64,000 nucleotides of DNA. It comes from Bacteroidota bacterium. Lineage in GTDB: Bacteria > Bacteroidota > Bacteroidia > JACCXN01. Shown piece by piece: positions 1 through 64,000 of the stretch. The translations under genes were made by a program, and so were the position numbers. The notes beneath the pieces were generated by a model that made no database searches, had not been told where the DNA came from, and worked only from the letters and a program-made list of their open reading frames with translations. Numbering within the stretch: position 1 is the stretch's first letter; every line of letters begins with the position of its first letter. The stretch covers positions 62,001-126,000 of the forward strand of contig JACCXN010000020.1 of NCBI GenBank assembly GCA_013696965.1. The letters run 5' to 3'.

Positions 1-568
1 TCATTCCTTCAAGTGAAGCTATTATTCCTTGTTTGGAAATTTTACCGGCCCTTTTAATTAATAGTTTTATTTCCTTGGAATGTTTTTTTTGGTTTTCCTT
101 GGTAAATAAACCCGGAATAAGGTTTTTTACGAAATCCTTTTTACTTTGCTTAATTAGGTTTATCACCCTTTCTCGCTCCTGTTTTTTTATTTGATTATCT
201 GCTGCCGCAGAAGAATGGAAAAGGCAAAGACCTTTAACATTTTCAGGAAAAAATTCAGCATAGGCCATTGCAACATAACCCCCCATAGAATGGCCAATCA
301 GGATAGATTTTTTTACTCTTAGTTGTTTCAGCACTGATTGTACGCATTCTGCCATTAAATCCATGGAATGTACGTATCCAAGACATCCTGTTTGCCCATG
401 TCCGGGAAGATCTATACAAATTACACGGTATTTTAATGAAAGGGGGTCTACAAACTCCTTCCAAATATCCGAGGATTCCAAAAAACCATGAAGAAAAACC
501 AAGGCCCTTCCTCTTCCTTTATCAATAACCCGTACAGGCGCATTTTTAAATGCCAGGTTTTTTATCAT
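1..568 (-). CDS. Alpha/beta-fold hydrolase, C-terminus cut by window edge
   Basis: Reading the minus strand from the ATG at 568 gives an open frame to the window edge (about 189 residues, no stop). It starts MIKNLAFKNAPVRVIDKG and shows the alpha/beta hydrolase pattern: an oxyanion HGF motif (VFLHGFLESSDIW), a DLPGHGQT strand-turn, and the nucleophile elbow GHSMGG with the catalytic serine. The acid and histidine of the triad should lie in the missing part. The family includes carboxylesterases and MhpC-like C-C hydrolases; the substrate cannot be told. It lies 76 bp downstream of the aminopeptidase gene on the same strand and may be co-transcribed with it. A second hydrolase of the same fold lies at 62603-63385. 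Confidence 0.85.
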   Translation of the reverse strand, partial: MIKNLAFKNAPVRVIDKGRGRALVFLHGFLESSDIWKEFVDPLSLKYRVICIDLPGHGQTGCLGYVHSMDLMAECVQSVLKQLRVKKSILIGHSMGGYVAMAYAEFFPENVKGLCLFHSSAAADNQIKKQERERVINLIKQSKKDFVKNLIPGLFTKENQKKHSKEIKLLIKRAGKISKQGIIASLEGM

Positions 569-644
569 TTGAATTCATTTTGTATTGATCATTAAATCAA
601 TATAGCTGCGCGCAAATAAACGCTTTATATAGTATGTGAAAATC

Positions 645-1952
645 CTATGTACTGGCCACAGTTAAAGCTGACATTAATTCTTCAATTTCATCTGCTTCAA
701 TTGGAATATTAGCCATTAAATCAACAGGGCCATTTTCTGTAATTAAAATGTCATTTTCTAATCTTATTCCCAAATTTTCTTCTCTTATATAAATTCCCGG
801 TTCACAGGTAAAAACCATTCCATTCTGAAATACTAGATCCGGTTCACCTATATCATGTACATCAAGACCAAGCAGGTGAGAAGTTCCATGCATAAAATAT
901 TTTTTATACAGAGGTTTGTTTGGGTTTTGATTGGTCACTTCTGATGCATTCAACAAGCCAAGTCTAATTAATTCTGCTTCCATTATAAATCCCACTTCTT
1001 TGTGGTAATCTACAATTTTTGTTCCCGGAACCAGTAATTTAATGGCTGCCCTCATTACATTTAAAACAGCATTGTAAACATCTTTTTGTCTTTGGGTAAA
1101 TCTTCCACTTACAGGCACGCAACGCGTCATGTCTGAGGCATAATTTGCATATTCGGCTCCCACATCCAATAAAATAACATCTCCTGCTTTACATTCCTGG
1201 TTATTTTCTATATAATGCAAAACACAGGCATTGAAACCTGAAGCGATAATGGGAGTATAGGCAAATCCACGTGAACGTTTACGAACAAATTCATGGATCA
1301 ATTCAGCCTCAATTTCATATTCCATAACTCCTGGCTTAACAAATCCCAACAATCTTCTAAACCCATCTTCAGTAATATTGCAAGCTTTTTGAAGTAAATC
1401 AATTTCATGTTGAGATTTAATCTGCCTTAGTTTTTTCATAATAGGTGCAGACCTATTATACTTATGCAAAGGATAATTTTGTTTGCACCAATTTATAAAT
1501 CTTGAATCTCTTGTTTCAACTTCTACTACTGCCCTTGTATGTTCATTAGTGTTAAGATAAATATTTTCACACTCTGACATTAATATGTTTAATATGTTTT
1601 TAAATTGATTTATCCAGAAAACAGTTTTTATACCAGAAATCTTAAATGCTTCTTCCTTGTTTAATTTGGCACCTTCCCAAATGGCTATTTCCTCATTTGT
1701 TTCTTTTACAAAAAGTATTTCACGGTATTCAGGGTTAATTGCATCAGGAAAAATTATTAATATGCTTTCCTCCTGATCAATACCTGATAAATAAAACAAA
1801 TCATTGTTCTGTCTAAAAGGCATTGTGCCATCCGCATTGGTTGGCATAATATCATTGGAATTAAATACTGCCAAGGAATTCGGCATCAACATTTCAGAAA
1901 ATTTTTTTCTGTTTTTTAGGAACATCTCACTATTAAGAGGCAAATATTTCAT
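645..1952 (-). CDS. pepP: Xaa-Pro aminopeptidase (M24B, aminopeptidase P)
   Basis: A 435-residue metallopeptidase predicted to remove N-terminal residues from peptides with proline second. The N-terminal aminopeptidase-P domain covers roughly residues 5-140 and the creatinase-like pita-bread domain residues 180-430. The five metal ligands of the M24 family are visible: D263 in LLDVGAEY, D274 in SDMTR, H359 in HGTSHLLGLDVHD, E384 in TCEPGIY and E399 in RLENDIL. Full length for the family, with no signal peptide, so cytosolic. It is divergent from the sdh operon. A TAATTTTG hexamer-type -7 box on the minus strand at 1981-1988 lies about 30 bp before the start codon. Confidence 0.93.
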   Translation of the reverse strand: MKYLPLNSEMFLKNRKKFSEMLMPNSLAVFNSNDIMPTNADGTMPFRQNNDLFYLSGIDQEESILIIFPDAINPEYREILFVKETNEEIAIWEGAKLNKEEAFKISGIKTVFWINQFKNILNILMSECENIYLNTNEHTRAVVEVETRDSRFINWCKQNYPLHKYNRSAPIMKKLRQIKSQHEIDLLQKACNITEDGFRRLLGFVKPGVMEYEIEAELIHEFVRKRSRGFAYTPIIASGFNACVLHYIENNQECKAGDVILLDVGAEYANYASDMTRCVPVSGRFTQRQKDVYNAVLNVMRAAIKLLVPGTKIVDYHKEVGFIMEAELIRLGLLNASEVTNQNPNKPLYKKYFMHGTSHLLGLDVHDIGEPDLVFQNGMVFTCEPGIYIREENLGIRLENDILITENGPVDLMANIPIEADEIEELMSALTVAST

Positions 1953-1980
1953 GATACACGAATTTTTATATGAAAAACAA

Positions 1981-1988
1981 CAAAATTA
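1981..1988 (-). promoter_or_regulatory. Candidate -7 box for pepP
   Basis: The minus strand reads TAATTTTG, a match to the Bacteroidota -7 consensus TAnnTTTG, placed to give a short leader before the ATG at 1952. I see no TTTG at the expected -33 spacing, so the call is weak. Confidence 0.35.
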
Positions 1989-2057
1989 GGAAATCTTACA
2001 TTAATTATAGACACTTTTAAATATTCAAAAAAAAATAAAACTAATTTACTTTTTTCC

Positions 2058-2088
2058 TTTGCATAAACATATATGAATTATACATTTG
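2058..2088 (+). promoter_or_regulatory. Promoter of the sdhCAB operon
   Basis: TTTG at 2058-2061 and TACATTTG at 2081-2088, separated by 19 nt, match both boxes and the spacing of the Bacteroidota housekeeping promoter (TTTG -33, TAnnTTTG -7). Transcription would start near 2095, leaving a leader of about 75 nt before sdhC. Confidence 0.7.
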
Positions 2089-2168
2089 CAAACACAAAGG
2101 CATAGAAAGATTACCCTTTAATTTTCTGACACTTTGTACTTAATTAACATCCTTCACCTCAAGTAATT

Positions 2169-2864
2169 ATGTCAAACAATTCACTGATATTCAACTCAAC
2201 AATAGGAAAAAAAATATTAATGGGATTAACCGGACTGTTGCTATGTCTGTTTTTAGTAGTCCATTTATCCGGCAATCTTTTATTATTTAGTAGTGATGGA
2301 GGACGTGCTTTTAATGAATACACGGTTTTTATGACCACAAATTTGCTTATTAGAGGTGCGGAAATTGGTCTTGTTGCTGGATTTCTAGCTCATATTATTT
2401 TGGCTCTTGGATTAACCCGGAAAAATTCCGCAGCCCGTCCTGTAAAATATGCAGTGACCAAAGTAAATGAAACAGCAAGTATTTATTCCAGGAATATGGG
2501 TGTTACCGGAAGTATAATTCTTATTTTTCTTATTCTGCATTTAAAAACCTTTTGGTTTACTTATAAATTCGGAGAAATTCCAGTTATGGTATATGATGAT
2601 GGAGTGGAGTTAAAAGACATGTACTTTGTTGTTCAGGCAGCTTTTACCCAATGGTGGTATTCAGGTTTATATGTTATTGCTATGATTTTATTGGGTGCTC
2701 ATCTTAACCATGGCTTTCAATCAGCAATGCGTTCACTTGGATTAAACAATAAATCCTTTGCACCAATATTAACCATAATAGGAAGTGCATTTGCAATTGT
2801 TATGACTGTAGGCTTTTCTTTATTCCCGATCCTTTTCTTTTTTGGGATTGTTGGGGTGAAATAA
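2169..2864 (+). CDS. sdhC: Succinate dehydrogenase cytochrome b subunit
   Basis: A 231-residue polytopic protein of the b558 type found in Bacteroidota and Firmicutes, with about five membrane helices. It anchors the SdhAB subunits and passes electrons between two hemes b and menaquinone. Candidate heme-ligand histidines sit inside helices: H32 (VVHLSGN), H75 (FLAHII), H124 (LILHLK) and H178/H181 (GAHLNHGF). It is the first gene of an sdhCAB operon, with sdhA 44 bp downstream. The single fused anchor (no SdhD) fits this class. The direction in the cell, succinate oxidation or fumarate reduction, cannot be decided from sequence. Confidence 0.93.
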   Translation: MSNNSLIFNSTIGKKILMGLTGLLLCLFLVVHLSGNLLLFSSDGGRAFNEYTVFMTTNLLIRGAEIGLVAGFLAHIILALGLTRKNSAARPVKYAVTKVNETASIYSRNMGVTGSIILIFLILHLKTFWFTYKFGEIPVMVYDDGVELKDMYFVVQAAFTQWWYSGLYVIAMILLGAHLNHGFQSAMRSLGLNNKSFAPILTIIGSAFAIVMTVGFSLFPILFFFGIVGVK

Positions 2865-2908
2865 CCAATTGAAGTTAATTAATTAAAAAGAATAAAAACG
2901 CTAAATAA

Positions 2909-4828
2909 ATGGCCAAGATAGAATCAAAAATACCTGATGGGAAACTTTCTGAAAAATGGGCAAAGTATTGCTCTACAGCTCCCCTAGTAAATCCGGCTAA
3001 TAAAAGAAATTTAGAAATAATAGTTATAGGTTCTGGCCTTGCTGGCGCCTCTGCTGCTTCAAGCCTTGCAGAGATGGGATACAAAGTAAAAGTATTTTGT
3101 TTTCAGGATAGCTCAAGAAGAGCTCACAGTATTGCAGCCCAGGGTGGAATAAATGCCGCAAAAAATTACCAAAATGATGGTGATAGCGTTTACCGTTTGT
3201 TTTATGATACAATAAAAGGAGGAGATTATAGGGCAAGGGAAGCAAACGTTCATCGTCTTGCTGAGGTTAGTTCCAGTATTATTGATCAATGTGTTGCTCA
3301 AGGAGTTCCATTTGCAAGAGAATATGGAGGTTATTTAAGTAACAGATCTTTTGGAGGAACTCAGGTTCAACGTACATTTTATGCTGCCGGACAAACAGGG
3401 CAGCAACTTTTATTAGGGGCATATAGTGCCTTGAGCAGACAAATTGGAACAAAGCAGGTAGAAATGTTCACCCGTCATGAAATGCTTGAATTGGTAATGA
3501 TAGATGGCAAGGCAAGAGGAATCATATCAAGAGATCTTGTAACGGGCAAACTGGATAAACACTTTGGCCATGCTGTTTTACTATGTACGGGAGGTTACGG
3601 AAACGTTTTCTTTCTTTCCACCAATGCCATGGGATCAAATGTAACGGCTGCATGGAAAGTTCATAAAAAAGGAGCATTTTTTGGAAATCCTTGCTTTACT
3701 CAAATCCATCCAACCTGTATTCCAGTTTCCGGTGACCATCAATCTAAACTTACTTTAATGTCCGAATCATTAAGAAATGATGGCAGAGTTTGGGTACCAA
3801 AGAAAAAAGATGACAATAGAAAACCTGTTGATATACCTGAAGAAGAAAGAGATTATTTTTTAGAAAGAAGGTATCCTGCTTTTGGCAACCTGGTTCCCAG
3901 GGATGTGGCATCAAGGGCTGCTAAGGAAAGATGTGATGCAGGGTATGGTGTTGGAAAATCAAAACTAGCAGTTTATCTTGATTTTGCAGCTTCCATAAAA
4001 AGACTTGGAGAAGATTTGGTTAGGGCAAGATATGGCAATCTATTCGAAATGTATGAAAAGATTACTGCAGAAAATCCTTATGCAAGCCCAATGCGTATCT
4101 ACCCTGCGGTACATTATACCATGGGAGGAATTTGGGTTGATTACAATTTAATGACAACAATACCTGGTTTATATGCTTTAGGGGAAGCAAACTTTTCTGA
4201 TCATGGCGCAAACAGGCTTGGTGCATCTGCACTTATGCAAGGTTTGGCTGATGGGTATTTCATTATTCCATATACAATCGGTTCATATCTTAGTGGGGAA
4301 ATTGGAACTAAAGCAATCTCTACCGATCATCCTGCCTTTGTTGAAGCAGAAAAATCAGTTCAGGATTTAATGAATAATTTTTTATCCATAAAAGGAACTA
4401 AGTCTGTAGATTATTTCCATAAGAAACTTGGAAAAATAATGTGGGATTATTGTGGAATGGAAAGAAGTGTGGAAGGTCTTACAAAGGCAAAAGCTATGAT
4501 TAGGGAATTGCGTGGGGAATTCTGGAAAGATGTTAAAATTCCTGGAACCCAGTTTGAAATAAATCCTGAACTGGAAAAAGCTGCAAGAGTAGCTGATTTC
4601 TTTGAACTTGGTGAGCTAATGGTAGATGATGCCATGCATAGGAATGAATCATGCGGGGGCCATTTCCGTGCAGAATACCAGACCGAAGAAGGGGAAGCAT
4701 TAAGAGATGATCAGAACTTCTCCTATGTTGCTGCATGGGAATTCACAGGAGTTGGAAATGAGCCGATATTACACAAGGAAGATTTGAAATTCGAGGAAAT
4801 TAAAGTTGCTCAAAGAAGTTACAAATAG
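2909..4828 (+). CDS. sdhA: Succinate dehydrogenase/fumarate reductase flavoprotein subunit
   Basis: A 639-residue FAD subunit that interconverts succinate and fumarate. The Rossmann dinucleotide motif [10 protein letters not shown] begins at residue 41. H73 in [15 protein letters not shown] is the expected covalent FAD attachment site. The substrate-site motif QIHPTCIP and the [14 protein letters not shown] motif are present. The extra N-terminal segment of about 30 residues before the FAD fold is normal for the Bacteroidota form. No export signal; it docks on the cytoplasmic face of SdhC through SdhB. It is the middle gene of sdhCAB, followed by an 89 bp gap before sdhB. Confidence 0.96.
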
Positions 4829-4917
4829 ATTTTAGCATGTTTTGAGTTGATGATTCATTCAAACAACTTAAAAAAGAGAAATACAACGAGAATTAAACTA
4901 TTACAAAAAAACAAAAC

Positions 4918-5661
4918 ATGGATCTTACGTTAAAGGTTTGGAGACAAAAAAACATCAAGGACAAAGGACATTTGGCTACCTATCAGTTAAAAGGCATATC
5001 ACCTGACATGTCTTTTCTTGAAATGTTTGATGTATTAAATGAAGAACTTATCAGTAAAGGAACAGAAGAGCCAATTGCTTTTGATCATGACTGTCGCGAG
5101 GGAATATGTGGTGCTTGTAGCATGTTCATCAATGGTAGGGCGCATGGGCCTAACAGGGGAACAACTACTTGCCAATTACATATGCGTTCATTTAATGATG
5201 GCGATACAATAGTTGTTGAACCATGGAGATCAGGTTCTTTTCCTGTACTTAAAGACCTTGTTGTTGATCGTTCCGCTTTTGACCGTATTATTGAATCTGG
5301 TGGTTTTATTTCTGTAAATACAGGAAATGCCAAGGATGCAAACAATATACTTGTTCCTAAACATGATGCAGATGCAGCTTTTGATTCTGCTACCTGTATT
5401 GGATGCGGTGCTTGCGTTGCAGCATGTAAAAACTCTTCAGCGGCTTTATTTGTAGGAGCTAAAATTTCTCAACTAGCACTATTGCCACAGGGGAAAATAG
5501 AAAGAGAAGAACGTGTAAAAAGCATGGTGGAACAAATGGATGCAGAAGGCTTTGGAAATTGCAGCAATACGGGTTCTTGTGAAGTGGAATGTCCTAAAGA
5601 AATTTCTATTGAAAACATAGCCAGGATGAACCGAGAACTTATTGGAGCTACATTTAAATAA
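4918..5661 (+). CDS. sdhB: Succinate dehydrogenase/fumarate reductase iron-sulfur subunit
   Basis: A 247-residue electron-transfer subunit with three clusters readable from its cysteines. The [2Fe-2S] site has C59, C64, C67 and C85 in an N-terminal plant-type ferredoxin fold. The [4Fe-4S] site is [11 protein letters not shown] (C160, C163, C166) and the [3Fe-4S] site uses C170, C215 and C221, with C225 completing the second motif. It carries electrons from FAD in SdhA to the quinone site of SdhC. Last gene of the operon; a strong terminator follows at 5702-5738. Confidence 0.95.
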
Positions 5662-5701
5662 AAGCCAATAATTAAATCATTTATTACAAATTAACTAATT
5701 A

Positions 5702-5738
5702 AAAAAACCGGAAAAAGTCTTACTCTTTCCGGTTTTTT
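5702..5738. terminator. Bidirectional rho-independent terminator after sdhB
   Basis: Arms 5702-5717 and 5723-5738 pair over 16 bp with one mismatch around a 5-nt loop. The core is CCGG, flanked by A-rich and T-rich arms, so both strands end in a U tract. It lies between the convergent sdhB and the T9SS cargo gene and can serve both. Confidence 0.85.
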
Positions 5739-5764
5739 AATTCCTGTTTTTTTTTGCAAAAAAA

Positions 5765-7600
5765 TTACCTGAATAAATTAACTGTTCCGTTTTTACTGTA
5801 ATCTGCTTTAGCGTTTTCAGCTTTTAAAATAAAGAAATAAGTACCCTCTGGAACTAATGCACCTGAAGAAGTTCTACCATCCCATCTGATTTCTGGCGCA
5901 GTTGTTTCCCAAATTTTAGTCCCCCAACGGTTGTAAATTTCTATACTAAAATTACCCATACCTGTATTTGGTATGTAAAACATATCATTGTTCCCATCGC
6001 CATTTGGAGAAAATACATTTGGAACAATTGCATCTTCATTAATATTGATTTCTAAGGACAATGTATCTGAGCAGGAATTCGGACTTTCAACAATTAACTG
6101 AGCAGTATAGGTTCCGGAATTCGAATAATAGTTACTAGGATTTTGAGCTGTTGAAGTTTTCCCATCCCCAAAATCCCAAAACCAGGAAGCTCCATTTAAA
6201 CTGTTGTCTTGAAAAGAAACATGTTGGGATAAAGGACCGGAAAAGGTAGTATTAAAATCAGCAACGGGATTAGAATCAAGTATCACAACATAGGAAGCAG
6301 AAGCTAATGATTCACAAAATCCACCAGAGGTCACCTCGGTAACTGTTATGCTTCCTGGAGAGGCTGTTCCCCATTCTATTGTAACTGTTTGTTGATTGGG
6401 CTTAGTTGTGATTGTACCACCAGTTACAGTCCAGGTATAAGTTGAAGTTGAACTTCCTGAGGCAGCGTAGTCCATTTGTGCATTTGAACAAATTAACTGA
6501 TCACCAGTTAAACTTGGAGCAGCAGGACGTGTTTCATGCAGAATAAAAGGCGTACTGGAATTACCAAAAGAATTAAACGCACTTTTTTTAATGGTTGCGA
6601 AATTTCCACTGGATCCAATATTTACCAATCCTAAAGAATTCCACATCGAACCATTAGGAGAATTCCATTGTGATGTATTGCTCCATTGCCCATCAGAGGC
6701 TATATTATAGAAAAAGGTTATATCAGCTGCAGTTGTACCTAATGTCCTATTGATTCTGTGATAAAATTCAGGATTGGTGGAGCATATTTGAGAGTCCACA
6801 GAATTTCTGTCATAGCCTTCTGTTCCTGCATCTACATTAGCCATTCGAACAGAATAATTATTTACATCCGAAGAAGCAGGAGTTATTACAATAGGCCTGT
6901 ACCTATATGTTCCAGCACTTGAACCTGTAGGGAAAAGATAAGGTTGATTTGTATTTGTGGTTCTTAACAGTGCGCCAAGTCCAGTACCATTGTTGTTGGA
7001 ACTTACAAACCCTTCAATTGAGGTTACACTTGAATTTGTTATGGCATTTACTGCAGGGTTTGTAACTGAAAGCAAATTGTCATCCGTTGCGAGTTCTCTG
7101 TCATTTAATACAAGTTGTCCTGAAACTGTTGCATTTATAGTTAGCCTTGCTCGAGTTCCTGTTGAACTTGTTAAAATAAGATTATTAAAAGTTGTTGGAA
7201 CGGCACCTGTAATCAATTGTTCAGAAGTAGTGCCATAAAGCTCAACCTGGCTACTTTCTGCGATAAAATTAGCATCATTAAACCAGTTTTGTTCAATTCT
7301 GCAAAGACCGTTTCCATTGGTTATAGAACCATTTAAAAGATAAATGCTTCCTTCTGTTCCGCTATTGGAAATATTTATATTTCCGTTGTTCCTTAAATCA
7401 CCTCCATCATTCGTAAGTCCACCATTCACCTGAACAACGGCCCCTTCCGCTGTATAAATTAATCCGCCATTACTGAATAATATTGCATCATTCGAAGTTT
7501 GGGCAACAACAGAACTCAATGCAAGGATAAAGGCTAAAAACAAAGAAAAAACACTGCTTTTTACTATTGAAAGAGTAGTTTTTGTAATCATATTTGTCAA
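5765..7600 (-). CDS. Secreted PKD-domain protein with type IX sorting domain
   Basis: A 611-residue exported protein. A signal peptide (about residues 1-33, ending SSVVAQ) is followed by a beta-rich region with Asn/Thr/Ser/Gly repeats. An Ig-like stretch and a PKD domain (WFWDFGDGKTSTAQNP, roughly 440-520) come next. The last 85 residues (527-611) form the gliding motility-associated C-terminal domain: it begins PNVFSPNGDGNNDMF, has IYNRWGTKIW and WDGRTSSG, and ends near the C-terminus with GTYFFILKA. This is a type B T9SS sorting signal, so the protein should cross the outer membrane by type IX secretion. Its function is unknown; it may be an adhesin or surface structural protein. The neighbouring gld genes fit this export route. 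Confidence 0.88.
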   Translation of the reverse strand: MTNMITKTTLSIVKSSVFSLFLAFILALSSVVAQTSNDAILFSNGGLIYTAEGAVVQVNGGLTNDGGDLRNNGNINISNSGTEGSIYLLNGSITNGNGLCRIEQNWFNDANFIAESSQVELYGTTSEQLITGAVPTTFNNLILTSSTGTRARLTINATVSGQLVLNDRELATDDNLLSVTNPAVNAITNSSVTSIEGFVSSNNNGTGLGALLRTTNTNQPYLFPTGSSAGTYRYRPIVITPASSDVNNYSVRMANVDAGTEGYDRNSVDSQICSTNPEFYHRINRTLGTTAADITFFYNIASDGQWSNTSQWNSPNGSMWNSLGLVNIGSSGNFATIKKSAFNSFGNSSTPFILHETRPAAPSLTGDQLICSNAQMDYAASGSSTSTYTWTVTGGTITTKPNQQTVTIEWGTASPGSITVTEVTSGGFCESLASASYVVILDSNPVADFNTTFSGPLSQHVSFQDNSLNGASWFWDFGDGKTSTAQNPSNYYSNSGTYTAQLIVESPNSCSDTLSLEININEDAIVPNVFSPNGDGNNDMFYIPNTGMGNFSIEIYNRWGTKIWETTAPEIRWDGRTSSGALVPEGTYFFILKAENAKADYSKNGTVNLFR

Positions 7601-7646
7601 AGGATTTAATATTCCTAAGACACAAATATATAAAATTTAATGAGAA

Positions 7647-7757
7647 TTCAATATAATTTCAAAGCTTAGCTTATACAAAACTCTTTTTTCTATCTACGTT
7701 TTATTTCAATATAATTTCAAATAAAGCTTAGCTTACAAAACTCTTTTTTCTATCTCA
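7647..7757. repeat. Imperfect 60-bp tandem duplication after gldC
   Basis: The block starting TTCAATATAATTTCAAA and ending ACTCTTTTTTCTATCT occurs twice, at about 7647-7696 and 7704-7756. The shared 3' part has an exact 60-bp period (7681 and 7741). Each copy contains the palindrome AAGCTTAGCTT. The second copy runs up to the gldC stop codon. Confidence 0.8.
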
Positions 7758-7760
7758 TTT

Positions 7761-8099
7761 TTACTTTTCATCATAAAGATTAAGTCTTTCGGCAAAATAT
7801 TCACAAAAATCACGCATATCTCCAGCCATTTTCTCCTCGCCGGTTGCTCTTTCAAGTGTTTGTGCCATTGAAACCAAAGTTTGATGGAAAAATAATTTCA
7901 TTTCATCAGCCATCATATCTTTGGTCCAAAGATCTATACGAAGTGAATTTTGTTCTTTAGGATCCCAAATAGACACCATTACTGCTTTACATGCTTTAAG
8001 GCCTACACTTTCAGGAGAATCGGTTGCTTCCCACTGGATTTTTTCCGGAATATTGTTTTCATCAAGATTTACAATGAAATTAATTTCTGAACTTTTCAT
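7761..8099 (-). CDS. gldC: Gliding motility protein GldC
   Basis: A 112-residue soluble protein recognised as GldC by its length, its sequence (for example ENNIPEKIQWEATDSPE and the helical C-terminus with DFCEYFAERLNLYDEK) and its place beside gldB. GldC is needed for efficient gliding in flavobacteria; its biochemical role is unknown. No signal peptide or membrane helix, so probably cytoplasmic. It follows gldB on the same strand after a 121 bp spacer made of a dispersed repeat shared with the purT upstream region. Confidence 0.9.
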   Translation of the reverse strand: MKSSEINFIVNLDENNIPEKIQWEATDSPESVGLKACKAVMVSIWDPKEQNSLRIDLWTKDMMADEMKLFFHQTLVSMAQTLERATGEEKMAGDMRDFCEYFAERLNLYDEK

Positions 8100-8220
8100 A
8101 TGTATATAATTTGTTTTTTAACTGTCATCCCGATTTATCGGGTCGCCATGCTATAATTGTAAGTGTTTGTCCATGGATATTTCACAGGATAAATATAACT
8201 GAAGTTTTTCAAACTAGGTT
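8100..8220. repeat. Dispersed intergenic repeat, copy 1 (gldB-gldC spacer)
   Basis: The whole spacer is similar to 17689-17817 upstream of purT. Both begin at the start codon with ATGTA-ATAATTTGTTTTTTAA, then TGTCATCCC, a TCGG element, and further on TGTTTGT-CATGG and an A/T-rich tail. This copy contains the hairpin CCCGATTTATCGGG. The two flanking genes are unrelated, so the similarity is not due to gene duplication. Confidence 0.75.
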
Positions 8221-9234
8221 TTAATTTCTGGGTTTATATTTCGATTCCTTAAGTATATCCTTGGCATCAGCTTGAATCAAATTTTCAAGATTAACATCGC
8301 CCTTCCTTTCCATATAGGCCTTTACTATTTGCCATCCAAGCCAAACACCAACCTTTGGAGGTGATTCACGGGGCATTCCTGGAGTAAATGGGCCATCGTT
8401 TAAATAAGACATAATCTCTTTTGTATTTGTAGAAAACAAAAGTTGTTTATCAATAAATTGAGCCCAAATATTTGATTCGTTATTTTTGCACCATTCAAGT
8501 TGATCCTTGCTATAAACAATCTTCAAACTATCAGGGGTATTAGGCAAAATGGCATCCATCATATACATTATTTTTCCATGATGAATTATTTGAGCCAACA
8601 TATCTTTTCCAATGGGGTCGAATTCAAATTCTGTTGCTATCCAACCTTTTATAGCATCGGGAGTTATATATTCGCTTCGCATGCTATAGGTTTTATATTG
8701 AGGAAAGCCAATCATGTTATAATATTTGTAATTGTTGCCCAAATACATATCAAGTCCAATTCCCAGGACACTATCACTCGCAGCTACAGCATAATTAAAT
8801 CCTGAAATATAAGTAGTAACTTCAGGAACACGTTTGTTTGGAAAATAATGGTTGTAATGTTTAAAAGCAGATGAAAGTTCATCATTCAAAAGGTTCAAAT
8901 CCTTGTATGTTGAATTTACATCCTTATAAACTTCTTTTATTTCCGAATCTTGAGTAAAAAGGACCAGGCCATTAATAGTCAAACTATCCTCAACAGGACC
9001 TGCATTAATCATTATCTCTACATAATGTTGGTAGAATTCGCCTAATTTGTCAAACAAATTCAAATGCTTTTCAAAGCTTGGTTTTTTATCGAAAAGCTCT
9101 TTTTCCAATCTAAATGCCTCAATTTTTGTCTCATTTTCTGATACATCAATTTTCAACCGGTCACTTTTACAGGAATTAAATAGAAATACGGCTAAAAAGA
9201 ACAAATAAAAAAAATTCAACCCACACATTTTCAT
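8221..9234 (-). CDS. gldB: Gliding motility lipoprotein GldB
   Basis: A 337-residue lipoprotein. The hydrophobic signal ends in the lipobox FNSC with C22 as the acylated residue. The rest resembles GldB by length, by a soluble alpha-helical body with conserved stretches such as GLDMYLGNNYKYY and FPQYKTYSMRSEY, and by its pairing with gldC. GldB is an essential component in gliding flavobacteria and is linked to type IX secretion. It is upstream of gldC on the minus strand and divergent from the PorT-family gene, with only 59 bp between the starts. Confidence 0.9.
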   Translation of the reverse strand: MKMCGLNFFYLFFLAVFLFNSCKSDRLKIDVSENETKIEAFRLEKELFDKKPSFEKHLNLFDKLGEFYQHYVEIMINAGPVEDSLTINGLVLFTQDSEIKEVYKDVNSTYKDLNLLNDELSSAFKHYNHYFPNKRVPEVTTYISGFNYAVAASDSVLGIGLDMYLGNNYKYYNMIGFPQYKTYSMRSEYITPDAIKGWIATEFEFDPIGKDMLAQIIHHGKIMYMMDAILPNTPDSLKIVYSKDQLEWCKNNESNIWAQFIDKQLLFSTNTKEIMSYLNDGPFTPGMPRESPPKVGVWLGWQIVKAYMERKGDVNLENLIQADAKDILKESKYKPRN

Positions 9235-9293
9235 TTTATATTCAAAAAATTAATTAATATTGTATCTGTAATTCTAAAAAACATTTCAAAAGT

Positions 9294-10142
9294 ATGAAAC
9301 GAGCATCTATATTAAACATAAAAAGCAATAAAAAAAATATGCAAGTTTTTTCCAGTGCTGAATTGAAGATAAAAAGCATAACTGCCATAATTGTTCTATT
9401 ATTGCTTGCAAACATAACATATGCTCAGGATTTTAAAAAATTCAGGTTTGGTTTAAAGGCTGCTCCGAACATTTCGTGGCTAAAGCCAGGCAGTCCTAAC
9501 TTTGAAGCAAAAAAGGACGCAAATAAGCCCGCATTGAAATTTTCTTATGGATTAATGACTGAATTTGCGCTTTCTGAGAATTATTCTTTTGTTACAGGAC
9601 TTGAAGTTACAACTCTTGGGGGCTCACTAAATTTTCCTGATTCCGCTTATTACATTTCCGGAACACCTCCTGATAACGTGTTTATCCTAACAAGAAGAAC
9701 TTATCATTTCCAATACATTGAGCTTCCTTTAACGTTGAAAATGAAAACAAATGAAATTGGTTATATGAGATATTTCGGACAGTTTGGTTTTAATATTGGA
9801 TTCAGGTCGAAAGTAAGGGCTGATGACAGAGGCAAATTTACCGATCAAAATTTTAAGGATGCACCCAATGAGGTTGAAATACCAGAAAGTTTAGATATCT
9901 CAAAGGACACCCAATTATTTAGAGTTGCACTAAATCTTGGAGCAGGAATTGAATATAACCTGGTTGGAAATACAGCCTTGGTAATTTCTGTAAATTACAA
10001 TAATGGATTTACAAATGCTCTTAAAAAGAATTCAGGTGTAATAATGGACAAAACGATTCCTACTAATAATGTAAATCATCTTCCACTAAATCAAAAAGCA
10101 ACAACTAATTATGTTGCTCTTAATGTAGGTATCCTTTTTTAA
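9294..10142 (+). CDS. PorT-family outer-membrane beta-barrel protein
   Basis: A 282-residue predicted outer-membrane protein. After an N-terminal extension, a signal peptide (AIIVLLLLANITYAQ) precedes alternating hydrophobic strands typical of an 8-stranded barrel, and the chain ends in VALNVGILF with a C-terminal Phe. It matches the PorT/SprT type of the beta-barrel family. PorT is a T9SS component in Porphyromonas, and the neighbouring gldBC genes support such a role, but many PorT-family proteins are not T9SS parts. The ATG at 9339 (MQVFSSAELK) would give a more usual signal-peptide n-region than the one at 9294. A strong terminator follows. Confidence 0.75.
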   Translation: MKRASILNIKSNKKNMQVFSSAELKIKSITAIIVLLLLANITYAQDFKKFRFGLKAAPNISWLKPGSPNFEAKKDANKPALKFSYGLMTEFALSENYSFVTGLEVTTLGGSLNFPDSAYYISGTPPDNVFILTRRTYHFQYIELPLTLKMKTNEIGYMRYFGQFGFNIGFRSKVRADDRGKFTDQNFKDAPNEVEIPESLDISKDTQLFRVALNLGAGIEYNLVGNTALVISVNYNNGFTNALKKNSGVIMDKTIPTNNVNHLPLNQKATTNYVALNVGILF

Positions 10143-10160
10143 ATTGTTAATTTTATTTTC

Positions 10161-10195
10161 AATCCCGGATTACCAGTTAATCCGGGATTTTTTTT
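10161..10195 (+). terminator. Rho-independent terminator after the PorT-family gene
   Basis: A perfect 12-bp stem (10161-10172 with 10178-10189), a 5-nt loop CCAGT and a run of eight T. It separates the barrel gene from nadE, which starts 25 bp later. Confidence 0.9.
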
Positions 10196-10220
10196 AACTA
10201 TTAATTCTGCAACATTTTTT

Positions 10221-11861
10221 ATGAAGATTGCTTTAGCTCAGCTCAATTATCACATTGGAAATTTTGAAAGCAATACATTAAAAATTATCCTTCATATTGA
10301 GAAAGCTAAAAAAGAGCAAGCCGATCTTGTTGTTTTCTCCGAACTAGCTGTTTGTGGCTACCCCCCACTTGATTTCCTTGAATTTGATGATTTTATGCTT
10401 CGTTGCAAATCATCTATTGATAAAATTGCTCTTGCCACAAAAGGAATTGCAGTAATTATTGGCGCCCCATCCATAAATCCTGAAACAACGGGAAGGAATT
10501 TATTTAATTCGGCTTATTTCATTTCTGAGGGCAAAATACTTGGAATTTACAACAAAGGTTTACTACCTAATTATGATGTTTTTGATGAATACAGGTATTT
10601 TGAACCTGCTAAGGAATTTAAAATAATACCTTTTAAAGGAAAGAATATTGCTTTAACTATTTGTGAGGATTTGTGGAATATTGATGAAGAAAAAAAGCTT
10701 TATCAAGAAACTCCAATGGAAAAATTAATTGGCCAGAACCCCGATTTAATGATTAATATAGCGGCATCTCCTTTTTCTTATTCGCACTCTGAATTGCGTA
10801 AGAATTTAATGCGTAAGAATGCTGAACGTTATAAATTACCTCTTTTTTATGTGAATCAAATTGGAGCCCAAACAGAATTGATTTTTGATGGTAATTCTTT
10901 GGTTTATGCACCTGATGGGCATATATTGGATGAACTTGCACTTTTCAAAGAAGATTTCAAAGTATATGATCTTAATGCTTTAATTTCTGATTTTAAAACC
11001 AATCCTGGCGTATCATTTAATAAATCAGAGAACATTTATAAAGCCCTGGTGCTGGGAGTAAAGGATTATTTTGAAAAAACAGGCTTTAGCAATGCCCTGC
11101 TGGGATTATCAGGAGGAATTGACTCTGCTCTTACATTGGTAATTGCGGCCGAGGCATTAGGGGCGAAAAACGTAAGGGCAATATTAATGCCCTCCATGTT
11201 TTCTTCTGAACATTCAGTTCAAGATGCTGTTGCACTTGCTAAAAATCTTGGCTGCCCTTATGAAACCATTGGAATTACTGATGTTTATAATAGCTTTACA
11301 AGGGCTTTGGAACCCCAGTTTAAGGGAACTTCATGCGGACTTGCAGAAGAGAATTTGCAAGCACGAATCAGGGGTGTTCTTTTAATGGCAATTTCAAATA
11401 AGTTTGGTTCAGTATTATTAAACACTTCAAATAAAAGCGAAATGGCAGTTGGGTATGGAACCTTATATGGAGACATGTGTGGAGGCCTATCTGTATTGGG
11501 AGATGTTTATAAAACAGAAGTTTTTGAATTGGCTGCATTTATTAACCTCCACAAGGAAATTATACCAAATAATACAATCATTAAACCACCAAGCGCAGAA
11601 CTAAAACCAGATCAAAAGGACATTGATTCGCTTCCCCCGTATGAAATTTTGGATCAAATACTGTATGATTATATTGAAAACAAAAAAGGTCCTAAGGAAA
11701 TAATCAATTCTGGCTACAATGAATTGCTTGTAACCAAAATATTGAAAATGGTAAATACAAATGAATATAAAAGAAAGCAGGCTCCTCCAATTTTACGAAT
11801 TTCCAATAAAGCCTTTGGTCCTGGAAGAAGAATGCCTATTGTGGGAAAATATCTTGGTTAG
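10221..11861 (+). CDS. nadE: Glutamine-dependent NAD+ synthase
   Basis: A 546-residue two-domain enzyme that amidates nicotinic acid adenine dinucleotide to NAD+, using glutamine as nitrogen source. The N-terminal nitrilase-type glutaminase (about 1-250) shows the triad E41 (FSELAVCGYPP), K112 (NKGLLPNYDVFDEYRYF) and C148 (TICEDLWN). The C-terminal synthetase (about 270-546) has the PP-loop GLSGGIDSAL and the NTSNKSEMAVGYGTLYGD motif. Length and motifs are complete. Its position next to the gldB/gldC genes is a familiar Bacteroidota arrangement. It probably needs its own promoter because a terminator stands just upstream, but I do not see a clear TAnnTTTG box. Confidence 0.96.
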   Translation: MKIALAQLNYHIGNFESNTLKIILHIEKAKKEQADLVVFSELAVCGYPPLDFLEFDDFMLRCKSSIDKIALATKGIAVIIGAPSINPETTGRNLFNSAYFISEGKILGIYNKGLLPNYDVFDEYRYFEPAKEFKIIPFKGKNIALTICEDLWNIDEEKKLYQETPMEKLIGQNPDLMINIAASPFSYSHSELRKNLMRKNAERYKLPLFYVNQIGAQTELIFDGNSLVYAPDGHILDELALFKEDFKVYDLNALISDFKTNPGVSFNKSENIYKALVLGVKDYFEKTGFSNALLGLSGGIDSALTLVIAAEALGAKNVRAILMPSMFSSEHSVQDAVALAKNLGCPYETIGITDVYNSFTRALEPQFKGTSCGLAEENLQARIRGVLLMAISNKFGSVLLNTSNKSEMAVGYGTLYGDMCGGLSVLGDVYKTEVFELAAFINLHKEIIPNNTIIKPPSAELKPDQKDIDSLPPYEILDQILYDYIENKKGPKEIINSGYNELLVTKILKMVNTNEYKRKQAPPILRISNKAFGPGRRMPIVGKYLG

Positions 11862-11906
11862 AATTAAAGTAGATTGTTTAAGGCCTTATTATAATTAATA
11901 AACCTA

Positions 11907-12959
11907 TTACTCAGAAAGTATCCAGGCGCCAGGGTTTTCCCCGTTTTTTATTTCAACCAATAAATCAATTGCCTCATCTTTTGTATTAAATCCATTGTAA
12001 CAAACCCTGTACAATCCTTTATTCTGATCAACGATTTTAGCTTTATAACCTTTAGACTTTAGAATGGAAATGAGATTTTCAGCATTTTCAATAACCCCAA
12101 AACATCCTGCAATAACAAAGAAATTATTTTTTCCGGCATTACTCTTAGTTACTTCTGAATTAGCGATAAACGTTTTTGCAGCATCTTCAATAATCTCTTC
12201 AGATACTGTAGGAACTTCCACTTCAGTGGCAGTAATTGTCTGGGCACTTAATTCTAAAGTTGTTTGCTCTAAATCATCAGATGAATCAACTAATTTAAAA
12301 GAAGCTTTCTCCTCTCTTGGGGAGTATGTTTGATTTGCCGTTATGGGAAAAGGAATAAGGGAGGAATAGTTCATTGAAAGATCGTAAAAAAGATCTGTTT
12401 TTAAGGGAAGCAAAGCCATTGCAGCAAGCACGGGCAAGGCTGCAAGAGTATAAGCCCATTTTTTAAATTTCGACTTTTTTTCAGAAGCAACAGCTGGCCT
12501 ATCTTTAAACTGTTTTTCAATTTTTTTGTGCAATGGCTCCCTTTTTATTAATGGGGAGTGAAATTCAGTCAATCCAAATGAGTCAACCAATAGATTTATT
12601 TCAAGGGAAGGATCAAACTGAAGGTTTTGTTCCTTGTCAAGATAAAGCTCACCAACACCTTTTAAAGTAAGCTTATCCCCTTTACTTAAAGTTTTAAAAC
12701 CACTAGCAACGGAGTTTTCAATAATATTTACTGCCTGATAAAAACTAACATTTTCAACAATGGCAATATGGTTGGCCAAGAGCCCGTCATTGTTTTTAAT
12801 ATTTTTATTAAAGGCTATTTTTTTTGTAGGAGGAATAAATAAATGTTTGGAGGAGTTTATCTGGGCATTCATATAACTTGCCACAAAGCCGCCAAGACCG
12901 GGTATAATTACACAATTATGCCAGAGTAAAAGTTCTTGTATGTATTTTTCAATCTTCAT
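11907..12959 (-). CDS. HU-CCDC81/SPOR domain protein, likely divisome-associated
   Basis: A 350-residue bitopic protein. Residues 1-135 match the prokaryotic CCDC81-like HU domains (start KIEKYIQELLLWHNCVIIPG, then a second HU-like half with FKTLSKGDKLTLKGVGELY). A single hydrophobic segment near residues 167-187 (WAYTLAALPVLAAMALLPL) is followed by a linker and a SPOR domain at about 273-350 (FFVIAGCFGVIENAENLI). SPOR domains bind peptidoglycan lacking stem peptides at division sites. The topology implies a cytoplasmic HU-like part and a periplasmic SPOR part. Family-level recognition only; whether the HU part binds DNA is unknown. The downstream end faces nadE convergently. Confidence 0.85.
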   Translation of the reverse strand: MKIEKYIQELLLWHNCVIIPGLGGFVASYMNAQINSSKHLFIPPTKKIAFNKNIKNNDGLLANHIAIVENVSFYQAVNIIENSVASGFKTLSKGDKLTLKGVGELYLDKEQNLQFDPSLEINLLVDSFGLTEFHSPLIKREPLHKKIEKQFKDRPAVASEKKSKFKKWAYTLAALPVLAAMALLPLKTDLFYDLSMNYSSLIPFPITANQTYSPREEKASFKLVDSSDDLEQTTLELSAQTITATEVEVPTVSEEIIEDAAKTFIANSEVTKSNAGKNNFFVIAGCFGVIENAENLISILKSKGYKAKIVDQNKGLYRVCYNGFNTKDEAIDLLVEIKNGENPGAWILSE

Positions 12960-12985
12960 CCTATTCTTTCTATTATGCCGCTAAA

Positions 12986-13741
12986 TTATGAAAAATCATC
13001 CGATTCTTTATTAATATTTTCCAAATCTTCAATGGTATCTATTGAAACGGATTCATATTGAGTTAGTTCTGTTTGAATAATAAATCCATTCTCTAACCAT
13101 CTAAGCTGCTCCAGGGATTCTGCCCGTTCAAGAGGTGATGCAGGCAAGGAGGCAATCTTTTTTAAAGCCCCGAACCTGTAGCCGTATAATCCGATATGTT
13201 TGAGAAAAGAATGGTTTTCAAACCACATTTGTGGCTCAACATTGCGCATATATGGCACTGGAGAACGGCTAAAGTACATGGCTTGGTTTTTATTGTTTAC
13301 AACAACCTTTGGTTTGGAAACATTGAAAACATCTTCATTGTGAGTGATTTTTTTCACTAAAGTGGCAATTTGCACTTCATCTGATTTGAAACAACCTATT
13401 AAATCTGTTATTTGTTGGGGATTTATAAAAGGTTCATCTCCCTGAATATTAACAATAACTTGGTCATTGTCTTGTATATTTAATTTACATGCTGCCTCAT
13501 AGCATCTATCAGTACCAGAATAATGGTTTTGACTTGTCATTATTGCTTTTCCACCAAAATCAAGAACATGGGAAAAAATTTTCTCATTGTCCGTTGCAAC
13601 CACAAGCTCATCCAATTCAGAACATTTGAGAACTTGTTCAAATACTCTTTGAATCATTGTTGTGCCTTTTATCATTGCAAGGGGCTTTCCTGGCAATCTT
13701 TGAGAAGCATAACGAGAAGGAATGATACCGGTTATTCGCAT
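12986..13741 (-). CDS. kdsB: 3-deoxy-manno-octulosonate cytidylyltransferase
   Basis: A 251-residue enzyme that activates KDO with CTP to CMP-KDO for the lipopolysaccharide inner core. The nucleotidyltransferase start IIPSRYASQRLPGKPL with the CTP-binding Arg/Lys, the VVATDN strand, VNIQGDEPFI (metal-binding Asp) and YFSRSPVPY are all visible. Length is normal and there is no signal peptide. It is 26 bp upstream of the HU/SPOR gene on the same strand and probably in the same transcript. It shows that the organism makes KDO-containing LPS. Confidence 0.95.
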   Translation of the reverse strand: MRITGIIPSRYASQRLPGKPLAMIKGTTMIQRVFEQVLKCSELDELVVATDNEKIFSHVLDFGGKAIMTSQNHYSGTDRCYEAACKLNIQDNDQVIVNIQGDEPFINPQQITDLIGCFKSDEVQIATLVKKITHNEDVFNVSKPKVVVNNKNQAMYFSRSPVPYMRNVEPQMWFENHSFLKHIGLYGYRFGALKKIASLPASPLERAESLEQLRWLENGFIIQTELTQYESVSIDTIEDLENINKESDDFS

Positions 13742-13879
13742 AATTGAAACAATTTAAGGTTGTAAAAATAGTTAATTATATTCTTTGACTTTGAGTATTC
13801 GCTATTATTTGTATCATTGCATAAAATGGCATGAATTTTAAAATATATATTAAAGAAATATTTAACACGATTTTAAAAG

Positions 13880-14761
13880 ATGATTATTTTTATTGGGAAT
13901 AAGCACAAAATTCGGCTATTAAAAAATACTTTAATATTCTTATTCGCTGTTTTTTTTAATCTTCAATTGAATTCCGCCCATGCTCAACCAACGGTTAAAG
14001 AATTGGTTGACAAAATGTTACATGCAACAAGCCAGGTAAAAACCTTAAAGTATAACAGTCAAATAAGCGAAAGAATTGATGGAGTTTTAGAATCAGGCAC
14101 AAATACTACCAAAATCCAAGTAAATCCTTATAAAGTATACCTAAATATTAAAGGGGCAGAATTATTATATATAAAGGGTAGCAATGGGGATAAGGCATTG
14201 ATTAAATCAAGTTCCATTCCTTATTTGAACATTAGCCTAGATCCTCAAAGCTCTATATTGAGAAGAGGCCAGCATCATACTATTTTCGAATTAGGATTTA
14301 CTTATTTTAGTACAATAATTGATGCTGCTATTATTAAGGCAGGAAAAGATTTTAATCAGGCATTTAAACTTAAGGGAAGTATTCAGTGGGAAGGTAAGGA
14401 TTGTTATGTTGTTATTATCGATGCGCCTGATTTTAGTTTCATTCCCTATACAGTAAAGAAGGGGGAAAACGTAATATCTATTGCCAAAAAACTTTTTGTA
14501 AGTGAATATATGATTGTTGAACTTAATCCAGAGGTAAAAGATTATTACAATGTAGTTGCAAATCAACAAATAAAAGTACCTTCTGTTTATGCAAAAAAAA
14601 CGGTAATCTATATAAATAAAGAAAATTTCCTTCCTGTTGTGCAGATGATGTTTGATGATAAAGGTCTTTTTGCCAAATACGAATACCGTAACCTGATATT
14701 AAACCCTGATTTTGCTCCTGAAGAATTCACAAAGGGTTATAAAGATTACAACTTCTGGTAA
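13880..14761 (+). CDS. DUF1571-type exported protein with embedded LysM-like motif
   Basis: A 293-residue protein with an N-terminal hydrophobic signal ending SAHAQ near residue 35. The flanking parts fit the DUF1571 fold, related to lipoprotein-carrier (LolA-like) beta sheets: TLKYNSQISERIDG early, and NFLPVVQMMFDDKGLFAKYEY late. Between them lies a LysM-like segment (about 190-235: YTVKKGENVISIAKKLF, then ELNPEV and QQIKVPS), the peptidoglycan-binding motif. Location should be periplasmic or outer membrane. The exact role is unknown. It is followed 74 bp later by dprA on the same strand. Confidence 0.75.
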   Translation: MIIFIGNKHKIRLLKNTLIFLFAVFFNLQLNSAHAQPTVKELVDKMLHATSQVKTLKYNSQISERIDGVLESGTNTTKIQVNPYKVYLNIKGAELLYIKGSNGDKALIKSSSIPYLNISLDPQSSILRRGQHHTIFELGFTYFSTIIDAAIIKAGKDFNQAFKLKGSIQWEGKDCYVVIIDAPDFSFIPYTVKKGENVISIAKKLFVSEYMIVELNPEVKDYYNVVANQQIKVPSVYAKKTVIYINKENFLPVVQMMFDDKGLFAKYEYRNLILNPDFAPEEFTKGYKDYNFW

Positions 14762-14835
14762 ATTCTGTTTTTCGAAAAAAGAAAATAACAAGAAATAAAA
14801 TTTGTTTATCTTGTTATTTAATCCTTTTTTTAATC

Positions 14836-15924
14836 GTGACAGAAGATTTAAAATATAAAATCGCACTCTCCCTTCTTCCAGGTGTTGGATGTAAAACAGC
14901 AAAAAAACTTATTACTTTTTATGGAAATGCCGAGGCTGTTTTTAAAGAAAAAAAACATGCTTTTAATAAAACATCCGGCCGAATTCTTGCCATGGAATCA
15001 GGAAAAGACGCAGCATTAATAAAGGCTGAACAAGAGATGAACTTTATTGTTAAAAACAATATTAAGCCTCTTTTTTTTCTTGACAAATCCTATCCAAGCA
15101 GGCTCAAACAATGCGAAGATTCTCCTGTAATGCTTTATTGCAGAGGAGAAATAGACTTTTTCACGCAAAAGGTTGTGAGTATTGTAGGAACAAGAAAAGC
15201 AACAGAATATGGAAAAAATATTTGCGATGAAATAATAAAGGATATTTCGGGCTACACTGTAATGATTGTGAGCGGAATGGCATATGGAATTGATATTGCT
15301 GCCCATAAGGCTGCAATTAAAAACAATTTACCAACTGTGGCAGCAATGGCTCATGGTCTTGATAGAATCTACCCCTTGGTTCATAAATCAGTGGCAGAAT
15401 CTATGTATGAAAATGGTGGACTGGTAACTGAATTTTTAAGTGGCACCAATCCTGACAGGGAAAATTTTCCAAAAAGAAATCGAATTATAGCAGGACTTTC
15501 TGATGCAACTATTGTGATAGAGGCAGGAAAAAAAGGAGGGGCATTAATTACAGCAGGCATTGCAAATTCATATAACCGGGATGTATTTGCAGTACCGGGA
15601 AAAGTAGGCGACATGTATTCTGAGGGATGCAATTTTTTAATTAAGAAAAACCTGGCAGCACTTATTGAATCAGCAGAAGATTTAATTTATTACCTTGGCT
15701 GGGAAGAAACAGGCAAAAAAAATATTCAGAAACAACTGTTTGTAAACCTTAGTCCTGAAGAAGAAGTATTAATGGACATATTAAAAGAAAAGGGAACAAT
15801 GGCAATAGACAACCTTTGTAATGTTTCGAGATTAAGTACTAGCAAGGTTGCTGCATTGTTGTTAAACCTCGAGTTTTCAGGCCTTGTGAAATCGCTTCCT
15901 GGAAAAATGTTTCAATTGACTTAA
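14836..15924 (+). CDS. dprA: DNA-processing protein DprA
   Basis: A 362-residue DprA/Smf protein, which protects incoming single-stranded DNA and loads RecA during natural transformation. The Rossmann-like core shows VVSIVGTRKATEYG, VSGMAYGIDIAAH, GLDRIYP, PKRNRIIAGLSDATIVIEA and KKGGALITAG. An N-terminal helix-hairpin-helix-like part and a C-terminal winged-helix segment (EEVLMDILKEKGTMAID) complete the usual architecture. The start is GTG; no in-frame ATG lies near it. No signal peptide. Presence of dprA alone does not prove competence. Confidence 0.95.
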   Translation: MTEDLKYKIALSLLPGVGCKTAKKLITFYGNAEAVFKEKKHAFNKTSGRILAMESGKDAALIKAEQEMNFIVKNNIKPLFFLDKSYPSRLKQCEDSPVMLYCRGEIDFFTQKVVSIVGTRKATEYGKNICDEIIKDISGYTVMIVSGMAYGIDIAAHKAAIKNNLPTVAAMAHGLDRIYPLVHKSVAESMYENGGLVTEFLSGTNPDRENFPKRNRIIAGLSDATIVIEAGKKGGALITAGIANSYNRDVFAVPGKVGDMYSEGCNFLIKKNLAALIESAEDLIYYLGWEETGKKNIQKQLFVNLSPEEEVLMDILKEKGTMAIDNLCNVSRLSTSKVAALLLNLEFSGLVKSLPGKMFQLT

Positions 15925-15973
15925 TTCAAGCAATTTTTTTAAACAAAAACGTTTTAGCATAGATATAAGTTTG

Positions 15974-16531
15974 ATGAAAAAGTTAACTATTTCTGGTGTA
16001 CTAATTTTAGTTTTGGGTTTTCATTTTAACTCTTTTGCCCAAAAAGACAACAGTTTCAAAATTATTGTTTCAATGACAGGGCTTGGAGCGTCCTATGAAT
16101 ACAACCCTGCAGGCATCCTGTATGTGGAAGGTGGATTAACCACTGCATTCAGAGCAAGCCGATTGAATATTCAATCGAAAATGGCCCTTTATAAAAGGGA
16201 TGATTTTAAAATAAAATTTGGAATTGAAGGCGCCTACATAATAGGAAATGTTGACGTAGGGAGCGTTTACATTGATTATGACCGGTTCAGCAATATAATA
16301 TTTATGCCTGTAATTTCTTTTGAAAGTAAAGTATTGGGTATTCAAATACCTGTTTTTATTGACCGTAGCTTTACTTATATTTTTCCAATTGTAGGAATTA
16401 CACTTAATGTTACTAAAGATGATCCTGCCAAGAGGGTGAAAAAAACCAAGTCTAAAAAAGATTTTGACAAACAGAACAAAAAATTAGAAAAAGCAAGGAA
16501 GGATCAGGAAGAAATGGAATCGGAAAATTAA
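15974..16531 (+). CDS. Uncharacterised exported protein
   Basis: A 185-residue protein I do not recognise. A signal peptide ([23 protein letters not shown]) is followed by short alternating beta strands that could form a small barrel ([22 protein letters not shown], split here by glycines). The last 40 residues are very Lys/Glu-rich ([18 protein letters not shown]) and may be a helical or coiled-coil tail. Start taken at the ATG at 15974; a TTG one codon earlier is also open. Its stop codon overlaps the purT stop by 4 bp in convergent orientation. Confidence 0.6.
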
Positions 16532-17688
16532 CTTATTTCAATCCCTTGCGCAGTTTTTATGGCTGTAGCAATAATTGTGTCTATGTCTGCATCTTTTTTA
16601 TCCCATGCCAAAGCAACACCCATTCTTCTGAAAGGCCTGGCCAAAGGTTTTCCGAAAATCTTTACATCTGTTTTATTTATAGTAAGTGCATTTTCTAATC
16701 CATGAAAAACCGGAGAAACAATTTCCTTGTTTGCAAGAATAACTGCGCTTGCTCCTGATCTTTCCAACGTTATTTCAGGAATTGGCAGTCCAAGTATTGC
16801 TCTTAAGTGCAATTCAAACTCATTGAAGTTTTGTGTTCCAGCTAGTGTTACCATTCCTGTATCATGAGGCCTTGGAGACAATTCGGAAAAATAAACACCA
16901 TCATTTGCCAGAAAAAATTCAACTCCCCAAATTCCAAAACCTGTAAGCGCTTCTGTTATTTTTGCAGCCATCATTTGAGCTTCCTTTAAATGCTCCTCAC
17001 TAATTACTGCAGGCTGCCAGCTCTCGCGGTAATCACCTCTTTCCTGTCTATGTCCTATGGGTGGACAAAATAAAATCTGCCCATTCTTCTGGGTTACCGT
17101 AAGCAGGGTTATTTCTGAATAAAAATCAACAAATGCTTCAACAATAATTTCTAAATAATCACCTCGGCCTCCAGTTGATGCATAATCCCATGCGTTTTCT
17201 ATATCCTCTTTTTTTCTTATATACGATTGTCCTTTCCCTGATGAGGACATAAGGGGTTTAATAACGCAAGGAATTCCTATTTCATTTACTGCTTTTATTA
17301 ATTCCTCTTTAGAGGAGGCATATGCATAAGCTGCAGTTCTTAGTCCAAGCACTTTTGATGCAAGGTCGCGAATAGCCTTACGGTTCATTGTAAAGTTAGC
17401 AGCCTTGGCACTTGGAACAACCTGTATACCGTTTTTTTCATACTCAAAAAATCGCTCGGTTCGTATGGCTTCAATTTCAGGAACAATTAAATCAGGTTTG
17501 TGCTTTTCAACAATCCTGTCCAGCTCAAGCCCATTTAACATATCAATAACTTCTTTTTCATGAGCCACTTGCATGGCTGGGGCATTGTCATAAGAATCAA
17601 CGGCAATAACGTATTGACCTAATCGAAGTGCTGCAATGGCAAATTCTTTTCCCAACTCACCTGAGCCAAGTAATACTATCTTTTTCAT
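16528..17688 (-). CDS. purT: Formate-dependent GAR transformylase (ATP-grasp)
   Basis: A 386-residue ATP-grasp enzyme that makes formyl-GAR from GAR, formate and ATP in purine synthesis, the folate-independent alternative to PurN. N-terminal motif [15 protein letters not shown], then [16 protein letters not shown] (ATP-binding Lys and glycine loop), the acid pair region [24 protein letters not shown] with metal-binding Glu, and a C-terminal lid. Length is typical. The 129 bp upstream is a dispersed repeat also found upstream of gldC. Confidence 0.94.
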
Positions 17689-17817
17689 ATGTAGATAATT
17701 TGTTTTTTAAATGTCATCCCATTTGTCGGAATAGCAATGTTATTTTCATTCCTGTTTGTGCATGGTTTAAGCATGGCTATGTATAAATAAATTGAACAGG
17801 GAAAAAAAATTTTGAAC
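17689..17817. repeat. Dispersed intergenic repeat, copy 2 (upstream of purT)
   Basis: Similar along its length to 8100-8220. Best-conserved part: ATGTAGATAATTTGTTTTTT followed by AAATGTCATCCC next to the start codon. The TGTTTGT-CATGG block and the TATAAATA tail are also shared. In this copy the GATTTATCGGG hairpin half is altered (ATTTGTCGG). Confidence 0.75.
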
Positions 17818-18840
17818 TTATAAAGTTGCTTTAAATTGATTTAAAAAGCGAACATCATTTTCAAAAAACAGGCGCAGGTCTCCAATTTGGTATTTTAACA
17901 TTGTAATTCTCTCCACTCCCATTCCAAAGGCAAATCCACTATATTGTTTTGTGTCAATATTGCAATTTTCCAATACATTTGGGTCTACCATTCCGCATCC
18001 AAGAATTTCTACCCATCCACTGTGCTTGCAGATGTTGCAGCCTTTGCGCTTACAAAAAGGGCATGAAATATCCATCTCAGCACTGGGCTCGGTAAAAGGA
18101 AAATACGAAGGCCTGAGTCTTATTTCTGTTTTCTCACCAAACATTTCGCGTGCAAAATAAAGCAGGGTTTGTTTTAAATCTGCAAAAGAAACTCCCTTGT
18201 CAATATACAAGCCCTCTACCTGATGAAATATACAATGGGCACGGGCAGAAATAGCTTCATTCCTAAAAACTCTTCCCGGAGAAATTGTTCTTATAGGTGG
18301 TTTGTTATTTTCCATTACCCTTACCTGAACTGAAGAAGTGTGGGTTCGAAGTGCAATATCAGGATTTTTTTCAATAAAAAAAGTGTCCTGCATGTCTCTT
18401 GCGGGGTGTTCTTCGGGAAAATTTAATGCAGAGAAATTATGCCAGTCGTCTTCAATTTCCGGACCTTCTGAAACAGTAAAACCAATTCTTGAAAAAATAC
18501 TGCTGATTTCATTACTTATAATGGATAATGGATGACGCGTACCAACAATGTTGGGTTGAGCAGGCAGGGTGAGATCTTTTCCAGGTTTTATTTCAAGTTC
18601 AGGACTTTCCACAAGATTTTTTTGTTCTTGTATCTTATCCTGGGCTTTGTTTTTTAATTCATTTAAAAGAACTCCTGTATCTTTTCTTAATGAGGGTTCA
18701 ACATTTTTAAAATCAGCAAAAAGTTCATTCAGAATTCCTTTTTTTCCAAGAAATTTTATCCTGAATTCTTCTAACTGATTTACATTTTCCGCTTTAAATG
18801 CTTCAATTTGGGCAATTAAATCTTTTAATTTCTGCTGCAT
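17818..18840 (-). CDS. pheS: Phenylalanyl-tRNA synthetase alpha subunit
   Basis: A 340-residue class II aminoacyl-tRNA synthetase subunit holding the catalytic site for Phe activation. The N-terminal coiled coil (about 1-85) binds tRNA. Motif 2 and the Phe pocket are seen in LRTHTSSVQVR, GRVFRNEAISARAHCIFHQVEG and FTEPSAEMDISC, and motif 3 in FGMGVERITML. A CPFCKRKGCNICKHSGW insertion (CxxC...CxxC) sits before VEILGCGMVDPNVL and may bind zinc; I know comparable inserts in other Bacteroidota PheS. It starts 7 bp after the cyclophilin gene, so the two are likely co-transcribed. pheT is not in this window. Confidence 0.96.
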   Translation of the reverse strand: MQQKLKDLIAQIEAFKAENVNQLEEFRIKFLGKKGILNELFADFKNVEPSLRKDTGVLLNELKNKAQDKIQEQKNLVESPELEIKPGKDLTLPAQPNIVGTRHPLSIISNEISSIFSRIGFTVSEGPEIEDDWHNFSALNFPEEHPARDMQDTFFIEKNPDIALRTHTSSVQVRVMENNKPPIRTISPGRVFRNEAISARAHCIFHQVEGLYIDKGVSFADLKQTLLYFAREMFGEKTEIRLRPSYFPFTEPSAEMDISCPFCKRKGCNICKHSGWVEILGCGMVDPNVLENCNIDTKQYSGFAFGMGVERITMLKYQIGDLRLFFENDVRFLNQFKATL

Positions 18841-18847
18841 TTATGGC

Positions 18848-19495
18848 TTATTTTTTCAGAACTTTCATTGTCATTTTAACATCCTTCAATGGTTTATCCT
18901 GAGGATTTCTTTCCACCACAGCAATCTTATCAATCACATCCATTCCCTCAATTACTTCTCCAAAAACAGTATATCCTCCATCTAAATGTGGTGCACCACC
19001 TAATTTTAAATAAGCGTTGATTTGCTCTTCGTTATAGGGGAAACCTGCCCTATTGCCAATAGATAAAATTTCCTCTTTTGTAAAAGACTTGCCGTGTACA
19101 ATATAAAATTGCGATCCGGAAGATGCTTTCAGGGGATTGACATTGTCCCCCATCCTGGCAGCACAAAGTGCTCCTCTTTTATGAACGAATTTTTGATTGA
19201 TCTCTGCAGGAATTGTTCCTCCAATATCCTTGGTTCCTCCTTGTACTCCCCCTCCTTGAACCATAAAACCAGGAATAACACGGTGGAAAATTGAAGCATC
19301 GTATTGTTTTTCTGAAGCTAATTTTATAAAATTATCTCTATGTAATGGCGTTTCATTATATAGTTTGACTTTAATATCGCCAAATTCAGTACTTATTAAT
19401 ACGATTGGTTCTGTGGGTGTTTTTCCTTTTTTTTGAGCCGGAGAATCATCACAGGCAATAAAAAGTACAGATATTAAAAGAATTAAATTTTTCAT
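18848..19495 (-). CDS. Cyclophilin-type peptidyl-prolyl isomerase, lipoprotein
   Basis: A 215-residue cyclophilin that speeds cis-trans isomerisation of Xaa-Pro bonds. A short signal ends in a lipobox-like LFIAC (C15), so it should be membrane-anchored in the periplasm. The cyclophilin core has FHRVIPGFMVQGG (catalytic Arg), GSQFYIVHG and the C-terminal VFGEVIEGMDVIDKIA. An insertion at about residues 138-160 (KEEILSIGNRAGFPYNEEQI) is larger than in short cyclophilins. It precedes pheS by 7 bp. Confidence 0.92.
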   Translation of the reverse strand: MKNLILLISVLFIACDDSPAQKKGKTPTEPIVLISTEFGDIKVKLYNETPLHRDNFIKLASEKQYDASIFHRVIPGFMVQGGGVQGGTKDIGGTIPAEINQKFVHKRGALCAARMGDNVNPLKASSGSQFYIVHGKSFTKEEILSIGNRAGFPYNEEQINAYLKLGGAPHLDGGYTVFGEVIEGMDVIDKIAVVERNPQDKPLKDVKMTMKVLKK

Positions 19496-19519
19496 TGCTT
19501 AAAGATTTTTCAGAAATTA

Positions 19520-19548
19520 TTGAACAAATGCTGAATTTCGTATATTTG
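19520..19548 (+). promoter_or_regulatory. Candidate promoter for the lipoprotein gene at 19675
   Basis: TTG at 19520-19522 and TATATTTG at 19541-19548, 18 nt apart, fit the Bacteroidota -33/-7 pattern. Transcription would begin near 19555. Confidence 0.5.
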
Positions 19549-19674
19549 ATGTTTGAAATATGCCACAAGTATAAGAAATATTAACAAAATTATAAAATGC
19601 AATTTATCCTGATTTATTATTTGGAGTATTTGCAAAAAACAGAAAACGCATTGAAAAAATCCAATACCTTCCTT

Positions 19675-20016
19675 ATGAAATTAAACATATTCAAATGCTT
19701 ACTTATTTTAATTGCAGCAGCCACTATTACCATTACAGGTTGTAGAAGACCTGCAAAACCAGAGGCAATAATAACAATAACCACGGTTGACAAAAAGCCT
19801 GTAAGCGGTGCAACAGTTTTTTTACATGCTAATGATGCCACTAAACCAGGGGATTATGAATACACTTTAACAACCAATGGAGCAGGCCAGGCACATTTCA
19901 AATTTGATCTTGAAGCAATTTACACAATTGATGCCAAAAAAGATTCTCTTTTTGGACAGGGAACTGTTAGGCTAATCATGGATGAGGTTGTTAAACAAAC
20001 AGTTATAGTTTACTAA
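19675..20016 (+). CDS. Small lipoprotein with transthyretin-like beta domain
   Basis: A 113-residue predicted lipoprotein. I start it at the ATG at 19675 because MKLNIFKCLLILIAAATITI followed by TGC is a compact lipoprotein signal; the longer frame from 19597 would add an unlikely N-terminus. The mature part (AIITITTVDKKPVSGATVFL and a TNGAGQAHFKFDL turn) looks like a carboxypeptidase-regulatory or transthyretin-like beta sandwich, a common fold in Bacteroidota surface proteins. The function is unknown. Confidence 0.7.
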   Translation: MKLNIFKCLLILIAAATITITGCRRPAKPEAIITITTVDKKPVSGATVFLHANDATKPGDYEYTLTTNGAGQAHFKFDLEAIYTIDAKKDSLFGQGTVRLIMDEVVKQTVIVY

Positions 20017-20039
20017 ATCGTCTTTCGCTTAACCAGATT

Positions 20040-20375
20040 TTAAATCTGGTTTTTAAAATAATCCACTACTGCTTGTTGCATTAAATTTGTTTGCTGATCA
20101 GGTGTTAATGCAGGAAGTTTTTCGTTTCTTTTCCAATGAGGCCATCCATCACTATCCAGGCCTTCATATTCATAATAGCCGAAGGGTTCCAGCAATGTGC
20201 AAATAGCTACATGCATAACATCAACCTTTTCATCTTTGGTAAATTTCCTGTATCCCTTGCCAAGTTCTTGAACCCCAATTAAAAATAAAATTGATTGCAA
20301 ATCAAGGTCTGCACCAAATTGTTTTTCTAGTTTTATTAAAAGTTCTTCCCAGCTTATTTTTAGCTCATTTTCCAT
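20040..20375 (-). CDS. Conserved hypothetical protein
   Basis: A 111-residue soluble, mostly helical protein without signal or membrane segment. Notable stretches are LQSILFLIGVQELGKGYRKF and LLEPFGYYEYEGLDSDGWPH; the latter looks like a conserved core. I believe it belongs to a Bacteroidota-specific family of unknown function, from memory of its general pattern only. It lies alone, convergent with the small lipoprotein gene (23 bp apart). Confidence 0.7.
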   Translation of the reverse strand: MENELKISWEELLIKLEKQFGADLDLQSILFLIGVQELGKGYRKFTKDEKVDVMHVAICTLLEPFGYYEYEGLDSDGWPHWKRNEKLPALTPDQQTNLMQQAVVDYFKNQI

Positions 20376-20498
20376 GGCCGTAAAATTAATTGAAATAAAT
20401 GATAAAAGGTTATCAAAAGGAACTTGTTTAAAAATCCTGTTTATAGGCTTTATTTTATTAAGAATTGTGCCGTAATTTTATTTCAAATTTAATAGTTG

Positions 20499-21029
20499 AT
20501 GAATAAATTTGATATAATTGTCTTAATTCCCCTTGTTTGGGGATTATATAAAGGTTTTCGCAAAGGCTTTGTAATTGAAGCTGCATCCCTTGTAGGTTTG
20601 ATTCTCGCTACTTGGGCTGGTATTAAGTTTTCAGGATATTTATCAGAACTGTTAACTGTAGAATATGGTTATGAAACTGAATATCTGCCAATAGCTTCCT
20701 TTTTTATTATTTTTCTTGCTATACTTATTTTAATCTTTTTATCGGCAAAATTGCTCGAAGGTTTTTTAAAACTCACGATGCTAAGCACTTTCAATAAGGT
20801 TTTAGGTGCTGTTTTTTGTTGTTTCAAATATGCTTTGATTTTAAGTGTGCTGTTATTTATTTTAAATGCAGTTAAAGAAAAAGAACCTATGATTTCGGAA
20901 GATTTAAGATCAACATCCTATCTTTATTCGCCTTTAGCAAAAATTTCAATTACTTTGGTTCCCTCGCTAAAGGATTATTTAATAGAGTTTAAAGAAAATT
21001 CTTTAAAAAGGTTAAATAAACAAGAATAA
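20499..21029 (+). CDS. CvpA-family membrane protein
   Basis: A 176-residue inner-membrane protein with four hydrophobic helices. The opening MNKFDIIVLIPLVWGLYKGF with RKGFVIEAASLVGLILATW is the CvpA signature (FxxGxRKGF). CvpA is linked to colicin V production and envelope stress in Enterobacteria; its molecular role is not known. I take the ATG at 20499; a TTG one codon upstream is also in frame. The roughly 210 bp after it hold no gene that I can see. Confidence 0.88.
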   Translation: MNKFDIIVLIPLVWGLYKGFRKGFVIEAASLVGLILATWAGIKFSGYLSELLTVEYGYETEYLPIASFFIIFLAILILIFLSAKLLEGFLKLTMLSTFNKVLGAVFCCFKYALILSVLLFILNAVKEKEPMISEDLRSTSYLYSPLAKISITLVPSLKDYLIEFKENSLKRLNKQE

Positions 21030-21239
21030 GTTTGGTGTTATATAAGTAATACCTTGTAAGTTTATTCAAAGCGAATTTGAAGTGGTTAATTGTTTCAATT
21101 TTTCCAAATCAATTATCCGAAAGTGTTTCCCTTTTGTGCAGGACTAATTCATAATCTATTCACAACGGAATAATTAATTTTCTTTTTTTTATTGATCGGG
21201 TTTATCCCAAAAGGAATTTAATTTTCAAAGTTGTAATTC

Positions 21240-22424
21240 TTAATTAAGGGCAGCCACTCCTGGAAGTGTTTTTCCTTCAAGATATTCCAACATTGCCCCT
21301 CCTCCAGTGGAAACATAACTTACTTTTGATGCTAAATTGAATTTATTTATAGCTGCTACTGAATCACCTCCGCCAACAAGGGAGTATGCACCATTACTAG
21401 TTGCATCAACAATTGCATCCGCAAGGGATTTAGTGCCATGAGCAAAATTTTCCATTTCAAAAACGCCCATGGGACCGTTCCATAGTATGGTTTTCGAGCA
21501 AGCTATTACCTTTGCGTACATTTTTTCAGTTTCTGGCCCAATATCCAGACCCATTTTCCCTGCGGGAATTTGGTTTATTGCGCAAACTCCTGTGTTTGCC
21601 TCATTTGAAAATGAATCAGCATAAATAGTATCAAGGGGTAAATGTATTCTAACATTTTTTTGCTTTGCTATTTCCAGAATTCCTTTTGCAGTTTCAATGC
21701 GATCATCCTCCACTAAGGAAGAACCAACTTTCCCACCTTGCGCTTTAATAAATGTATAAGCCATTCCGCCACCTATAATCAGGTTGTCAATTTTGTCCAT
21801 CAATTGTTCAATGATTAATATTTTTCCGGAAACTTTTGCCCCTCCAAGTATTGCCGTTAAAGGCCTTTCTGCATTATTCAAAACTTTTTCAATGTTTCTA
21901 ACTTCGTCCGCCAGAAGGTATCCAAATGCCTTTTCTTGAAAAAATTTAGCCACAACAGTTGTTGATGCATGTGCTCTATGGGCAGTGCCAAAGGCATCAT
22001 TAATATAAATATCGCCCAATGAAGCCAGCTCCTCAGCAAAAGATTCAGTTCCTGCTTCTTCCTGCTTATGAAAGCGCAGGTTTTCAAGAAGTAAAACGTC
22101 CCCGGGAATAAGATCCTTTGCCATTGCCTTTGCCTCACTATTTATGCAATCTTTTGCAAACTTTACCTCCCTGCCGAGCAATGCAGATAAATGTTTGATA
22201 ATAGGTTTAAGGGAATATTTATCCTGGATCAATCCTTTTGGTCTACCCAGGTGAGACATCAAAATAACTGCTCCTCCATCACCAATAATTTTATTAATGG
22301 TAGGCAAAGCTGCCCTTATGCGTGTGTCATCAGTAATAGTGAAGTTTTCATTGAGTGGAACGTTAAAATCTACTCTTACCAAGGCTTTTTTACCTGAAAA
22401 ATTGTAATCATCCGGAGTCTTCAT
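21240..22424 (-). CDS. pgk: Phosphoglycerate kinase
   Basis: A 394-residue glycolytic enzyme transferring phosphate from 1,3-bisphosphoglycerate to ADP. Family motifs: [43 protein letters not shown], and the nucleotide-site GGGDSVAAI and [14 protein letters not shown] start at the ATG at 22424 ([13 protein letters not shown]); the open frame continues to a TTG at 22451, but that codon lies within the -7 box of the predicted promoter. Complete length for a bacterial PGK. Confidence 0.96.
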
Positions 22425-22448
22425 GTGCTTTATCTGAAAATTTAGGTG

Positions 22449-22478
22449 CAAAAGTAAGAATTTGCCTCAACACTCAAA
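22449..22478 (-). promoter_or_regulatory. Promoter of pgk
   Basis: On the minus strand TTTG (22478-22475) is followed after 18 nt by TACTTTTG (22456-22449), both boxes of the Bacteroidota promoter. The start site would be about 18 nt before the ATG at 22424. Confidence 0.6.
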
Positions 22479-22518
22479 ATTAAAGCAACATCCATTCTTT
22501 TTCATTTAGAAGATTATT

Positions 22519-22526
22519 TATCTTTG
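22519..22526 (+). promoter_or_regulatory. Candidate -7 box for holB
   Basis: TATCTTTG fits TAnnTTTG and would start transcription about 20 nt before the holB ATG. No TTTG at -33 spacing. Confidence 0.35.
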
Positions 22527-22553
22527 CTAAAATTGTGAAATATACCATTTTCA

Positions 22554-23690
22554 ATGCTTTTCAAAGATATTATAGGCCAACAGGAATTAAAAAACAGACT
22601 TATTCAATCTGTTAAGAGCAATAGAATTAGTCATGGTCAACTATTTATTGGCCCTGAAGGTTGTGGAAAACTAGCCTTAGCAATTGCCTACATGCAATAC
22701 GTTAATTGCCTGGTAAGAACGGATGAGGATTCATGTGGGATTTGTTCCTCCTGCATTAAATACAATAAATTGATTCATCCTGATCTGCATTTCATTTTTC
22801 CGGTAAATACCTCAAAAGAAAATACGGGGGCTGTAATTAGCGATACATATCTGGGAAAATGGAGAGCAAGTATTTACAATGACCCTTACCTAAGCTTGAA
22901 TGAATGGTATGAAACAATGGGTATTGAAAATAAACAGGGTGTGATAAATGTAAATGATAGCACAGAGGTAATAAAAAAATTAAGCCTGAAATCATACGAA
23001 GCAGATTACAAAGTGATGATTATTTGGATGGTGGAGAAAATGAATACAGCAGCTTCCAACAAACTGCTTAAAATTCTTGAAGAGCCACCTGACAAGACCG
23101 TTTTTATCTTAATTTCTGAACAGTTTGAACAACTTCTACCCACAATTACCTCGCGGACACAATTAATTAAGGTAAAAAAAATTAAAGATTCAGATTTAAT
23201 TGCCTGGCTTTTAAAAAACCCAGATGTTTCAAAAGAAAAGGCCTCGCAAGTAGCCTTTTTAGCTGATGGTAACAGGATCACTGCAAAAAAATTAATGCAG
23301 GAAAATGCTGAGGATGATATTTTCACTTCTTTGTTTATTCAGTGGATGCGTATTTCTTTCGGGGTAAATATTCCTGAAGCCATTGAATGGACAAGTACAA
23401 TTGCAACAGCAGGACGTGAAAAACAAAAGAATTTCATTCATTACTCACTTCAAATGATCAGGGAATGTATGCTAATGAATTATGCTGCTGGAAAAAATCT
23501 AAACAAAGCAAATGGTAGTGAGGCAGCATTTTTACAAAAATTCTCCCCTTTTATTCATGGAGGTAATTGTTTGCAAATTACCGAAGAACTAACCAAAGCG
23601 GCTCAACATATAGAAAGAAATGCAAATGGGCGCATCTTGTTTCTTGATTTATCTTTAAGAATGATGAAATTATTGAAGCTCAAAGCATAA
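22554..23690 (+). CDS. holB: DNA polymerase III delta-prime-like clamp-loader subunit
   Basis: A 378-residue AAA+ clamp-loader subunit. It begins FKDIIGQQELKNRLIQS, as DnaX/HolB proteins do, followed by the P-loop GPEGCGKLAL and a cysteine cluster (CLVRTDEDSCGICSSCIKY) resembling the zinc module of clamp-loader subunits. The Walker B region is degenerate (MIIWMVEKMNTAASNKLLK), followed by KILEEPP and a sensor-1-like stretch, as expected of delta-prime. A DnaX-type role is less likely because the chain is short. It runs 125 bp ahead of the PSP1-domain gene, an association also seen in other bacteria. Confidence 0.88.
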   Translation: MLFKDIIGQQELKNRLIQSVKSNRISHGQLFIGPEGCGKLALAIAYMQYVNCLVRTDEDSCGICSSCIKYNKLIHPDLHFIFPVNTSKENTGAVISDTYLGKWRASIYNDPYLSLNEWYETMGIENKQGVINVNDSTEVIKKLSLKSYEADYKVMIIWMVEKMNTAASNKLLKILEEPPDKTVFILISEQFEQLLPTITSRTQLIKVKKIKDSDLIAWLLKNPDVSKEKASQVAFLADGNRITAKKLMQENAEDDIFTSLFIQWMRISFGVNIPEAIEWTSTIATAGREKQKNFIHYSLQMIRECMLMNYAAGKNLNKANGSEAAFLQKFSPFIHGGNCLQITEELTKAAQHIERNANGRILFLDLSLRMMKLLKLKA

Positions 23691-23770
23691 AAATTTTAAT
23701 TTTGCGTTACATTAGCTGTTTTAATGCTTTCTTGCAAAAAGTTTGAAATTGAATACTAATAACCAGCGAT

Positions 23771-23792
23771 ATTGACAGGATAAAATGTCAAT
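23771..23792. repeat. Small inverted repeat before the PSP1-domain gene
   Basis: ATTGACA (23771-23777) and TGTCAAT (23786-23792) with an 8-nt spacer, 23 bp before the ATG at 23815. It could be an operator or a weak hairpin; no factor can be named. Confidence 0.3.
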
Positions 23793-23814
23793 TGATTAAT
23801 ATATATATAAAATT

Positions 23815-24993
23815 ATGGGATGTGGAAGTTGTTCATCTGGAAGTGGATGTAGTACAGGCGGCTTGCCTGGAGGTTGTCGGAATAATGGAGCTTGTGGCAC
23901 AGGAGGATGCAATAAATTAAATGTGTTTGACTGGCTTTCAAACATGCAATTGCCTCGTGGACAGGTAAATTTCGATGTTGTTGAAGTTCGATTCAAAAAC
24001 AGCCGTAAAGAATTTTTTAGAAATGTTGATGATCTTGACCTTAACTCCGGTGATATTATTGCTGTTGAGGCAAATCCAGGACATGATATAGGCGTTGTAT
24101 CCCTTACCGGGGAGCTGGTGAAACTTCAATTGAAAAAACGAGGGATTAAAAGCGAATCGGATGATGTGAAGAAAATTTACCGTAAGGCAAGAACCACTGA
24201 TGTTCAAAAATGGCATGAGGCGCAGGAATTGGAAGTTGCCACAATGCATAAAGCGAGGACCCATGCTGTGAGTTTAAAGCTGGACATGAAAATTAGTGAT
24301 GTTGAATATCAAGGGGACAGAACAAAGGCGATATTTTATTACACTGCCGATGGAAGGGTTGATTTCAGGGAATTAATAAAACTTTTAGCGGATGAATTTA
24401 AGGTAAGAATAGAAATGCGGCAAATTGGGGCAAGGCAGGAGGCAGGAAGACTGGGAGGAATCGGATCCTGTGGAAGAGAATTGTGTTGTTCAACCTGGCT
24501 TACTGATTTCAGGTCCGTTTCTACAAATGCCGCCAGATACCAGCAACTAGCTCTAAATCCTTTAAAACTTGCAGGGCAATGCGGCAAACTGAAATGTTGC
24601 CTGAATTATGAGCTAGATTCTTATCTTGATGCATTAAAGTCATTTCCTGAAATTGCTGTTAACCTGGAATCAAAATCAGGAAGGGCCAAACACCAGAAAA
24701 CAGATATTTTTGGTAAAATCATGTGGTATGCTTATGATAATAACCCCGGTTTATTTATCCCCTTAACTGTGGACCGTGTAATGGAGGTAATGGAAATGAA
24801 TAAAAATGGCACAAAACCAGAGGATCTCGGGGAACAGGTAAAAGTTAAGGTAGAAAAAGCACATGATTATGAAAATGTGGTTGGACAAGACAGCCTCACA
24901 AGGTTTGATAATAATAAGAAACCAAAAAAGAAAAAGAGAAAAAATAAAAATCCTTCAACAATTAACACTGCTAACGCTAAAAAAACACCGTGA
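23815..24993 (+). CDS. PSP1-domain protein, RicT/YaaT-like
   Basis: A 392-residue PSP1 protein. The PSP1 domain (about 60-270) has conserved cysteine motifs GSCGRELCCSTWL and AGQCGKLKCCLNYE. In Bacillus, RicT (YaaT) is part of the RicAFT complex that binds Fe-S clusters and affects RNA processing and development; the role in Bacteroidota is not established. The first 32 residues add six cysteines in a Gly/Ser-rich tail (C3, C6, C12, C21, C27, C32). The C-terminus is Lys/Asn-rich (KKPKKKKRKNKN) and may bind nucleic acid. Its TGA stop is one base from the inferred gldH start, suggesting coupled translation. Confidence 0.88.
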   Translation: MGCGSCSSGSGCSTGGLPGGCRNNGACGTGGCNKLNVFDWLSNMQLPRGQVNFDVVEVRFKNSRKEFFRNVDDLDLNSGDIIAVEANPGHDIGVVSLTGELVKLQLKKRGIKSESDDVKKIYRKARTTDVQKWHEAQELEVATMHKARTHAVSLKLDMKISDVEYQGDRTKAIFYYTADGRVDFRELIKLLADEFKVRIEMRQIGARQEAGRLGGIGSCGRELCCSTWLTDFRSVSTNAARYQQLALNPLKLAGQCGKLKCCLNYELDSYLDALKSFPEIAVNLESKSGRAKHQKTDIFGKIMWYAYDNNPGLFIPLTVDRVMEVMEMNKNGTKPEDLGEQVKVKVEKAHDYENVVGQDSLTRFDNNKKPKKKKRKNKNPSTINTANAKKTP

Positions 24994-24994
24994 T

Positions 24995-25477
24995 TTGAAA
25001 TTCTTTTTTTTTAAAATAACAAGTTTTGCCATTCTTTTTGTGATCGTTTTATCCTCATGCAATGATGAGCGGTTTTATGAAAAAAACGTAGCAATCCCCA
25101 ATGAATCCTGGGGAAAGAATGAGAAAATAGTATTTGAAGTTCAAGTGGATGATACCCTTGCTCAATATGATTTTTATATAAATGTGAGGAATTCAGGGGC
25201 TTATTCGTATGCAAATTTATTTGTGTTTCTGAATACTGTTTTTCCCGAAGGTGAACTGGCAAGAGATACATTGGAGATATTTCTTGCAGATCCTGCTGGA
25301 AAATGGCTTGGGCAAGGCTCCGGAGACATCTATGACAACAGGATATTATTTAAAAAACAAACCTCTTTTCCTGTAAAAGGTACTTATAAATTTGAATTTG
25401 AACATGCAATGCGTCAAGATGTACTTCCGGATATTATAGATATTGGGATGCGAATTGAAAAAAGCGACAAAAAATAA
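24995..25477 (+). CDS. gldH: Gliding motility lipoprotein GldH
   Basis: A 160-residue lipoprotein. I place the start at the TTG at 24995, one base after the upstream stop, because LKFFFFKITSFAILFVIVL runs straight into the lipobox LSSC. Longer in-frame starts lie inside the PSP1 gene and would bury the signal. The mature protein matches GldH in length and sequence features (FYEKNVAIPNESWGKNEKI, DFYINVRNSGAYSYANL, GSGDIYDNRILFKK). GldH is required for gliding and T9SS function in Flavobacterium. The order PSP1-gldH-PBP1A fits other Bacteroidota genomes as I recall them. Confidence 0.88.
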   Translation: MKFFFFKITSFAILFVIVLSSCNDERFYEKNVAIPNESWGKNEKIVFEVQVDDTLAQYDFYINVRNSGAYSYANLFVFLNTVFPEGELARDTLEIFLADPAGKWLGQGSGDIYDNRILFKKQTSFPVKGTYKFEFEHAMRQDVLPDIIDIGMRIEKSDKK

Positions 25478-25527
25478 AATTTATTTTTTGAAATGATTAT
25501 TTTTAACCTTGGCATTTTTTGAAGCTT

Positions 25528-27774
25528 ATGAATAAAAAATTCTCCGGATATAGAAAATGGATTGTCCTTTTCTGGGTTTTTATCCTTTTCGTTATTGCAA
25601 TACCTGTACTCGTAATAAGCGGTGTAAATAATGGCTTATTCGGAGAACTTCCTTCTTTTGAAGAATTGGAAAATCCTAAAAACAATTTAGCTTCAGAAAT
25701 ATATTCGTCCGATAAAAAATTATTGGGTAAATATTATATACAAAACCGTACTACTATTCCTTACGAAGATATTTCACCCAACGTGTGTAATGGATTGGTT
25801 GCTACTGAAGATGTTAGGTTTTATAATCATTCGGGAGTAGATGCCCGAAGTTTATTTCGGGTGTTCTTTCGAACATTAATTGGGGGTGATCAAAATGCAG
25901 GGGGAGGAAGTACAATTACCCAACAACTTGCCAAAATGCTTTTTCATGACAGACCCCAGGGGAAAATGGAACGGGGCGTTCAAAAACTCAAGGAGTGGGT
26001 GATCGCAGCAAAGCTGGAAAGATTTTACACCAAGCATGAAATTATGGCCATGTACCTTAACCGCTTTGATTTTGTGAATAATGCCGTAGGAATAAAATCA
26101 GCAGCCAGAATTTATTTTAATACTACTCCTGATTCATTAAATATTCAGGAAGCAGCAATGTTGGTAGGGATGGCAAAAAATCCATCCTTTTTTAATCCAT
26201 TAAGAAGGCCGGAGGAAACCCAGCATAGAAGAAATGTGGTTTTGTACCAAATGGCAAGTTTTGATAATCCTCAAACCAATAAGCCATATCTTTCAAAATC
26301 TGAATTCGATTCTTTGAAAGTACTGCCCCTTGGGCTTGATTATAAAAAGGAAGATCACCTGGAAGGACTTGCTACTTATTTTAGAGAATACCTGAGGTTT
26401 GAATTGAAAAAATGGGCCAGTGAAAACAAAAAACCTGATGGTAGCTATTACAATATCAACACCGATGGGTTAAAAATATATACGACTATTGATTCTCGAA
26501 TGCAGCAATACGCAGAGGAAGCTGTTGCCCAACATATGGGAAAAGAACTTCAGGATGAATTTTTCAAGCACTGGAAAGGCAAAAAAAACGCTCCTTTTTT
26601 TCATCTTAATGATCAGCAAACTGAAAATCTCATGAATCAGTCTATGAAACGCTCAGAAAGATACAGGAACCTGGTAAATGAAGGAATTAATAAAGATTCT
26701 ATTTTGAAGAATTTTAACACTCCTGTCGAAATGGCCATTTTTTCCTGGAAAGGTGATATTGACACCCTGATGAGCCCAATGGATTCCATACTTTATTACA
26801 AGCATTTTTTAAGGACTGGGTTTATGTCTATGGATCCAAAAACAGGAGCTATAAAGGCCTGGGTAGGTGGAATAAATTCCCGCCATTTCTCTTATGATCA
26901 TGTAAAGCAGGGAAAACGACAGGTAGGCTCAACTTTCAAGCCTTTTGTTTATGCTCTTGCTATGCAGGAATTTTGGTCTCCGTGTTATAAAGTGCCAAAT
27001 GTGCCCGTTAGTTTTGAGTTGCCTGAGGGAAAAGTCTGGACGCCAAAAAATTCTGACGGTAAATATGGGGGGATGATGACTTTAAAGGAAGGCCTTGCAA
27101 CTTCTACCAATTCTATTACTGCATACATAATGAAACAGTTCGGTCCAGAGGCAGTTGTTACGCTTGTACGAAAAATGGGTGTTACAGCTCCACTTGATGC
27201 AGTTCCCTCGCTTTGCCTTGGAACTGCCGACATTTCTGTTTTTGAAATGGTGGGAGCAAATAGTACATTCGCCAATAAAGGGGTTTGGACTGAACCCAAT
27301 TTCATAACCAGGATTGAAGATAAAAACGGGAACGTGCTTAAAACATTTATCCCTCAACAAACAGAGGCTATGAGTGAGGAATCTGCATATCTTACTTTGA
27401 AATTGATGCAGGGAGTAGTTGAATCAGGAACGGGAACCAGGTTAAGATTTAGGTTTAAACTTAGCCCACCCATAGCAGGAAAAACGGGTACAACTCAAAA
27501 CAACTCCGATGGATGGTTCATAGGGCTAACTCCCGATCTGGTATCTGGTGTTTGGGTTGGTGGAGAAGACAGAAGCATACACTTTAGATCAACCCATTTG
27601 GGGCAAGGAGCCAACATGGCATTACCAATTTGGGCATTATACATGCAAAAAGTTTATGCTGATCCAACAATTACAATTTCCAAAGGTGATTTTGAGAGGC
27701 CAACCGGAAAGCTGGATGTTGAAGTGGATTGTGCAGCATATAAAATTCAGAACACGAAATCTAACTTTGAATAA
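25528..27774 (+). CDS. mrcA: Class A penicillin-binding protein 1A
   Basis: A 748-residue bifunctional peptidoglycan synthase. An N-terminal membrane anchor (IVLFWVFILFVIAIPVLVIS) is followed by a GT51 glycosyltransferase with ATEDVRFYNHSGVD (catalytic Glu) and GGGSTITQQLAKMLF, then KLKEWVIAAKLER. The transpeptidase has SxxK in GSTFKPF, SxN in STNS and KTGTT. The C-terminal tail is short. Start chosen at the ATG at 25528; a TTG three codons earlier is open. It follows gldH after 50 bp, and scoA begins 12 bp after its stop. Confidence 0.94.
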   Translation: MNKKFSGYRKWIVLFWVFILFVIAIPVLVISGVNNGLFGELPSFEELENPKNNLASEIYSSDKKLLGKYYIQNRTTIPYEDISPNVCNGLVATEDVRFYNHSGVDARSLFRVFFRTLIGGDQNAGGGSTITQQLAKMLFHDRPQGKMERGVQKLKEWVIAAKLERFYTKHEIMAMYLNRFDFVNNAVGIKSAARIYFNTTPDSLNIQEAAMLVGMAKNPSFFNPLRRPEETQHRRNVVLYQMASFDNPQTNKPYLSKSEFDSLKVLPLGLDYKKEDHLEGLATYFREYLRFELKKWASENKKPDGSYYNINTDGLKIYTTIDSRMQQYAEEAVAQHMGKELQDEFFKHWKGKKNAPFFHLNDQQTENLMNQSMKRSERYRNLVNEGINKDSILKNFNTPVEMAIFSWKGDIDTLMSPMDSILYYKHFLRTGFMSMDPKTGAIKAWVGGINSRHFSYDHVKQGKRQVGSTFKPFVYALAMQEFWSPCYKVPNVPVSFELPEGKVWTPKNSDGKYGGMMTLKEGLATSTNSITAYIMKQFGPEAVVTLVRKMGVTAPLDAVPSLCLGTADISVFEMVGANSTFANKGVWTEPNFITRIEDKNGNVLKTFIPQQTEAMSEESAYLTLKLMQGVVESGTGTRLRFRFKLSPPIAGKTGTTQNNSDGWFIGLTPDLVSGVWVGGEDRSIHFRSTHLGQGANMALPIWALYMQKVYADPTITISKGDFERPTGKLDVEVDCAAYKIQNTKSNFE

Positions 27775-27786
27775 AAATAGGGCAGT

Positions 27787-28479
27787 ATGAACAAAACAGT
27801 AAAGGACGCAGAAGCTGCTATTGCAGGAATAAAAGACAATATGACTTTAATGCTGGGTGGATTTGGATTATGTGGAATTCCAGAAAACTGCATTTCAGCA
27901 CTTGTTAAAAAAGGAATAATGGGATTAACCTGCATATCCAATAATGCCGGAGTTGATGATTTTGGATTAGGATTACTGCTACACAACAAACAAATAAAAA
28001 AAATGATTGCCTCTTATGTAGGAGAAAATGCGGAATTTGAAAGACAATTGCTAAGTGGGGAATTGGAAGTTGACCTGGTACCACAGGGAACCCTTGCAAC
28101 ACGTTGCATGGCCTCAGGATATGGAATACCTGCAGTATTTACACCTGCCGGAGTTGGTACTGAAATAGCCCAGGGAAAAGAAGTAAGAAACTTTAATGGA
28201 AAAGATTACTTACTTGAATTTGCTTTTGACGCTGATTTTGCAATCGTAAAGGCATGGAAGGGTGATACTCAGGGCAATCTAGTGTTCCGCGCAACTGCCA
28301 GAAACTTCAATCCACTTATGGCAATGGCTGGAAAAATAACCATTGCAGAAGTAGAAGAACTTGTCCCAGTAGGCCAACTGGACCCTGATTCCATACATAC
28401 TCCAGGCATTTTTGTTCATAGGATATTTCAGGGAAGTAACTATGAAAAAAGAATTGAGCAAAGAACCCTTAGAAGTTAA
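27787..28479 (+). CDS. scoA: 3-oxoacid CoA-transferase subunit A
   Basis: A 230-residue family I CoA-transferase alpha subunit, which with subunit B moves CoA between succinyl-CoA and 3-oxoacids such as acetoacetate. The glycine-rich CoA site is seen in MTLMLGGFGLCGIPENCI, with FTPAGVGTEIAQGKE and GKDYLLEFAFDADFAIVKAWK typical of this subunit. The end (YEKRIEQRTLRS) is complete. The partner scoB normally follows within a few bases, often overlapping; here it lies 10,150 bp downstream with glycosyltransferase genes between. Only 12 bp separate scoA from the PBP1A stop. Confidence 0.94.
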   Translation: MNKTVKDAEAAIAGIKDNMTLMLGGFGLCGIPENCISALVKKGIMGLTCISNNAGVDDFGLGLLLHNKQIKKMIASYVGENAEFERQLLSGELEVDLVPQGTLATRCMASGYGIPAVFTPAGVGTEIAQGKEVRNFNGKDYLLEFAFDADFAIVKAWKGDTQGNLVFRATARNFNPLMAMAGKITIAEVEELVPVGQLDPDSIHTPGIFVHRIFQGSNYEKRIEQRTLRS

Positions 28480-28610
28480 TGGATTTCTATATTTACATCT
28501 AAAATTAAAAAACATCCTGTTGAATTTCCAAAATTAATTGATACACTTGTTTTTATTACTATTTGTATTGCTAATAAAATAAATTCAGTCTGCCTTAAAT
28601 AAATTCCCTA

Positions 28611-30467
28611 ATGAATAAGCTCTCCGCTGGTGTTACCCTGGTATTATCCATAATCCTTGTAACCCTGATTGGACTTAACCCATACCCTAACACTATTTCC
28701 TGGGATGTTTTTGGGTATTACCTGTATTTACCTGCTGTGTTTATTTATCAGGATTTGGGTTTAAAGAATATTGAGGTAATTGAAAACATAATTCAAACTT
28801 ATAGCAGCACTTCTACTTTTTACCAGGCAACAAGATTGCCGGAAGGAGTATGGGTTTTTAAATACTCCATGGGCATGGCTGTTTTATATGCCCCGTTTTT
28901 TTTTATTAGTCATTTTTTAGCTTTATTTCTAGACTATGCTGCTGATGGATTCTCTCCTCCCTATCAATGGGGACTAATTGCCGGTAGCTTTTTTTACACT
29001 TTAGCTGGCCTTTACTTTTTACGAAAAGTTCTATTGAAATTTTTTAATGATCAAATTACTGCTATTGCACTTATTTTAATTGTTGTTGGCACCAATTACT
29101 TTCATATTGTGATTTACAGCAGTTTAATGCCACATAACTTCCTTTTCACTTTATACACTCTTGTTTTATGGTTTACCTTAAAATGGCATGAAACATTTAA
29201 AATTAAATATATTGTTTTGTGCGGAATAGTTTGCGGACTATGTATCCTGAGCAGGCCTTCAGAAATAGTTTGTCTTTTGATTCCTGCACTTTGGACAATA
29301 AACAATAAGGAAAGTTTTATTGAAAAAATACGGTTGTTACTAGAAAAAAAAGTTCAAATACTCTTGTTTTTATTGGTTGTATTTACAACCTGTTTGCCTC
29401 AACTTATTTATTATAAAATGATCACGGGCAAATTTTTGTATTCAAGTTATGGAAATTATGGCGAAGGAATGGAGTTTTTGAAGCCATATACCTTAGAAGT
29501 TCTATTTAGTTTCAGGAAGGGATGGTTTATTTATACTCCAATTATGCTATTTGCCATTATTGGACTATTTATGATGCTTAAAAACAAATGGAAACACAGC
29601 TTTGCTATAGTCCTGTTTACAATCGTTAATGTGTATATTGTTTCTAGCTGGTCATGCTGGTGGTATGCCGATAGTTTTGGCCAAAGAGCATTAATGCAAT
29701 CCTTTGCGGTACTTGCCTTGCCTTTGGGCTATTTTATCCTGTGGTTGAAAAGCAAGCAAATTTATCTAAAGGTTTTATCTTCTATTGCTTTTGGTTTTTT
29801 CATTTTATTGAACTTGTTTCAAACCTGGCAAATCAATAATTATATTATTCATTCCTCCAGGATGACTTTTTCCTATTATCTCAAAGTGTTTGGAAAAACA
29901 ACAGTTCAGGAAGAGGACAAAAAACTATTATTGGTGAATAGATTTTTTATTGGAGATGAAACGGTGCAAAACGAAGATGAATTTGCCAAAACTACGCTTG
30001 GTTTTATTGATTTTGAAAAGAATAAAACATATGAACTGAGTTATGAAAAACACCGGAAATATGTATTATCCAAAAAACAGTATTTTTCAGGAAATACCTC
30101 ATTAAAGTTAGATAGCAACAATATTTTTTCTCCAAAATATGAAATAACCTACAAGGATCTCACAGACAAAGAATATGCATGGATAAGAGTTTCTGCAATG
30201 ATTTATCCCACAGCAGATTTAAAAAACGATCCGGCAAGTATTGTAATTACTTTTAAGCATAAATGGAACAATTATAAATATGCTGCATTAAATTTTGAAA
30301 ATCTACCCCATTTAGAATTAAACAAATGGAACAAAGTAAGTTTTGATTACCTTACACCTGAGGTAAGGAAAAAAAGTGACAACTTAAGTGTTTATGCATG
30401 GAATAGAGGGAAGAAAAACATATACATTGATGACCTGAAAATTGATGTTTTTGAACCAAAAAATTAA
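28611..30467 (+). CDS. Polytopic GT-C-like membrane protein with C-terminal beta domain
   Basis: A 618-residue protein with about 10-11 predicted membrane helices (residues 1-420) and a soluble C-terminal region (about 460-618). The membrane part begins with an acidic first-loop motif (NPYPNTISWDVFGYYLYLP), as in GT-C glycosyltransferases, and has SFRKGWFIYTPIMLF before the last helices. The C-terminal part is beta-rich (NKWNKVSFDYLTPEVRK, VYAWNRGKKNIYIDDLKI) and resembles a carbohydrate-binding sandwich. It is a paralog of the protein at 42338-43780, and its C-terminal domain recurs in the protein at 36171-38177. Probably transfers a sugar from a polyprenyl phosphate donor; substrate unknown. 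Confidence 0.7.
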   Translation: MNKLSAGVTLVLSIILVTLIGLNPYPNTISWDVFGYYLYLPAVFIYQDLGLKNIEVIENIIQTYSSTSTFYQATRLPEGVWVFKYSMGMAVLYAPFFFISHFLALFLDYAADGFSPPYQWGLIAGSFFYTLAGLYFLRKVLLKFFNDQITAIALILIVVGTNYFHIVIYSSLMPHNFLFTLYTLVLWFTLKWHETFKIKYIVLCGIVCGLCILSRPSEIVCLLIPALWTINNKESFIEKIRLLLEKKVQILLFLLVVFTTCLPQLIYYKMITGKFLYSSYGNYGEGMEFLKPYTLEVLFSFRKGWFIYTPIMLFAIIGLFMMLKNKWKHSFAIVLFTIVNVYIVSSWSCWWYADSFGQRALMQSFAVLALPLGYFILWLKSKQIYLKVLSSIAFGFFILLNLFQTWQINNYIIHSSRMTFSYYLKVFGKTTVQEEDKKLLLVNRFFIGDETVQNEDEFAKTTLGFIDFEKNKTYELSYEKHRKYVLSKKQYFSGNTSLKLDSNNIFSPKYEITYKDLTDKEYAWIRVSAMIYPTADLKNDPASIVITFKHKWNNYKYAALNFENLPHLELNKWNKVSFDYLTPEVRKKSDNLSVYAWNRGKKNIYIDDLKIDVFEPKN

Positions 30468-30607
30468 AAAAAACTTCAATAATGAAAATGAATAGGCAAA
30501 TTGTGTGATTTAAATAAAAACAATTCGTTTGAGTTATTAAAAGGCCCAAGACAATAGTGCAACAAAAGTGGTATAGGTTATTCTTATATTAAATAACAGA
30601 TAAAGTT

Positions 30608-30636
30608 TACATTTGTCAGCTTAAAATATATATTTG
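30608..30636 (+). promoter_or_regulatory. Two candidate -7 boxes before the GT2 gene
   Basis: TACATTTG at 30608-30615 and TATATTTG at 30629-30636 both match TAnnTTTG, and either would start transcription shortly before the ATG at 30655. No good -33 partner is seen. The preceding 140 bp (30468-30607) hold no gene. Confidence 0.35.
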
Positions 30637-30654
30637 CATAGTAAATTATTAAAA

Positions 30655-31389
30655 ATGTTCTATTATAAAAAATGGGCCATCGTTGTTCCTTTGGCTAATG
30701 AGGAAGCAGATTTTAAACCATTCATTGAAATGGTGAATTTGGTGATAAATGAATTGAACCCAGGAAATGTTTATTTCATAGTTGATAAAGCTTCAAAAGA
30801 CAGGACTCTTGAGCTGTGCCAGGAACTGTCAGCCAGGGATCCAAAATATGTTACTGTATGGGCGCCTGAGAACAAGAATGTTGTAGATGCTTATGTTAAA
30901 GGATTGCGTGTTGCATACGAAGCAGGTCATGAAATAATTATTGAAATGGATGCAGGATTATCCCACGATCCGAGAGCAATTCCAATGTTTTTGCGTGTAT
31001 TGAATGAAGGAAATGAATGTGCATTCGGAAGCAGGTTTATAAATGGAGGTTCTATGGGGGATTCGCCATTTAAACGTAGATTTCTTTCAAAAACGGGAAC
31101 CTTTCTTGCCAATTTTTTACTTGGAACTTCATTAAGGGACATGACCTCAGGATACCAGGGATTCCATAGGGATGTGGTGGCTAAAATAATAGATCATAAG
31201 TTTAGATCAAAAGCTCATTTTTACCAAACCGAATTGCGTTATTTGTTGCGAAATAGAAGAATTTTCGAAGTTCCAATACATTACCAGGCACCTTCACCGC
31301 GTGTTTCAAAAAATGCAATAAAAAATGCCTATCAGTCCTTGTTTTATTATTTCTTTCAACGATTAACTGGAAATAAACCAACACTATAA
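30655..31389 (+). CDS. Glycosyltransferase family 2, DPM1/polyprenyl-phosphate type
   Basis: A 244-residue GT-A enzyme. The nucleotide-sugar fold starts AIVVPLANEEADFKPFIEM, with YFIVDKASKDRTLELC and the metal-site region IIEMDAGLSHDPRAIPMFL. RFINGGSMGDSPFKRRFLS and DMTSGYQGFHRDVV fit dolichol-phosphate mannosyltransferase-like enzymes, which load a sugar onto a polyprenyl phosphate. No membrane helix at the C-terminus, so peripheral. It could supply lipid-linked sugar to the neighbouring GT-C proteins (inference). Start taken at the ATG at 30655; a TTG at 30634 is also in frame. Confidence 0.85.
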   Translation: MFYYKKWAIVVPLANEEADFKPFIEMVNLVINELNPGNVYFIVDKASKDRTLELCQELSARDPKYVTVWAPENKNVVDAYVKGLRVAYEAGHEIIIEMDAGLSHDPRAIPMFLRVLNEGNECAFGSRFINGGSMGDSPFKRRFLSKTGTFLANFLLGTSLRDMTSGYQGFHRDVVAKIIDHKFRSKAHFYQTELRYLLRNRRIFEVPIHYQAPSPRVSKNAIKNAYQSLFYYFFQRLTGNKPTL

Positions 31390-31440
31390 TGAATAGGGTA
31401 TACCCTGGTAATTAGTAGAATTTTCATTCCAAATAAATAT

Positions 31441-32448
31441 ATGTCAAAAACACTTATCATTACCTCAATTGCAAACGATCAAAATGCAATATTAAAACAA
31501 TTTGCAAAGGAATGCAAAGAACAAAACACGCCATTCATTGTAATTGGTGACACAAAATCACCGGAAAATTTCCAATTAGAGGGTTGTGATTACTGGAATG
31601 TTGAGCGTCAATTGGGCTTGCCTTTTGAACTGGCAAAAATCACCCCCACCCGCCATTATTCAAGAAAAAATTTGGGATATCTTATTGCCATAAAAAACGG
31701 GGCAACGGAACTGGTAGAAACAGATGATGACAATATTCCGCGTAAAGAATTTTGGGAACCAAAATCTCGTGAAGTAAAGAGCCATCAGTTTGAAAACAAG
31801 GGCTGGGTAAATGTATACCATTACTTTAGCAAGCAGATGATTTGGCCAAGAGGCTTTCCTTTGGAGGAGTTACAAAAAAAACAAATTGCACTTTCAGACC
31901 TGGAAAACAAAAGTACCCTGTGCCCTATTCAACAAGGCCTTGCTGATGAGAATCCGGATGTTGATGCAGTTTACAGACTTACTTACCCCCTGCCATTTAA
32001 TTTTGAATTAAAAGAACGCTTAGCATTAGGCAAAAACGCATGGAGCCCCTTTAACAGTCAGAATACCTATTGGTTTAAAGAAGCTTTTGCATTGATGTAT
32101 TTACCCTCGTATTGCAGCTTTAGGATGACCGACATCTGGCGCAGTTATGTTGCACAGCGTATAGCATGGGAATGCGGCTGGAGCATACTATATCACGAAC
32201 CTACAGTTTGGCAGGAGCGCAACGAACACAATTTGATGAAAGATTTTGAAGATGAAATTCCAGGATACACCAACAACTTTAATATTTGCAAAGAATTACA
32301 AGCACTTGATTTAAAGCCAGGCCAGGAAAACATCTACCCTAATTTAATAGCCTGTTATCAAAAACTAATTGATATGGGTGTGATTGGAAAAGATGAGATG
32401 ATATTGTTAAAAGCATGGATAAGCGACTTGAAAATAGTATTAAATTAG
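31441..32448 (+). CDS. STELLO/DUF288-like glycosyltransferase
   Basis: A 335-residue cytosolic protein matching the STELLO (DUF288) family: QLGLPFELAKITPTRHYSRK, then NLGYLIAIKNGATELVETDD with a triple-Asp DDDN metal site. WKNGWVNVYHYF-like elements follow (here NKGWVNVYHYFSKQMIWPRG). In plants STELLO proteins act in the Golgi on cellulose synthase assembly; the bacterial members are of unknown substrate. The gene starts 51 bp after the GT2 gene, and its stop is one base from the next gene's ATG, so the three form an operon. Confidence 0.75.
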   Translation: MSKTLIITSIANDQNAILKQFAKECKEQNTPFIVIGDTKSPENFQLEGCDYWNVERQLGLPFELAKITPTRHYSRKNLGYLIAIKNGATELVETDDDNIPRKEFWEPKSREVKSHQFENKGWVNVYHYFSKQMIWPRGFPLEELQKKQIALSDLENKSTLCPIQQGLADENPDVDAVYRLTYPLPFNFELKERLALGKNAWSPFNSQNTYWFKEAFALMYLPSYCSFRMTDIWRSYVAQRIAWECGWSILYHEPTVWQERNEHNLMKDFEDEIPGYTNNFNICKELQALDLKPGQENIYPNLIACYQKLIDMGVIGKDEMILLKAWISDLKIVLN

Positions 32449-32449
32449 A

Positions 32450-34138
32450 ATGATTCAATCCAAAATTAAAATCTATTCTGCTTTCGTTTTATTGATTATT
32501 CTTGTTTCTTACCCGCTTTTCTTAAACTTAGACAAACTAAGTGTAAGAATGTGGGATGAGGCTAGAAATGGAATTAATGCAATTGAAATGTTAGGAAATG
32601 GAAAGCTATTTGTAACCCATTTCGATGATCAGCCTGATATGTGGAACACAAAGCCTCCATTTATGATTTGGATGATTGCACTTTCCATGAAATTTTTTGG
32701 TGTAACTACATTTGCATTAAGATTCCCCTCTGTTCTGGCAGCTCTAACAATTGTTATATATGGTTTTTGGTTTGCAAGAAAATATATTCAATCAACAAAC
32801 CTTGGTTTTATATTTGGATTAGTTTTATGCACATCAATTGGATTCATTGATCATCATGCATCAAGAAATGGAGATTTCGACACAATGCTTGCAATGTGGA
32901 TATTCCTATATGTTACACAGTTTTTTCTGTTTTTAGAAAACAGAAAACAAATAAATTTAATACTTTTCTCCATTTTTTTTGGTCTGGCTTTACTTACCAA
33001 AGGAATTGCAGCATGCATGATTTTACCAGGCCTGGCAATTTATTTTTTTATCGATAAAAAGAATCTCACATTATTAAAGTCAGCAAATTTTTATGTATTC
33101 TCTTTTTTGGGCCTGCTAATTGGGCTCTCCTATTACATTATTCGGGAACAAATGAACCCTGGCTTTATTGAGATGGTAATTTTTAATGAAATAACAGGCA
33201 GATATGCTGAAACAAACGAAGGTCATTCGGGATCAATTTGGTTTTACTATGAATTATTAAGGGACTACCACTATAAGTTTTGGATATATTTTATTCCATT
33301 GGCACTAGTCCTGATCTTTTTAAGGGCAGATAAAAAATTAAAAAAAATAACAGCATTTATTTTTCTTCAGGCTATAGTATATTTTGCAGTAATTACTTTT
33401 TCAGATACAAAACTAGATTGGTACGACCTCCCATTATTTCCATTGTTTGCCCTAATAATAGCCGCTGGCTTTACTCAATTACAAATACAAATATCAGGTT
33501 TAAGTGTGTTGAAAAAATCTATTTTTAAACAATTTGTTTATCTATCAATAACGTCACTAATTTTTATTATTCCTCTGAAAAATATTTTTGCCACATCCAT
33601 TCAGTTTGAAAAAGAAACCTATTATCCTGAGACGTTTTATGGCGATTTTATAAATGAAATACATGCATTATTTCCCAATCAAAAAAATTTAAAGGTAACT
33701 TCCGAAGGTTACAATCCGCATCTAATCTTTTATATAAAAGAGAAAGAAATGCATCATTTGAATATTGAAATTGTTCAACCAACCAACCATGATTTTGTAC
33801 AAAATGACACAATTATGGTAACGGAAATGAAATTTTTTCCAACATTGAAGGAAGATTTGGTTTTAGATACTTTAATTATTGCTGAAGGTCCGAAATTATT
33901 GCTTCGGGTAATTTCCTATGATGAATACTTCAAAAACAAATATGTAAAACTATTTCTAAAAAAAGTTTCAGAAATTAATTCCGACAAGCAGTGGAACCAA
34001 GCAACAAAGCAAAAGGCTCTAAATAATAATGTAACCATAGAAAAACAAGTTATGCTGGAAGCATTGTGGTGTTTAACTAATGCTAAAGAAATTAGCCCTG
34101 AAGAACAAGATTCCATCAAAGTTAAATACAATTTTTAA
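32450..34138 (+). CDS. GT39/ArnT-type membrane glycosyltransferase
   Basis: A 562-residue polytopic protein with about 10-11 helices. The first periplasmic loop carries the WDEARNG motif (Asp-Glu as in PMT and ArnT enzymes), followed by WNTKPPFMIWMIALSMKFFG and HHASRNGDFDTML. LALLTKGIAACMILPGLAIYF is also typical. It should transfer a sugar from a lipid-phosphate donor to an acceptor outside the inner membrane. The soluble C-terminus (about 400-562) ends with a 40-residue motif shared with two other cluster proteins (WNQATKQKALNNNVTIEKQV). Translationally close to the upstream gene (1 bp gap). Convergent with the next gene. Confidence 0.85.
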   Translation: MIQSKIKIYSAFVLLIILVSYPLFLNLDKLSVRMWDEARNGINAIEMLGNGKLFVTHFDDQPDMWNTKPPFMIWMIALSMKFFGVTTFALRFPSVLAALTIVIYGFWFARKYIQSTNLGFIFGLVLCTSIGFIDHHASRNGDFDTMLAMWIFLYVTQFFLFLENRKQINLILFSIFFGLALLTKGIAACMILPGLAIYFFIDKKNLTLLKSANFYVFSFLGLLIGLSYYIIREQMNPGFIEMVIFNEITGRYAETNEGHSGSIWFYYELLRDYHYKFWIYFIPLALVLIFLRADKKLKKITAFIFLQAIVYFAVITFSDTKLDWYDLPLFPLFALIIAAGFTQLQIQISGLSVLKKSIFKQFVYLSITSLIFIIPLKNIFATSIQFEKETYYPETFYGDFINEIHALFPNQKNLKVTSEGYNPHLIFYIKEKEMHHLNIEIVQPTNHDFVQNDTIMVTEMKFFPTLKEDLVLDTLIIAEGPKLLLRVISYDEYFKNKYVKLFLKKVSEINSDKQWNQATKQKALNNNVTIEKQVMLEALWCLTNAKEISPEEQDSIKVKYNF

Positions 34139-34198
34139 AACTCTACTTTTTGAATTGCAACTTTAAAAGTAAAAATAGAAACTATTTTAAAACAGATA

Positions 34199-36106
34199 CT
34201 ATTTTTTCAGCTCTTCTTCTATAATCCATTTTGCGTCATAATATAAGGCTGTATCCAAACTTGTATTACTTTCTCTGGCTTTTAATTTAATCATTTCAAG
34301 CCATTCTGGGTTAGCTTTTATCTGAACGATTTTAATATTTATTTTTTCTTCTTTAGTGGTTCCTATTTGAATTACTGGATCAATTTTTAAAACATATCTT
34401 GCATCACCAATCAAAGCCTGCTCCTCGGAAACACCCTCCTTTTCAGCTCGTTCAATCACTGAATTATACCAATTGGGAGTGGCTTTTATTATTTCAATCA
34501 TATTTTGTGTTTTTCTTACATTATCAATTTCTATTAGCAATGCTTTAGGTAGAAATTTTGATGAAATATTGTCAACATTTAAATAAGCCCAATTATTAAT
34601 AAAATTAGTATTTTCATTTATTGAATCAATTTGAGCTTTATTCAAGCCTATTATTTCCAAATTATCTGTATGTTGTTTGTGTATAAGTATTTTGGTAATA
34701 GTACCATCTGTTTTCATGAAATAAGCAGGAGTACTTGAATAATCATAGGCTGCATTAGGAAAATACCTATTTAAGAATATTACTGGGTCCGGGTTGTAAA
34801 ATTTGGGATAATTTTCCAACACCCATACTGAAATGGGTTTTGGCACATTTGTGGACCAGTCATAATCACTTAAATTGTTGTGATAAATTACTGTTGCTAT
34901 TTGGGTTATAAGCGCAAAAGAAGCAATACTGATTTTTAACCTCAGGTTTTTAATTTCGTACAGCAAAAACGCAAAATGAACCAAAATCATTCCACTAAAG
35001 TAGGTAACATAACGATTTACAACAGACTGGCCATGATTCCAATTATCAATTGTTGCTGCAATGCAAACAGAAAATACAGTAAAAACCACTATTATTATTT
35101 CTAAAATATATTCCGGAGGTTTAGTTGTGAGAAATTTCCGAATAAGAAGGAAAATATATAAAAACAAAACAAGTGGAATTGCCAATATTGCGCCTTGATT
35201 AATATCAAAAAACAAACCCAAAACACGATTAACAGTTACATAGTCAAAACTTAAAGCCCCCTGATATTTAATAAGGTTTGTTTCACCAAAATGGTAGTAG
35301 TAGAACAAAGATGGACCAAGCACTATTATTGTGCTTAAGCCCAACTTTACTAGATTTTTAATATTAATTGGTGCTTTAATTAATGTATATACCGCTAAAC
35401 CAGCAATCAAAATAGCCATTGGCTGATTTTGCAATGCAGCAATAGACATTAAAAACAAACCCCAATAACGCCTTTCGGATAGGAATAAAAACAAACCCAA
35501 TGAAGAAAAACAAACTGTAAATACTTCTGGGTGTTGCCAGGATAAATACCAATAGTTTGTTGAAAAATAAAACATGAATACAAAGAGAGTTGTATATAGC
35601 TTATTAAATCCACTATATCTGAAGAATAAAAAACTACAAATAACAATCAACATTAAATTAGTGAGCTGATGGATAATTAATGGATTAAAATCCAATACAG
35701 CACAAAGAATACGGGAAGGCACATTAATTAAAGAGTATGCAAAGAAATGACAACTAAATTTTTTACCCTTTTCACTTACAAAAAAAGCATAATCGTAATC
35801 CAGAGGTTGATGATTCTTTTCTGAAACAAACTGCTGAGCTGCATCATAAGTTATTGCTTTTTCATTATTGGACCAGTCGGCAATTTTAGTGTATGCTTTT
35901 TTAAAGGTTTCAAAATCACCCTCTCTTACATCAGGTGAAAAATGATTGTAAAAAGCCTCTGTCATTATTGTATATTCAATTACATCCCCCGTAGGATAAA
36001 TTTTATCTTCACTTACTAGTCGAAAAACCCCAAGAATAAAAATAACAATTACAACAAGGGAGGAAATACTAATTAAATTGCTTTTTATATTTTTTATAAA
36101 TTCCAT
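34199..36106 (-). CDS. Polytopic membrane protein, putative GT-C glycosyltransferase
   Basis: A 635-residue protein with about 10-12 helices and a soluble C-terminus. After the first helix an acidic loop (YPTGDVIEYTIMTEAFYNHF) and a later HQPLDYDYAFF segment are compatible with a GT-C fold, but no family could be assigned firmly. The C-terminal 105 residues contain two copies of a W...A...DA motif: NWYNSVIERAEKEGVSEEQA at about 545-564 and EWLEMIKLKARESNTSLDTA at about 601-620. The same motif occurs in the proteins at 32450 and 39363. It is downstream of the 36171-38177 gene on the minus strand (64 bp apart). Confidence 0.7.
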   Translation of the reverse strand: MEFIKNIKSNLISISSLVVIVIFILGVFRLVSEDKIYPTGDVIEYTIMTEAFYNHFSPDVREGDFETFKKAYTKIADWSNNEKAITYDAAQQFVSEKNHQPLDYDYAFFVSEKGKKFSCHFFAYSLINVPSRILCAVLDFNPLIIHQLTNLMLIVICSFLFFRYSGFNKLYTTLFVFMFYFSTNYWYLSWQHPEVFTVCFSSLGLFLFLSERRYWGLFLMSIAALQNQPMAILIAGLAVYTLIKAPINIKNLVKLGLSTIIVLGPSLFYYYHFGETNLIKYQGALSFDYVTVNRVLGLFFDINQGAILAIPLVLFLYIFLLIRKFLTTKPPEYILEIIIVVFTVFSVCIAATIDNWNHGQSVVNRYVTYFSGMILVHFAFLLYEIKNLRLKISIASFALITQIATVIYHNNLSDYDWSTNVPKPISVWVLENYPKFYNPDPVIFLNRYFPNAAYDYSSTPAYFMKTDGTITKILIHKQHTDNLEIIGLNKAQIDSINENTNFINNWAYLNVDNISSKFLPKALLIEIDNVRKTQNMIEIIKATPNWYNSVIERAEKEGVSEEQALIGDARYVLKIDPVIQIGTTKEEKINIKIVQIKANPEWLEMIKLKARESNTSLDTALYYDAKWIIEEELKK

Positions 36107-36170
36107 TCTTTTTCGAATTACTAATTATTTACTTACTTTATTTTAAAAAAAATGCATCAAAATTTGAACT

Positions 36171-38177
36171 CTAAAACTCACCTTTTTGTATAACAACTTT
36201 AAAATTTTCAATGTAAAAATTCTCTTTAGCACGGTTCCAAACATATATTTTTAATTCCGCATCATCAGAAATACCGCTAGGCAAGTTTGCTATTAAAGAA
36301 ATATTATTCCAGTTATTTGGCACCTTCATTTTTTCCAGAACAATTAAATCAGCTCTGAACAAGGATTCCCCATCTTTTTCAACTGAAATAACCATATGTC
36401 CGATTGATTTTTTTTCATTATAAACTAAAGCGTTTATTGAAATGGCTGTTTTTCCATTCAATTCACTTATTTTTTTTACTATTCCCGGGCTAAACTGATT
36501 TTGTTCATTAATTAAATAAGATGCCCTTCCAGTATCAGTGAATATAATTGAAGGGTTATCTATATTACAACCTGCATTCATAAAGGAAGAATGAAAAACA
36601 AGACAAGAATCACCCTTAACATTCTTGCCAATAAAGCTTTTTACCAAATCACAGGGATTGTCTGAGACATCTGCAATAATTTCAATTGGATTACAAGCTA
36701 ACTCATTTTTTACAAATACAGTGTAGCCTGTACTGATTCTCTTGTAATAGCTGCATTCTTTAAATCCTTTACTTACAATAAATTCTTCTATTTTATGGTC
36801 AGGATCCTGAAATTGCGAATGAGAATGAACATAAATAACTTTATTTATAGTATCGTAATTTAAATTTTCCCATCCATACAAAGGACACTTCTCACAATAG
36901 TAAACATTGTTTTTTGCCAACATTTCAGCCGATTTTGAATAATTCCTAAAGGATTCGTAATCGTAATAAAAAGCAAAATCCATGTATTTATAAGTGGCGG
37001 AAATAAAAATAACCGTATTCTTATCCTGCTTACTTTTTACAACCGGAACCATTCTTTTCCAATCATCTTCGCGTTCCTGCGTAATTTCAAAAGAAGTGAG
37101 TATCAATAAAGCAAAAGGGATAATAAATAAGAACTTATAAAGAAATTTCATTTTTAGATTTGAAAAAAAGTAAGCAATGCACAAAAACAAACCAATGGTG
37201 GTATACAAAATATACCTTGCATGGAATACCGGGGTTTTCTGAGAAACAATAAAATCCAGAACTATGGGCAGGATATACAGTGTTACAAAAACAAAGTAGT
37301 GTTTGCGATTAAACTCCATGCTAAGAACCTTCAGCTGATTGTTGAAAACAACAATCAAAAATGAAAGCGAAACAAATGCACTAAAAACATAAAACAAAGT
37401 TTCACTTCCCGAAAGAACATTTGTATGGTATCTAAATGCATCAAAATTTGGAGCTATGTTCCAAAAAGAGCCTTCTTTGGGAACATTGGATAAGAGTATA
37501 GAAACCCAGGGCAAAAAAGAAATTACAAGGAATATTTGACTAACAAAATAATAAACAAAAGCTTTTCTGTTTTCTTTAAAATATCCCCAAATAAAAACAA
37601 ACTGAACAACAAGAATAAAAACAGAAAGGTAATGCGTAAAGAGTAAAGACAAATTAATTAACCACAAAAAAATAACATCGCTCTTTTTGGGCTTAGTAAG
37701 CAAATTGAAATAAATATAAAATGAAGAAATGCACAACAATTGAATAAGGGCATAAGGCCTTACCTCTGTAGAGAAATAGTGCTGGGAATTGGAAAACAAA
37801 AACAAGAAAAAAGCAATTACTGCTGTTTGAATGTTCAAAAACTTTTTGGCAAATAAAAATAAAATAAGGCCTGCAAAAACACTACATGCAACAGATAACA
37901 TTTTAGAAGCTATTTCTGTTACTCCGAAAATTTCCATCCAAAAATGCAACAAAGCAATGTGCATGGGTGGGTTTTGATCATTTAAAAATATTACTTTTAG
38001 TTCAGATAGCGATTTTTGACCATGAAACACACTATACATCTCATCGCCATATAAGCTCTCCAGAGAAAGGCCATATGTACGAATAAACAGTGATAGTAAA
38101 AACAAAAAAAACAACAGTAAAAAGAATATTAATTTACTATTTAATCCTTGTTTTTTATTTGTTGGAATTTCACCCAT
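36171..38177 (-). CDS. GT39-type membrane glycosyltransferase with C-terminal beta domain
   Basis: A 668-residue polytopic protein starting at the ATG at 38177 (MGEIPTNKKQG); the frame is open to a GTG at 38204. The first loop RTYGLSLESLYGDEMYSVFH contains the Asp-Glu pair of GT39 enzymes, with NDQNPPMHIALLHFWMEIFG following, a common pattern. About 11 helices fill residues 1-390. The C-terminal soluble part ends with a beta domain (NNWNNISLIANLPSG, IYVWNRAKENFYIENFKVV) homologous to that of the protein at 28611. It may glycosylate a lipid or surface polymer; the substrate is unknown. Confidence 0.82.
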   Translation of the reverse strand: MGEIPTNKKQGLNSKLIFFLLLFFLFLLSLFIRTYGLSLESLYGDEMYSVFHGQKSLSELKVIFLNDQNPPMHIALLHFWMEIFGVTEIASKMLSVACSVFAGLILFLFAKKFLNIQTAVIAFFLFLFSNSQHYFSTEVRPYALIQLLCISSFYIYFNLLTKPKKSDVIFLWLINLSLLFTHYLSVFILVVQFVFIWGYFKENRKAFVYYFVSQIFLVISFLPWVSILLSNVPKEGSFWNIAPNFDAFRYHTNVLSGSETLFYVFSAFVSLSFLIVVFNNQLKVLSMEFNRKHYFVFVTLYILPIVLDFIVSQKTPVFHARYILYTTIGLFLCIAYFFSNLKMKFLYKFLFIIPFALLILTSFEITQEREDDWKRMVPVVKSKQDKNTVIFISATYKYMDFAFYYDYESFRNYSKSAEMLAKNNVYYCEKCPLYGWENLNYDTINKVIYVHSHSQFQDPDHKIEEFIVSKGFKECSYYKRISTGYTVFVKNELACNPIEIIADVSDNPCDLVKSFIGKNVKGDSCLVFHSSFMNAGCNIDNPSIIFTDTGRASYLINEQNQFSPGIVKKISELNGKTAISINALVYNEKKSIGHMVISVEKDGESLFRADLIVLEKMKVPNNWNNISLIANLPSGISDDAELKIYVWNRAKENFYIENFKVVIQKGEF

Positions 38178-38293
38178 TGTTGACAAATATTCTCGTGGAA
38201 TCACCCTTATGGGTATTTCTTAATGGTCTGCAATACTCTATATTATCACAAACATAGTATTATTTTTTTTGTTTACACAGGAAACAAATATTC

Positions 38294-38624
38294 ATGAATT
38301 ACAATTCACAATTACTTAACTGGAATTTGAGGATAAGCAGGGGACTAATAACTATCTTATTTTTCAAGGAATTAGCTGTTCATACATTTATACTACAATT
38401 TGAATTTTTGCAGTTATTAATGAAAATTAGGCTTAAAATAAAGAAACAGGCAACAAAGAGTTTTGAAAATTCAATGAATTTAGAGTTAAATAAATGTAAT
38501 AAAGTTAGTTTTGACTACCTTTCCGCTGAATTCAGATAAAACTGCCTAAAAAAATAAAACCGGTAAAAATCAGAATATTTTCATCCCTGATTATAAAATT
38601 GATATTTTTGAACCACAAAATTAA
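38294..38624 (+). pseudogene. Decayed 3' fragment of a GT-C-like gene before scoB
   Basis: The stretch 38467-38624 is homologous to 30300-30467, the 3' end of the membrane protein gene at 28611. One frame encodes LELNKCNKVSFDYLSAEFR, matching LELNKWNKVSFDYLTPEVR. After a stop and a frameshift, a second frame gives [18 protein letters not shown], matching the parent C-terminus KNIYIDDLKIDVFEPKN, with a stop at the same place (38622-38624). The part before 38467 is open but I cannot align it. The scoB ATG lies 5 bp after the remnant. It appears to be what remains of a second copy of that gene. Confidence 0.7.
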
Positions 38625-38629
38625 TTAAA

Positions 38630-39289
38630 ATGCCTTTAGATAAGAACGGAATTGCCAAACGCATTGCCCAGGAAGTAAAAGACGGTTTCTATGTAAATTT
38701 AGGAATTGGAATACCTACCTTGGTAGCAAATTATATCCCTGAAGGAGTTGATGTTATACTTCAATCAGAAAATGGCTTATTGGGAATGGGCCCTTTTCCT
38801 TTTGCAGGAGAAGAAGATCCTGATTTGATAAATGCCGGAAAACAAACCATTACAACAATTCCTGGATCTGCTTTTTTTGATTCAGCCATGAGTTTTGGAA
38901 TGATTCGCGCAGGGAAAGTTGACCTTACCATTCTTGGAGCAATGGAGGTGAGTGAAACAGGAGATATTGCCAATTGGAAAATACCGGGAAAAATGGTAAA
39001 AGGTATGGGAGGTGCAATGGATTTAGTAGCTTCGGCCAAAAACATTATTGTTGCCATGCAACATATTAATAAGGCCGGGGAATCAAAATTACTTCCAAGT
39101 TGTTCCCTTCCACTTACGGGAGTTAAGTGTGTAAAAAAAATTGTCACAGAATTGGCTGTAATTGATGTTACTCCCCAAGGTTTTAAACTTATTGAAAGGG
39201 CGCCAGGAGTATCTGTGGAAGAAATAGTAAAAGCCACAGCTGGAAAATTAATCGTTGAAGGAGAAATTCCGGAAATGAAAATTTTTTAA
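38630..39289 (+). CDS. scoB: 3-oxoacid CoA-transferase subunit B
   Basis: A 219-residue beta subunit of the CoA-transferase whose alpha subunit is at 27787-28479. [15 protein letters not shown] precedes the catalytic Glu47 in [10 protein letters not shown], which forms the glutamyl-CoA intermediate. [20 protein letters not shown] and [20 protein letters not shown] are conserved features. The sequence appears intact and full length. It is separated from scoA by 10 kb and directly follows the decayed fragment, so its transcription must start within or upstream of that fragment; I see no clear promoter. Confidence 0.94.
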
Positions 39290-39362
39290 ATTCAAACTTC
39301 CTGTAAATAAATTCAGGCTAAATTATCCGGAAAAACGTTGAATTTAACACCATAAAAAAAAC

Positions 39363-41351
39363 ATGATCAAATTAATTCGTTTTAGTGCCCTATTTATTCT
39401 AATCGCACTTTTTGCCTCATGTAGTAATAGTCCTGAAATTTTAAATGTAAAATACAATTTAGGTGAACTTTCAAATGGAGTTATTCAAGCCGATTTATCG
39501 GGGGTAGTTACCAATGGGATAGAAATTCCAACAGAAAGGCAAACCGCTTCTGGCAATTTCGACATTTCATTTGAGGTAAAAGGAAGCAAAGGCCAGAATT
39601 ATTTTTACAAGATTTATTACCAGAACGAAAGTTACAAATTCCCTGAAATTGCTGATACTGCCCAAAATTACAATGCATTTGCAGATGAAAATTTCTATGG
39701 CTCTTGGAATGATCCATCTATAGGATTTAAAAAAGTGCCTGCAATTGATTTTACTATTAATGAATCCATAAAAATTATTGGCAATCCAAGAGACGAAAAA
39801 AAATATTATGGAATTCCATTCCAAAAAACGTATTACAGTGAGGAAGATATTCAAGCCGTAGGCAAAAACATAAGGGAAACACAAGACTGGTTTGCCGCCA
39901 TAGTTTCAAAAGCAGAAAAAAATAAATTAAGTATCGAAGAACAATTGCTTTTTGATGCTAAGTGGGTTTTGAAAAATGAAACCAGGGGAGAGCATGAAAA
40001 CAACCGGTGGAAAAGAAATCCAAGAATGGGCACTTACAGCCTTATGGTAGTAGTTACTACAGAGGAGGAACTAGCCAAGATCCCTAAACACATCCAATTT
40101 ATAAATGAACTTTCAGATAGCGGAATTTTCGTTTCTCCTTATTACTTTTTCAAATACAAAATAAACCCTGATTCTTTTCCTGATACAAAAGTATTTATTG
40201 ATAGCTCCTTTGTAAGGGTACAAGCTTCCATGGATGTTGCTGGGGGAATATGTGCCAATCCACTTGAATATCCCTCTTCAGAAAAAATGCCCGATGAAAA
40301 AGCGTGTGGTTGGAATAAGGATTTATTTAACAATGCACATTTCGGCCAGTTTTTTTCCTCCCTGAATAAAAACTTCCACTTAAATACAATACCTCTTATT
40401 CAAGACGTAAATGATTCCAGTTATACAAAGGATGAATATGATTCAGCAATAAAAAAATATTCAGAAAAACAATTTAAAAAAGATTACATAAGAAGTACTG
40501 AAAATCCGTGTAAATATGTAAGGTATAATGAAAATAAAAAAGCTATTGAGATTGTGAATCCCGGAAATGACAAGCTTGCAGATGCACACAAAGTTAATAT
40601 GGGGATTAAAACAAGAATAGGATTCACTTACGGAAAAATAACTGCTAAAATTAAATTCCCTGAACTGATAAATAAACATAACGTTTGGAATGGATTAACA
40701 AATGCCTTTTGGTTAATATACCAGGATGAACAGGAATGGAATAATCGCAGGGTTTGTAAAACAGGCTATTCCAAAAAGGGAGAAACCATAAATGATGCTC
40801 CAAGGATTTCTCAGACAAATTATTCAGAAATAGATTTCGAAATAGTAAAAACAAGCCCTAAATGGCCAATAGGTTATTACAAGGGGAGAATAAATGAAAA
40901 GGATGAATCGCAAAGTGATGATATTATTGTTGGATGCACTAACTGGGATTTAACCTGTAAGGATTGCAAAACATATACATGGGGAATTGATACGGTTGAA
41001 TATGAAAATAAAACTTTTGAAACAATGCGATGGGACAGTCATTATCAAGCCCTTACTACCCGAACTGCAGCAAAAGACAATGACTTATTCAAAAGCCCAT
41101 ATTACTACTACCAATTTGAATGGACTCCCAACCATATTATTTGGAGAATAGGACCGGAAAAGGATAAACTATCCGTTGTTGGATATATGAACAGTGATAT
41201 AACATCTATTCCCAACAATCAAATGATTGCTGTAATTACCCAGGAATACCACTTATCGGAGTGGTGGCCTCCTATAACCTTTAAGCAAGAATTCATTCCA
41301 TTTCCAAAAAATGATATAATAGGGGAAGTATATGAATTAACGATTGAATAA
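39363..41351 (+). CDS. Lipoprotein with GH16-like C-terminal domain
   Basis: A 662-residue lipoprotein. Signal and lipobox end in FASC (C20). The N-terminal part (about 25-140) is beta-rich. A helical W...KA...DAKW motif follows at about 166-206, shared with two neighbouring membrane proteins. The C-terminal part (about 385-662) looks like a concanavalin-A-type glucanase: GKITAKIKFPE, NAFWLIYQDEQEWNN, then SEIDFEIV, where E489-I-D491-F-E493 fits the GH16 catalytic pattern ExDxE, then YQFEWTPNHIIWRIG, the usual GH16 strand. So it may cleave or transfer a beta-glucan-like chain at the cell surface. Family assignment is by motif only. Confidence 0.65.
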   Translation: MIKLIRFSALFILIALFASCSNSPEILNVKYNLGELSNGVIQADLSGVVTNGIEIPTERQTASGNFDISFEVKGSKGQNYFYKIYYQNESYKFPEIADTAQNYNAFADENFYGSWNDPSIGFKKVPAIDFTINESIKIIGNPRDEKKYYGIPFQKTYYSEEDIQAVGKNIRETQDWFAAIVSKAEKNKLSIEEQLLFDAKWVLKNETRGEHENNRWKRNPRMGTYSLMVVVTTEEELAKIPKHIQFINELSDSGIFVSPYYFFKYKINPDSFPDTKVFIDSSFVRVQASMDVAGGICANPLEYPSSEKMPDEKACGWNKDLFNNAHFGQFFSSLNKNFHLNTIPLIQDVNDSSYTKDEYDSAIKKYSEKQFKKDYIRSTENPCKYVRYNENKKAIEIVNPGNDKLADAHKVNMGIKTRIGFTYGKITAKIKFPELINKHNVWNGLTNAFWLIYQDEQEWNNRRVCKTGYSKKGETINDAPRISQTNYSEIDFEIVKTSPKWPIGYYKGRINEKDESQSDDIIVGCTNWDLTCKDCKTYTWGIDTVEYENKTFETMRWDSHYQALTTRTAAKDNDLFKSPYYYYQFEWTPNHIIWRIGPEKDKLSVVGYMNSDITSIPNNQMIAVITQEYHLSEWWPPITFKQEFIPFPKNDIIGEVYELTIE

Positions 41352-41391
41352 AAAGAGGCTTTTTAAAATTAAATGAAAAACTAAACCCCTA

Positions 41392-42120
41392 GTGAACAAA
41401 GTCAAGAAACTTTCCATAATAATTCCAGCTTACAATGAGGCTGCTACAATTCATTTAATCCTCAATAAGGTATCAAAAGTTGAACTTGTGGATAACATGG
41501 AAAAGGAAATTATTATTGTAAATGATTGTTCCTCTGATAATACAGCTGAAGTTATAGAAAAATACATGCTTAACAATTCAGGTACTACCATTAGCTTGCA
41601 TAACCAGCCCTACAATCAGGGGAAAGGAGCTGCATTGCACAAAGGTATCAAACTTGCCTCTGGTGATTATGTAATTATCCAGGATGCCGATTTGGAATAT
41701 GATCCTGAAGAATACAATGTGTTGTTAAAACCCCTTATAAACGATGTGGCTGATGTTGTATACGGATCAAGATTTATTGGAGGAAAGCCGCACCGCATTC
41801 TTTTTTTCTGGCATACATTAGGGAATAAATTTTTAACTGCGCTTTCCAATATGTTCACCAATTTGAATTTAACGGATATGGAAACCTGTTACAAGGTATT
41901 TAGATCGGATATTATAAAAAACATTGATTTTAAGGAAAAGCGATTTGGTTTTGAACCGGAAGTTACAGCAAAAATTGCCAGAGTACCTAAGGTGCGCATT
42001 TATGAAATAGGAATTTCTTATTATGGCAGAACATACGAAGAAGGAAAAAAAATTGGATGGAAAGATGGTGTAAGAGCAATTTACTGCATTATGAAATACA
42101 ATATTTGGAATCGAAAATAA
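41392..42120 (+). CDS. Glycosyltransferase family 2, polyprenyl-phosphate type
   Basis: A 242-residue GT-A enzyme. [34 protein letters not shown] and the metal-site strand [20 protein letters not shown] are clear. [20 protein letters not shown] and [14 protein letters not shown] are typical of enzymes that pass a hexose to polyprenyl phosphate. No C-terminal membrane helices, so peripheral. The start codon is GTG at 41392; an in-frame stop six codons upstream excludes a longer form. It follows the GH16-like lipoprotein by 40 bp. Confidence 0.88.
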
Positions 42121-42155
42121 GGATTTTCAATTTCTTTGAAATTATATAACCTTGC

Positions 42156-42196
42156 TAAAACTTCAGTTTCAATAAAAACATAAAATTGAAGTTTTA
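42156..42196 (+). terminator. Possible weak terminator after the GT2 gene
   Basis: TAAAACTTCA (42156-42165) pairs with TGAAGTTTTA (42187-42196) across a 21-nt spacer. No GC core and only a short T tract, so it may not terminate well. Confidence 0.3.
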
Positions 42197-42341
42197 ATGC
42201 ATAAAATTTACAGGAAAAAAGATAAAGACATTAAAAAAAGTATCCTTTGACAACACAATTTCCATATCTGAGTATAATTATTCCTATAAATCAGGAACAG
42301 GTGTTATTGTTAAAAACAACAGGTATTATTTTAAGAAATGA
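42197..42341 (+). pseudogene. Possible small frameshifted reading frame
   Basis: From the ATG at 42197 one frame reads MHKIYRKKDKDIKK and then stops soon after an A7 run (42233-42239). In the frame used past that run the sequence continues VSFDNTISISEYNYSYKSG and GVIVKNNRYYFKK to a TGA at 42339-42341. That stop overlaps the ATG of the next gene as ATGA, the usual sign of coupled genes. I cannot name the product. It could be the tail of a decayed gene. Confidence 0.35.
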
Positions 42342-43780
42342 CAATGCCTAAACTAAAATTTGATTTTTCCCGGGTAATTCATAAAACAACTATTTCTGGA
42401 TTTATACTTGCATTCATTGTTTCATTTTTAATCTTTGAAACATTTAGTAAAAAACTTTGGGAAACCAGGGAGATTATTATTTCAGATGTAATCTCCTATT
42501 ATGGTTATTTGCCTGCGGCAATAATTCACAATGATTTACACTTAAATTTTATTTATTCCGATCACAAAGGGGTTTATTGGCCTGTTGAGGCTCCAAATGG
42601 AGGGCTGGTGTTTAAAATGACAATGGGACTTTCCATTTTATATTTACCTTTTTTCACAATGGCCCATTTAGAGGCTTTAATATTTGGGTATGAGGCCTAT
42701 GGGTTTTCTATGCCCTATCAGAAATGGATACAGCTTTCCGGATTATTTTATTTTTTTTTCGGACTATTCTATCTTCGCAAAACTCTTAAATTGTTTTTCA
42801 ATGATATTACCGTTTCTTCAACACTACTCACTCTGTTGTTTGCAACAAATCTATATTATTTTGTTACGGATTTATCTCCCTACAGCCATAGTTTTAATTT
42901 TACTTTAATTGCAGCATTTACTTATTACAGCATAAAATGGCATGAAGACAAATCGTTTAAAAAATCATTAATAATAGGTGTTATAGGAGGATTAATTGTT
43001 TTGGCCAGGCCTGTTAATATTCTTGTATTTGTATTTTTTGCATTGTATGATGTTAAAAATTTCTCAGACTATAAATACAGAATCAAAGAGGTTTTAATTT
43101 ACAAAAAACAATTGCTGATAATAGCCTCAATTTCATTTTTAGTAATTCTCCCTCAGCTAATTTACTGGAAAATTATAACCGATCATTTTTTTTATTACTC
43201 CTATACAAATGCAACCCTTGGAGTGGAAAGGTTTTTTTGGACAAATCCTCATATACTGGAAGGACTTTTTAGTTACAGGAAAGGCTGGCTGGTTTATTCT
43301 CCGGTAATGATTTTTTCTCTAATTGGCTTTATTCTACTTTATAAAAAACAGAAAAAATTTTTCATACCCCTTGTTACTTTGTTTGTTTTGTTCATTTATA
43401 TAATTTTTTCCTGGTGGAGCTGGTGGTATGGTGGAGGTTATGGTATGCGACCTATGATAGATATTTATCCATTTTTAGCAATCCCTTTTTGCGCTTTTGT
43501 AGAATACATAATCACCCAAAAAAAAATCATTTACAATGCCCTTGTTGCACTAACATTTTCTTTTTGTATTTATCTTAATTTTCATCAAACCAACCAATAT
43601 CGTGTAGGGTTATTGCATTGGGAGAGTATGACTAAGGAAGCCTATTGGATTTTATTCCTAAACAATCAACTCAATGATTCAGATATAAAGGCATTGAGTG
43701 TTGGGTTTAAAGACCCTGATTTTAAAAAGGCAATGAGAGGTGAGGATGAATATGAATTCAAACCTTTTTATAAAAAATAA
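42338..43780 (+). CDS. Polytopic GT-C-like membrane protein, paralog of the protein at 28611
   Basis: A 480-residue membrane protein with about 11 helices and no large soluble C-terminal domain. It aligns with the 28611 protein throughout: DVISYYGYLPAAIIHNDLHL against DVFGYYLYLPAVFIYQDLGL, then GFSMPYQKW, FYLRKTLKLFFND, LARPVNI, LPQLIYWKIITDHFFYYSY and LFSYRKGWLVYSPVMIFSLI. The conserved first-loop Asp and the SYRKGW motif suggest a GT-C transferase subgroup that I cannot name. It ends 4 bp from the aspS stop in convergent orientation. Confidence 0.7.
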   Translation: MTMPKLKFDFSRVIHKTTISGFILAFIVSFLIFETFSKKLWETREIIISDVISYYGYLPAAIIHNDLHLNFIYSDHKGVYWPVEAPNGGLVFKMTMGLSILYLPFFTMAHLEALIFGYEAYGFSMPYQKWIQLSGLFYFFFGLFYLRKTLKLFFNDITVSSTLLTLLFATNLYYFVTDLSPYSHSFNFTLIAAFTYYSIKWHEDKSFKKSLIIGVIGGLIVLARPVNILVFVFFALYDVKNFSDYKYRIKEVLIYKKQLLIIASISFLVILPQLIYWKIITDHFFYYSYTNATLGVERFFWTNPHILEGLFSYRKGWLVYSPVMIFSLIGFILLYKKQKKFFIPLVTLFVLFIYIIFSWWSWWYGGGYGMRPMIDIYPFLAIPFCAFVEYIITQKKIIYNALVALTFSFCIYLNFHQTNQYRVGLLHWESMTKEAYWILFLNNQLNDSDIKALSVGFKDPDFKKAMRGEDEYEFKPFYKK

Positions 43781-43784
43781 GCAA

Positions 43785-45536
43785 CTATTTTTTTACCTCA
43801 AGCTTAATTCCAAGTTCCTGCAACTGTTCAAAACTAATGGGAGAAGGGGAATCAATCATTACATCCCTTCCTGCATTGTTTTTTGGGAATGCAATAAAAT
43901 CCCGGATACTGTCTGAACCACCAAATAAGGAACAAAGGCGGTCAAAACCAAAGGCAATGCCACCATGAGGAGGCGCACCGAATTCGAAGGCATTCATTAA
44001 AAACCCAAATTGTGCCTGTGCTTCTTCTTGGGTAAAACCAAGCTTTTCAAACATCATTGCCTGCAATAAACGATCATGTATACGTATTGACCCGCCCCCT
44101 ACTTCAACACCATTGATTACCATATCATAGGCATTTGCCCTTACACTAGCTGGATTGGTGGATAAAAGATCAATATCTTCGGCTTTTGGTGAAGTAAAAG
44201 GATGATGCATGGCATGCCAGCGGTTTGTTTCCTCACTCCATTCCAAAAGAGGAAAATCGAGCACCCAAAGTGCCCTGAAAACGTTTTTATCTCTAAACCC
44301 AAGCCGGGTACCCATTTCCAATCTTAATTCTGATAATGCTTTGCGTGTCTTTGATTCCTCACCTGCCAGAATTAATATTAAATCCCCTGGTTTAGCATTG
44401 AAAACTTCAATTAAATTTCTCAAATCTTCTTCACTGTAAAATTTATCTACTGAAGATTTAATTGTTCCATCTAAATTGTACCTGGCATAAACTAATCCTG
44501 TGGCTCCAAGCTGTGGTCGTTTTACGAATTCCGTAAGTTCATCCACTTGCTTGCGTGTATATTCCGAACAACCCTGGGCACAAATTCCTATAATAGATTC
44601 AGCATCATCAAAAACCTTAAATCCCTTATTTTTTAATGGCTCATTTAGCATTGAAAATTTCATTTCAAATCTTATATCCGGTTTGTCATTACCATAATCC
44701 CTCATTGCCTCGGCATACGTAATCCTGGGAACAAGGGGTAGATCGATATTTTTTACTTTTTTAAACAAATGTCTTGTTAAGCCTTCGAAGGTTTGCAATA
44801 TATCTTCCTGTTCCACAAATGCCATTTCACAGTCAATCTGAGTAAATTCGGGCTGCCTGTCGGCACGTAAATCCTCATCCCTGAAACATTTTACAATTTG
44901 GTAGTATTTATCAAAACCTGCTACCATCAACAATTGCTTAAAAGTTTGAGGGGATTGTGGAAGGGCATAAAATTCACCGGGATTCATTCTTGAGGGTACA
45001 ACAAAATCACGTGCTCCTTCAGGAGTTGACTTAATAAGACAAGGAGTTTCAACTTCCAGAAAATCCATTGAGTCAAGGTAATTACGGGTAGCAATTCCCA
45101 TTCTATGTCTTAATTCAAGATTTTTTCTTACGTTGTTTCTTCTTAAATCCAGGTAACGGTACTTCATTCTTAATTCATCCCCACCATCGGTTTCTTCTTC
45201 AATAGTAAAAGGAGGTGTTTTGGAAACATTCAATACTTCAAGTTCATTTACACTAATTTCTATTTCGCCAGTTGGTATTTTAAAATTCTTGTTACTTCTT
45301 TCAGTTACTGAGCCTGAAATCTTAAGCACATATTCCCTACCAAGCTTTCTTGCTTTTTCACATAAATCTGAATTCGTATCCATATTGAATACTAATTGTG
45401 AAATACCGTAGCGGTCACGTAGATCTATGAAAGTCATTCCCCCTAAATCTCTTGATTTTTGTACCCAACCGCATAAAGTAACCCTAGCTCCGGTATTTTT
45501 TATATTTAATTCTCCGCAAGTATGTGTTCTGAGCAT
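43785..45536 (-). CDS. aspS: Aspartyl-tRNA synthetase
   Basis: A 583-residue class II synthetase charging tRNA-Asp. The N-terminal OB-fold anticodon domain (about 1-110) shows [21 protein letters not shown]. Catalytic motifs follow: motif 2 in [20 protein letters not shown] with [10 protein letters not shown], the GAD insertion domain at about 290-415, and motif 3 in [15 protein letters not shown]. Length and the bacterial GAD insertion are standard. Because gatC is present in the window, a tRNA-dependent amidation route exists; whether this AspRS is discriminating cannot be judged. Confidence 0.97.
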
Positions 45537-45633
45537 ATCTCGTAATTTTATATTAAGTTTGCGAAATTAGCAATTATATTAATGCATAATAGGTTCTCTT
45601 TCTTCAATTAAATACTAATGCGATTTTACAAAT

Positions 45634-46080
45634 ATGGTTTTTTCTATTTTTTCTGATGAACATTTTATGAAAGAGGCTTTAAAAGAAGCGCATAAAGCAT
45701 TTGAAGCTGACGAGGTTCCAGTGGGAGCGATAATTGTTCATGATAATGAAATAATTGCAAGGGCTCACAATTTAACTGAAAGGTTAAATGATGTAACCGC
45801 TCATGCTGAAATGCAGGCAATTACCTCAGCTGCTGGCCACCTTGGCGGCAAATACCTTACTGAGTGCACCCTTTATGTTACTCTTGAACCCTGTGTGATG
45901 TGTGCCGGGGCTAATTTTTGGGCCCAAATAAGTAGAATAGTTTATGGCGCAGAAGATCCAAAAAGAGGTTTTTTAAAAACCGGATATCCCCTACTCCATC
46001 CTAAAACAACTCTTGTAGGTGGAATTTTAGCAAATGAAAGTCAGGAATTATTAAAATCCTTTTTTAAAAAAAAGAGGTGA
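45634..46080 (+). CDS. tadA: tRNA-specific adenosine deaminase (TadA-like)
   Basis: A 148-residue zinc deaminase. The HAEMQAI motif supplies the zinc histidine and catalytic Glu, and PCVMCAG supplies the two zinc cysteines. The start EHFMKEALKEAHKAFEADEV with PVGAIIVHDNEIIARAHN is typical of TadA, which converts A34 to inosine in tRNA-Arg(ACG). A guanine deaminase-like role is less likely given the sequence. Transcribed divergently from aspS across a 97 bp gap. Confidence 0.9.
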   Translation: MVFSIFSDEHFMKEALKEAHKAFEADEVPVGAIIVHDNEIIARAHNLTERLNDVTAHAEMQAITSAAGHLGGKYLTECTLYVTLEPCVMCAGANFWAQISRIVYGAEDPKRGFLKTGYPLLHPKTTLVGGILANESQELLKSFFKKKR

Positions 46081-46171
46081 AAAAAGCTGATTCCTGAAAT
46101 CAAACTACAAAGAGAGTTTATTTAGGTTTGTTTAGTTTTGATAAAGCAACTATTAATAAAGTTTTTGCTGG

Positions 46172-46570
46172 CTAATACCTAATTAACAAATTTCCCTGCT
46201 CATCAATGTTGCACGCATTTCCTTGCGCATCAATAAATCCATCAGTTAACCTCCAAAGTTGGCCATTTGCCAATTTATACAGCTTTCCCTCGTAATATCT
46301 GTACATTCCCCCATCAATTGTTTCGAAAGTGTTGCCGTAAATCATTTCCCAGTTCTGGCCATCCTTGGATTTCATAACCTGATCCCCATCTAATTTATAC
46401 CACAAATTATCCGCCCCTTTCCATTTTTGTTCCAGAGATAGTTCCCATTCCTGATCTGTTTGAATACTTTGACGGGCTTGTTCGATTTTTACCTGGATTT
46501 GTCCGGAACTAAAGGTTGAATAAAATACACCTATAATTGCCAGGGCTAAAATTATTTTTCTCATTTGCAT
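46172..46570 (-). CDS. Small exported protein of unknown function
   Basis: A 132-residue protein with a signal peptide (MRKIILALAIIGVFYSTFSS with GQ after it; the ATG two codons upstream, MQMRK, is also possible). The mature part is rich in Trp, Tyr, Gly and Asp and has loosely repeated short strands (LWYKLDGDQVMKSKDGQNWE, GKLYKLANGQLWRLTDGF), suggesting a small beta structure. I do not recognise the family. It stands alone, convergent with tadA. Confidence 0.6.
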   Translation of the reverse strand: MQMRKIILALAIIGVFYSTFSSGQIQVKIEQARQSIQTDQEWELSLEQKWKGADNLWYKLDGDQVMKSKDGQNWEMIYGNTFETIDGGMYRYYEGKLYKLANGQLWRLTDGFIDAQGNACNIDEQGNLLIRY

Positions 46571-46937
46571 CTATATTTAAAAAATTTGAAATCTTTTCTA
46601 ATAGAAATGCAAAAAAACAGCCAGTAGACTAATTCAAAACCATAAATATCTATTTTCCCTCATAGTTTAATTTTTATTCCTTTTTAAAAAATACTTTTTA
46701 TAAAAACCATTATACAATCCTCTATTCACTTTGTGTAAATTTTTCCGCAATGCACCAAAGAGTATTAACAAAGAGATTTTCGTTTGGCTCGCTTTACAAT
46801 TTTTGATTAGAAAACCTTTAGTCAAATACTAATAAAAGAATGTTATAATGCCAAATACTTTGTTTTATATCTTAAAATTCCAACATACACATCATGCCAA
46901 ATGATTAAAATCATATTATTTTGCTGATTTTCTTCGT
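46571..46937. other. Intergenic stretch without a recognisable gene
   Basis: About 370 bp of A/T-rich sequence between the divergent small exported protein and the bacilliredoxin gene. No open frame with convincing protein features, no tRNA-like fold and no strong hairpin was found by eye. The rightmost part leads into a -7 box at 46938-46945. Confidence 0.6.
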
Positions 46938-46945
46938 TATATTTG
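46938..46945 (+). promoter_or_regulatory. Candidate -7 box for the bacilliredoxin gene
   Basis: TATATTTG fits TAnnTTTG and would start transcription about 25 nt before the ATG at 46979. The nearest TTTG (46920-46923) is only 14 nt upstream, so the -33 element is uncertain. Confidence 0.4.
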
Positions 46946-46978
46946 CACACTCTATTATATTTAATTAAAACAAAAAAT

Positions 46979-47392
46979 ATGTATCCAGCAGAATTAGTAG
47001 CCCCAATGAAAACAGATTTAACATCAGCGGGTTTTGAAGAATTATTAACATCCCAAGCAGTAGACAATACATTAAACAGTAAATCCGGTACAGTATTAGT
47101 TGTTATAAACTCTGTTTGCGGATGCGCAGCAGGAAATGCACGTCCGGCAGTTAAAATGGCCGTGCAAAATAATAAGCGCCCTGATAAATTAACAACAGTA
47201 TTTGCAGGAGTAGACACAGAGGCTGTTGCTATGGCAAGAAAATTCATGTTGCCATACCCTCCCTCCTCCCCGGCAATTGCTCTATTTAAAGATGGGAAAC
47301 TGGTTCATTTTATTGAAAGGCACCATATCGAAGGAAAAGCAGCAACAATGATTGCTGATAACCTTAAAATGGCTTTTGATCAATATTGTTAA
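46979..47392 (+). CDS. Bacilliredoxin, BrxA/BrxB (YphP/YqiW) family
   Basis: A 137-residue thioredoxin-like protein. The CGC redox motif lies in VVINSVCGCAAGNARPAVKM, as in BrxA/BrxB, which remove bacillithiol from oxidised proteins in Firmicutes; many Bacteroidota also carry members. The N-terminus MYPAELVAPMKTDLTSAGF and the end FIERHHIEGKAATMIADNL are characteristic. Start placed at the ATG at 46979, since the residues before it in frame are not part of the family. Followed by what may be a split terminator. Confidence 0.92.
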   Translation: MYPAELVAPMKTDLTSAGFEELLTSQAVDNTLNSKSGTVLVVINSVCGCAAGNARPAVKMAVQNNKRPDKLTTVFAGVDTEAVAMARKFMLPYPPSSPAIALFKDGKLVHFIERHHIEGKAATMIADNLKMAFDQYC

Positions 47393-47402
47393 ACACAAAT
47401 CA

Positions 47403-47663
47403 GATTAAATAAAAAAAGCCGGCTTAATTATAAGAGTCCACTGAAAAAGTCTATTAAGAAATTGTTAACTAAAAAAGGAGTAGAAAGATAAGTTTTTCTA
47501 CTCCTTTTTTTTAGTTAAAGACTTCCACTAAAAAATTAAGCAAATAAAAAGCATTATAAAAAAAGCAATAGCTAAAGATTGCTTTAAACTTAATCGCTTT
47601 TTAAAAATTAATCAAAGAATGAGATGCTTTTTCAGCAAATCCGGCTTTTTTGTTTAATATTAA
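47403..47663. mobile_element. MITE-like segment, possibly inserted in a terminator
   Basis: AAAAAAGCCGG (around 47412-47422) and CCGGCTTTTTT (47641-47651) are perfect 11-nt inverse complements about 220 bp apart, with further similarity outside them. Inside them, CTGAAAAAG (47441-47449) and its complement CTTTTTCAG (about 47627-47635) face each other as short terminal inverted repeats. One reading is that the outer arms were a terminator stem of the bacilliredoxin gene and that an element of about 200 bp entered its loop. GAGTCCACTGAAAAAGTC at the left end resembles ends of some IS elements (recalled, not checked). No transposase frame. Confidence 0.4.
47465..47517. terminator. Strong hairpin inside the MITE-like segment
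   Basis: TTAACT-A6-GGAGTAGAAA pairs with TTTCTACTCC-T8-AGTTAA over about 22 bp with a 2-nt bulge. The T run inside the 3' arm could act as a terminator on either strand. Confidence 0.65.
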
Positions 47664-47954
47664 ATAGAACAGGCTTAAAAATAAAAACTTAAGGAGATAA
47701 AAATTTGTTATTTTATTTTTATTTCCATTCTCCTTGTTGCATGACTTTATGAATAGTTTAGGCTTTGTTTTCGAATTGCATTCAAATTTTATATCTTTAG
47801 TTAAAGAGTGAATTTAGCAAATATCATCTTTTGAAAAGAAAAAAAGTGCTGAAACATTATCACCCGTATCATCTTTTTAATTTTCAACACTAAATTACTA
47901 ATAAACAGCACATTAAAATTTTTGTCAATTTAAACAAGTAACTTTTTTATTAAA
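47518..47954. other. Intergenic stretch without a recognisable gene
   Basis: A/T-rich sequence between the hairpin and the SET-domain gene, including the right end of the MITE-like segment. Short frames are broken by stops. On the minus strand near 47545-47620 a short hydrophobic frame (RLSLKQSLAIAFFIMLFICL) exists but has no start or support. Confidence 0.5.
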
Positions 47955-47962
47955 TACATTTG
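47955..47962 (+). promoter_or_regulatory. Candidate -7 box for the SET-domain gene
   Basis: TACATTTG fits TAnnTTTG, 18 bp before the ATG at 47980. No TTTG at the expected -33 position. The mRNA leader would be very short. Confidence 0.4.
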
Positions 47963-47979
47963 AAACCTAAAATTTTAAT

Positions 47980-48579
47980 ATGATTCATCCACATACAGAA
48001 ATTAAATTTATTAATGACATAGTGGGCTACGGTGTTGTTGCAACGCAATTTATTCCTAAAGGAACAATAACCTGGGTAAAAGATAAATTAGATAGAACCT
48101 TTAGCCCTTCTGAGGTTGGTGAATTTGATGAAATTTACAAAGGCATCCTTGAAAAGTATTGTTATGTTGACAATAAAGGAAGCTATGTACTTTGTTGGGA
48201 TATTTCCCGCTTTGTAAATCACAGCTTTAACTCAAATTGCTTTTCAACAGCCTATGAATTTGAAATTGCTGTAAGGGATATTCATCCTGGGGAAGAGTTA
48301 ACAGATGATTATGGTTATTTGAATGTAAAAGAACCATTTGAATGTATTCAAGAACATGGTTCAGAACGTACTCATGTTTTACCTGATGACTTATTAAAGT
48401 ATCATCCAATATGGGATAAGAAAATAAAAGAAGGTTTTCAGTTTTTCAATGATGTTGAGCAGCCATTAATCAAATTACTTCCACAGGAGATTGTTGTTAA
48501 AGCTAAAAATATTGGCCACAAAAAGGAAGAATTGGAATCCATTCTTAATTGTTATTTTGACAGAAATAAGAAGCATTGA
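47980..48579 (+). CDS. SET-domain protein, putative lysine methyltransferase
   Basis: A 199-residue protein with a SET domain at about residues 5-120. VGYGVVATQFIPKGTITWVK is the opening strand pair, RFVNHSFNSNC is the SAM/pseudoknot motif (NHS), and GEELTDDYG holds the conserved Tyr of the active site. These signatures define SAM-dependent lysine methyltransferases. The cysteine-rich post-SET zinc site is not obvious (only PFECIQEHGSERTHV). The remaining 75 residues are helical. Targets of bacterial SET proteins are mostly unknown. It stands alone with large flanking gaps. Confidence 0.82.
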   Translation: MIHPHTEIKFINDIVGYGVVATQFIPKGTITWVKDKLDRTFSPSEVGEFDEIYKGILEKYCYVDNKGSYVLCWDISRFVNHSFNSNCFSTAYEFEIAVRDIHPGEELTDDYGYLNVKEPFECIQEHGSERTHVLPDDLLKYHPIWDKKIKEGFQFFNDVEQPLIKLLPQEIVVKAKNIGHKKEELESILNCYFDRNKKH

Positions 48580-48687
48580 TTAATCTTATTAATCAACAAA
48601 CAGCAAACAAATTTTATAACAACCAAAAACCATTTGAAATTATAGGGCAAAGCTGAGCTTTAACTTAAAATTCAAACTACTTATTTC

Positions 48688-48984
48688 TTAAATTGGTTTT
48701 TCAAGCACTTTTGGGACTTTAAAATAATCAGAATCTTTTTTGGGGGCATTTTTTAGCGCTTCTATCTGGGTTAATGAAATTATTGCTTCATCTTCACGCA
48801 TTACATTAAACTCATCCGTCATGTATATTAAGGGTTCTACATTTTCTGTATCCAGTTCATTTAGTTTTTCAACGAAAGTAAGAATGTTGTTTAAATCTTT
48901 GGTTATTTCATCCTTTGCTTGTTTATCAAATTCGAGCCTGGAAAGATGTGCCAGGTGATCAACCATTTTATCGTCTATTTTCAT
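48688..48984 (-). CDS. gatC: Asp/Glu-tRNA amidotransferase subunit C
   Basis: A 98-residue GatC, which stabilises GatA on GatB in the enzyme that converts mischarged Asp-tRNA-Asn or Glu-tRNA-Gln. The sequence IDDKMVDHLAHLSRLEFD, LNDILTFVEKL-type core (here LNNILTFVEKLNELDTENVE) and the MREDEA segment match the family. It follows plsC by 30 bp on the same strand. gatA and gatB are not in this window, which is usual for Bacteroidota. Confidence 0.93.
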   Translation of the reverse strand: MKIDDKMVDHLAHLSRLEFDKQAKDEITKDLNNILTFVEKLNELDTENVEPLIYMTDEFNVMREDEAIISLTQIEALKNAPKKDSDYFKVPKVLEKPI

Positions 48985-49014
48985 GTTGATTTCAAGTATA
49001 ATTTTAATTGGTTT

Positions 49015-49767
49015 TTATTTTTCTTTTTCAAGGAACTCTGCCATTTTATTGTCAAGTACAGTATAAACCTGCTCTTTAATTTGAGTCATATTCTTTTCAT
49101 TTACATCCTTGGTTGAAATGGCTTTATGAACATAAATTGTTGATGTTCCCGGGCCGCAAGGAGAACTCCAGAAGGAACCATTTCCAAAAATTTTCCAATT
49201 ACTTAAATAAGAAACAGGAACAAGGGGAACTTGTTTTTCAATTGCAAGTTTAAAAGGACCGTTTTTAAAGGGAGATAAACGGGGAGCAATTTTGGAAACT
49301 GTTCCCTCCGGGAAAATAATTATGCAATTTCCTTTATCAATCTTAATGCCCAATTGAAGGAATGAGCGATGTGAGGCTGCTTTGCTTTTACGGTCAACAA
49401 GAATATGCATTGTTTTGAAGAAGCCTTTAAAAATAGGTATTTTTCCAAGTTCCTGTTTTCCCATAAAAATAAAATAATCAGGGAAAACACTATAAGCAAG
49501 AATGATATCAAGGAAAGAAGTATGATTTGGACAAATTACATAAGGGGGAGATGGAAGTTCCTCTTCAAAGGTAATTTTTACATTAATTGCCGAACTAAAG
49601 GTTATATATTTAGCCCATACCTGGAAAATCCAGAATGCTCTAGGAAGCCTTTTGTCGTTTAAAAAACACCAATAAAAAAACGGATAAATAAGCAAGAGGG
49701 AGAAACAGAAATTTACAATAACATAAATTTTCCAACACACTTGAAATACTTTGGTAATCTTGTTCAA
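49015..49767 (-). CDS. plsC: 1-acyl-sn-glycerol-3-phosphate acyltransferase
   Basis: A 250-residue membrane-bound acyltransferase making phosphatidic acid from lysophosphatidic acid. The HxxxxD catalytic motif is present in CPNHTSFLDIIL, and the glycerol-phosphate site in IIFPEGTVSK. An N-terminal hydrophobic helix (IYVIVNFCFSLLLIYPFFYW) anchors it. The start must be the TTG at 49767: no ATG precedes the catalytic domain in frame, and the nearby ATG at 49784 is in another frame and hits a stop. Upstream of gatC, probably in one transcript. Confidence 0.9.
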   Translation of the reverse strand: MNKITKVFQVCWKIYVIVNFCFSLLLIYPFFYWCFLNDKRLPRAFWIFQVWAKYITFSSAINVKITFEEELPSPPYVICPNHTSFLDIILAYSVFPDYFIFMGKQELGKIPIFKGFFKTMHILVDRKSKAASHRSFLQLGIKIDKGNCIIIFPEGTVSKIAPRLSPFKNGPFKLAIEKQVPLVPVSYLSNWKIFGNGSFWSSPCGPGTSTIYVHKAISTKDVNEKNMTQIKEQVYTVLDNKMAEFLEKEK

Positions 49768-49799
49768 TTTTATTGTTTTTTCATTTTATTTTCTCTCTT

Positions 49800-49807
49800 C
49801 AAAATTA
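49800..49807 (-). promoter_or_regulatory. Candidate -7 box for plsC-gatC
   Basis: The minus strand reads TAATTTTG, about 33 bp before the TTG start at 49767. No -33 TTTG at proper spacing. Confidence 0.35.
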
Positions 49808-49922
49808 AGATAAAAACCTTAAATAGTGGAATCAATTAACAAGCAATTGAAAAAACTGCCTTTTAAGATTTAAATTTTCTAATTTTACTTTTATTTTTCA
49901 CTTTTAATTTACTTTTATTCAA

Positions 49923-50891
49923 ATGGCAAGAATATTAACTGGTGTTCAGAGCACAGGAGTACCTCACCTAGGAAATATTTTGGGGGCAATTATTCCTGCT
50001 ATCCGTTTATCTGAAAACCCTGAAAACGAATCTCTTTTTTTTATTGCCAATCTTCATTCTCTTACAACCCTTAAAGATCCCACTATTTTAAAACACAACA
50101 CCATGGCAACTGCAGCTGCCTGGCTTGCATTTGGTTTTAACACAGAAAAAAATATTTTTTACAGGCAATCTGATGTAACCGAAGTTTGTGAACTTACCTG
50201 GTATTTAAACTGTTTTACACCTTTTCCAATGTTAGCCAATGCGCATTCCTTTAAGGATAAATCAGAACGACTGGCAGATGTTAATGCTGGTTTGTTTACC
50301 TATCCGGTATTAATGGCTGCGGATATTATTATGTATGATGCGCAAGTGGTTCCTGTTGGAAAAGACCAACTTCAACATCTTGAAATGACGCGGGATATTG
50401 CAGGCAGTTTTAATCATCATTATGGAGATACATTTGTTTTACCTGAACCCCGTATCGATGAGCAAGTAATGACAGTACCTGGAATTGACGGGCAAAAAAT
50501 GAGTAAGTCTTATAATAATTACATCAATATTTTTCTTCCAGATAAAGAATTAAAAAAAGTAGTATTATCCATAGTTACGGATAGCACACCATTGGAGGCA
50601 CCAAAAAACCCAGATACTTGCAATGTATTTGCCCTGTATAAATTACTTGCCACTGAGGAGCAGATAACCCATATGAGAAACAAATACACAGCAGGAAATT
50701 ACGGTTATGGCCATGCAAAAAATGAATTATTTGAATTAATTGTTAAAAAATTCAAGCAGGAAAGGTTGCTTTTCGATTATTATATGAACGATCAAAAAGC
50801 CCTTGAGGAAAAACTACAAAAAGGCGCTGCAAAGGCAAGAATTATTGCAAGGCAAGTGCTTGAAAGGGTTAGAACGAAAATCGGGTATTAA
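49923..50891 (+). CDS. trpS: Tryptophanyl-tRNA synthetase
   Basis: A 322-residue class I synthetase. The HIGH-type motif is PHLGN in TGVQSTGVPHLGNILG, and KMSKS is MSKS in DGQKMSKSYNN. YPVLMAADIIMYDAQVVPVG and KDQLQHLEMTRDIA are the conserved Rossmann-core features of TrpRS. Normal length for the bacterial form. Start at the ATG at 49923, divergent from plsC. The gene for the gamma-carbonic anhydrase follows 71 bp later. Confidence 0.96.
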   Translation: MARILTGVQSTGVPHLGNILGAIIPAIRLSENPENESLFFIANLHSLTTLKDPTILKHNTMATAAAWLAFGFNTEKNIFYRQSDVTEVCELTWYLNCFTPFPMLANAHSFKDKSERLADVNAGLFTYPVLMAADIIMYDAQVVPVGKDQLQHLEMTRDIAGSFNHHYGDTFVLPEPRIDEQVMTVPGIDGQKMSKSYNNYINIFLPDKELKKVVLSIVTDSTPLEAPKNPDTCNVFALYKLLATEEQITHMRNKYTAGNYGYGHAKNELFELIVKKFKQERLLFDYYMNDQKALEEKLQKGAAKARIIARQVLERVRTKIGY

Positions 50892-50962
50892 AGATTTTCT
50901 AATTCATTAAAATAAGTCAAAACTTAAAAATCATTAAAATTTTACCTGTAACTGATAAAACA

Positions 50963-51475
50963 ATGGCCCTTATAAAAACTGTAAACGGAAAAGAACCCCA
51001 ATTTGGAGAAAATTGCTTTTTAACTGAAAATGCTACTGTTGTGGGCGATGTAATTATGGGGAATGACTGTAGTATTTGGTTCAATGCGGTGGTAAGGGGC
51101 GATGTAAACAGCATTCGCATTGGAAACAAAGTAAATATTCAAGATGGAGCTGTTATTCACTGCACTTATCAAAAAACCACTGTTAACATTGGTAATAATG
51201 TTTCAATAGGTCACAATGCAATTGTTCATGGATGTTTAATTGAGGACAATGTATTAGTTGGTATGGGAGCCATTGTAATGGATAATTGCGAAATTGGGTC
51301 CAATACAATTATTGCAGCGGGAGCAGTTGTACTGGAGGGAACAAAAGTTCCTGCAGGTTGTATTTTTGCTGGTGTTCCGGCAAAAAAAGTCAAGGATATA
51401 AAACAGGAATTAATTACAGGTGAAATTAACCGAATAGCAGATAATTACCTTAAATATTCCAGCTGGTTTAAATAA
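50963..51475 (+). CDS. Gamma-carbonic anhydrase family protein
   Basis: A 170-residue left-handed beta-helix protein with hexapeptide repeats (VVGDVIMGNDCSIWFNAVVR, IGNKVNIQDGAVIH). The metal histidines of the gamma-CA family lie in AVIHCTY and SIGHNAIVHGC, and RGDVNSIRIG carries the conserved Arg/Asp. Such proteins (YrdA/CaiE/PaaY types) form trimers; some are active anhydrases, others not. Cytosolic, with no signal. It ends 3 bp from the stop of the methyltransferase gene on the other strand. Confidence 0.92.
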   Translation: MALIKTVNGKEPQFGENCFLTENATVVGDVIMGNDCSIWFNAVVRGDVNSIRIGNKVNIQDGAVIHCTYQKTTVNIGNNVSIGHNAIVHGCLIEDNVLVGMGAIVMDNCEIGSNTIIAAGAVVLEGTKVPAGCIFAGVPAKKVKDIKQELITGEINRIADNYLKYSSWFK

Positions 51476-51478
51476 AAA

Positions 51479-52336
51479 CTAAGCGATTTCAATCCAATAG
51501 GAACCACCGTGTTTTTCAACATTTTTCATGTTTGGATGCTCCCAAACTGAGCTTAAAATTTTGCTTAATTCCTTATCTTCAGAAATAAAATAATTTGGTA
51601 AAATAGTTTTGTATTTACCGGGGTTAGCAAGGATGAAAGAAGCAAGGATATACTGTTCATTGTAAAACCTGTCACACATAAACTGGGGATAATCATAGGG
51701 AAGATAAATGTCATGAATATGTACAATTACTCCTTTTTTTAACCTGGGTAACAATTCTAAGAAACAAACGGTTACATCAGAATTTGGAAAACAACGGTGA
51801 GAATTATCAATAAAAAGCATATCGTTCTCATTAAGGCTATCCACAATAAAATCCAGATTACTGATGCTCTCAACGGGTTGCCGGATTACTTTATCTGCCA
51901 GATGATCAATATGTGCCCTTGGATAAGGATCAATTGAGGTTATTTTGGTGTTAAGCTGGTTATCCAGTATACTTTTTCTTGCAACTTTAGTTGAGTTTCC
52001 AGAACCTATTTCAATATATTGAGCTGGTTTTTTCCTGGCAATTAAACCATATAAACCAATAATATCAAGCCCGGGTAAAAAACCATTATTCCAGGCAGGT
52101 TTATTTTCATCCCTTTCCTTACTTGAATCATTAATTTTAAAAAAAACCTCTTTTAATCCACAAAAGAAATTTAAATTATTTTCATATTCCTGCCTGTTGG
52201 AATTAATACTGTCATAAAGAAGTTTGTGAGGAGCTTTTCCATGCCCATACCGTGGCTTGGAATCAACTTTATAATCAAGGTGTATGGATTGGAACCTGGA
52301 GGATAGAAAATGATAAGCTGCCTTTAATTTACTCAT
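51479..52336 (-). CDS. Class I SAM-dependent methyltransferase
   Basis: A 285-residue protein with a central Rossmann methyltransferase domain (about 100-240). Motif I is YIEIGSGNSTKVARKS, the next acidic strand is ITSIDPYPRAHIDHL, and motif IV is NDMLFIDNSHRCFPNSDV. A YLPYDYPQFMCDRFYNEQYI segment follows. The arrangement resembles the Methyltransf_24 group that acts on sugars or lipids, often in glycan loci. Substrate unknown; no membrane segment. It stands beside murI (67 bp) on the same strand. Confidence 0.85.
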   Translation of the reverse strand: MSKLKAAYHFLSSRFQSIHLDYKVDSKPRYGHGKAPHKLLYDSINSNRQEYENNLNFFCGLKEVFFKINDSSKERDENKPAWNNGFLPGLDIIGLYGLIARKKPAQYIEIGSGNSTKVARKSILDNQLNTKITSIDPYPRAHIDHLADKVIRQPVESISNLDFIVDSLNENDMLFIDNSHRCFPNSDVTVCFLELLPRLKKGVIVHIHDIYLPYDYPQFMCDRFYNEQYILASFILANPGKYKTILPNYFISEDKELSKILSSVWEHPNMKNVEKHGGSYWIEIA

Positions 52337-52403
52337 GCTTTATTATTTATTTTTCTTTGAAATTATATTTTTTAAAATACAATAAAAAGGATTGATGTTA
52401 GGA

Positions 52404-53216
52404 CTATTTCCAAATGGAAACTTCTTCCAGATGAATTTTATTTTTAAAGAAAAAACGAGTGCTTTGTTCAAATGAATCAGTAAAATCAGAAACATAAAAA
52501 TGATGGTTCAGGTTTTTTCCCTGATTAAGCATTTTTTTTTCTGCTAAATTTTTTTTTACATGCTGTGCTACAATTTCCGCTGAATCTAAAATATTTACAT
52601 TCTTTTTATAAAACTCTTCAATCTCTTGTTTTATTAAAGGATAATGTGTGCAAGCAAGAATAAGGGAATCGATATTTTTTAATTTAGCTTTACTCAGGTA
52701 GGAGTTAATTATGCTTTTGCTGATTTTATTATTGAACAGCCCCTCCTCGATCATTGGCGCAAGTAAAGGAGTTGCAAGGGAGGCCACTTTAATATTTTGA
52801 TTCACCTGATTTATTTTAGTGGCATAAACGTTTGATTTAATTGTTCCTTTGGTTCCAATTACACCAATTGAGCCAGCTCCGGAAGCAGTAACTTTTTCAA
52901 CTACCGGATCAATAACATTAAAAACAATGGCTTTATCTGCTACAAAATCCTTAACTGTTTCATAAGCCTGAGAGGAAGCAGTATTGCATGCAATTACTAT
53001 TGCCTTACAATTATTGTCAATTAGGAATTTAGCAATTCTTATGCTATAGTATTTAATAGAATCCGGGGATTTGTCACCATAAGGAAAGTGAGCAGTGTCG
53101 CCAAAATAAATAAGTTGTTCATTGGGTAGTATTTTATTTATGGCGTTTGCTACAGTAAGTCCCCCAATACCTGAATCGAATATTCCAATTGGTTGTTTTG
53201 AATTTGTTGTTCTCAA
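52404..53216 (-). CDS. murI: Glutamate racemase
   Basis: A 270-residue cofactor-independent racemase supplying D-glutamate for peptidoglycan. GIFDSGIGGLTVANAI opens the fold; the two catalytic cysteines lie in IACNTASS and LACTHYPLIK. Length is standard. It closes a minus-strand run that begins with uppS and bamA, but a terminator stands between ompH and murI, so murI may have its own or read-through transcription. Confidence 0.95.
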   Translation of the reverse strand: MRTTNSKQPIGIFDSGIGGLTVANAINKILPNEQLIYFGDTAHFPYGDKSPDSIKYYSIRIAKFLIDNNCKAIVIACNTASSQAYETVKDFVADKAIVFNVIDPVVEKVTASGAGSIGVIGTKGTIKSNVYATKINQVNQNIKVASLATPLLAPMIEEGLFNNKISKSIINSYLSKAKLKNIDSLILACTHYPLIKQEIEEFYKKNVNILDSAEIVAQHVKKNLAEKKMLNQGKNLNHHFYVSDFTDSFEQSTRFFFKNKIHLEEVSIWK

Positions 53217-53231
53217 GGCCTAAAAATGAAT

Positions 53232-53261
53232 AAAAAAAAATCCCGGAAGAAATTCCGGGAT
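53232..53261 (-). terminator. Rho-independent terminator after the second ompH gene
   Basis: Minus-strand stem ATCCCGGAA/TTCCGGGAT with a TTTC loop, followed by nine T. It should end transcription of the bamA-ompH-ompH run. Confidence 0.88.
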
Positions 53262-53278
53262 CAAAAATAAGAGCTTTT

Positions 53279-53785
53279 TTATTTAATGCCCATTTTCTTT
53301 TTCACCAGGGGCAAAATATCGTCTGATTCTGGAGAGTACAGTAACATTCCTGCTCCTGAGTCAAACACATAGGTGTACTTGTTTTCTTTTGCCACCTCAT
53401 TGATTGCAGCTTTAGCTTTTTCGATCATTGGCTGAAGAAGGTCGTTTTCCTTTTTCTGAAGATCTTCCTGTGCAGTTGTTTGAAAATCTTTAATTCTGCT
53501 TTCAAGATCAGTGATTTCTTTCACTTTTGTCTTTTTAATAGCATCGGATAACATAGCCTCTTTTGATTGGTAATCCTGTACTTTAGATTCCCATTCAGCA
53601 TTCATTGTCTTCAATTGGCTTTCAAGTTGCTTTGCATAGTCTTGAATGGAAGTTTCAGCTGTTTTTCTTTCAGGCATGGCCAATAATAATTCATTAGAAT
53701 CAACATGTCCAAATTTTTGGGCTATGGCCTCTAGTGAAAAAGCAGCAGTTGCTAGTACTATCGCCAGTGTTAAAATTTTTTTCAT
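53279..53785 (-). CDS. OmpH/Skp-family periplasmic chaperone (second copy)
   Basis: A 168-residue chaperone with a signal peptide ending LEAIAQ. The fold starts FGHVDSNELLLAMPERKTA and is followed by a long coiled coil (about 50-125) forming the Skp tentacle arms, ending with YTYVFDSGAGMLLYSPESDD. Skp holds unfolded outer-membrane proteins on their way to BamA. The second gene of a tandem ompH pair, 47 bp from its neighbour, and downstream of bamA. Paired copies are common in Bacteroidota. Confidence 0.92.
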   Translation of the reverse strand: MKKILTLAIVLATAAFSLEAIAQKFGHVDSNELLLAMPERKTAETSIQDYAKQLESQLKTMNAEWESKVQDYQSKEAMLSDAIKKTKVKEITDLESRIKDFQTTAQEDLQKKENDLLQPMIEKAKAAINEVAKENKYTYVFDSGAGMLLYSPESDDILPLVKKKMGIK

Positions 53786-53832
53786 TCTTTGTAAATGGTT
53801 TAAGGTTAATTTGAGGGTTAATTTATAAATTT

Positions 53833-54351
53833 TTATTTAACTGCATCCAGAATTTCATCACTTTTGTCAAATTTGGGATTCGTATATAACATAGTCAGAG
53901 ATCCAGCCTTATCAAATACTACCATTAATCTTTCCTTGGTTGCAAGTTCCTGAATTGCATTGTAAACTTTGTCCTGAACTGGTTTTACTAGTTCCTGTCG
54001 CTTTTTAAACAGGTCTCCGTCCACACCGAAACGTTGTTTTTGGAGTTCTTTGGCTTCCTTTTCTTTTGTGATGATTTCATTTTCACGCTTTTTTCTCATT
54101 TCTTCAGTCAAAAGGATTTGCTCTGCCTGATATGCTTTGTAAAGCTTATCAATTTCAGTGTATTTTGCTTCAATTTCTTTTTGCCATTGAACTGAGATCA
54201 TATCCAGTTGCTTTTGAGCGGAGTTATAATCGGGCAATTTGGCAAGAATGTATTCAGTATCCACAAAAGCGAATTTTTGTGCGAATGTAACAGTTGAACA
54301 GGCCACTAAAAAAGTGAGAACTAAAGCTGTTTTTTTTATTGAATTTTTCAT
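53833..54351 (-). CDS. OmpH/Skp-family periplasmic chaperone (first copy)
   Basis: A 172-residue Skp-like protein. Signal peptide ends STVTFAQ; then KFAFVDTEYILAKLPDYNSA, a long charged coiled coil (about 50-125: KEIEAKYTEIDKLYKAYQ), and LMVVFDKAGSLTMLYTNPKF. It is related to but clearly different from the downstream copy. Placed between bamA and the second ompH on the same strand. Confidence 0.92.
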   Translation of the reverse strand: MKNSIKKTALVLTFLVACSTVTFAQKFAFVDTEYILAKLPDYNSAQKQLDMISVQWQKEIEAKYTEIDKLYKAYQAEQILLTEEMRKKRENEIITKEKEAKELQKQRFGVDGDLFKKRQELVKPVQDKVYNAIQELATKERLMVVFDKAGSLTMLYTNPKFDKSDEILDAVK

Positions 54352-54445
54352 ATCCTTTGAACGTTTTTAATTAATGATAAATTATTGGATGGGTAAAAAA
54401 GTGCGTAAAAACATCCCATTTCTGGGGCGAAAATAAGCAAATTTT

Positions 54446-56989
54446 CTACAACTCTCCAAGATTCATACCAATTGTGAAATGAAACTGTCCCTGAGGCTTT
54501 CCGGTAACAGGATTTAATCCTGAATTAGGTGCCTGATCAAAGCCCCAGCCGTAATCAAGACCAAATAAACCGAACATAGGAAGGAATATTCTAACACCCA
54601 CCCCAGCAGATCTTTTCACATCAAAAGGATCAAACTTTTTAAATGTTGTCCATGTATTTCCAGCCTCAGCAAAACCAAGAGCATAAACAGTGGCACTTGG
54701 ATTCAGGGAAATAGGGTATCTTAATTCCATTGTGTATTTGCTAATGATTGTACCCCCGGTTCTAGGGGAAAGGTCTTGTTCTTCATAACCTCTTAATGCG
54801 ATAATCTCCCTTCCATCAAGAGCAAATCCGGTTAATCCACTACCCCCAAGGTAAAATCGTTCAAAAGGAGCAGAACCTATCTGGTCGTTGTAATGACCAA
54901 GGAAACCAAAACCAGCCTTAGTATTCAAAACCAGCTTAGGAGCAAGTTCGGTAAACCAGGATGTTGTAAATTTCCATTTATGGTATTCCGCCCATTTGTA
55001 CCTTTCTTCAGCAGACAGGGTAGAATAGTCAATGGGACCACCAGCTGAATCCCTTGCAAACAATGAGTATGGAGGCGTTAACTGTAATGAAAATGATGTT
55101 TGTGAACCTCTTCTTGGATAAATCGGCTGATCAATGGAATTTCTTTGAAGAACAACTTTAAAACTCAGGTTATTGGATGTTCCGTTACTAAAAATAAATT
55201 GCTGCCAGTTATTCATAGTATAATGCTGATAGGTAAGTTCACGATAAAGGGTGAAAAAATCATCAGGCCACTGGAGGCGACTTCCCAAACCAACTGAAAC
55301 ACCGGAAATGGTAATACCTTGTCTTAAAACGTTAGGTATTTTCTCTCCGTCAGTTTTTATAAAACGTGTCTGACCATTGGATTGTATGGAGTGGTAAGCG
55401 CTAACAGATAATGCATTAGGCTTTCTTCCACCAAGCCAAGGCTCAGTAAATGAAGCATTGTAGGATTGAAACCACAATCCATTGGTTTGCCCTCTTAGGC
55501 TAAGCTTTTGCCCGTCACCAGAGGGAAGTGGTCTCCAGGCATTTTTATTGAAAATATTTCTTGCAGAAAAGTTATTAAAAGAAACACCAAGTGTACCTAC
55601 AACGCGCCCTGCACCCCAGCCTCCTGATAGTTCTATTTGATCAGATGGTTTCTCCTCCACAACATATTCAATATCAACGGTACCTTCTGCAGGATTTGGT
55701 GTTGGATTTACCCCAAGTGATTCCGGATTGAAATACCCCAGCTGAGAGAGTTCTCTTTGTGATCTTATTACATCGGCTCTGCTAAATAACTGTCCTGGCT
55801 TTGTCCTGATTTCACGCATGATAACATGATCATTGGTTTTGGTATTACCAACCACAGTAACTTTATTGATAGTAGCCTGTTTCCCTTCATAAATTCTCAT
55901 TTCAATATCAATGGAATCTCCCTCAACCATCACTTCTACTGGTGTTACAGAGAAAAACAAATAACCATCATCCATATATAGCGAAGTAATATCTCTTCCA
56001 TTTGGATTCATGTACAACCTAGACTCAAGAACGGATTGGTCAAAAATATCTCCTTTTTTTATTCCAAGTATTGCATCAAGGGCCTTATTGCTGTATTTAG
56101 TATTTCCCATCCAAACAATGTTTCTAAAATAGTATTGATTACCCTCGCTGATGGTTAGTTCAATATTTAGTAGTTTATCACTTACCCTGTATACAGTATC
56201 TTTAGTAAATTGAGCATCACGATATCCTTTAGCATTGTATTTAGCAATTACTTTCAATAAATCCTTTTCCAGGTTTTCTTCAAGAAACTTTGAGGTTTTT
56301 AAAATGTTATACCAGCGTTTTTGCTTTGTGTCTTTTAGGTTCCTTCTGATTTTATTATCGGTAAAAGCTTCATTACCATGAATTATAATTTCACCAATTT
56401 TAACTTTGTTGTTTTTTTCCACATCAATTATAAGAATAACATTGTTTTTCAGGGTTGTATCCGTTACCTCCTGAATATTAACTTCTACATTGTAAAAGCC
56501 TTTTTCAACAAAATATTCTTTAACTGTATTCTTTGTTGTTGCTAGCAAATTAGGTGTAACCACATTGCCTTTTATGAGTTTAATTTTTTCTCTTAAATTA
56601 TCCGCTTCCGTTTTTCTTACGCCCTTAAAAGAGAATTTAGAAAGCCGTGGCCTTTCTTCGAGTTCAATTTCAAGAAAAATAATATTGTTTTGAATATTGG
56701 TTGCACTTATTTTAACATCAGAGAAAAGACCTTGCTCCCATAAGGTTTCAATTGCAATTGCTGTTTTTTCACCGGGGATAGATATTTTCTCACCTACTAC
56801 TAATCCTGAAAGTAAAATGAGAACATTTTTATCCAAATGTTCCACTCCCTTAATGGTTATACCACCAATTTCGTATTCTTGAGGGTTTTCGTAATTAATA
56901 TCCTCATAATCCCCTAAAGGCAACTGCGCAAAAGCCCCGGAAACCAGGACAAGGAATAAAAAAATAATAGTAAATATGCTCTTATGCAT
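54446..56989 (-). CDS. bamA: Outer membrane assembly factor BamA
   Basis: An 847-residue Omp85 protein inserting beta-barrels into the outer membrane. Signal peptide ends SGAFAQ. About five POTRA domains cover residues 35-430 (for example YEIGGITIKGVEHLDKNVL and KVKIGEIIIHGNEAFTDNKI). The C-terminal 16-stranded barrel has the conserved LRGY motif (IALRGYEEQDLSPRTGG) and FGLDYGWGFD. It ends LGEL rather than in an aromatic residue, a small departure from the usual beta-signal. uppS is upstream by 26 bp, ompH genes downstream: the standard Bacteroidota order. Confidence 0.95.
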   Translation of the reverse strand: MHKSIFTIIFLFLVLVSGAFAQLPLGDYEDINYENPQEYEIGGITIKGVEHLDKNVLILLSGLVVGEKISIPGEKTAIAIETLWEQGLFSDVKISATNIQNNIIFLEIELEERPRLSKFSFKGVRKTEADNLREKIKLIKGNVVTPNLLATTKNTVKEYFVEKGFYNVEVNIQEVTDTTLKNNVILIIDVEKNNKVKIGEIIIHGNEAFTDNKIRRNLKDTKQKRWYNILKTSKFLEENLEKDLLKVIAKYNAKGYRDAQFTKDTVYRVSDKLLNIELTISEGNQYYFRNIVWMGNTKYSNKALDAILGIKKGDIFDQSVLESRLYMNPNGRDITSLYMDDGYLFFSVTPVEVMVEGDSIDIEMRIYEGKQATINKVTVVGNTKTNDHVIMREIRTKPGQLFSRADVIRSQRELSQLGYFNPESLGVNPTPNPAEGTVDIEYVVEEKPSDQIELSGGWGAGRVVGTLGVSFNNFSARNIFNKNAWRPLPSGDGQKLSLRGQTNGLWFQSYNASFTEPWLGGRKPNALSVSAYHSIQSNGQTRFIKTDGEKIPNVLRQGITISGVSVGLGSRLQWPDDFFTLYRELTYQHYTMNNWQQFIFSNGTSNNLSFKVVLQRNSIDQPIYPRRGSQTSFSLQLTPPYSLFARDSAGGPIDYSTLSAEERYKWAEYHKWKFTTSWFTELAPKLVLNTKAGFGFLGHYNDQIGSAPFERFYLGGSGLTGFALDGREIIALRGYEEQDLSPRTGGTIISKYTMELRYPISLNPSATVYALGFAEAGNTWTTFKKFDPFDVKRSAGVGVRIFLPMFGLFGLDYGWGFDQAPNSGLNPVTGKPQGQFHFTIGMNLGEL

Positions 56990-57014
56990 TTGAAAATTTT
57001 TGTGTAAATTTAAA

Positions 57015-57773
57015 TTAAACTTTTTGTGAATTGCTTTTTATTTGTTCACTTGTTTTACCGAATCTTCTTTCTCGCTTTTGAAAATCAGCAATAGCAAGCA
57101 AAAAATCATTTTTCCTGAAATCTGGCCATAATTTTTGTGTAAAATATAATTCGGAGTAAGATATCTGCCACATTAAAAAATTACTGATCCTTAATTCTCC
57201 GCTTGTTCTAATTAAAAGTTCAGGATCTGGTATTCCTGCAGTACATAGATGTTTATTAATTATATCCTCGCTAATGTCTTCAGGGCTTAATTCTCCTGTT
57301 TGCACCTTGGCAGTGATTTTTTTAACTGCTTGTGTAATTTCCCATCTTGAACTATAACTTAGAGCAAGCACAAGAGTCATTTGAGTATTTGAGGCGGTTT
57401 TTTCCATGGCATCATTCAGTTCTTTAAAACATTTTGAAGGGAGACTACTTAAATCACCTATTGCCATTAACCTTATATTGTTTTTCATTAAAGTAGCCGT
57501 TTCTTTATTAATTGTAGAAATCAGCAACTCCATTAAAGCATTTACTTCAAATTTAGGCCGATTCCAGTTTTCTGTGGAAAAGGCATATAAAGTTAAATAT
57601 TTAACACCAATTTCTGCAGCAGTTTCCACAGTTTCTTTCACAGAGCCAACACCGTTAGAATGGCCAAACATTCTTAATTTTCCTTTTTGTTTGGCCCATC
57701 GTCCATTTCCATCCATGATAATTGCAACATGAACAGGAATATTTTCTTCTCTTGTTTTTTCTTTAAAAGTCAT
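57015..57773 (-). CDS. uppS: Isoprenyl transferase (undecaprenyl diphosphate synthase)
   Basis: A 252-residue cis-prenyltransferase making the C55 lipid carrier for peptidoglycan and surface glycans. IIMDGNGRWAKQKGK contains the Mg-binding Asp, YAFSTENWNRP is conserved, and LLIRTSGELRISNFLMWQIS with SELYFT marks the C-terminal site. Its product would also feed the polyprenyl-phosphate glycosyltransferases in the 28-43 kb region. First of uppS-bamA-ompH-ompH. Confidence 0.95.
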   Translation of the reverse strand: MTFKEKTREENIPVHVAIIMDGNGRWAKQKGKLRMFGHSNGVGSVKETVETAAEIGVKYLTLYAFSTENWNRPKFEVNALMELLISTINKETATLMKNNIRLMAIGDLSSLPSKCFKELNDAMEKTASNTQMTLVLALSYSSRWEITQAVKKITAKVQTGELSPEDISEDIINKHLCTAGIPDPELLIRTSGELRISNFLMWQISYSELYFTQKLWPDFRKNDFLLAIADFQKRERRFGKTSEQIKSNSQKV

Positions 57774-57811
57774 TTCTCAATTTATAGAACTGCCGCAAAA
57801 GTAATTTATTA

Positions 57812-58549
57812 TTATTTGTAAGCAGGACATTTTGCTATTTTAGGTCCAATTTTATATGTTAACATAATTCCAGCCAGGGAATACCAGTCTTTTGTTTTTG
57901 AATTTCCTCTCTGCAAACCCGAATTTGGGTAAGTAGTACTAACATCATCTAAATAATCGGTGGATGTTTTTCGAAAACCCCATTCAATACCTAAACCAAC
58001 ACGATTAGCCAGGGAGATTTTAAGTCCTATTCCAAAAGGAAAAGCAAGTTGGGTTAATGCATATGCACTTTTTCCTGGTGAAGCACCTTGTCCTTCGGTA
58101 GACATTGGCCTTAGATCAACCAATGTATTGTTGATATATGCCTGTGGATTGAATCTAAAAACAGAAATTCCGGCAAAAATGTAAGGTGAAAAAGGATAGT
58201 TAGGATCTCCCAAGTCATAGGGAAGAAAATTAAATTCAATTTGCCCGGAGAGTTCAATAATCTTTGTCCGGAAGTTAAGATTACGTGCTCTTTGAACAGG
58301 ATTATTGCTGTCGCTGTCATAAGCCTCTAGATTTCCATAGACAAGATTTGATTTTAAAGCATACCTTGGATTAAGAAGCTTTCGGTAAATAAGGCCAAAT
58401 GCGGGTTTTGTTCTGTAGAACAACTTATTGGGGTTTAAATCACCCATATAAAATGAACCACCACCAAAAACCCCTAATTCTGATCCTTGTGAAAATCCTG
58501 TTAATACAGTAGCAAAAATAAAAAAAAGCAAGAAACTTAATCTTTTCAT
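57812..58549 (-). CDS. Outer-membrane beta-barrel protein, DUF6089-like
   Basis: A 245-residue protein with a signal peptide (MKRLSFLLFFIFATVLTGFS) and alternating beta strands: SELGVFGGGSFYMGDLNP, YALKSNLVYGNLEAYDSDS, IELSGQIEFNFLPYD, FSPYIFAGISVFRFNPQAY. It matches the DUF6089-type barrel that in Bacteroidota regularly sits between NAD kinase and uppS. It could be a pore or assembly partner of BamA; unknown. It stands 38 bp upstream of uppS. Confidence 0.82.
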   Translation of the reverse strand: MKRLSFLLFFIFATVLTGFSQGSELGVFGGGSFYMGDLNPNKLFYRTKPAFGLIYRKLLNPRYALKSNLVYGNLEAYDSDSNNPVQRARNLNFRTKIIELSGQIEFNFLPYDLGDPNYPFSPYIFAGISVFRFNPQAYINNTLVDLRPMSTEGQGASPGKSAYALTQLAFPFGIGLKISLANRVGLGIEWGFRKTSTDYLDDVSTTYPNSGLQRGNSKTKDWYSLAGIMLTYKIGPKIAKCPAYK

Positions 58550-58665
58550 TAATGGTTTTTAAGTTTAAAAAAACTTAGGCAAAATTAATACCGTAGTAAC
58601 GGAAAAAGGAAAAGTTAATTATATCAGAACAAAAGGGGTGTGAGAACAGCATTAAAACAGGAATA

Positions 58666-59544
58666 TTAATTTCTCAGGTCAAGCCCCCACATGAGCTTAT
58701 TGCGTAGAGTTGTCAAAAAATCATGTCCTGAGAGTCTGATTAAATTAACCTTGAATTTTTCTTCGCTAATGGTAAGTTCTTCGGTAGAATTAACTGTTTC
58801 AGTTCTTGAATCAAGGGCAACAAGATATTTCTTGCTCCTGCCTTCGAATTTCAGGGTAATGGTATTGTTGGCAGGCAACACTATTGGCCGAACATTTAGG
58901 TTATGAGGGGCAATAGGAGTAATAATAAAATTTTCAGAGCCCGGAATAATGATAGGCCCTCCGCAACTTAAAGAATATGCGGTTGATCCTGTAGGGGTGG
59001 AAACTATTAATCCATCGGCCCAATAGGAGTTCAGGTAATTCCCGTTGATATAGGCATGAATGGTCATCATGGAAGCTGAATCTTTTTTATGAATGGTAAG
59101 TTCATTCAGGGCAAAATTCAAATTTCCAAATAAATTGCTTTTTGTTTGCAGTCTTAGCAGGTTTCTTTCATCCAAAGTATACTCTTTGTTTATCAAAGCA
59201 TTAATTGCTGTTTCCGTTTCATTCATGGATACTGTAGATAAAAAACCAAGCCTTCCGGTATTAAAACCAATAACAGGCACTTTTGAATCTCTTATAAAAG
59301 TTACGGTGTCCAACAAAGTTCCATCTCCACCTATACTCAAAATGAAATCAATTTCTGTGGTAATTTGAGTATAATGGTTAAAAGTTGCGTAGTTGGGAAT
59401 ATTCTTTATTTTTTCTTTTAGAAAATCATTGAACTTTTCAAACACAACTAATTCTACTCCTTTTTTTTCGAGTATATTGAAAATAAACTGAATAGCCTGA
59501 TCGTACTTTTCATTGAACTCTCTTCCGTATATGGCAATTCTCAT
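58666..59544 (-). CDS. nadK: NAD kinase
   Basis: A 292-residue kinase phosphorylating NAD to NADP. FILSIGGDGTLLDTVTF contains the GGDG motif with the catalytic Asp; NTGRLGFLSTV, NELTIHKKDSASM and PTGSTAYSLSCGGPII are standard. Length is typical. It ends a minus-strand run from the CBS protein; the BamA-like gene is 9 bp upstream. Confidence 0.95.
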   Translation of the reverse strand: MRIAIYGREFNEKYDQAIQFIFNILEKKGVELVVFEKFNDFLKEKIKNIPNYATFNHYTQITTEIDFILSIGGDGTLLDTVTFIRDSKVPVIGFNTGRLGFLSTVSMNETETAINALINKEYTLDERNLLRLQTKSNLFGNLNFALNELTIHKKDSASMMTIHAYINGNYLNSYWADGLIVSTPTGSTAYSLSCGGPIIIPGSENFIITPIAPHNLNVRPIVLPANNTITLKFEGRSKKYLVALDSRTETVNSTEELTISEEKFKVNLIRLSGHDFLTTLRNKLMWGLDLRN

Positions 59545-59553
59545 CCTGGTAAA

Positions 59554-61011
59554 TTATAATGCAGCAGCAAAATTGATAAAAAAACCTCGTTCTCCCAACT
59601 TATTGAAGGAATATTCTAACCGAAGCACCTGATCGTAATACGTTACCCAATCTAATCCCAGCCCATAACCAAAAAGTGCCTGATTGGAAAGAGGATTGTG
59701 CTGAAAGTACAGTTTGTCCTGCACATAACCAGCATCGGCAAACAAATTAAGGTAAATTGCATAATGAAATGCACTGAATTTTTTACTTTTAATAAAATCA
59801 AAATTTTTAACCACCGGTTTTACGAGCTGATATTTAATGTTAGTTCTTGCCATGGCCCAACTTTGCCCGTCAATTACATAATATTCATAGCCCCTAACCT
59901 GTTCATCATAATAACCCAATCCACGCTGAACATAATAAGGCTGGTTATCGGTAATAGAAAATTTGCTTTTACCTGAGGCTGCAAAATAAAATACATCGCT
60001 TATTTTCCAGAACTTTTTTAAAGCACCGGTAAAAAAAACAACATCTTCGGAACCAGGAAGCATACTGTTTCCAATTTTCACAGCTTCAATATCAAAATAA
60101 TAACCCTTTAAAGCGTAAGGCTTAAAATCTCTTCTATCCCTTTTAAATTTATAGGAAAGGGTAAAAAAGCGCGTTTCTGTAAGATTATCAGTAAAATAAT
60201 CATCTGAGATTATTGTAAGTGAATCATCAATAAAGGCGGCATTGTATTTTAGGTAAACCGAATTGCTGTTATAGATTCGTCCTCTGTAGGTTAGCATTAA
60301 TTTGGCATAAAATTCCTCACGAGCAACACTACCGGGTTCAGAAAAGAATACTCTTTTATTTTCAATAGTTTTATACGCAATTTCGTGGTTTTGAAAATAG
60401 CTTAAGGTCGCCTCCATGCCCAAAGTCTGCTTCTGATTTAAATAGGGAATGCTGTATTGGACTGCATATTGATTGGTATAACCTGTTTGAACCTTAAATC
60501 TGAGGGTTTCTTTCCTTCCCCGGAAATTTCCGCGCTCCACATACAACCCGTAATTTACTCTTTTGAAATCTCTGGTAAGCCACCAGGTATTAAAATTTGT
60601 TTCAGCAAGTTCTACAATTGGAATTGGCCAGGTGTACCATCTCTCAATAAGATCGATCCGAACTTTTAGTAAATCACCATCAATTTCAGGAACAATGGTA
60701 ACGAAATTAAAAAGACCTGTATTTAATAAGTTTTGTCTTGCCCTGATTAAATTAGTACTCAACATTCCCTTTTCAATTGTATCTCCAAGTGAAAAGGGAA
60801 TTTCGCGTAAAACTATTCGTTCACGTGTTATTTTATTTCCAAGAATTATTATTTCTGATACGCTAAGAGAAGACTTGTTTTTTACTGTGTCCAGAAGTTC
60901 AATTCCAGGTGCCTTAATGGAATCGGAATTAATAGAATTTTCTTGTCCGAAAATTGAAGTAAACAGAACTGCAGAAAAAACAAACAGTATAAAAAGCAGC
61001 CTTTGGAGCAC
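59554..61011 (-). CDS. BamA/TamA-like outer-membrane protein with single POTRA
   Basis: A 485-residue Omp85-superfamily candidate. Signal peptide ends TSIFGQ; a POTRA-like domain follows (SVSEIIILGNKITRERIVLR, LLNTGLFNFVTIVPEIDGD). The remainder has the alternation of a barrel with NYGLYVERGNFRGRKETLRF and ends FSFNKL-like strands (LRLEYSFNKLGERGFFINFA). It is shorter than BamA and has only one POTRA, so it could be a patatin-less or TamA-like member. The start is GTG, 2 bp from the CBS gene stop, so the two are coupled. Role unknown. Confidence 0.78.
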   Translation of the reverse strand: MLQRLLFILFVFSAVLFTSIFGQENSINSDSIKAPGIELLDTVKNKSSLSVSEIIILGNKITRERIVLREIPFSLGDTIEKGMLSTNLIRARQNLLNTGLFNFVTIVPEIDGDLLKVRIDLIERWYTWPIPIVELAETNFNTWWLTRDFKRVNYGLYVERGNFRGRKETLRFKVQTGYTNQYAVQYSIPYLNQKQTLGMEATLSYFQNHEIAYKTIENKRVFFSEPGSVAREEFYAKLMLTYRGRIYNSNSVYLKYNAAFIDDSLTIISDDYFTDNLTETRFFTLSYKFKRDRRDFKPYALKGYYFDIEAVKIGNSMLPGSEDVVFFTGALKKFWKISDVFYFAASGKSKFSITDNQPYYVQRGLGYYDEQVRGYEYYVIDGQSWAMARTNIKYQLVKPVVKNFDFIKSKKFSAFHYAIYLNLFADAGYVQDKLYFQHNPLSNQALFGYGLGLDWVTYYDQVLRLEYSFNKLGERGFFINFAAAL

Positions 61012-61013
61012 TT

Positions 61014-61676
61014 TTATACGTTCAGGTAGTTCATAAAAGAATCATAACGGTCTTTCATTTCATCGATAAATTCACTTTGGTGGAAGGAAGCCTGAATTGT
61101 ATAATTATACCTTATAAAGGTTTGCAAAATAGCAGAAAGATCTGTCCGGTTTATTTTCAATGTAACTTCTAACTTATTTGAATCGACAGAAGAAGTAATA
61201 TAACTGCTTAAAATTTTACCATCATTACCCTCTACAATTCTTGCTATTTCGCTAAGGGTAAAATCATTAGGATTCATTTCCAAAACTACAATTCCCCCAG
61301 GATCCTTAATAGCAGACATTTCGGCAAAAGATTTAATTAACTGGTTCATGGAAATGGTCCCCAAAAAACGATTATCCTTATCAAGTACCGGTAACAAAGT
61401 AAGATTTAATTTGTAAATTAATTTAATTACCTCATAAATATGCTCATTTTCATATACAAAAGGTCTTGAAAGTGATAAGTTATGCGTACCAATTGCCTCT
61501 TCTGGGGCATTCATGTCTAAAATATCGGCATCGGAAATCATACCCAAAAAATCAACATTATTGACTATAGGCATGTGAGAAACCTTAAACTCTTCCATCC
61601 ATGTAAGAGCTTTAAGCCCTGTATCGGAGGTTTTAAGCGGTGGAATATCGTGGGTTATTAAGTTTTTAGCAAGCAT
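61014..61676 (-). CDS. CBS-domain protein
   Basis: A 220-residue cytosolic protein with two CBS motifs: ALTWMEEFKVSHMPIVNNVD with FLGMISDADIL in the first half and IYKLNLTLLPVLDKDNRF with LGTISMNQLI in the second. A C-terminal ACT-like part (GGIVVLEMNPNDFTLSEIAR) may bind a ligand. CBS pairs usually sense adenosine nucleotides. Start at the ATG at 61676, one codon inside an open TTG. Divergent from pdxJ; first of the run CBS, BamA-like, nadK. Confidence 0.85.
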   Translation of the reverse strand: MLAKNLITHDIPPLKTSDTGLKALTWMEEFKVSHMPIVNNVDFLGMISDADILDMNAPEEAIGTHNLSLSRPFVYENEHIYEVIKLIYKLNLTLLPVLDKDNRFLGTISMNQLIKSFAEMSAIKDPGGIVVLEMNPNDFTLSEIARIVEGNDGKILSSYITSSVDSNKLEVTLKINRTDLSAILQTFIRYNYTIQASFHQSEFIDEMKDRYDSFMNYLNV

Positions 61677-61761
61677 CAATTAGGGTATAAAATGAAAAGC
61701 CAAGAAACAAGCATTGTTTTTCTTTAAATTATTTTTAACGTTAACAGCATAGTTTATATTA

Positions 61762-61787
61762 CAAAAATACTATTTTTTTTAGCTTTG
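61762..61787. promoter_or_regulatory. Overlapping divergent -7 boxes between the CBS gene and pdxJ
   Basis: Plus strand TAGCTTTG (61780-61787) for pdxJ and minus strand TATTTTTG (61769-61762) for the CBS gene both fit TAnnTTTG. A pdxJ start site near 61793 would leave almost no leader for the ATG at 61796, supporting the ATG at 61805. Confidence 0.45.
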
Positions 61788-61804
61788 CAGAATATATGTA
61801 TATT

Positions 61805-62527
61805 ATGACTAAACTGAGTGTAAATATTAATAAAATAGCGACTTTAAGAAATTCAAGGGGAGGCAATTATCCGAATGTTTTAAAAGTAGCAGTTGATTGC
61901 GAACAATTTGGAGCTCAAGGAATAACTGTTCATCCTCGTCCGGATGAGCGACATATACGATACCAGGATGTACTGGATTTAAAACCCCTGGTAAAAACCG
62001 AATTTAATGTTGAGGGCTATCCTTCAAAAGATTTCATGGATCTTGTATTAAAGGTAAAACCTGTGCAGGTTACCTTGGTTCCTGATCCTCCAGAAGCACT
62101 AACTTCAAATGCTGGTTGGAATACTGTGAAACACAAGGATTTTTTAAAAGAAATAATAAGCGAATTAAAAAACAAGGGAATACGAACTTCCATTTTCATT
62201 GATACTGATTTAAGCAATATAAATAATGCATCACTAACTGGAACCGATCGTATTGAACTGTATACAGAAGCCTATGCCAAGGATTTTGCCAATGATCCTT
62301 CAAAAGCCATTTCACCCTATATTATCGCTGCCAGAAATGCCATTGAAGATGGATTGGGAATAAATGCGGGACATGATTTGAATTTAAAAAACCTTAATTA
62401 TTTCGCAAGTAATATACCTGGTCTTCTTGAAGTATCAATTGGCCATGCACTAATTTGCGATTCCTTATATTTGGGCCTTGAAAACACCATACAATTGTAT
62501 TTAAGGCAGTTAATTGTAAAATCTTAA
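61805..62527 (+). CDS. pdxJ: Pyridoxine 5'-phosphate synthase
   Basis: A 240-residue TIM-barrel enzyme that condenses 1-deoxyxylulose 5-phosphate with 1-amino-3-phosphohydroxyacetone in the deoxyxylulose-dependent vitamin B6 pathway. The N-terminus [20 protein letters not shown] is the family signature and fixes the start at 61805 rather than at the ATG three codons upstream. [10 protein letters not shown] and [11 protein letters not shown] carry the phosphate and substrate ligands. Divergent from the CBS gene. Followed 75 bp later by an esterase-like gene. Confidence 0.95.
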
Positions 62528-62602
62528 TTTATAGCAACGCATGCTATTTGAGGTTAATAAAATTAAAGCCAAAGCATTGCTAAACTCCTATACTATTATA
62601 GA

Positions 62603-63385
62603 ATGAAACTAAATTTCAAAAAACTTGGAAGCGGAAAGCCACTAATTATACTTCATGGGCTTTTTGGCTCTTTGGATAACTGGCAAACCATTGGAAAACA
62701 ATTTGCCGAAAAATTTACAGTATATCTTGTTGACCAAAGAAATCACGGGCAATCGCCTCATAATGTTGCATGGGATTACCAGGTAATGGTTGATGATTTG
62801 GATGATTTGATACACGATGAAAATATCCAAAAGCCAATTTTAATCGGACATTCCATGGGAGGAAAAACTGCTATGCTTTATGCGAATCAAAAACCAGAAA
62901 AAATAGCAGGGTTGGTTGTGGTAGACATAGCTCCAAAACAATACGATCCACATCATGAACATATTTTAAAAGCACTCAATGCAGTTGATTTGGATAAAAT
63001 AACAACCCGCAAGGAAGCAGAGGATATCCTTTCAGATTATATTAAGGATTCAGGAACAAAACAATTTTTATTGAAAAGCCTTTATTGGAATGATCTGGAA
63101 AACAAAAAACTTGACTGGAGGTTTAATCGTAAGGTGATAAGCGAAAACATAGCAACAGCAGGACTAGGAATTCAATTCCATAAGCCTTTAACTGGCTTTG
63201 CTGTGTTATTTATTGCTGGAGGAAAATCAGATTATATTACTGAAAAGGATCATGATTTCATAAAAAAGATGTTTCCTGAAGCGGAAATAAAAACGATAGA
63301 AAATGCAGGTCATTGGGTCCATGCAGAGGCTCCTGTTGATTTTTATTCTATTGTGTTTGAATTTATTGAGTCAAGGGTTAAGTAA
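62603..63385 (+). CDS. Alpha/beta-fold hydrolase, YbfF-like esterase
   Basis: A 260-residue hydrolase. The oxyanion segment LIILHGLFGSLDNWQTIG, DQRNHGQSPHN and nucleophile elbow GHSMGGKTAML are clear; the catalytic His is in NAGHWVHAEAP near the C-terminus. It resembles the YbfF-type esterases, active on short acyl or acyl-CoA substrates in vitro. Cytosolic, no signal. Follows pdxJ on the same strand and ends before a hairpin at 63431-63465. Confidence 0.88.
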   Translation: MKLNFKKLGSGKPLIILHGLFGSLDNWQTIGKQFAEKFTVYLVDQRNHGQSPHNVAWDYQVMVDDLDDLIHDENIQKPILIGHSMGGKTAMLYANQKPEKIAGLVVVDIAPKQYDPHHEHILKALNAVDLDKITTRKEAEDILSDYIKDSGTKQFLLKSLYWNDLENKKLDWRFNRKVISENIATAGLGIQFHKPLTGFAVLFIAGGKSDYITEKDHDFIKKMFPEAEIKTIENAGHWVHAEAPVDFYSIVFEFIESRVK

Positions 63386-63430
63386 TTCTTTGTTACTGCT
63401 GTCGGGTTAGATTCCTCGCTACGCTACAAC

Positions 63431-63465
63431 AGAGGACGAACCGATATTTTTTCGGTTTTGTCCTC
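63431..63465 (+). terminator. Hairpin after the esterase gene
   Basis: AGAGGAC-GAACCGA (63431-63444) pairs with TCGGTTTTGTCCTCT (63451-63465) with one bulge around a short T-rich loop. The following TTTA is a weak U tract, so termination strength is uncertain. Confidence 0.55.
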
Positions 63466-63515
63466 TTTTAGCATCTGGCAAATTCTATGAAATAGAGTTA
63501 GTTGCAAGAAAAAAA

Positions 63516-63671
63516 TCATTGACCTTTCTTGGTTAGATATTCACGTTTTTCAGGGAGGTATAAAATACCAGTAGGAAATAGCAGGTTTTGAATGCCTTTT
63601 TTTATACCATATTCTCCATTTTCCCAATATTTAGGCAAGTTTTCAAAAAGAAGAAGCGAATAAGGCAGCAT
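63516..63671 (-). pseudogene. Possible C-terminal remnant of a serine recombinase
   Basis: A 51-codon minus-strand frame whose end, KKGIQNLLFPTGILYLPEKR, resembles the C-terminus of large Bacteroidota serine recombinases (pattern LLFPeGI-Y-...-T+K, recalled not searched). The frame is open further upstream to a stop near a run of eight C/G at 63730-63737. No catalytic domain is present in the window, so it would be a leftover of a mobile element. Confidence 0.35.
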
Positions 63672-63750
63672 AGCAAATAATACTCCCCCAAAAAAAAGGC
63701 ACTCAAAAAGCGTCTTTTTTTTGCTATATCCCCCCCCTGTTTTTTAGGGT

Positions 63751-63774
63751 TTAAATAAACGGACGTTTATTTAA
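63751..63774. promoter_or_regulatory. Perfect 24-bp palindrome, putative operator
   Basis: TTAAATAAACG, a GA spacer and CGTTTATTTAA form 11-bp perfect arms. The ACGGACGT centre and symmetry look like operators of TetR-type regulators, though no such gene is seen. It lies about 130 bp before the ATG at 63902. Confidence 0.5.
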
Positions 63775-63901
63775 TTTACCGTATTTATCAAATATCATAT
63801 GTTAAAAACAGTTATCTTTAAAAAAATTATCAATTTCTTTTGGTCTTACATTTGCCGTTTTAAGGGTATTAATAAAATTATCAGAAGGAGGCTGTTCCTA
63901 A

Positions 63902-64000
63902 ATGAAAGTCATCAATAAAATATCAAAAAAAAATAATATTGGTGCAGGTTTTTATACTGTGTCCGATATAAGTAACCTGCTTGGCATGCCTCAACCCAAA
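63902..64000 (+). CDS. Small HTH-like (DUF433-type) gene, cut by window edge
   Basis: The first 33 codons only, running off the window. The reading MKVINKISKKNNIGAGFYTV followed by SDISNLLGMPQPK resembles the N-terminal helix-turn-helix of DUF433/MerR-like small proteins. An AAGGAGG Shine-Dalgarno (63885-63891) lies 10 nt upstream, stronger than most leaders in this window. Such proteins are often antitoxins or regulators; this is a guess from a partial sequence. Confidence 0.5.
   Translation, partial: MKVINKISKKNNIGAGFYTVSDISNLLGMPQPK

What the first reader, a model, noticed from the sequence alone, without database searches (positions are those of the whole stretch)
27787..39289. scoA and scoB split by a 10-kb glycosyltransferase block
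The two subunits of the CoA-transferase are almost always adjacent. Here intact scoA ends at 28479 and intact scoB starts at 38630, with six membrane or glycosyltransferase genes between. This looks like insertion of an accessory glycan locus into a metabolic operon while both halves stayed functional, which raises the question of how the two subunits are kept in balance.
Basis: partly seen in the sequence, partly recalled or inferred. Interest (0 to 1): 0.7.

Follow-up and report, generated by a model that had tools for sequence, protein, structure and literature searches.

The report
CoA-transferase genes split by glycosyltransferases
In this Bacteroidia genome the genes for the two halves of one metabolic enzyme are separated by six sugar-transferase-type genes; this is real, but relatives show that splits between these two genes are common in the group, so it is an enlarged example of an ordinary gene-order change.

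Summary
Intact scoA (27787-28479) and scoB (38630-39289) are the only CoA_trans (PF01144) genes in the genome and lie 10.15 kb apart, with four multi-TM GT-C-like proteins, one GT2 and one STELLO-like protein between them. 'Insertion into an ancestrally adjacent pair' is supported. 'Almost always adjacent' is not: of 114 Bacteroidia genomes with both genes, 64 have them under 300 bp apart, 33 have 0.5-4.2 kb between them, and 16 have them on different contigs, at least 11 of those 11 kb or more apart. Gaps above 1.2 kb mostly hold membrane GT-C enzymes; many small gaps hold a 23S-rRNA-IVP gene. Order turns over within genera.

Local history is readable: the 170 bp before scoB are a decayed tail of the GT gene that follows scoA. 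The likely path is scoA-GT-scoB, GT duplication, growth between the copies, decay of the distal copy. This also argues against misassembly. Two minus-strand genes in the block imply that scoB has its own promoter. One GT2/STELLO pair looks horizontally exchanged. No mobile-element machinery was found. Subunit balance is untested but need not be special. The block also carries an unnamed 36-residue repeat shared by three proteins.

The parts
25519..27774 (+). PBP1A (bifunctional transglycosylase/transpeptidase), last gene before scoA; PSP1 (23815-24993) and gldH (24863-25477) precede it
   Evidence: Pfam PF00912 + PF00905; same order in many relatives
27787..28479 (+). scoA, 3-oxoacid CoA-transferase subunit A, starts 12 bp after PBP1A
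   Evidence: TIGR02429 above cut-off; PDB 3rrl_A E=1.3e-94
28611..30467 (+). GTa, multi-TM GT-C-like protein (LA_3751/PMT_2-like, below cut-offs)
30634..31389 (+). GT2a, family 2 glycosyltransferase; pairs with the STELLO-like gene in several relatives
   Evidence: PF00535; pair conserved elsewhere in relatives
31441..32448 (+). STELLO-like glycosyltransferase
   Evidence: PF03385 39.5 bits against 27.8; 14 of 149 genomes
32450..34138 (+). PMT_2/ArnT-like membrane GT, with one copy of the 36-aa C-terminal repeat
   Evidence: PF13231 60.2 bits; repeat
34199..36106 (-). GTb, multi-TM GT-like protein, two C-terminal copies of the repeat
   Evidence: NF047440 weak; repeat
36171..38204 (-). GTc, multi-TM PMT_2-like protein; C-terminal part related to that of GTa
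   Evidence: PF13231 27.2 bits against 26.1
38461..38629 (+). Decayed 3' end of a GTa copy (stops, frameshifts); its original stop codon position ends 5 bp before scoB
   Evidence: 71-75% DNA identity; 57% aa over GTa 553-587 with one stop; alignment score 70 vs shuffle maximum 41, other locus genes 24-31
38630..39289 (+). scoB, 3-oxoacid CoA-transferase subunit B
   Evidence: TIGR02428 above cut-off; PDB 3cdk_B E=3.9e-80
39363..41351 (+). 662-aa putative lipoprotein of unknown family, one copy of the repeat
   Evidence: no Pfam/NCBIfam/PDB match; homologues in 20 of 148 relatives
41392..42120 (+). GT2b, DPM-like GT2, about 70% identical neighbour of scoB in many relatives
   Evidence: PF00535
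42338..43780 (+). GTd, multi-TM GT-C-like paralogue of GTa (36%)

Best explanation
This is a single, ordinary 3-oxoacid CoA-transferase whose two genes were adjacent in ancestors and became separated by local growth of a glycosyltransferase cluster that in many Bacteroidia already sits beside them (PSP1-gldH-PBP1A-scoA-scoB-GTs-GT2b). Likely steps: a GTa gene entered between scoA and scoB (scoA-GTa-scoB, the kind of arrangement several relatives show with other GT-C genes); GTa was duplicated; further glycan genes, including a horizontally shared GT2a/STELLO pair, accumulated between the copies; the distal copy decayed, leaving its tail against scoB. scoA is read with the upstream operon; scoB, cut off by two opposite-strand genes, is read from its own promoter in 38205-38629. 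The subunits meet in the cytoplasm as free proteins. Shown: anatomy, single pair, fossil tail, recurrence and within-genus turnover of splits. Inferred: order of steps, promoter, activity.
For: Single pair. Adjacent in G002 of the same family and in 64 of 98 same-contig genomes. Fossil GTa tail upstream of scoB. GT-C-like enzymes in the scoA-scoB gap in at least six other family groups. Within-genus turnover: g6 gaps 60, 625, 1966, 1966 bp; g39 103, 485, 545, 1254; g43 99, 2495, 4128. Minimum of 7 changes for GT and 15 for IVP states on an scoA+scoB tree, a tree with many weak branches. GT2a/STELLO 85-88% and 79-84% identical to family f21 but 62% and 61% to same-family G002, while PBP1A goes the other way, 59-62% and 71%. 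GC3 of block genes (0.24-0.37) largely overlaps that of flanking genes (0.26-0.34). No tRNA, transposase or integrase found in the locus.
Against: The order of steps rests on one 170-bp fossil; a tail from another, lost paralogue cannot be excluded. The scoA+scoB tree does not group G000 with G002, so the immediate ancestor's state is not firmly known. No Bacteroidota-consensus promoter match lies upstream of scoB (the pattern was not enriched over chance anywhere in the window). No expression data.
Confidence: 0.82

Rival explanations
1. The block entered as one horizontally acquired glycan island into a previously intact scoAB operon.
For: GT2a/STELLO show discordant identity with the host's family; block genes have lower GC (0.30-0.38) than scoA/scoB (0.39).
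Against: Low GC is shared by GTd outside the gap; GC3 overlaps flanks; no mobile-element or tRNA signature; the GTa fossil points to in-place duplication; the glycan genes continue past scoB; no relative with the whole block was seen, though only STELLO and the 662-aa protein were searched across the relatives.
Confidence: 0.12
2. The separation is an assembly artefact: a chimeric join between two contigs.
For: Draft genome of 106 contigs with 2% contamination estimate; no reads available.
Against: Both junctions are inside a 152-kb contig; the fossil GTa tail abutting scoB ties block to scoB; the 36-aa repeat is shared by genes on both sides of scoB and found nowhere else in the genome; analogous splits occur in many independent assemblies, including cultured isolates.
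Confidence: 0.03
3. The SCOT genes and the GT genes are functionally linked (metabolite or envelope coupling), so the association is selected.
For: GT-C/GT2 genes beside or between scoA and scoB in many Bacteroidia families.
Against: Gap contents are heterogeneous: ABC transporter, beta-lactamase, thiolase, GNAT, PIN, PD-(D/E)XK, IVP; many relatives have scoAB without GTs; the neighbouring PBP1A-scoA and gldH-PBP1A junctions are also interrupted.
Confidence: 0.1

Closest known systems
Bacterial two-gene succinyl-CoA:3-oxoacid CoA-transferase (scoA/scoB; PDB 3cdk, 3rrl)
   Same: Both subunits full length, above the NCBIfam cut-offs, conserved SENGLLG motif in subunit B
   Different: Genes 10.15 kb apart instead of next to each other
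PBP1A-scoA-[GT-C]-scoB-GT2b loci of other Bacteroidia (e.g. G006/L021, G090/L023)
   Same: Membrane GT-C-like enzyme(s) between the two subunits, GT2b and GTs downstream of scoB
   Different: Usually one GT of about 600 aa from another GT-C subfamily; here six genes, two in opposite orientation, plus a fossil copy
Widely separated scoA/scoB, e.g. Mucilaginibacter sp. PPCGB 2223 (L085) and G076
   Same: One intact copy of each subunit, not adjacent
   Different: On different contigs: scoB about 254 kb into a 2.49-Mb contig in L085; about 400 kb or more apart in G076

Membership tests
3-oxoacid CoA-transferase (scoA/scoB) | Subunit A and B each match their own curated family | tested here: met
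   TIGR02429 and TIGR02428 above cut-offs
3-oxoacid CoA-transferase (scoA/scoB) | Catalytic glutamate of subunit B in SENG motif | tested here: met
   [12 protein letters not shown] present in scoB and aligned with 3cdk_B; the role of Glu is from general knowledge
3-oxoacid CoA-transferase (scoA/scoB) | No alternative partner subunit in the genome | tested here: met
   Only two PF01144 matches
3-oxoacid CoA-transferase (scoA/scoB) | Enzyme activity of the assembled heteromer | not testable with these tools
   needs expression and assay
GT-C / PMT_2-type glycosyltransferases (four multi-TM block proteins) | Pfam PMT_2 match above the gathering score | tested here: inconclusive
   Met by 32450-34138 and 36171-38204; below cut-off for 28611-30467; none for 34199-36106
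Horizontally acquired genomic island | Integrase/transposase, tRNA or flanking direct repeats, composition shift | tested here: not met
   No such genes or tRNA; only sizeable direct repeat is GTa/fossil GTa; GC3 overlaps flanks

The most novel reading that the evidence does not exclude
The scoA-scoB junction of Bacteroidia is a preferred, repeatedly used landing or growth site for membrane glycosyltransferase genes and IVS-type small ORFs, tied to a real functional link between ketone-body CoA transfer and envelope glycosylation, with the uncharacterised 36-aa three-helix repeat as a shared docking module of the locus enzymes.
Probability: 0.1. Interest if true: 0.5.

Novelty: new member of a known kind. 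Interest (0 to 1): 0.25.

Why it matters
It corrects an assumption: in Bacteroidia, co-location of the two SCOT subunit genes is not a reliable rule, so annotation or pathway calls based on adjacency will miss cases. The many recent, independent splits of one obligate two-subunit enzyme make a natural series for asking whether operon adjacency matters for complex assembly; in solved heteromers generally, 711 subunit pairs came from different transcription units against 368 from the same operon (PMC4742563).

Tried and rejected
(1) A second scoAB pair with these two as unrelated subunits: rejected, only two PF01144 genes. (2) Misassembly: judged unlikely. (3) Mobile island: no signature. (4) Hot-spot claim: not established. 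PBP1A-scoA (8 of 51) and gldH-PBP1A (4 of 24) are interrupted too, and the locus set was enriched for scoA-scoB gaps, so the 30 of 52 there is biased; the fair figure is 34 of 98 same-contig genomes. (5) Promoter scans gave nothing above shuffled expectation. (6) Target-site duplications at the two junctions: only short A+T-rich similarity. (7) Literature searches found nothing on split scoA/scoB in Bacteroidota.

Full report
OBSERVATION. scoA (27787-28479) and scoB (38630-39289) match TIGR02429 and TIGR02428 well above cut-off and solved SCOT subunits with E-values of 1e-94 and 4e-80. Six genes lie between: four multi-TM proteins of the GT-C/PMT_2 kind (two above the Pfam cut-off, two not), one GT2 and one STELLO-like protein. 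The last two, 34199-36106 and 36171-38204, are on the minus strand.

SURROUNDINGS. Upstream is PSP1-gldH-PBP1A, with 12 bp between PBP1A and scoA. Downstream of scoB the glycan genes go on: a 662-aa putative lipoprotein, GT2b, GTd, then aspS on the other strand. So scoB lies inside a glycan cluster rather than at its far edge.

RELATIVES. In 149 genomes of the class, 114 have both genes in the listed matches. In 98 they share a contig: 64 with under 300 bp between the profile matches, 33 with 485-4168 bp, and the window's genome with 10.2 kb, the largest on one contig. In 16 they are on different contigs; for 11 of these the contig lengths force a separation of at least 11 kb and up to about 400 kb. 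A named isolate, Mucilaginibacter sp. PPCGB 2223 (L085), has scoA and scoB on different contigs, scoB about 254 kb into a 2.49-Mb contig with no scoA in the 10 kb upstream. The premise of near-universal adjacency therefore fails in this class. Turnover is fast: genera g6, g39 and g43 each contain both tight and interrupted members. On an scoA+scoB tree of 113 loci the GT-between state needs at least 7 changes (shuffled mean 12.6) and the IVP-between state 15 (shuffled mean 17.1); many branches are weak, so these are indications.

WHAT SITS IN THE GAP ELSEWHERE. Of 18 relatives with gaps over 1.2 kb, 13 hold a multi-TM GT-C-like protein, mostly one homologous family of about 600 aa, in families f4, f5, f9, f29, f41 and f46; the GT in G010 was seen, while the ORF picker listed a spurious antisense ORF there. 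The others hold an ABC transporter, beta-lactamase, thiolase, acyltransferases or an unknown lipoprotein. Gaps of 0.3-0.7 kb often hold a 23S-rRNA-IVP four-helix-bundle gene, 18 loci in all, including Flavobacterium and Pedobacter; others hold PD-(D/E)XK, PIN, GNAT or DUF4260 genes. GT2b follows scoB in many relatives, including the same-family G002, where scoA and scoB are adjacent. GT genes also appear between PBP1A and scoA and after scoB. I could not show that the scoA-scoB junction is hotter than its neighbours (a set biased towards scoA-scoB gaps).

HOW THIS SPLIT AROSE. The 170 bp before scoB align with the 3' end of GTa, the gene just after scoA: 71-75% identical in blocks, alignment score 70 against a shuffle maximum of 41 and 24-31 for other locus genes; a whole-genome search with GTa finds this spot at 57% amino-acid identity with a stop codon. 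The fossil's stop position ends 5 bp before the scoB start. The simplest reading is an ancestor scoA-GTa-scoB, GTa duplication, growth between the copies, and decay of the distal copy. GT2a and STELLO, a pair found together elsewhere in several relatives, are 85-88% and 79-84% identical to family f21 but only 62% and 61% to G002 of the same family, whereas PBP1A is 71% to the same family and 59-62% to f21: this pair was probably exchanged horizontally. No tRNA or mobile-element gene was found and GC3 is like the flanks. These features, and the sharing of a genome-unique repeat between genes on both sides of scoB, make a chimeric assembly unlikely, though no reads were available.

HOW IT WORKS. 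scoA almost certainly remains in the PBP1A operon. Transcription cannot simply run on to scoB through two opposing genes, so scoB most likely has its own promoter in 38205-38629 (inference; consensus scans were uninformative). Nothing suggests a special balancing device, and heteromers encoded by separate transcription units are common (PMC4742563).

SIDE FINDING. A 36-aa repeat (consensus IKSDPEWLKSIKEKAKENKISIEEQLYLDAKWVLEN) occurs twice in GTb, once in the ArnT-like protein and once in the 662-aa protein, nowhere else in this genome. It is found in 31 of the 149 genomes searched, the window's own included, mainly in membrane GTs, single-TM proteins and homologues of the 662-aa protein. The proteins carrying it have no Pfam match in that region. 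Two copies are predicted as three helices each (mean pLDDT 84, single sequence). PDB profile hits to designed armadillo proteins cover 14 residues only and are not informative.

VERDICT. A true observation with a partly right interpretation: the largest same-contig case in this sample of a common gene-order change in Bacteroidia.

Noticed in passing
34199-36106 (-), 32450-34138 (+), 39363-41351 (+): A 36-aa three-helix repeat shared by three otherwise unrelated proteins of the locus, unique to this locus in the genome, present in 31 of the 149 genomes searched (window's own included), mostly in membrane GTs, without a Pfam match.
   Followed up: partly
L034, L059, L064, L088, L110, L113, L117, L118, L130, L208-L214, L216, L033: A 23S-rRNA-IVP-like four-helix-bundle gene sits between scoA and scoB in 18 Bacteroidia loci (Flavobacterium, Pedobacter, Chitinophagaceae and others), apparently gained or lost many times.
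   Followed up: partly
31441-32448; L143-L153: STELLO-like protein has a patchy distribution (14 of 149 genomes) and is more alike in family f21 than in the window's own family; usually next to GT2a, suggesting a mobile two-gene module.
   Followed up: partly
39363-41351: 662-aa putative lipoprotein with no Pfam, NCBIfam or PDB match; homologues in 20 relatives, several within 10 kb of scoAB.
   Followed up: partly
L039 and window: scoA+scoB tree places same-family G002 away from the window's genome, hinting at transfer or weak signal.
   Followed up: no

Follow-up and report, generated by a model that had tools for sequence, protein, structure and literature searches.

A decayed 3′ end of a GT-C-like gene directly upstream of scoB, at a scoA-scoB junction often broken in Bacteroidia

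Overview of the locus

In a 64,000-nucleotide stretch of DNA from a Bacteroidota bacterium (hereafter the window), the region directly upstream of scoB holds the final 63 codons and the stop of GTC1 in decayed form; GTC1 itself, a GT-C-like gene, is intact on the scoA side of the same locus (Table 1). This relic is real and ordinary, and a preliminary description of the region, made from the letters alone, had the scene right in outline. The reading that we favor, at a probability of roughly 60%, is that the relic is the decayed 3′ end of a GTC1 paralogue that once lay upstream of scoB, possibly kept as the promoter and leader of scoB.

Table 1. Features of the scoA-scoB locus, in window coordinates
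Feature	Position	Strand	Evidence
scoA, 3-oxoacid CoA-transferase subunit A	27787..28479	+	TIGR02429, 264 bits, cut-off 128.5
GTC1, intact gene for a GT-C-like membrane protein of 618 aa that ends in a CBM-like beta-sandwich domain	28611..30467	+	ORF, Pfam, structure model
Block gene, family 2 glycosyltransferase	30634..31389	+	PF00535
Block gene, STELLO-type glycosyltransferase	31441..32448	+	PF03385
Block gene GTC2, PMT_2 glycosyltransferase	32450..34138	+	PF13231
Possible second 3′-end relic, resembling the GTC4 3′ end	34136..34181	-	76% over 46 nt
Block gene GTC3, membrane protein unmatched in Pfam	34199..36106	-	ORF
Block gene GTC4, PMT_2 glycosyltransferase ending in a domain of the GTC1 kind, read away from scoB	36171..38204	-	
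Relic, decayed copy of the GTC1 3′ end (63 codons and stop)	38444..38624	+	blastn, DNA alignment, frameshift-tolerant alignment, broken frame
TATTTTTG within the relic, putative -7 box of the scoB promoter (predicted role)	38603..38610	+	fits TAnnTTTG and TAHHTTTG
scoB, 3-oxoacid CoA-transferase subunit B	38630..39289	+	TIGR02428, 325 bits, cut-off 243.6

Homology of the relic to GTC1

When 38004-38900 was compared with GTC1 by blastn, two matches were obtained, one with 54 of 69 identical nucleotides (E 1e-11) and the other, at the very 3′ end of GTC1, with 28 of 30 (E 2e-8); they are collinear and on the same strand. The local DNA alignment of relic and GTC1 scored 76, against a maximum of 39 across 500 dinucleotide shuffles, and a frameshift-tolerant alignment of the GTC1 protein to the DNA scored 129, against a shuffled mean of 33.6 (60 shuffles, sd 5.1, maximum 46). 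The aligned span pairs GTC1 residues 556-618 with 38444-38621 and is followed by a TAA stop at 38622-38624. Convergence or mere chance might produce some likeness in DNA this rich in A+T (38205-38629 has only 25.6% G+C), yet two kinds of alignment lie far above their shuffles, are collinear and reach the same stop, making such an origin extremely improbable; chance similarity to GTC1 is ruled out by the shuffles.

The preliminary description had placed the remnant in 38294-38624 and had likened 38467-38624 to the final ~165 bp of GTC1. The likeness is borne out, and the narrower interval was nearly right; of the wider one only 38444-38624 belongs to the copy, GTC1 similarity not being detected in the remaining 38294-38443. 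Likewise, GTC1 residues 401-560 had no detectable similarity to 38204-38455 (score 30; shuffled mean 29.8). With nothing GTC1-like upstream of 38444, the ORF start at 38294 lies outside the copy. The remnant does abut scoB, as described: its stop and the scoB ATG at 38630 are 5 nt apart.

Among 1071 ORFs from the window and from the loci fetched by then, the relic has 53% amino acid identity to GTC1 and 30% to the next-best relatives, and no other family matches it better. A search of the genome itself (106 contigs) with GTC1 matched only GTC1, a related gene at 42338, the relic and the C-terminal end of GTC4. As judged from these alignments, the relic is a true copy of the GTC1 lineage, by homology and by closest kinship. 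No similar relic rose above shuffles upstream of nine other separated scoB genes. Within the locus, we compared eight intergenic stretches with twelve gene ends (a ninth stretch was too short and was left out), and only the relic and the possible relic at 34136 exceeded shuffles. The latter, on the minus strand, stands directly after GTC3 and in frame with the GTC4 stop, and its local score against the GTC4 3′ end is 44 (maximum 35 in 500 shuffles), a possible sign of repeated shuffling of gene ends at this locus.

GTC1 and its C-terminal domain

GTC1 begins 131 nt past the scoA stop, in keeping with the earlier report of an intact gene just after scoA. Its match to PMT_2 (PF13231) reaches 23.9 bits, under the Pfam gathering cut-off of 26.1, and we therefore name it GT-C-like only. 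The structure model of the C-terminal domain (mean pLDDT 94) is a beta sandwich, and its best PDB matches are CBM22 and CBM16, at a TM of about 0.5 and an identity of about 15-16%. The same domain terminates other GT-C genes and also occurs as stand-alone ORFs of 214-250 aa in four fetched loci (L154, L159, L170, L182).

The existence of such ORFs, together with a gap (38205-38624) of about one domain in size, would fit a relic derived from a stand-alone C-terminal-domain gene and not from a full-length GT-C gene. We consider this origin quite improbable, since nothing upstream of 38444 is GTC1-like, the first half of the domain included, and since the relic matched full-length GTC1 and its orthologues best, in a search that preceded the fetching of the four loci.

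A motif of ~37 residues recurs in the neighborhood. It is present near the C-terminus once in GTC2 and twice in GTC3, and one internal copy is found in the protein at 39363-41351. A four-segment profile of the motif found many other ORFs near GTC1 relatives, mostly of about 430-590 aa and mostly with the motif at the C-terminal end. Further downstream, 47461-47520 is a long, near-perfect palindrome flanked by runs of A and T that looks like a two-way terminator.

Decay of the relic

The alignment of the relic to GTC1 contains two frame breaks and three single-residue gaps, and the ORF at 38294-38539 crosses into the relic and ends at a stop at 38537-38539, so the frameshift and stop noticed earlier are both present. 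Two residues invariant in 27 C-terminal domains, W573 and D607 (W113 and D147 of alignment A2), are altered in the relic, to C and P, respectively. By these marks, namely the frame breaks, the stop and the lost invariant residues, the relic is dead as a gene. In the ungapped 69-nt block, it differs from GTC1 at 15 bases, eight of them in third position, and 6 of the 11 changed codons are synonymous (synonymy was read off the listing, and the sample is small). This partly synonymous divergence suggests that both copies were coding for a time before the relic decayed, and a difference at 15/69 nucleotides is too much for a fresh repeat.

The scoA-scoB junction in other genomes

We searched 60 genomes, including that of the window, of which 46 have both scoA and scoB; one with weak matches only (G036) was not counted. 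The two genes lie at most 160 nt apart in 24 of the 46, are separated by at least 440 nt in 15 (the window's genome among them) and are unlinked in seven. The junction is thus broken in 22/46 genomes, again counting the window's, mostly by genes in which no likeness to GTC1 was detected. Of two genomes from the same family as the window's, G001 has unlinked sco genes, and G002 has a scoA-scoB spacing of 41 nt within the conserved order pbp-scoA-scoB-GT2. Compared with this empty site, the 10-kb block, which G002 lacks, is an insertion; as the preliminary description had it, the two GTC1 copies flank it, one next to scoA and the other next to scoB.

An assembly error that put the block between scoA and scoB might be suspected in a genome of 106 contigs. 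It is very improbable here, given that gene order to either side is the conserved one (pbp-scoA before the block; scoB, GT2 and GT-C after it) and that, on a 152-kb contig, the relic reaches to within 5 nt of scoB.

One family of GT-C genes is found between scoA and scoB in six genomes (G005, G006, G010, G047, G052 and G054, at loci L067, L082, L085, L068, L074 and L086, respectively), co-directional in five and on the opposite strand in G005, with two genes in G047. In four further genomes, from four families, the junction holds a gene for a 23S rRNA intervening-sequence (IVS) protein (PF05635; L192 in G017, L198 in G048, L199 in G016, L202 in G022). Other junction genes are ORFs resembling a thiolase (G041) and, on the other strand, an ABC transporter (G023), both named by eye, a beta-lactamase-family gene (G059) and a 101-aa ORF (G038). 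Since the junction is often broken where there is no GTC1 repeat, such a repeat is not needed for insertion.

Inverted repeats surround many of the IVS genes: of 23 genes found, nine were left out as the ORF filter gave no frame, and 10 of the 14 tested scored above every one of 100 shuffles, three of the four junction copies among them. The junction copies are 56-66% alike, and one or two other copies are equally close. At another locus (L072, in G007), a full scoB-like gene at 5381-6028 is accompanied by a second fragment at 8042-8179 that corresponds to the end of scoB (residues 170-215).

A scan of the genome contigs with the GTC1 sequence alone gave no match; with an alignment as the query, 78 loci with GTC1 relatives were found and fetched from named genomes. 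Of these loci, 43 also match the GT2 protein at 41392-42120 (weakly in some), and five hold both sco genes. A GTC1-type gene lies directly after scoB in L116 (the contig of G017), L172 and L183, and further downstream of scoB in L110 and L123. On the evidence of these loci, GTC1-type genes belong to the sco neighborhood. None of the five loci holding both sco genes has a GTC1 relative between them, and a GTC1-type gene immediately upstream of scoB is without precedent in the sampled loci.

How the arrangement may have arisen

We infer the following order of events. Immediately before scoB, and read in the same direction, there would have been a GTC1 paralogue that ended 5 nt short of the scoB start. 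The 10-kb glycosyltransferase block would have been assembled by duplication and rearrangement between scoA and scoB; the two GTC1 copies may have come from tandem duplication or from a cross-over with incoming DNA, either being possible. The copy on the scoA side would have been retained, while that on the scoB side would have lost its front and middle and gained frame breaks and stops, and rearrangement would have set the opposite-strand genes GTC4 and GTC3 ahead of the surviving tail. From then on, the tail would have been kept as promoter and leader of scoB and not as a gene.

The preliminary description had seen in the two copies a sign that duplication or homologous recombination between repeats created or reshaped the insertion. 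Their position at the edges stands; the mechanism, though possible, is not supported, as the copies are diverged, no sco fragments were found and insertions elsewhere are mostly free of such repeats. We looked for a piece of scoB after GTC1, a piece of scoA before the relic and sequence common to both junctions, and no alignment stood out (best score 33, unshuffled).

A more specific form of recombination would have an incoming GTC1-like gene cross over inside a resident GTC1, leaving a hybrid at the scoA side and the displaced resident 3′ end at the scoB side. This would account for a relic that is a 3′ end only, in the same orientation and at the far edge of the block, and a resident target is plausible given how frequent GTC1 relatives are near this locus in the class. 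We nevertheless judge it unlikely: none of the fetched relatives has GTC1 between scoA and scoB, and junction insertions elsewhere do without any such repeat.

A candidate scoB promoter inside the relic

GTC3 and GTC4, being read on the opposite strand, would cut scoB off from the scoA transcript, and scoB would be expected to have a promoter of its own in 38205-38629. The primary sigma promoter of Bacteroidetes, as given in PMC6847099 and PMC9723704, has a -7 box of the form TAnnTTTG or TAHHTTTG. The relic contains a fitting box, TATTTTTG, 27 bp before the scoB ATG, which is the likeliest candidate for the -7 box of scoB and would give a leader of about 15 nt. At the same site GTC1 reads TGTTTTTG, and the relic and several GTC1 relatives alike have Ile at the box residue.

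In the window, TAnnTTTG is found at a density of 2.10 per kb per strand between genes versus 0.50 inside them; two plus-strand boxes, as in the AT-rich 38205-38629, are not a rare outcome there, being reached in 5.8% of shuffles. We then counted boxes within 100 bp of scoB in all 45 genomes with both sco genes, the window's excluded, setting scoB starts by the nearest ATG (none fitted in G005, where the start is approximate). A box is present at four of nine separated scoB genes (at 22, 27, 33 and 47 bp), at two of the 12 whose inserts are co-directional (79 bp in each case) and at two of 24 adjacent ones (at 53 and 64 bp). At this 100-bp limit, separated and adjacent genes differ with p 0.034. 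At 50 bp or less, the counts are 4/9 for separated genes versus 0/36 for all others (Fisher p 0.0008), with the 50-bp cut chosen post hoc. Under the stricter TAHHTTTG, which has no G at the two middle places, G001 is lost and 3/9 separated genes remain. A -33 box (TTTG or TTG) is absent, there being no TTG 16-31 nt upstream of TATTTTTG, and predicted RNA folding of 38534-38629 is nothing special (z -0.87).

We tentatively propose from these counts that the relic may have been kept as the scoB promoter, a separated scoB repeatedly gaining a -7 box just upstream of its start, here inside a dead glycosyltransferase end; we hold this with less than even confidence. A literature search on IVS genes, gene insertion in operons, scoA-scoB order and pseudogene-derived promoters returned nothing directly on point.

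Comparison with known systems

The relic is a scar left by gene shuffling where two genes, whose products together form one enzyme, have been parted repeatedly in the class. If the promoter reading is true, it would be a small case of a severed operon gene regaining a promoter from leftover coding sequence.

In being partial, with frame breaks, a stop, lost invariant residues and an intact copy 8 kb off, the relic resembles the pseudogene remnant of a local duplicate; unlike such a remnant, it is the immediate 5′ neighbor of an operon gene that has been cut off, and it contains a candidate promoter box. The candidate box itself is like that of the Bacteroidetes primary sigma promoter in standing 27 bp before the ATG with an implied leader of about 15 nt, and differs from the promoter as described in those two sources in having no clear -33 box, although in F. 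johnsoniae, where the -7 box is TAHHTTTG, the -33 box is weak too (PMC6847099, PMC9723704). Finally, PMC4481853 outlines gene-block events, among them insertion, splitting and internal duplication. The scoA-scoB pair, interrupted or split in many Bacteroidia genomes, is in line with these events as outlined there; the present case departs from that outline in the 10-kb extent of its split, in its two opposite-strand genes and in the relic left at the scoB edge.

Follow-up and report, generated by a model that had tools for sequence, protein, structure and literature searches.

The open reading frame (ORF) at positions 39363-41351 of the window, which is the 64,000-nucleotide stretch of DNA analysed here, lies on the + strand; its product is a 662-residue protein whose N-terminus is of the lipoprotein type and which has a C-terminal GH16-like domain. 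The features of the ORF and of the surrounding genes are as follows.

39363..41351, + strand: whole ORF, a lipoprotein with a C-terminal GH16-like domain (sequence, relatives' alignment and relatives' Pfam matches)
39363..39422, + strand: lipoprotein-type signal peptide ending at Cys20 (sequence; a Cys at the matching site in most relatives, a plain N-terminal transmembrane segment as the anchor in a few)
39450..39812, + strand: N-terminal conserved beta-rich region, residues ~30-150 (relatives' alignment; strands only in a low-confidence model)
39840..39998, + strand: three-helix module insert, residues 160-212, with W176...D198-A199-x-W201 (alignment, profile search and model)
39999-40082, + strand: resumption of the N-terminal region past the insert, residues 213-240 (relatives' alignment)
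40515..41348, + strand: GH16-like domain, residues ~385-662 (via relatives)
40827..40841, + strand: EIDFE, residues 489-493, with putative catalytic E489, D491 and E493 (conservation; alignment to the GH16 catalytic motif)
33923..34105, + strand: PMT_2 glycosyltransferase 32450-34138, one module copy close to its C-terminal end (E 7.5e-9)
34202..34537, - strand: tandem pair of C-terminal modules in the membrane glycosyltransferase-like protein 34199-36106 (profile search)
41392..42120, + strand: downstream GT2 glycosyltransferase, whose best family match is of the polyprenyl-phosphate type (relatives encoded at 16 of 41 homologue loci)
42338..43780, + strand: multi-spanning putative glycosyltransferase, LA_3751-like, below the cut-off (relatives encoded at 10 homologue loci)

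The N-terminus of the protein, MIKLIRFSALFILIALFASC-SN, resembles a lipoprotein signal, and with the lipobox FASC placed at residues 17-20 by the sequence rule, the product is predicted to be a lipoprotein whose signal peptide ends at the lipobox cysteine. By sequence, the protein has no match in Pfam, NCBIfam or PDB. No second homologue is present in its own genome (106 contigs; of the class Bacteroidia, to judge by the relatives), where the further, weak matches coincide with the motif region of a neighbouring glycosyltransferase, and no relatives were found among the viral contigs and plasmids searched. A full-length relative (39%) occurs in the uncultured Bacteroidales genome L005, and in a class-wide search 55 of 395 genomes have a member of the family. 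The alignment used here comprises 46 sequences from Bacteroidia, namely the target and 45 relatives, with identities down to about 30% and many invariant tryptophan and other aromatic residues.

The initial annotation had described a GH16-like EIDFE site at residues 489-493 in a concanavalin-like setting and had proposed an HMM search against GH16. The target itself gives no match in this search, but 18 of 35 relatives match PF00722 in Pfam (best E 1.6e-6), and one of these, from L042, exceeds the curated Pfam cut-off at 23.3 bits. The PF00722 profile matches in two stretches, which lie on either side of the catalytic strand and in the correct order. A profile-profile comparison with GH16 sequences from Bacteroidia genomes yields a probability of 84% locally and 91% globally (E 1.1e-7 for the single comparison), and the global alignment lays EID over the GEID of the GH16 catalytic strand. 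The GH16-like assignment is thus supported through the relatives, and the motif is confirmed as conserved across the alignment: E489 occurs in 46/46 sequences, and D491 and E493 each occur in 45/46, which indicates that EIDFE in the target is not a chance occurrence. In the target, the motif stands in the context YGKITAKIKFP ... NGLTNAFWLIYQ ... YSEIDFE ... YYQFEWTPNHIIWRIG. An AlphaFold2 model of the full-length protein, made with only two sequences as its alignment, has a pLDDT of 34, a low value that is put down to the shallow alignment.

GH16 falls into two classes, one of which is the EXDXE class (PMC6827312). EIDFE fits the EXDXE/EXDXXE motif with both glutamates and the aspartate and, as in the EXDXE class, has no beta-bulge residue. 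By homology through its relatives, the ORF is assigned a GH16-type domain that is divergent and belongs to the EXDXE class. The order of the conserved blocks, the position of EIDFE on the catalytic strand and the conserved E/D/E are shared with GH16 (PF00722; CAZy GH16), whereas the target is too divergent for the Pfam model, has approximately 380 additional N-terminal residues and carries an inserted helical module. One relative, L047:9131-11170, has EINMK where the others have EIDFE; it lacks D491 and E493 and is probably an inactive member, which suggests that some members may no longer be active.

The motif W..KA..DA.W spans residues 176-201 of the ORF, within an insert flanked by GNPR(N/D)ExxYfG before and NNRWKRNPRxGxY after. 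The module has about 45 residues in three helices and was modelled by AlphaFold2 with a pLDDT of 84.9 from six copies, solely from the window and L005. The three-helix unit is absent from domain databases: searches of Pfam, NCBIfam and PDB with the module give no match, and a Foldseek search of its model against PDB gives nothing significant (best E 1.2). The PDB sequence matches obtained for the protein, the family and the module, e.g., to a threonyl-tRNA ligase and designed armadillo repeats, were rejected as chance only. The insert is present in 25 of the 46 aligned sequences, in L036 as two tandem copies, and the remaining 21 are without a trace of it, which indicates that the core function does not need the module. 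In the tree of the 46 sequences, the module-free members form one clade (support 0.977), as would result from a single gain or loss; loss rather than gain is favoured by midpoint rooting, with the root itself unplaced.

The same motif is found in two glycosyltransferases of the window, twice at the C-terminus of 34199-36106 and in a weaker form in 32450-34138. A profile search of the 3.86-Mb genome finds four strong module copies (E 4e-19 to 7.5e-9), all on three proteins within about 6 kb (window 33923 to 40004), and no further strong copy, the next best being a 55-residue frame with an E of 0.83. The weaker copy of 32450-34138 reaches 2.2e-14 with a broader profile, which includes this copy as a member. 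The module is present in 30 of 99 genomes in a class draw and in 1 of 297 in a phylum-wide draw (its own genome only); the two draws sample different genomes and give no overall module frequency.

Where Pfam identifies the host of a module, it is an ALGX acetyltransferase-like protein, a PMT/PMT_2 glycosyltransferase or a Wzy_C O-antigen ligase. When 71 distinct hosts are classed by masking their modules and running BLAST against labelled references, they comprise 26 GH16-like lipoproteins, 26 ALGX/SGNH proteins (20 ALGX and 6 SGNH-like), 12 PMT/GT proteins (7 PMT and 5 GT of the 34199 type), 5 Wzy proteins and 2 otherwise unclassified proteins; these counts come partly from neighbourhoods picked around relatives of the ORF, and the class-wide draw gives the same host types. 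The label of the six SGNH-like hosts is a reading based on their resemblance to the L120 protein, which has no Pfam match. The module is C-terminal in all hosts except the GH16 lipoproteins, with 1-61 residues remaining after it, and these C-termini carry 1-3 copies per host, the ALGX partners likewise having one to three. One of the two unclassified hosts, L046:6897-7310, is a lipoprotein of 138 residues that consists of two tandem modules alone and is encoded near a relative of the gene. No other module copy is detected in 12 of the 24 insert-bearing genomes, which suggests that the partner of the module is probably not another module. An obligate module-module pairing between proteins is disfavoured, since the module occurs in these 12 genomes only in the GH16-like protein.

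An MBOAT gene lies within 8 kb in 8 of 21 insert-bearing loci, and in all eight the GH16-like gene abuts the MBOAT or ALGX gene on the same strand with a gap of -3 to 48 bases, an arrangement that resembles an operon; in the window, no MBOAT gene was identified among the part of the ORFs that was scanned. The unusual architecture, the W...DA.W motif in common with other proteins and the link to glycan genes, all pointed out in the initial annotation, are borne out, and the module hosts and the MBOAT/ALGX neighbours extend them. The placement between glycosyltransferase genes holds directly downstream, but the direct upstream neighbour, 38630-39289, is a CoA-transferase subunit gene, with glycosyltransferase genes one step further upstream. 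Surface anchoring, in contrast, is not supported. An acidic signal just past the lipobox cysteine is the export rule for surface-exposed lipoproteins of Bacteroidota, and it is absent right after Cys20, where the target reads CSNSPEIL; additionally, some relatives have a transmembrane anchor, and the partner enzymes belong to periplasmic types.

In light of these results, the product is probably a GH16-type endo-glycanase or transglycosylase from a divergent, unannotated branch of the family, tethered to the membrane and facing the periplasm, which would work on the polysaccharide of its neighbours and use the module as a recruitment unit, a reading to which we give a probability of approximately 0.6. 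We infer in this way its catalysis, substrate, periplasmic location and module function. The enzyme's polysaccharide would be one that the neighbouring machinery makes and modifies, with E489 as the putative nucleophile and E493 as the putative acid/base on one beta-strand and D491 between them. The three-helix insert would recruit it to a periplasmic partner, either a protein or a glycan, which it would share with the GT-C glycosyltransferases, O-antigen ligases and ALGX acetyltransferases that bear the same unit. The polymer could then be trimmed or transferred at the place where it is built. The GH16-like domain is compatible with both a transglycosylase and a hydrolase.

Two alternatives concern the enzyme itself. 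The GH16-like domain might have kept the fold but serve as a lectin, for glycan binding or as a scaffold, without catalysis; the strong divergence of the target from GH16, with no match of its own, the many invariant aromatic residues and the loss of the aspartate and second glutamate in L047 would be consistent with this, but the retention of the triad in 45/46 sequences, down to about 30% identity, is unexpected without catalysis and makes such a lectin improbable. In Bacteroidota, GH16 lipoproteins often act as enzymes in polysaccharide utilisation loci, which speaks for a surface-exposed, nutrient-degrading GH16 enzyme. However, those neighbours that were identified serve biosynthesis (GTs, MBOAT, ALGX and GT2), no SusC/SusD gene was found among the part of the neighbours that was scanned, and the lack of the export-like signal and the transmembrane-anchored relatives also argue against a nutrient-degrading role, which we consider very improbable.

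For the module, a protein-docking role competes with that of a glycan- or peptidoglycan-binding unit that holds the enzymes on the polymer or cell wall, much like the carbohydrate-binding parts known from other enzymes. The conserved Trp/Tyr residues, the tandem arrangement of up to 3 copies, the handling of sugar polymers by all host enzymes and the 12 of 24 genomes in which the GH16-like protein is the sole module bearer, as would fit a non-module ligand, are in line with glycan binding. A three-helix bundle is an uncommon fold for this purpose, though, and the all-helical prediction, together with the lack of likeness to any Pfam family and of any significant Foldseek match, renders a binding unit of this kind rather unlikely. 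A more far-reaching and less likely possibility is that Bacteroidia have in the three-helix unit a docking module not described before, which would gather late periplasmic enzymes of the surface glycan (GT-C transferases, O-antigen ligase, O-acetyltransferase and GH16 glycanase) into one complex, sometimes bridged by the stand-alone two-module lipoprotein.

ExoK of Sinorhizobium meliloti is a GH16 enzyme, and the role proposed for the target resembles it as that of a glycanase on the cell's own polymer as this is made and acetylated; unlike the target, ExoK is alphaproteobacterial and secreted and is not known to have a helical module. As a glycanase encoded together with an exopolysaccharide pathway, ExoK cuts succinoglycan, the acyl-modified polymer of its own cell (PMC4916376). 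In the alginate system AlgI/AlgJ/AlgX/AlgF/AlgK, an MBOAT protein acts with an ALGX-domain partner in the periplasm, and AlgF is a separate protein proposed as a protein-protein mediator in acetylation (PMC10641220). The loci of the relatives likewise pair MBOAT with ALGX, and AlgF offers a precedent for docking; however, AlgF has two beta-sandwich domains in place of a helical module, the alginate system lacks a GH16 enzyme, and the putative docking unit described here is built into the enzymes themselves. The literature search, with the terms tried, found no report of a GH16-like domain combined with the module. If the proposal is correct, a new glycanase branch would be built into surface-polysaccharide assembly, and a small module would mark, and perhaps link, unrelated glycan enzymes of Bacteroidia, so that unannotated parts of such pathways could be found by the module tail alone. 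How periplasmic glycan enzymes come together would then be directly testable, with the module-free relatives as a natural control.

The two CoA-transferase subunit genes of the window, 27787-28479 and 38630-39289, are separated by a glycosyltransferase island of approximately 10 kb, whereas they are adjacent in L071 and L056 and fused in L065, which suggests that the island was probably inserted or rearranged in the window. The membrane proteins 28611-30467 and 36171-38204 have a C-terminal stretch, ..YVWN/YAWN...IYIDDLKI, that is also found in proteins of 640-790 residues adjoining the gene's relatives in L035, L055, L056 and L071 and is possibly a second add-on domain of the glycan machinery. 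Additionally, 31441-32448 encodes a STELLO-type glycosyltransferase-like protein, whose relative in L065 matches PF03385 and which is kept near four relatives of the gene.
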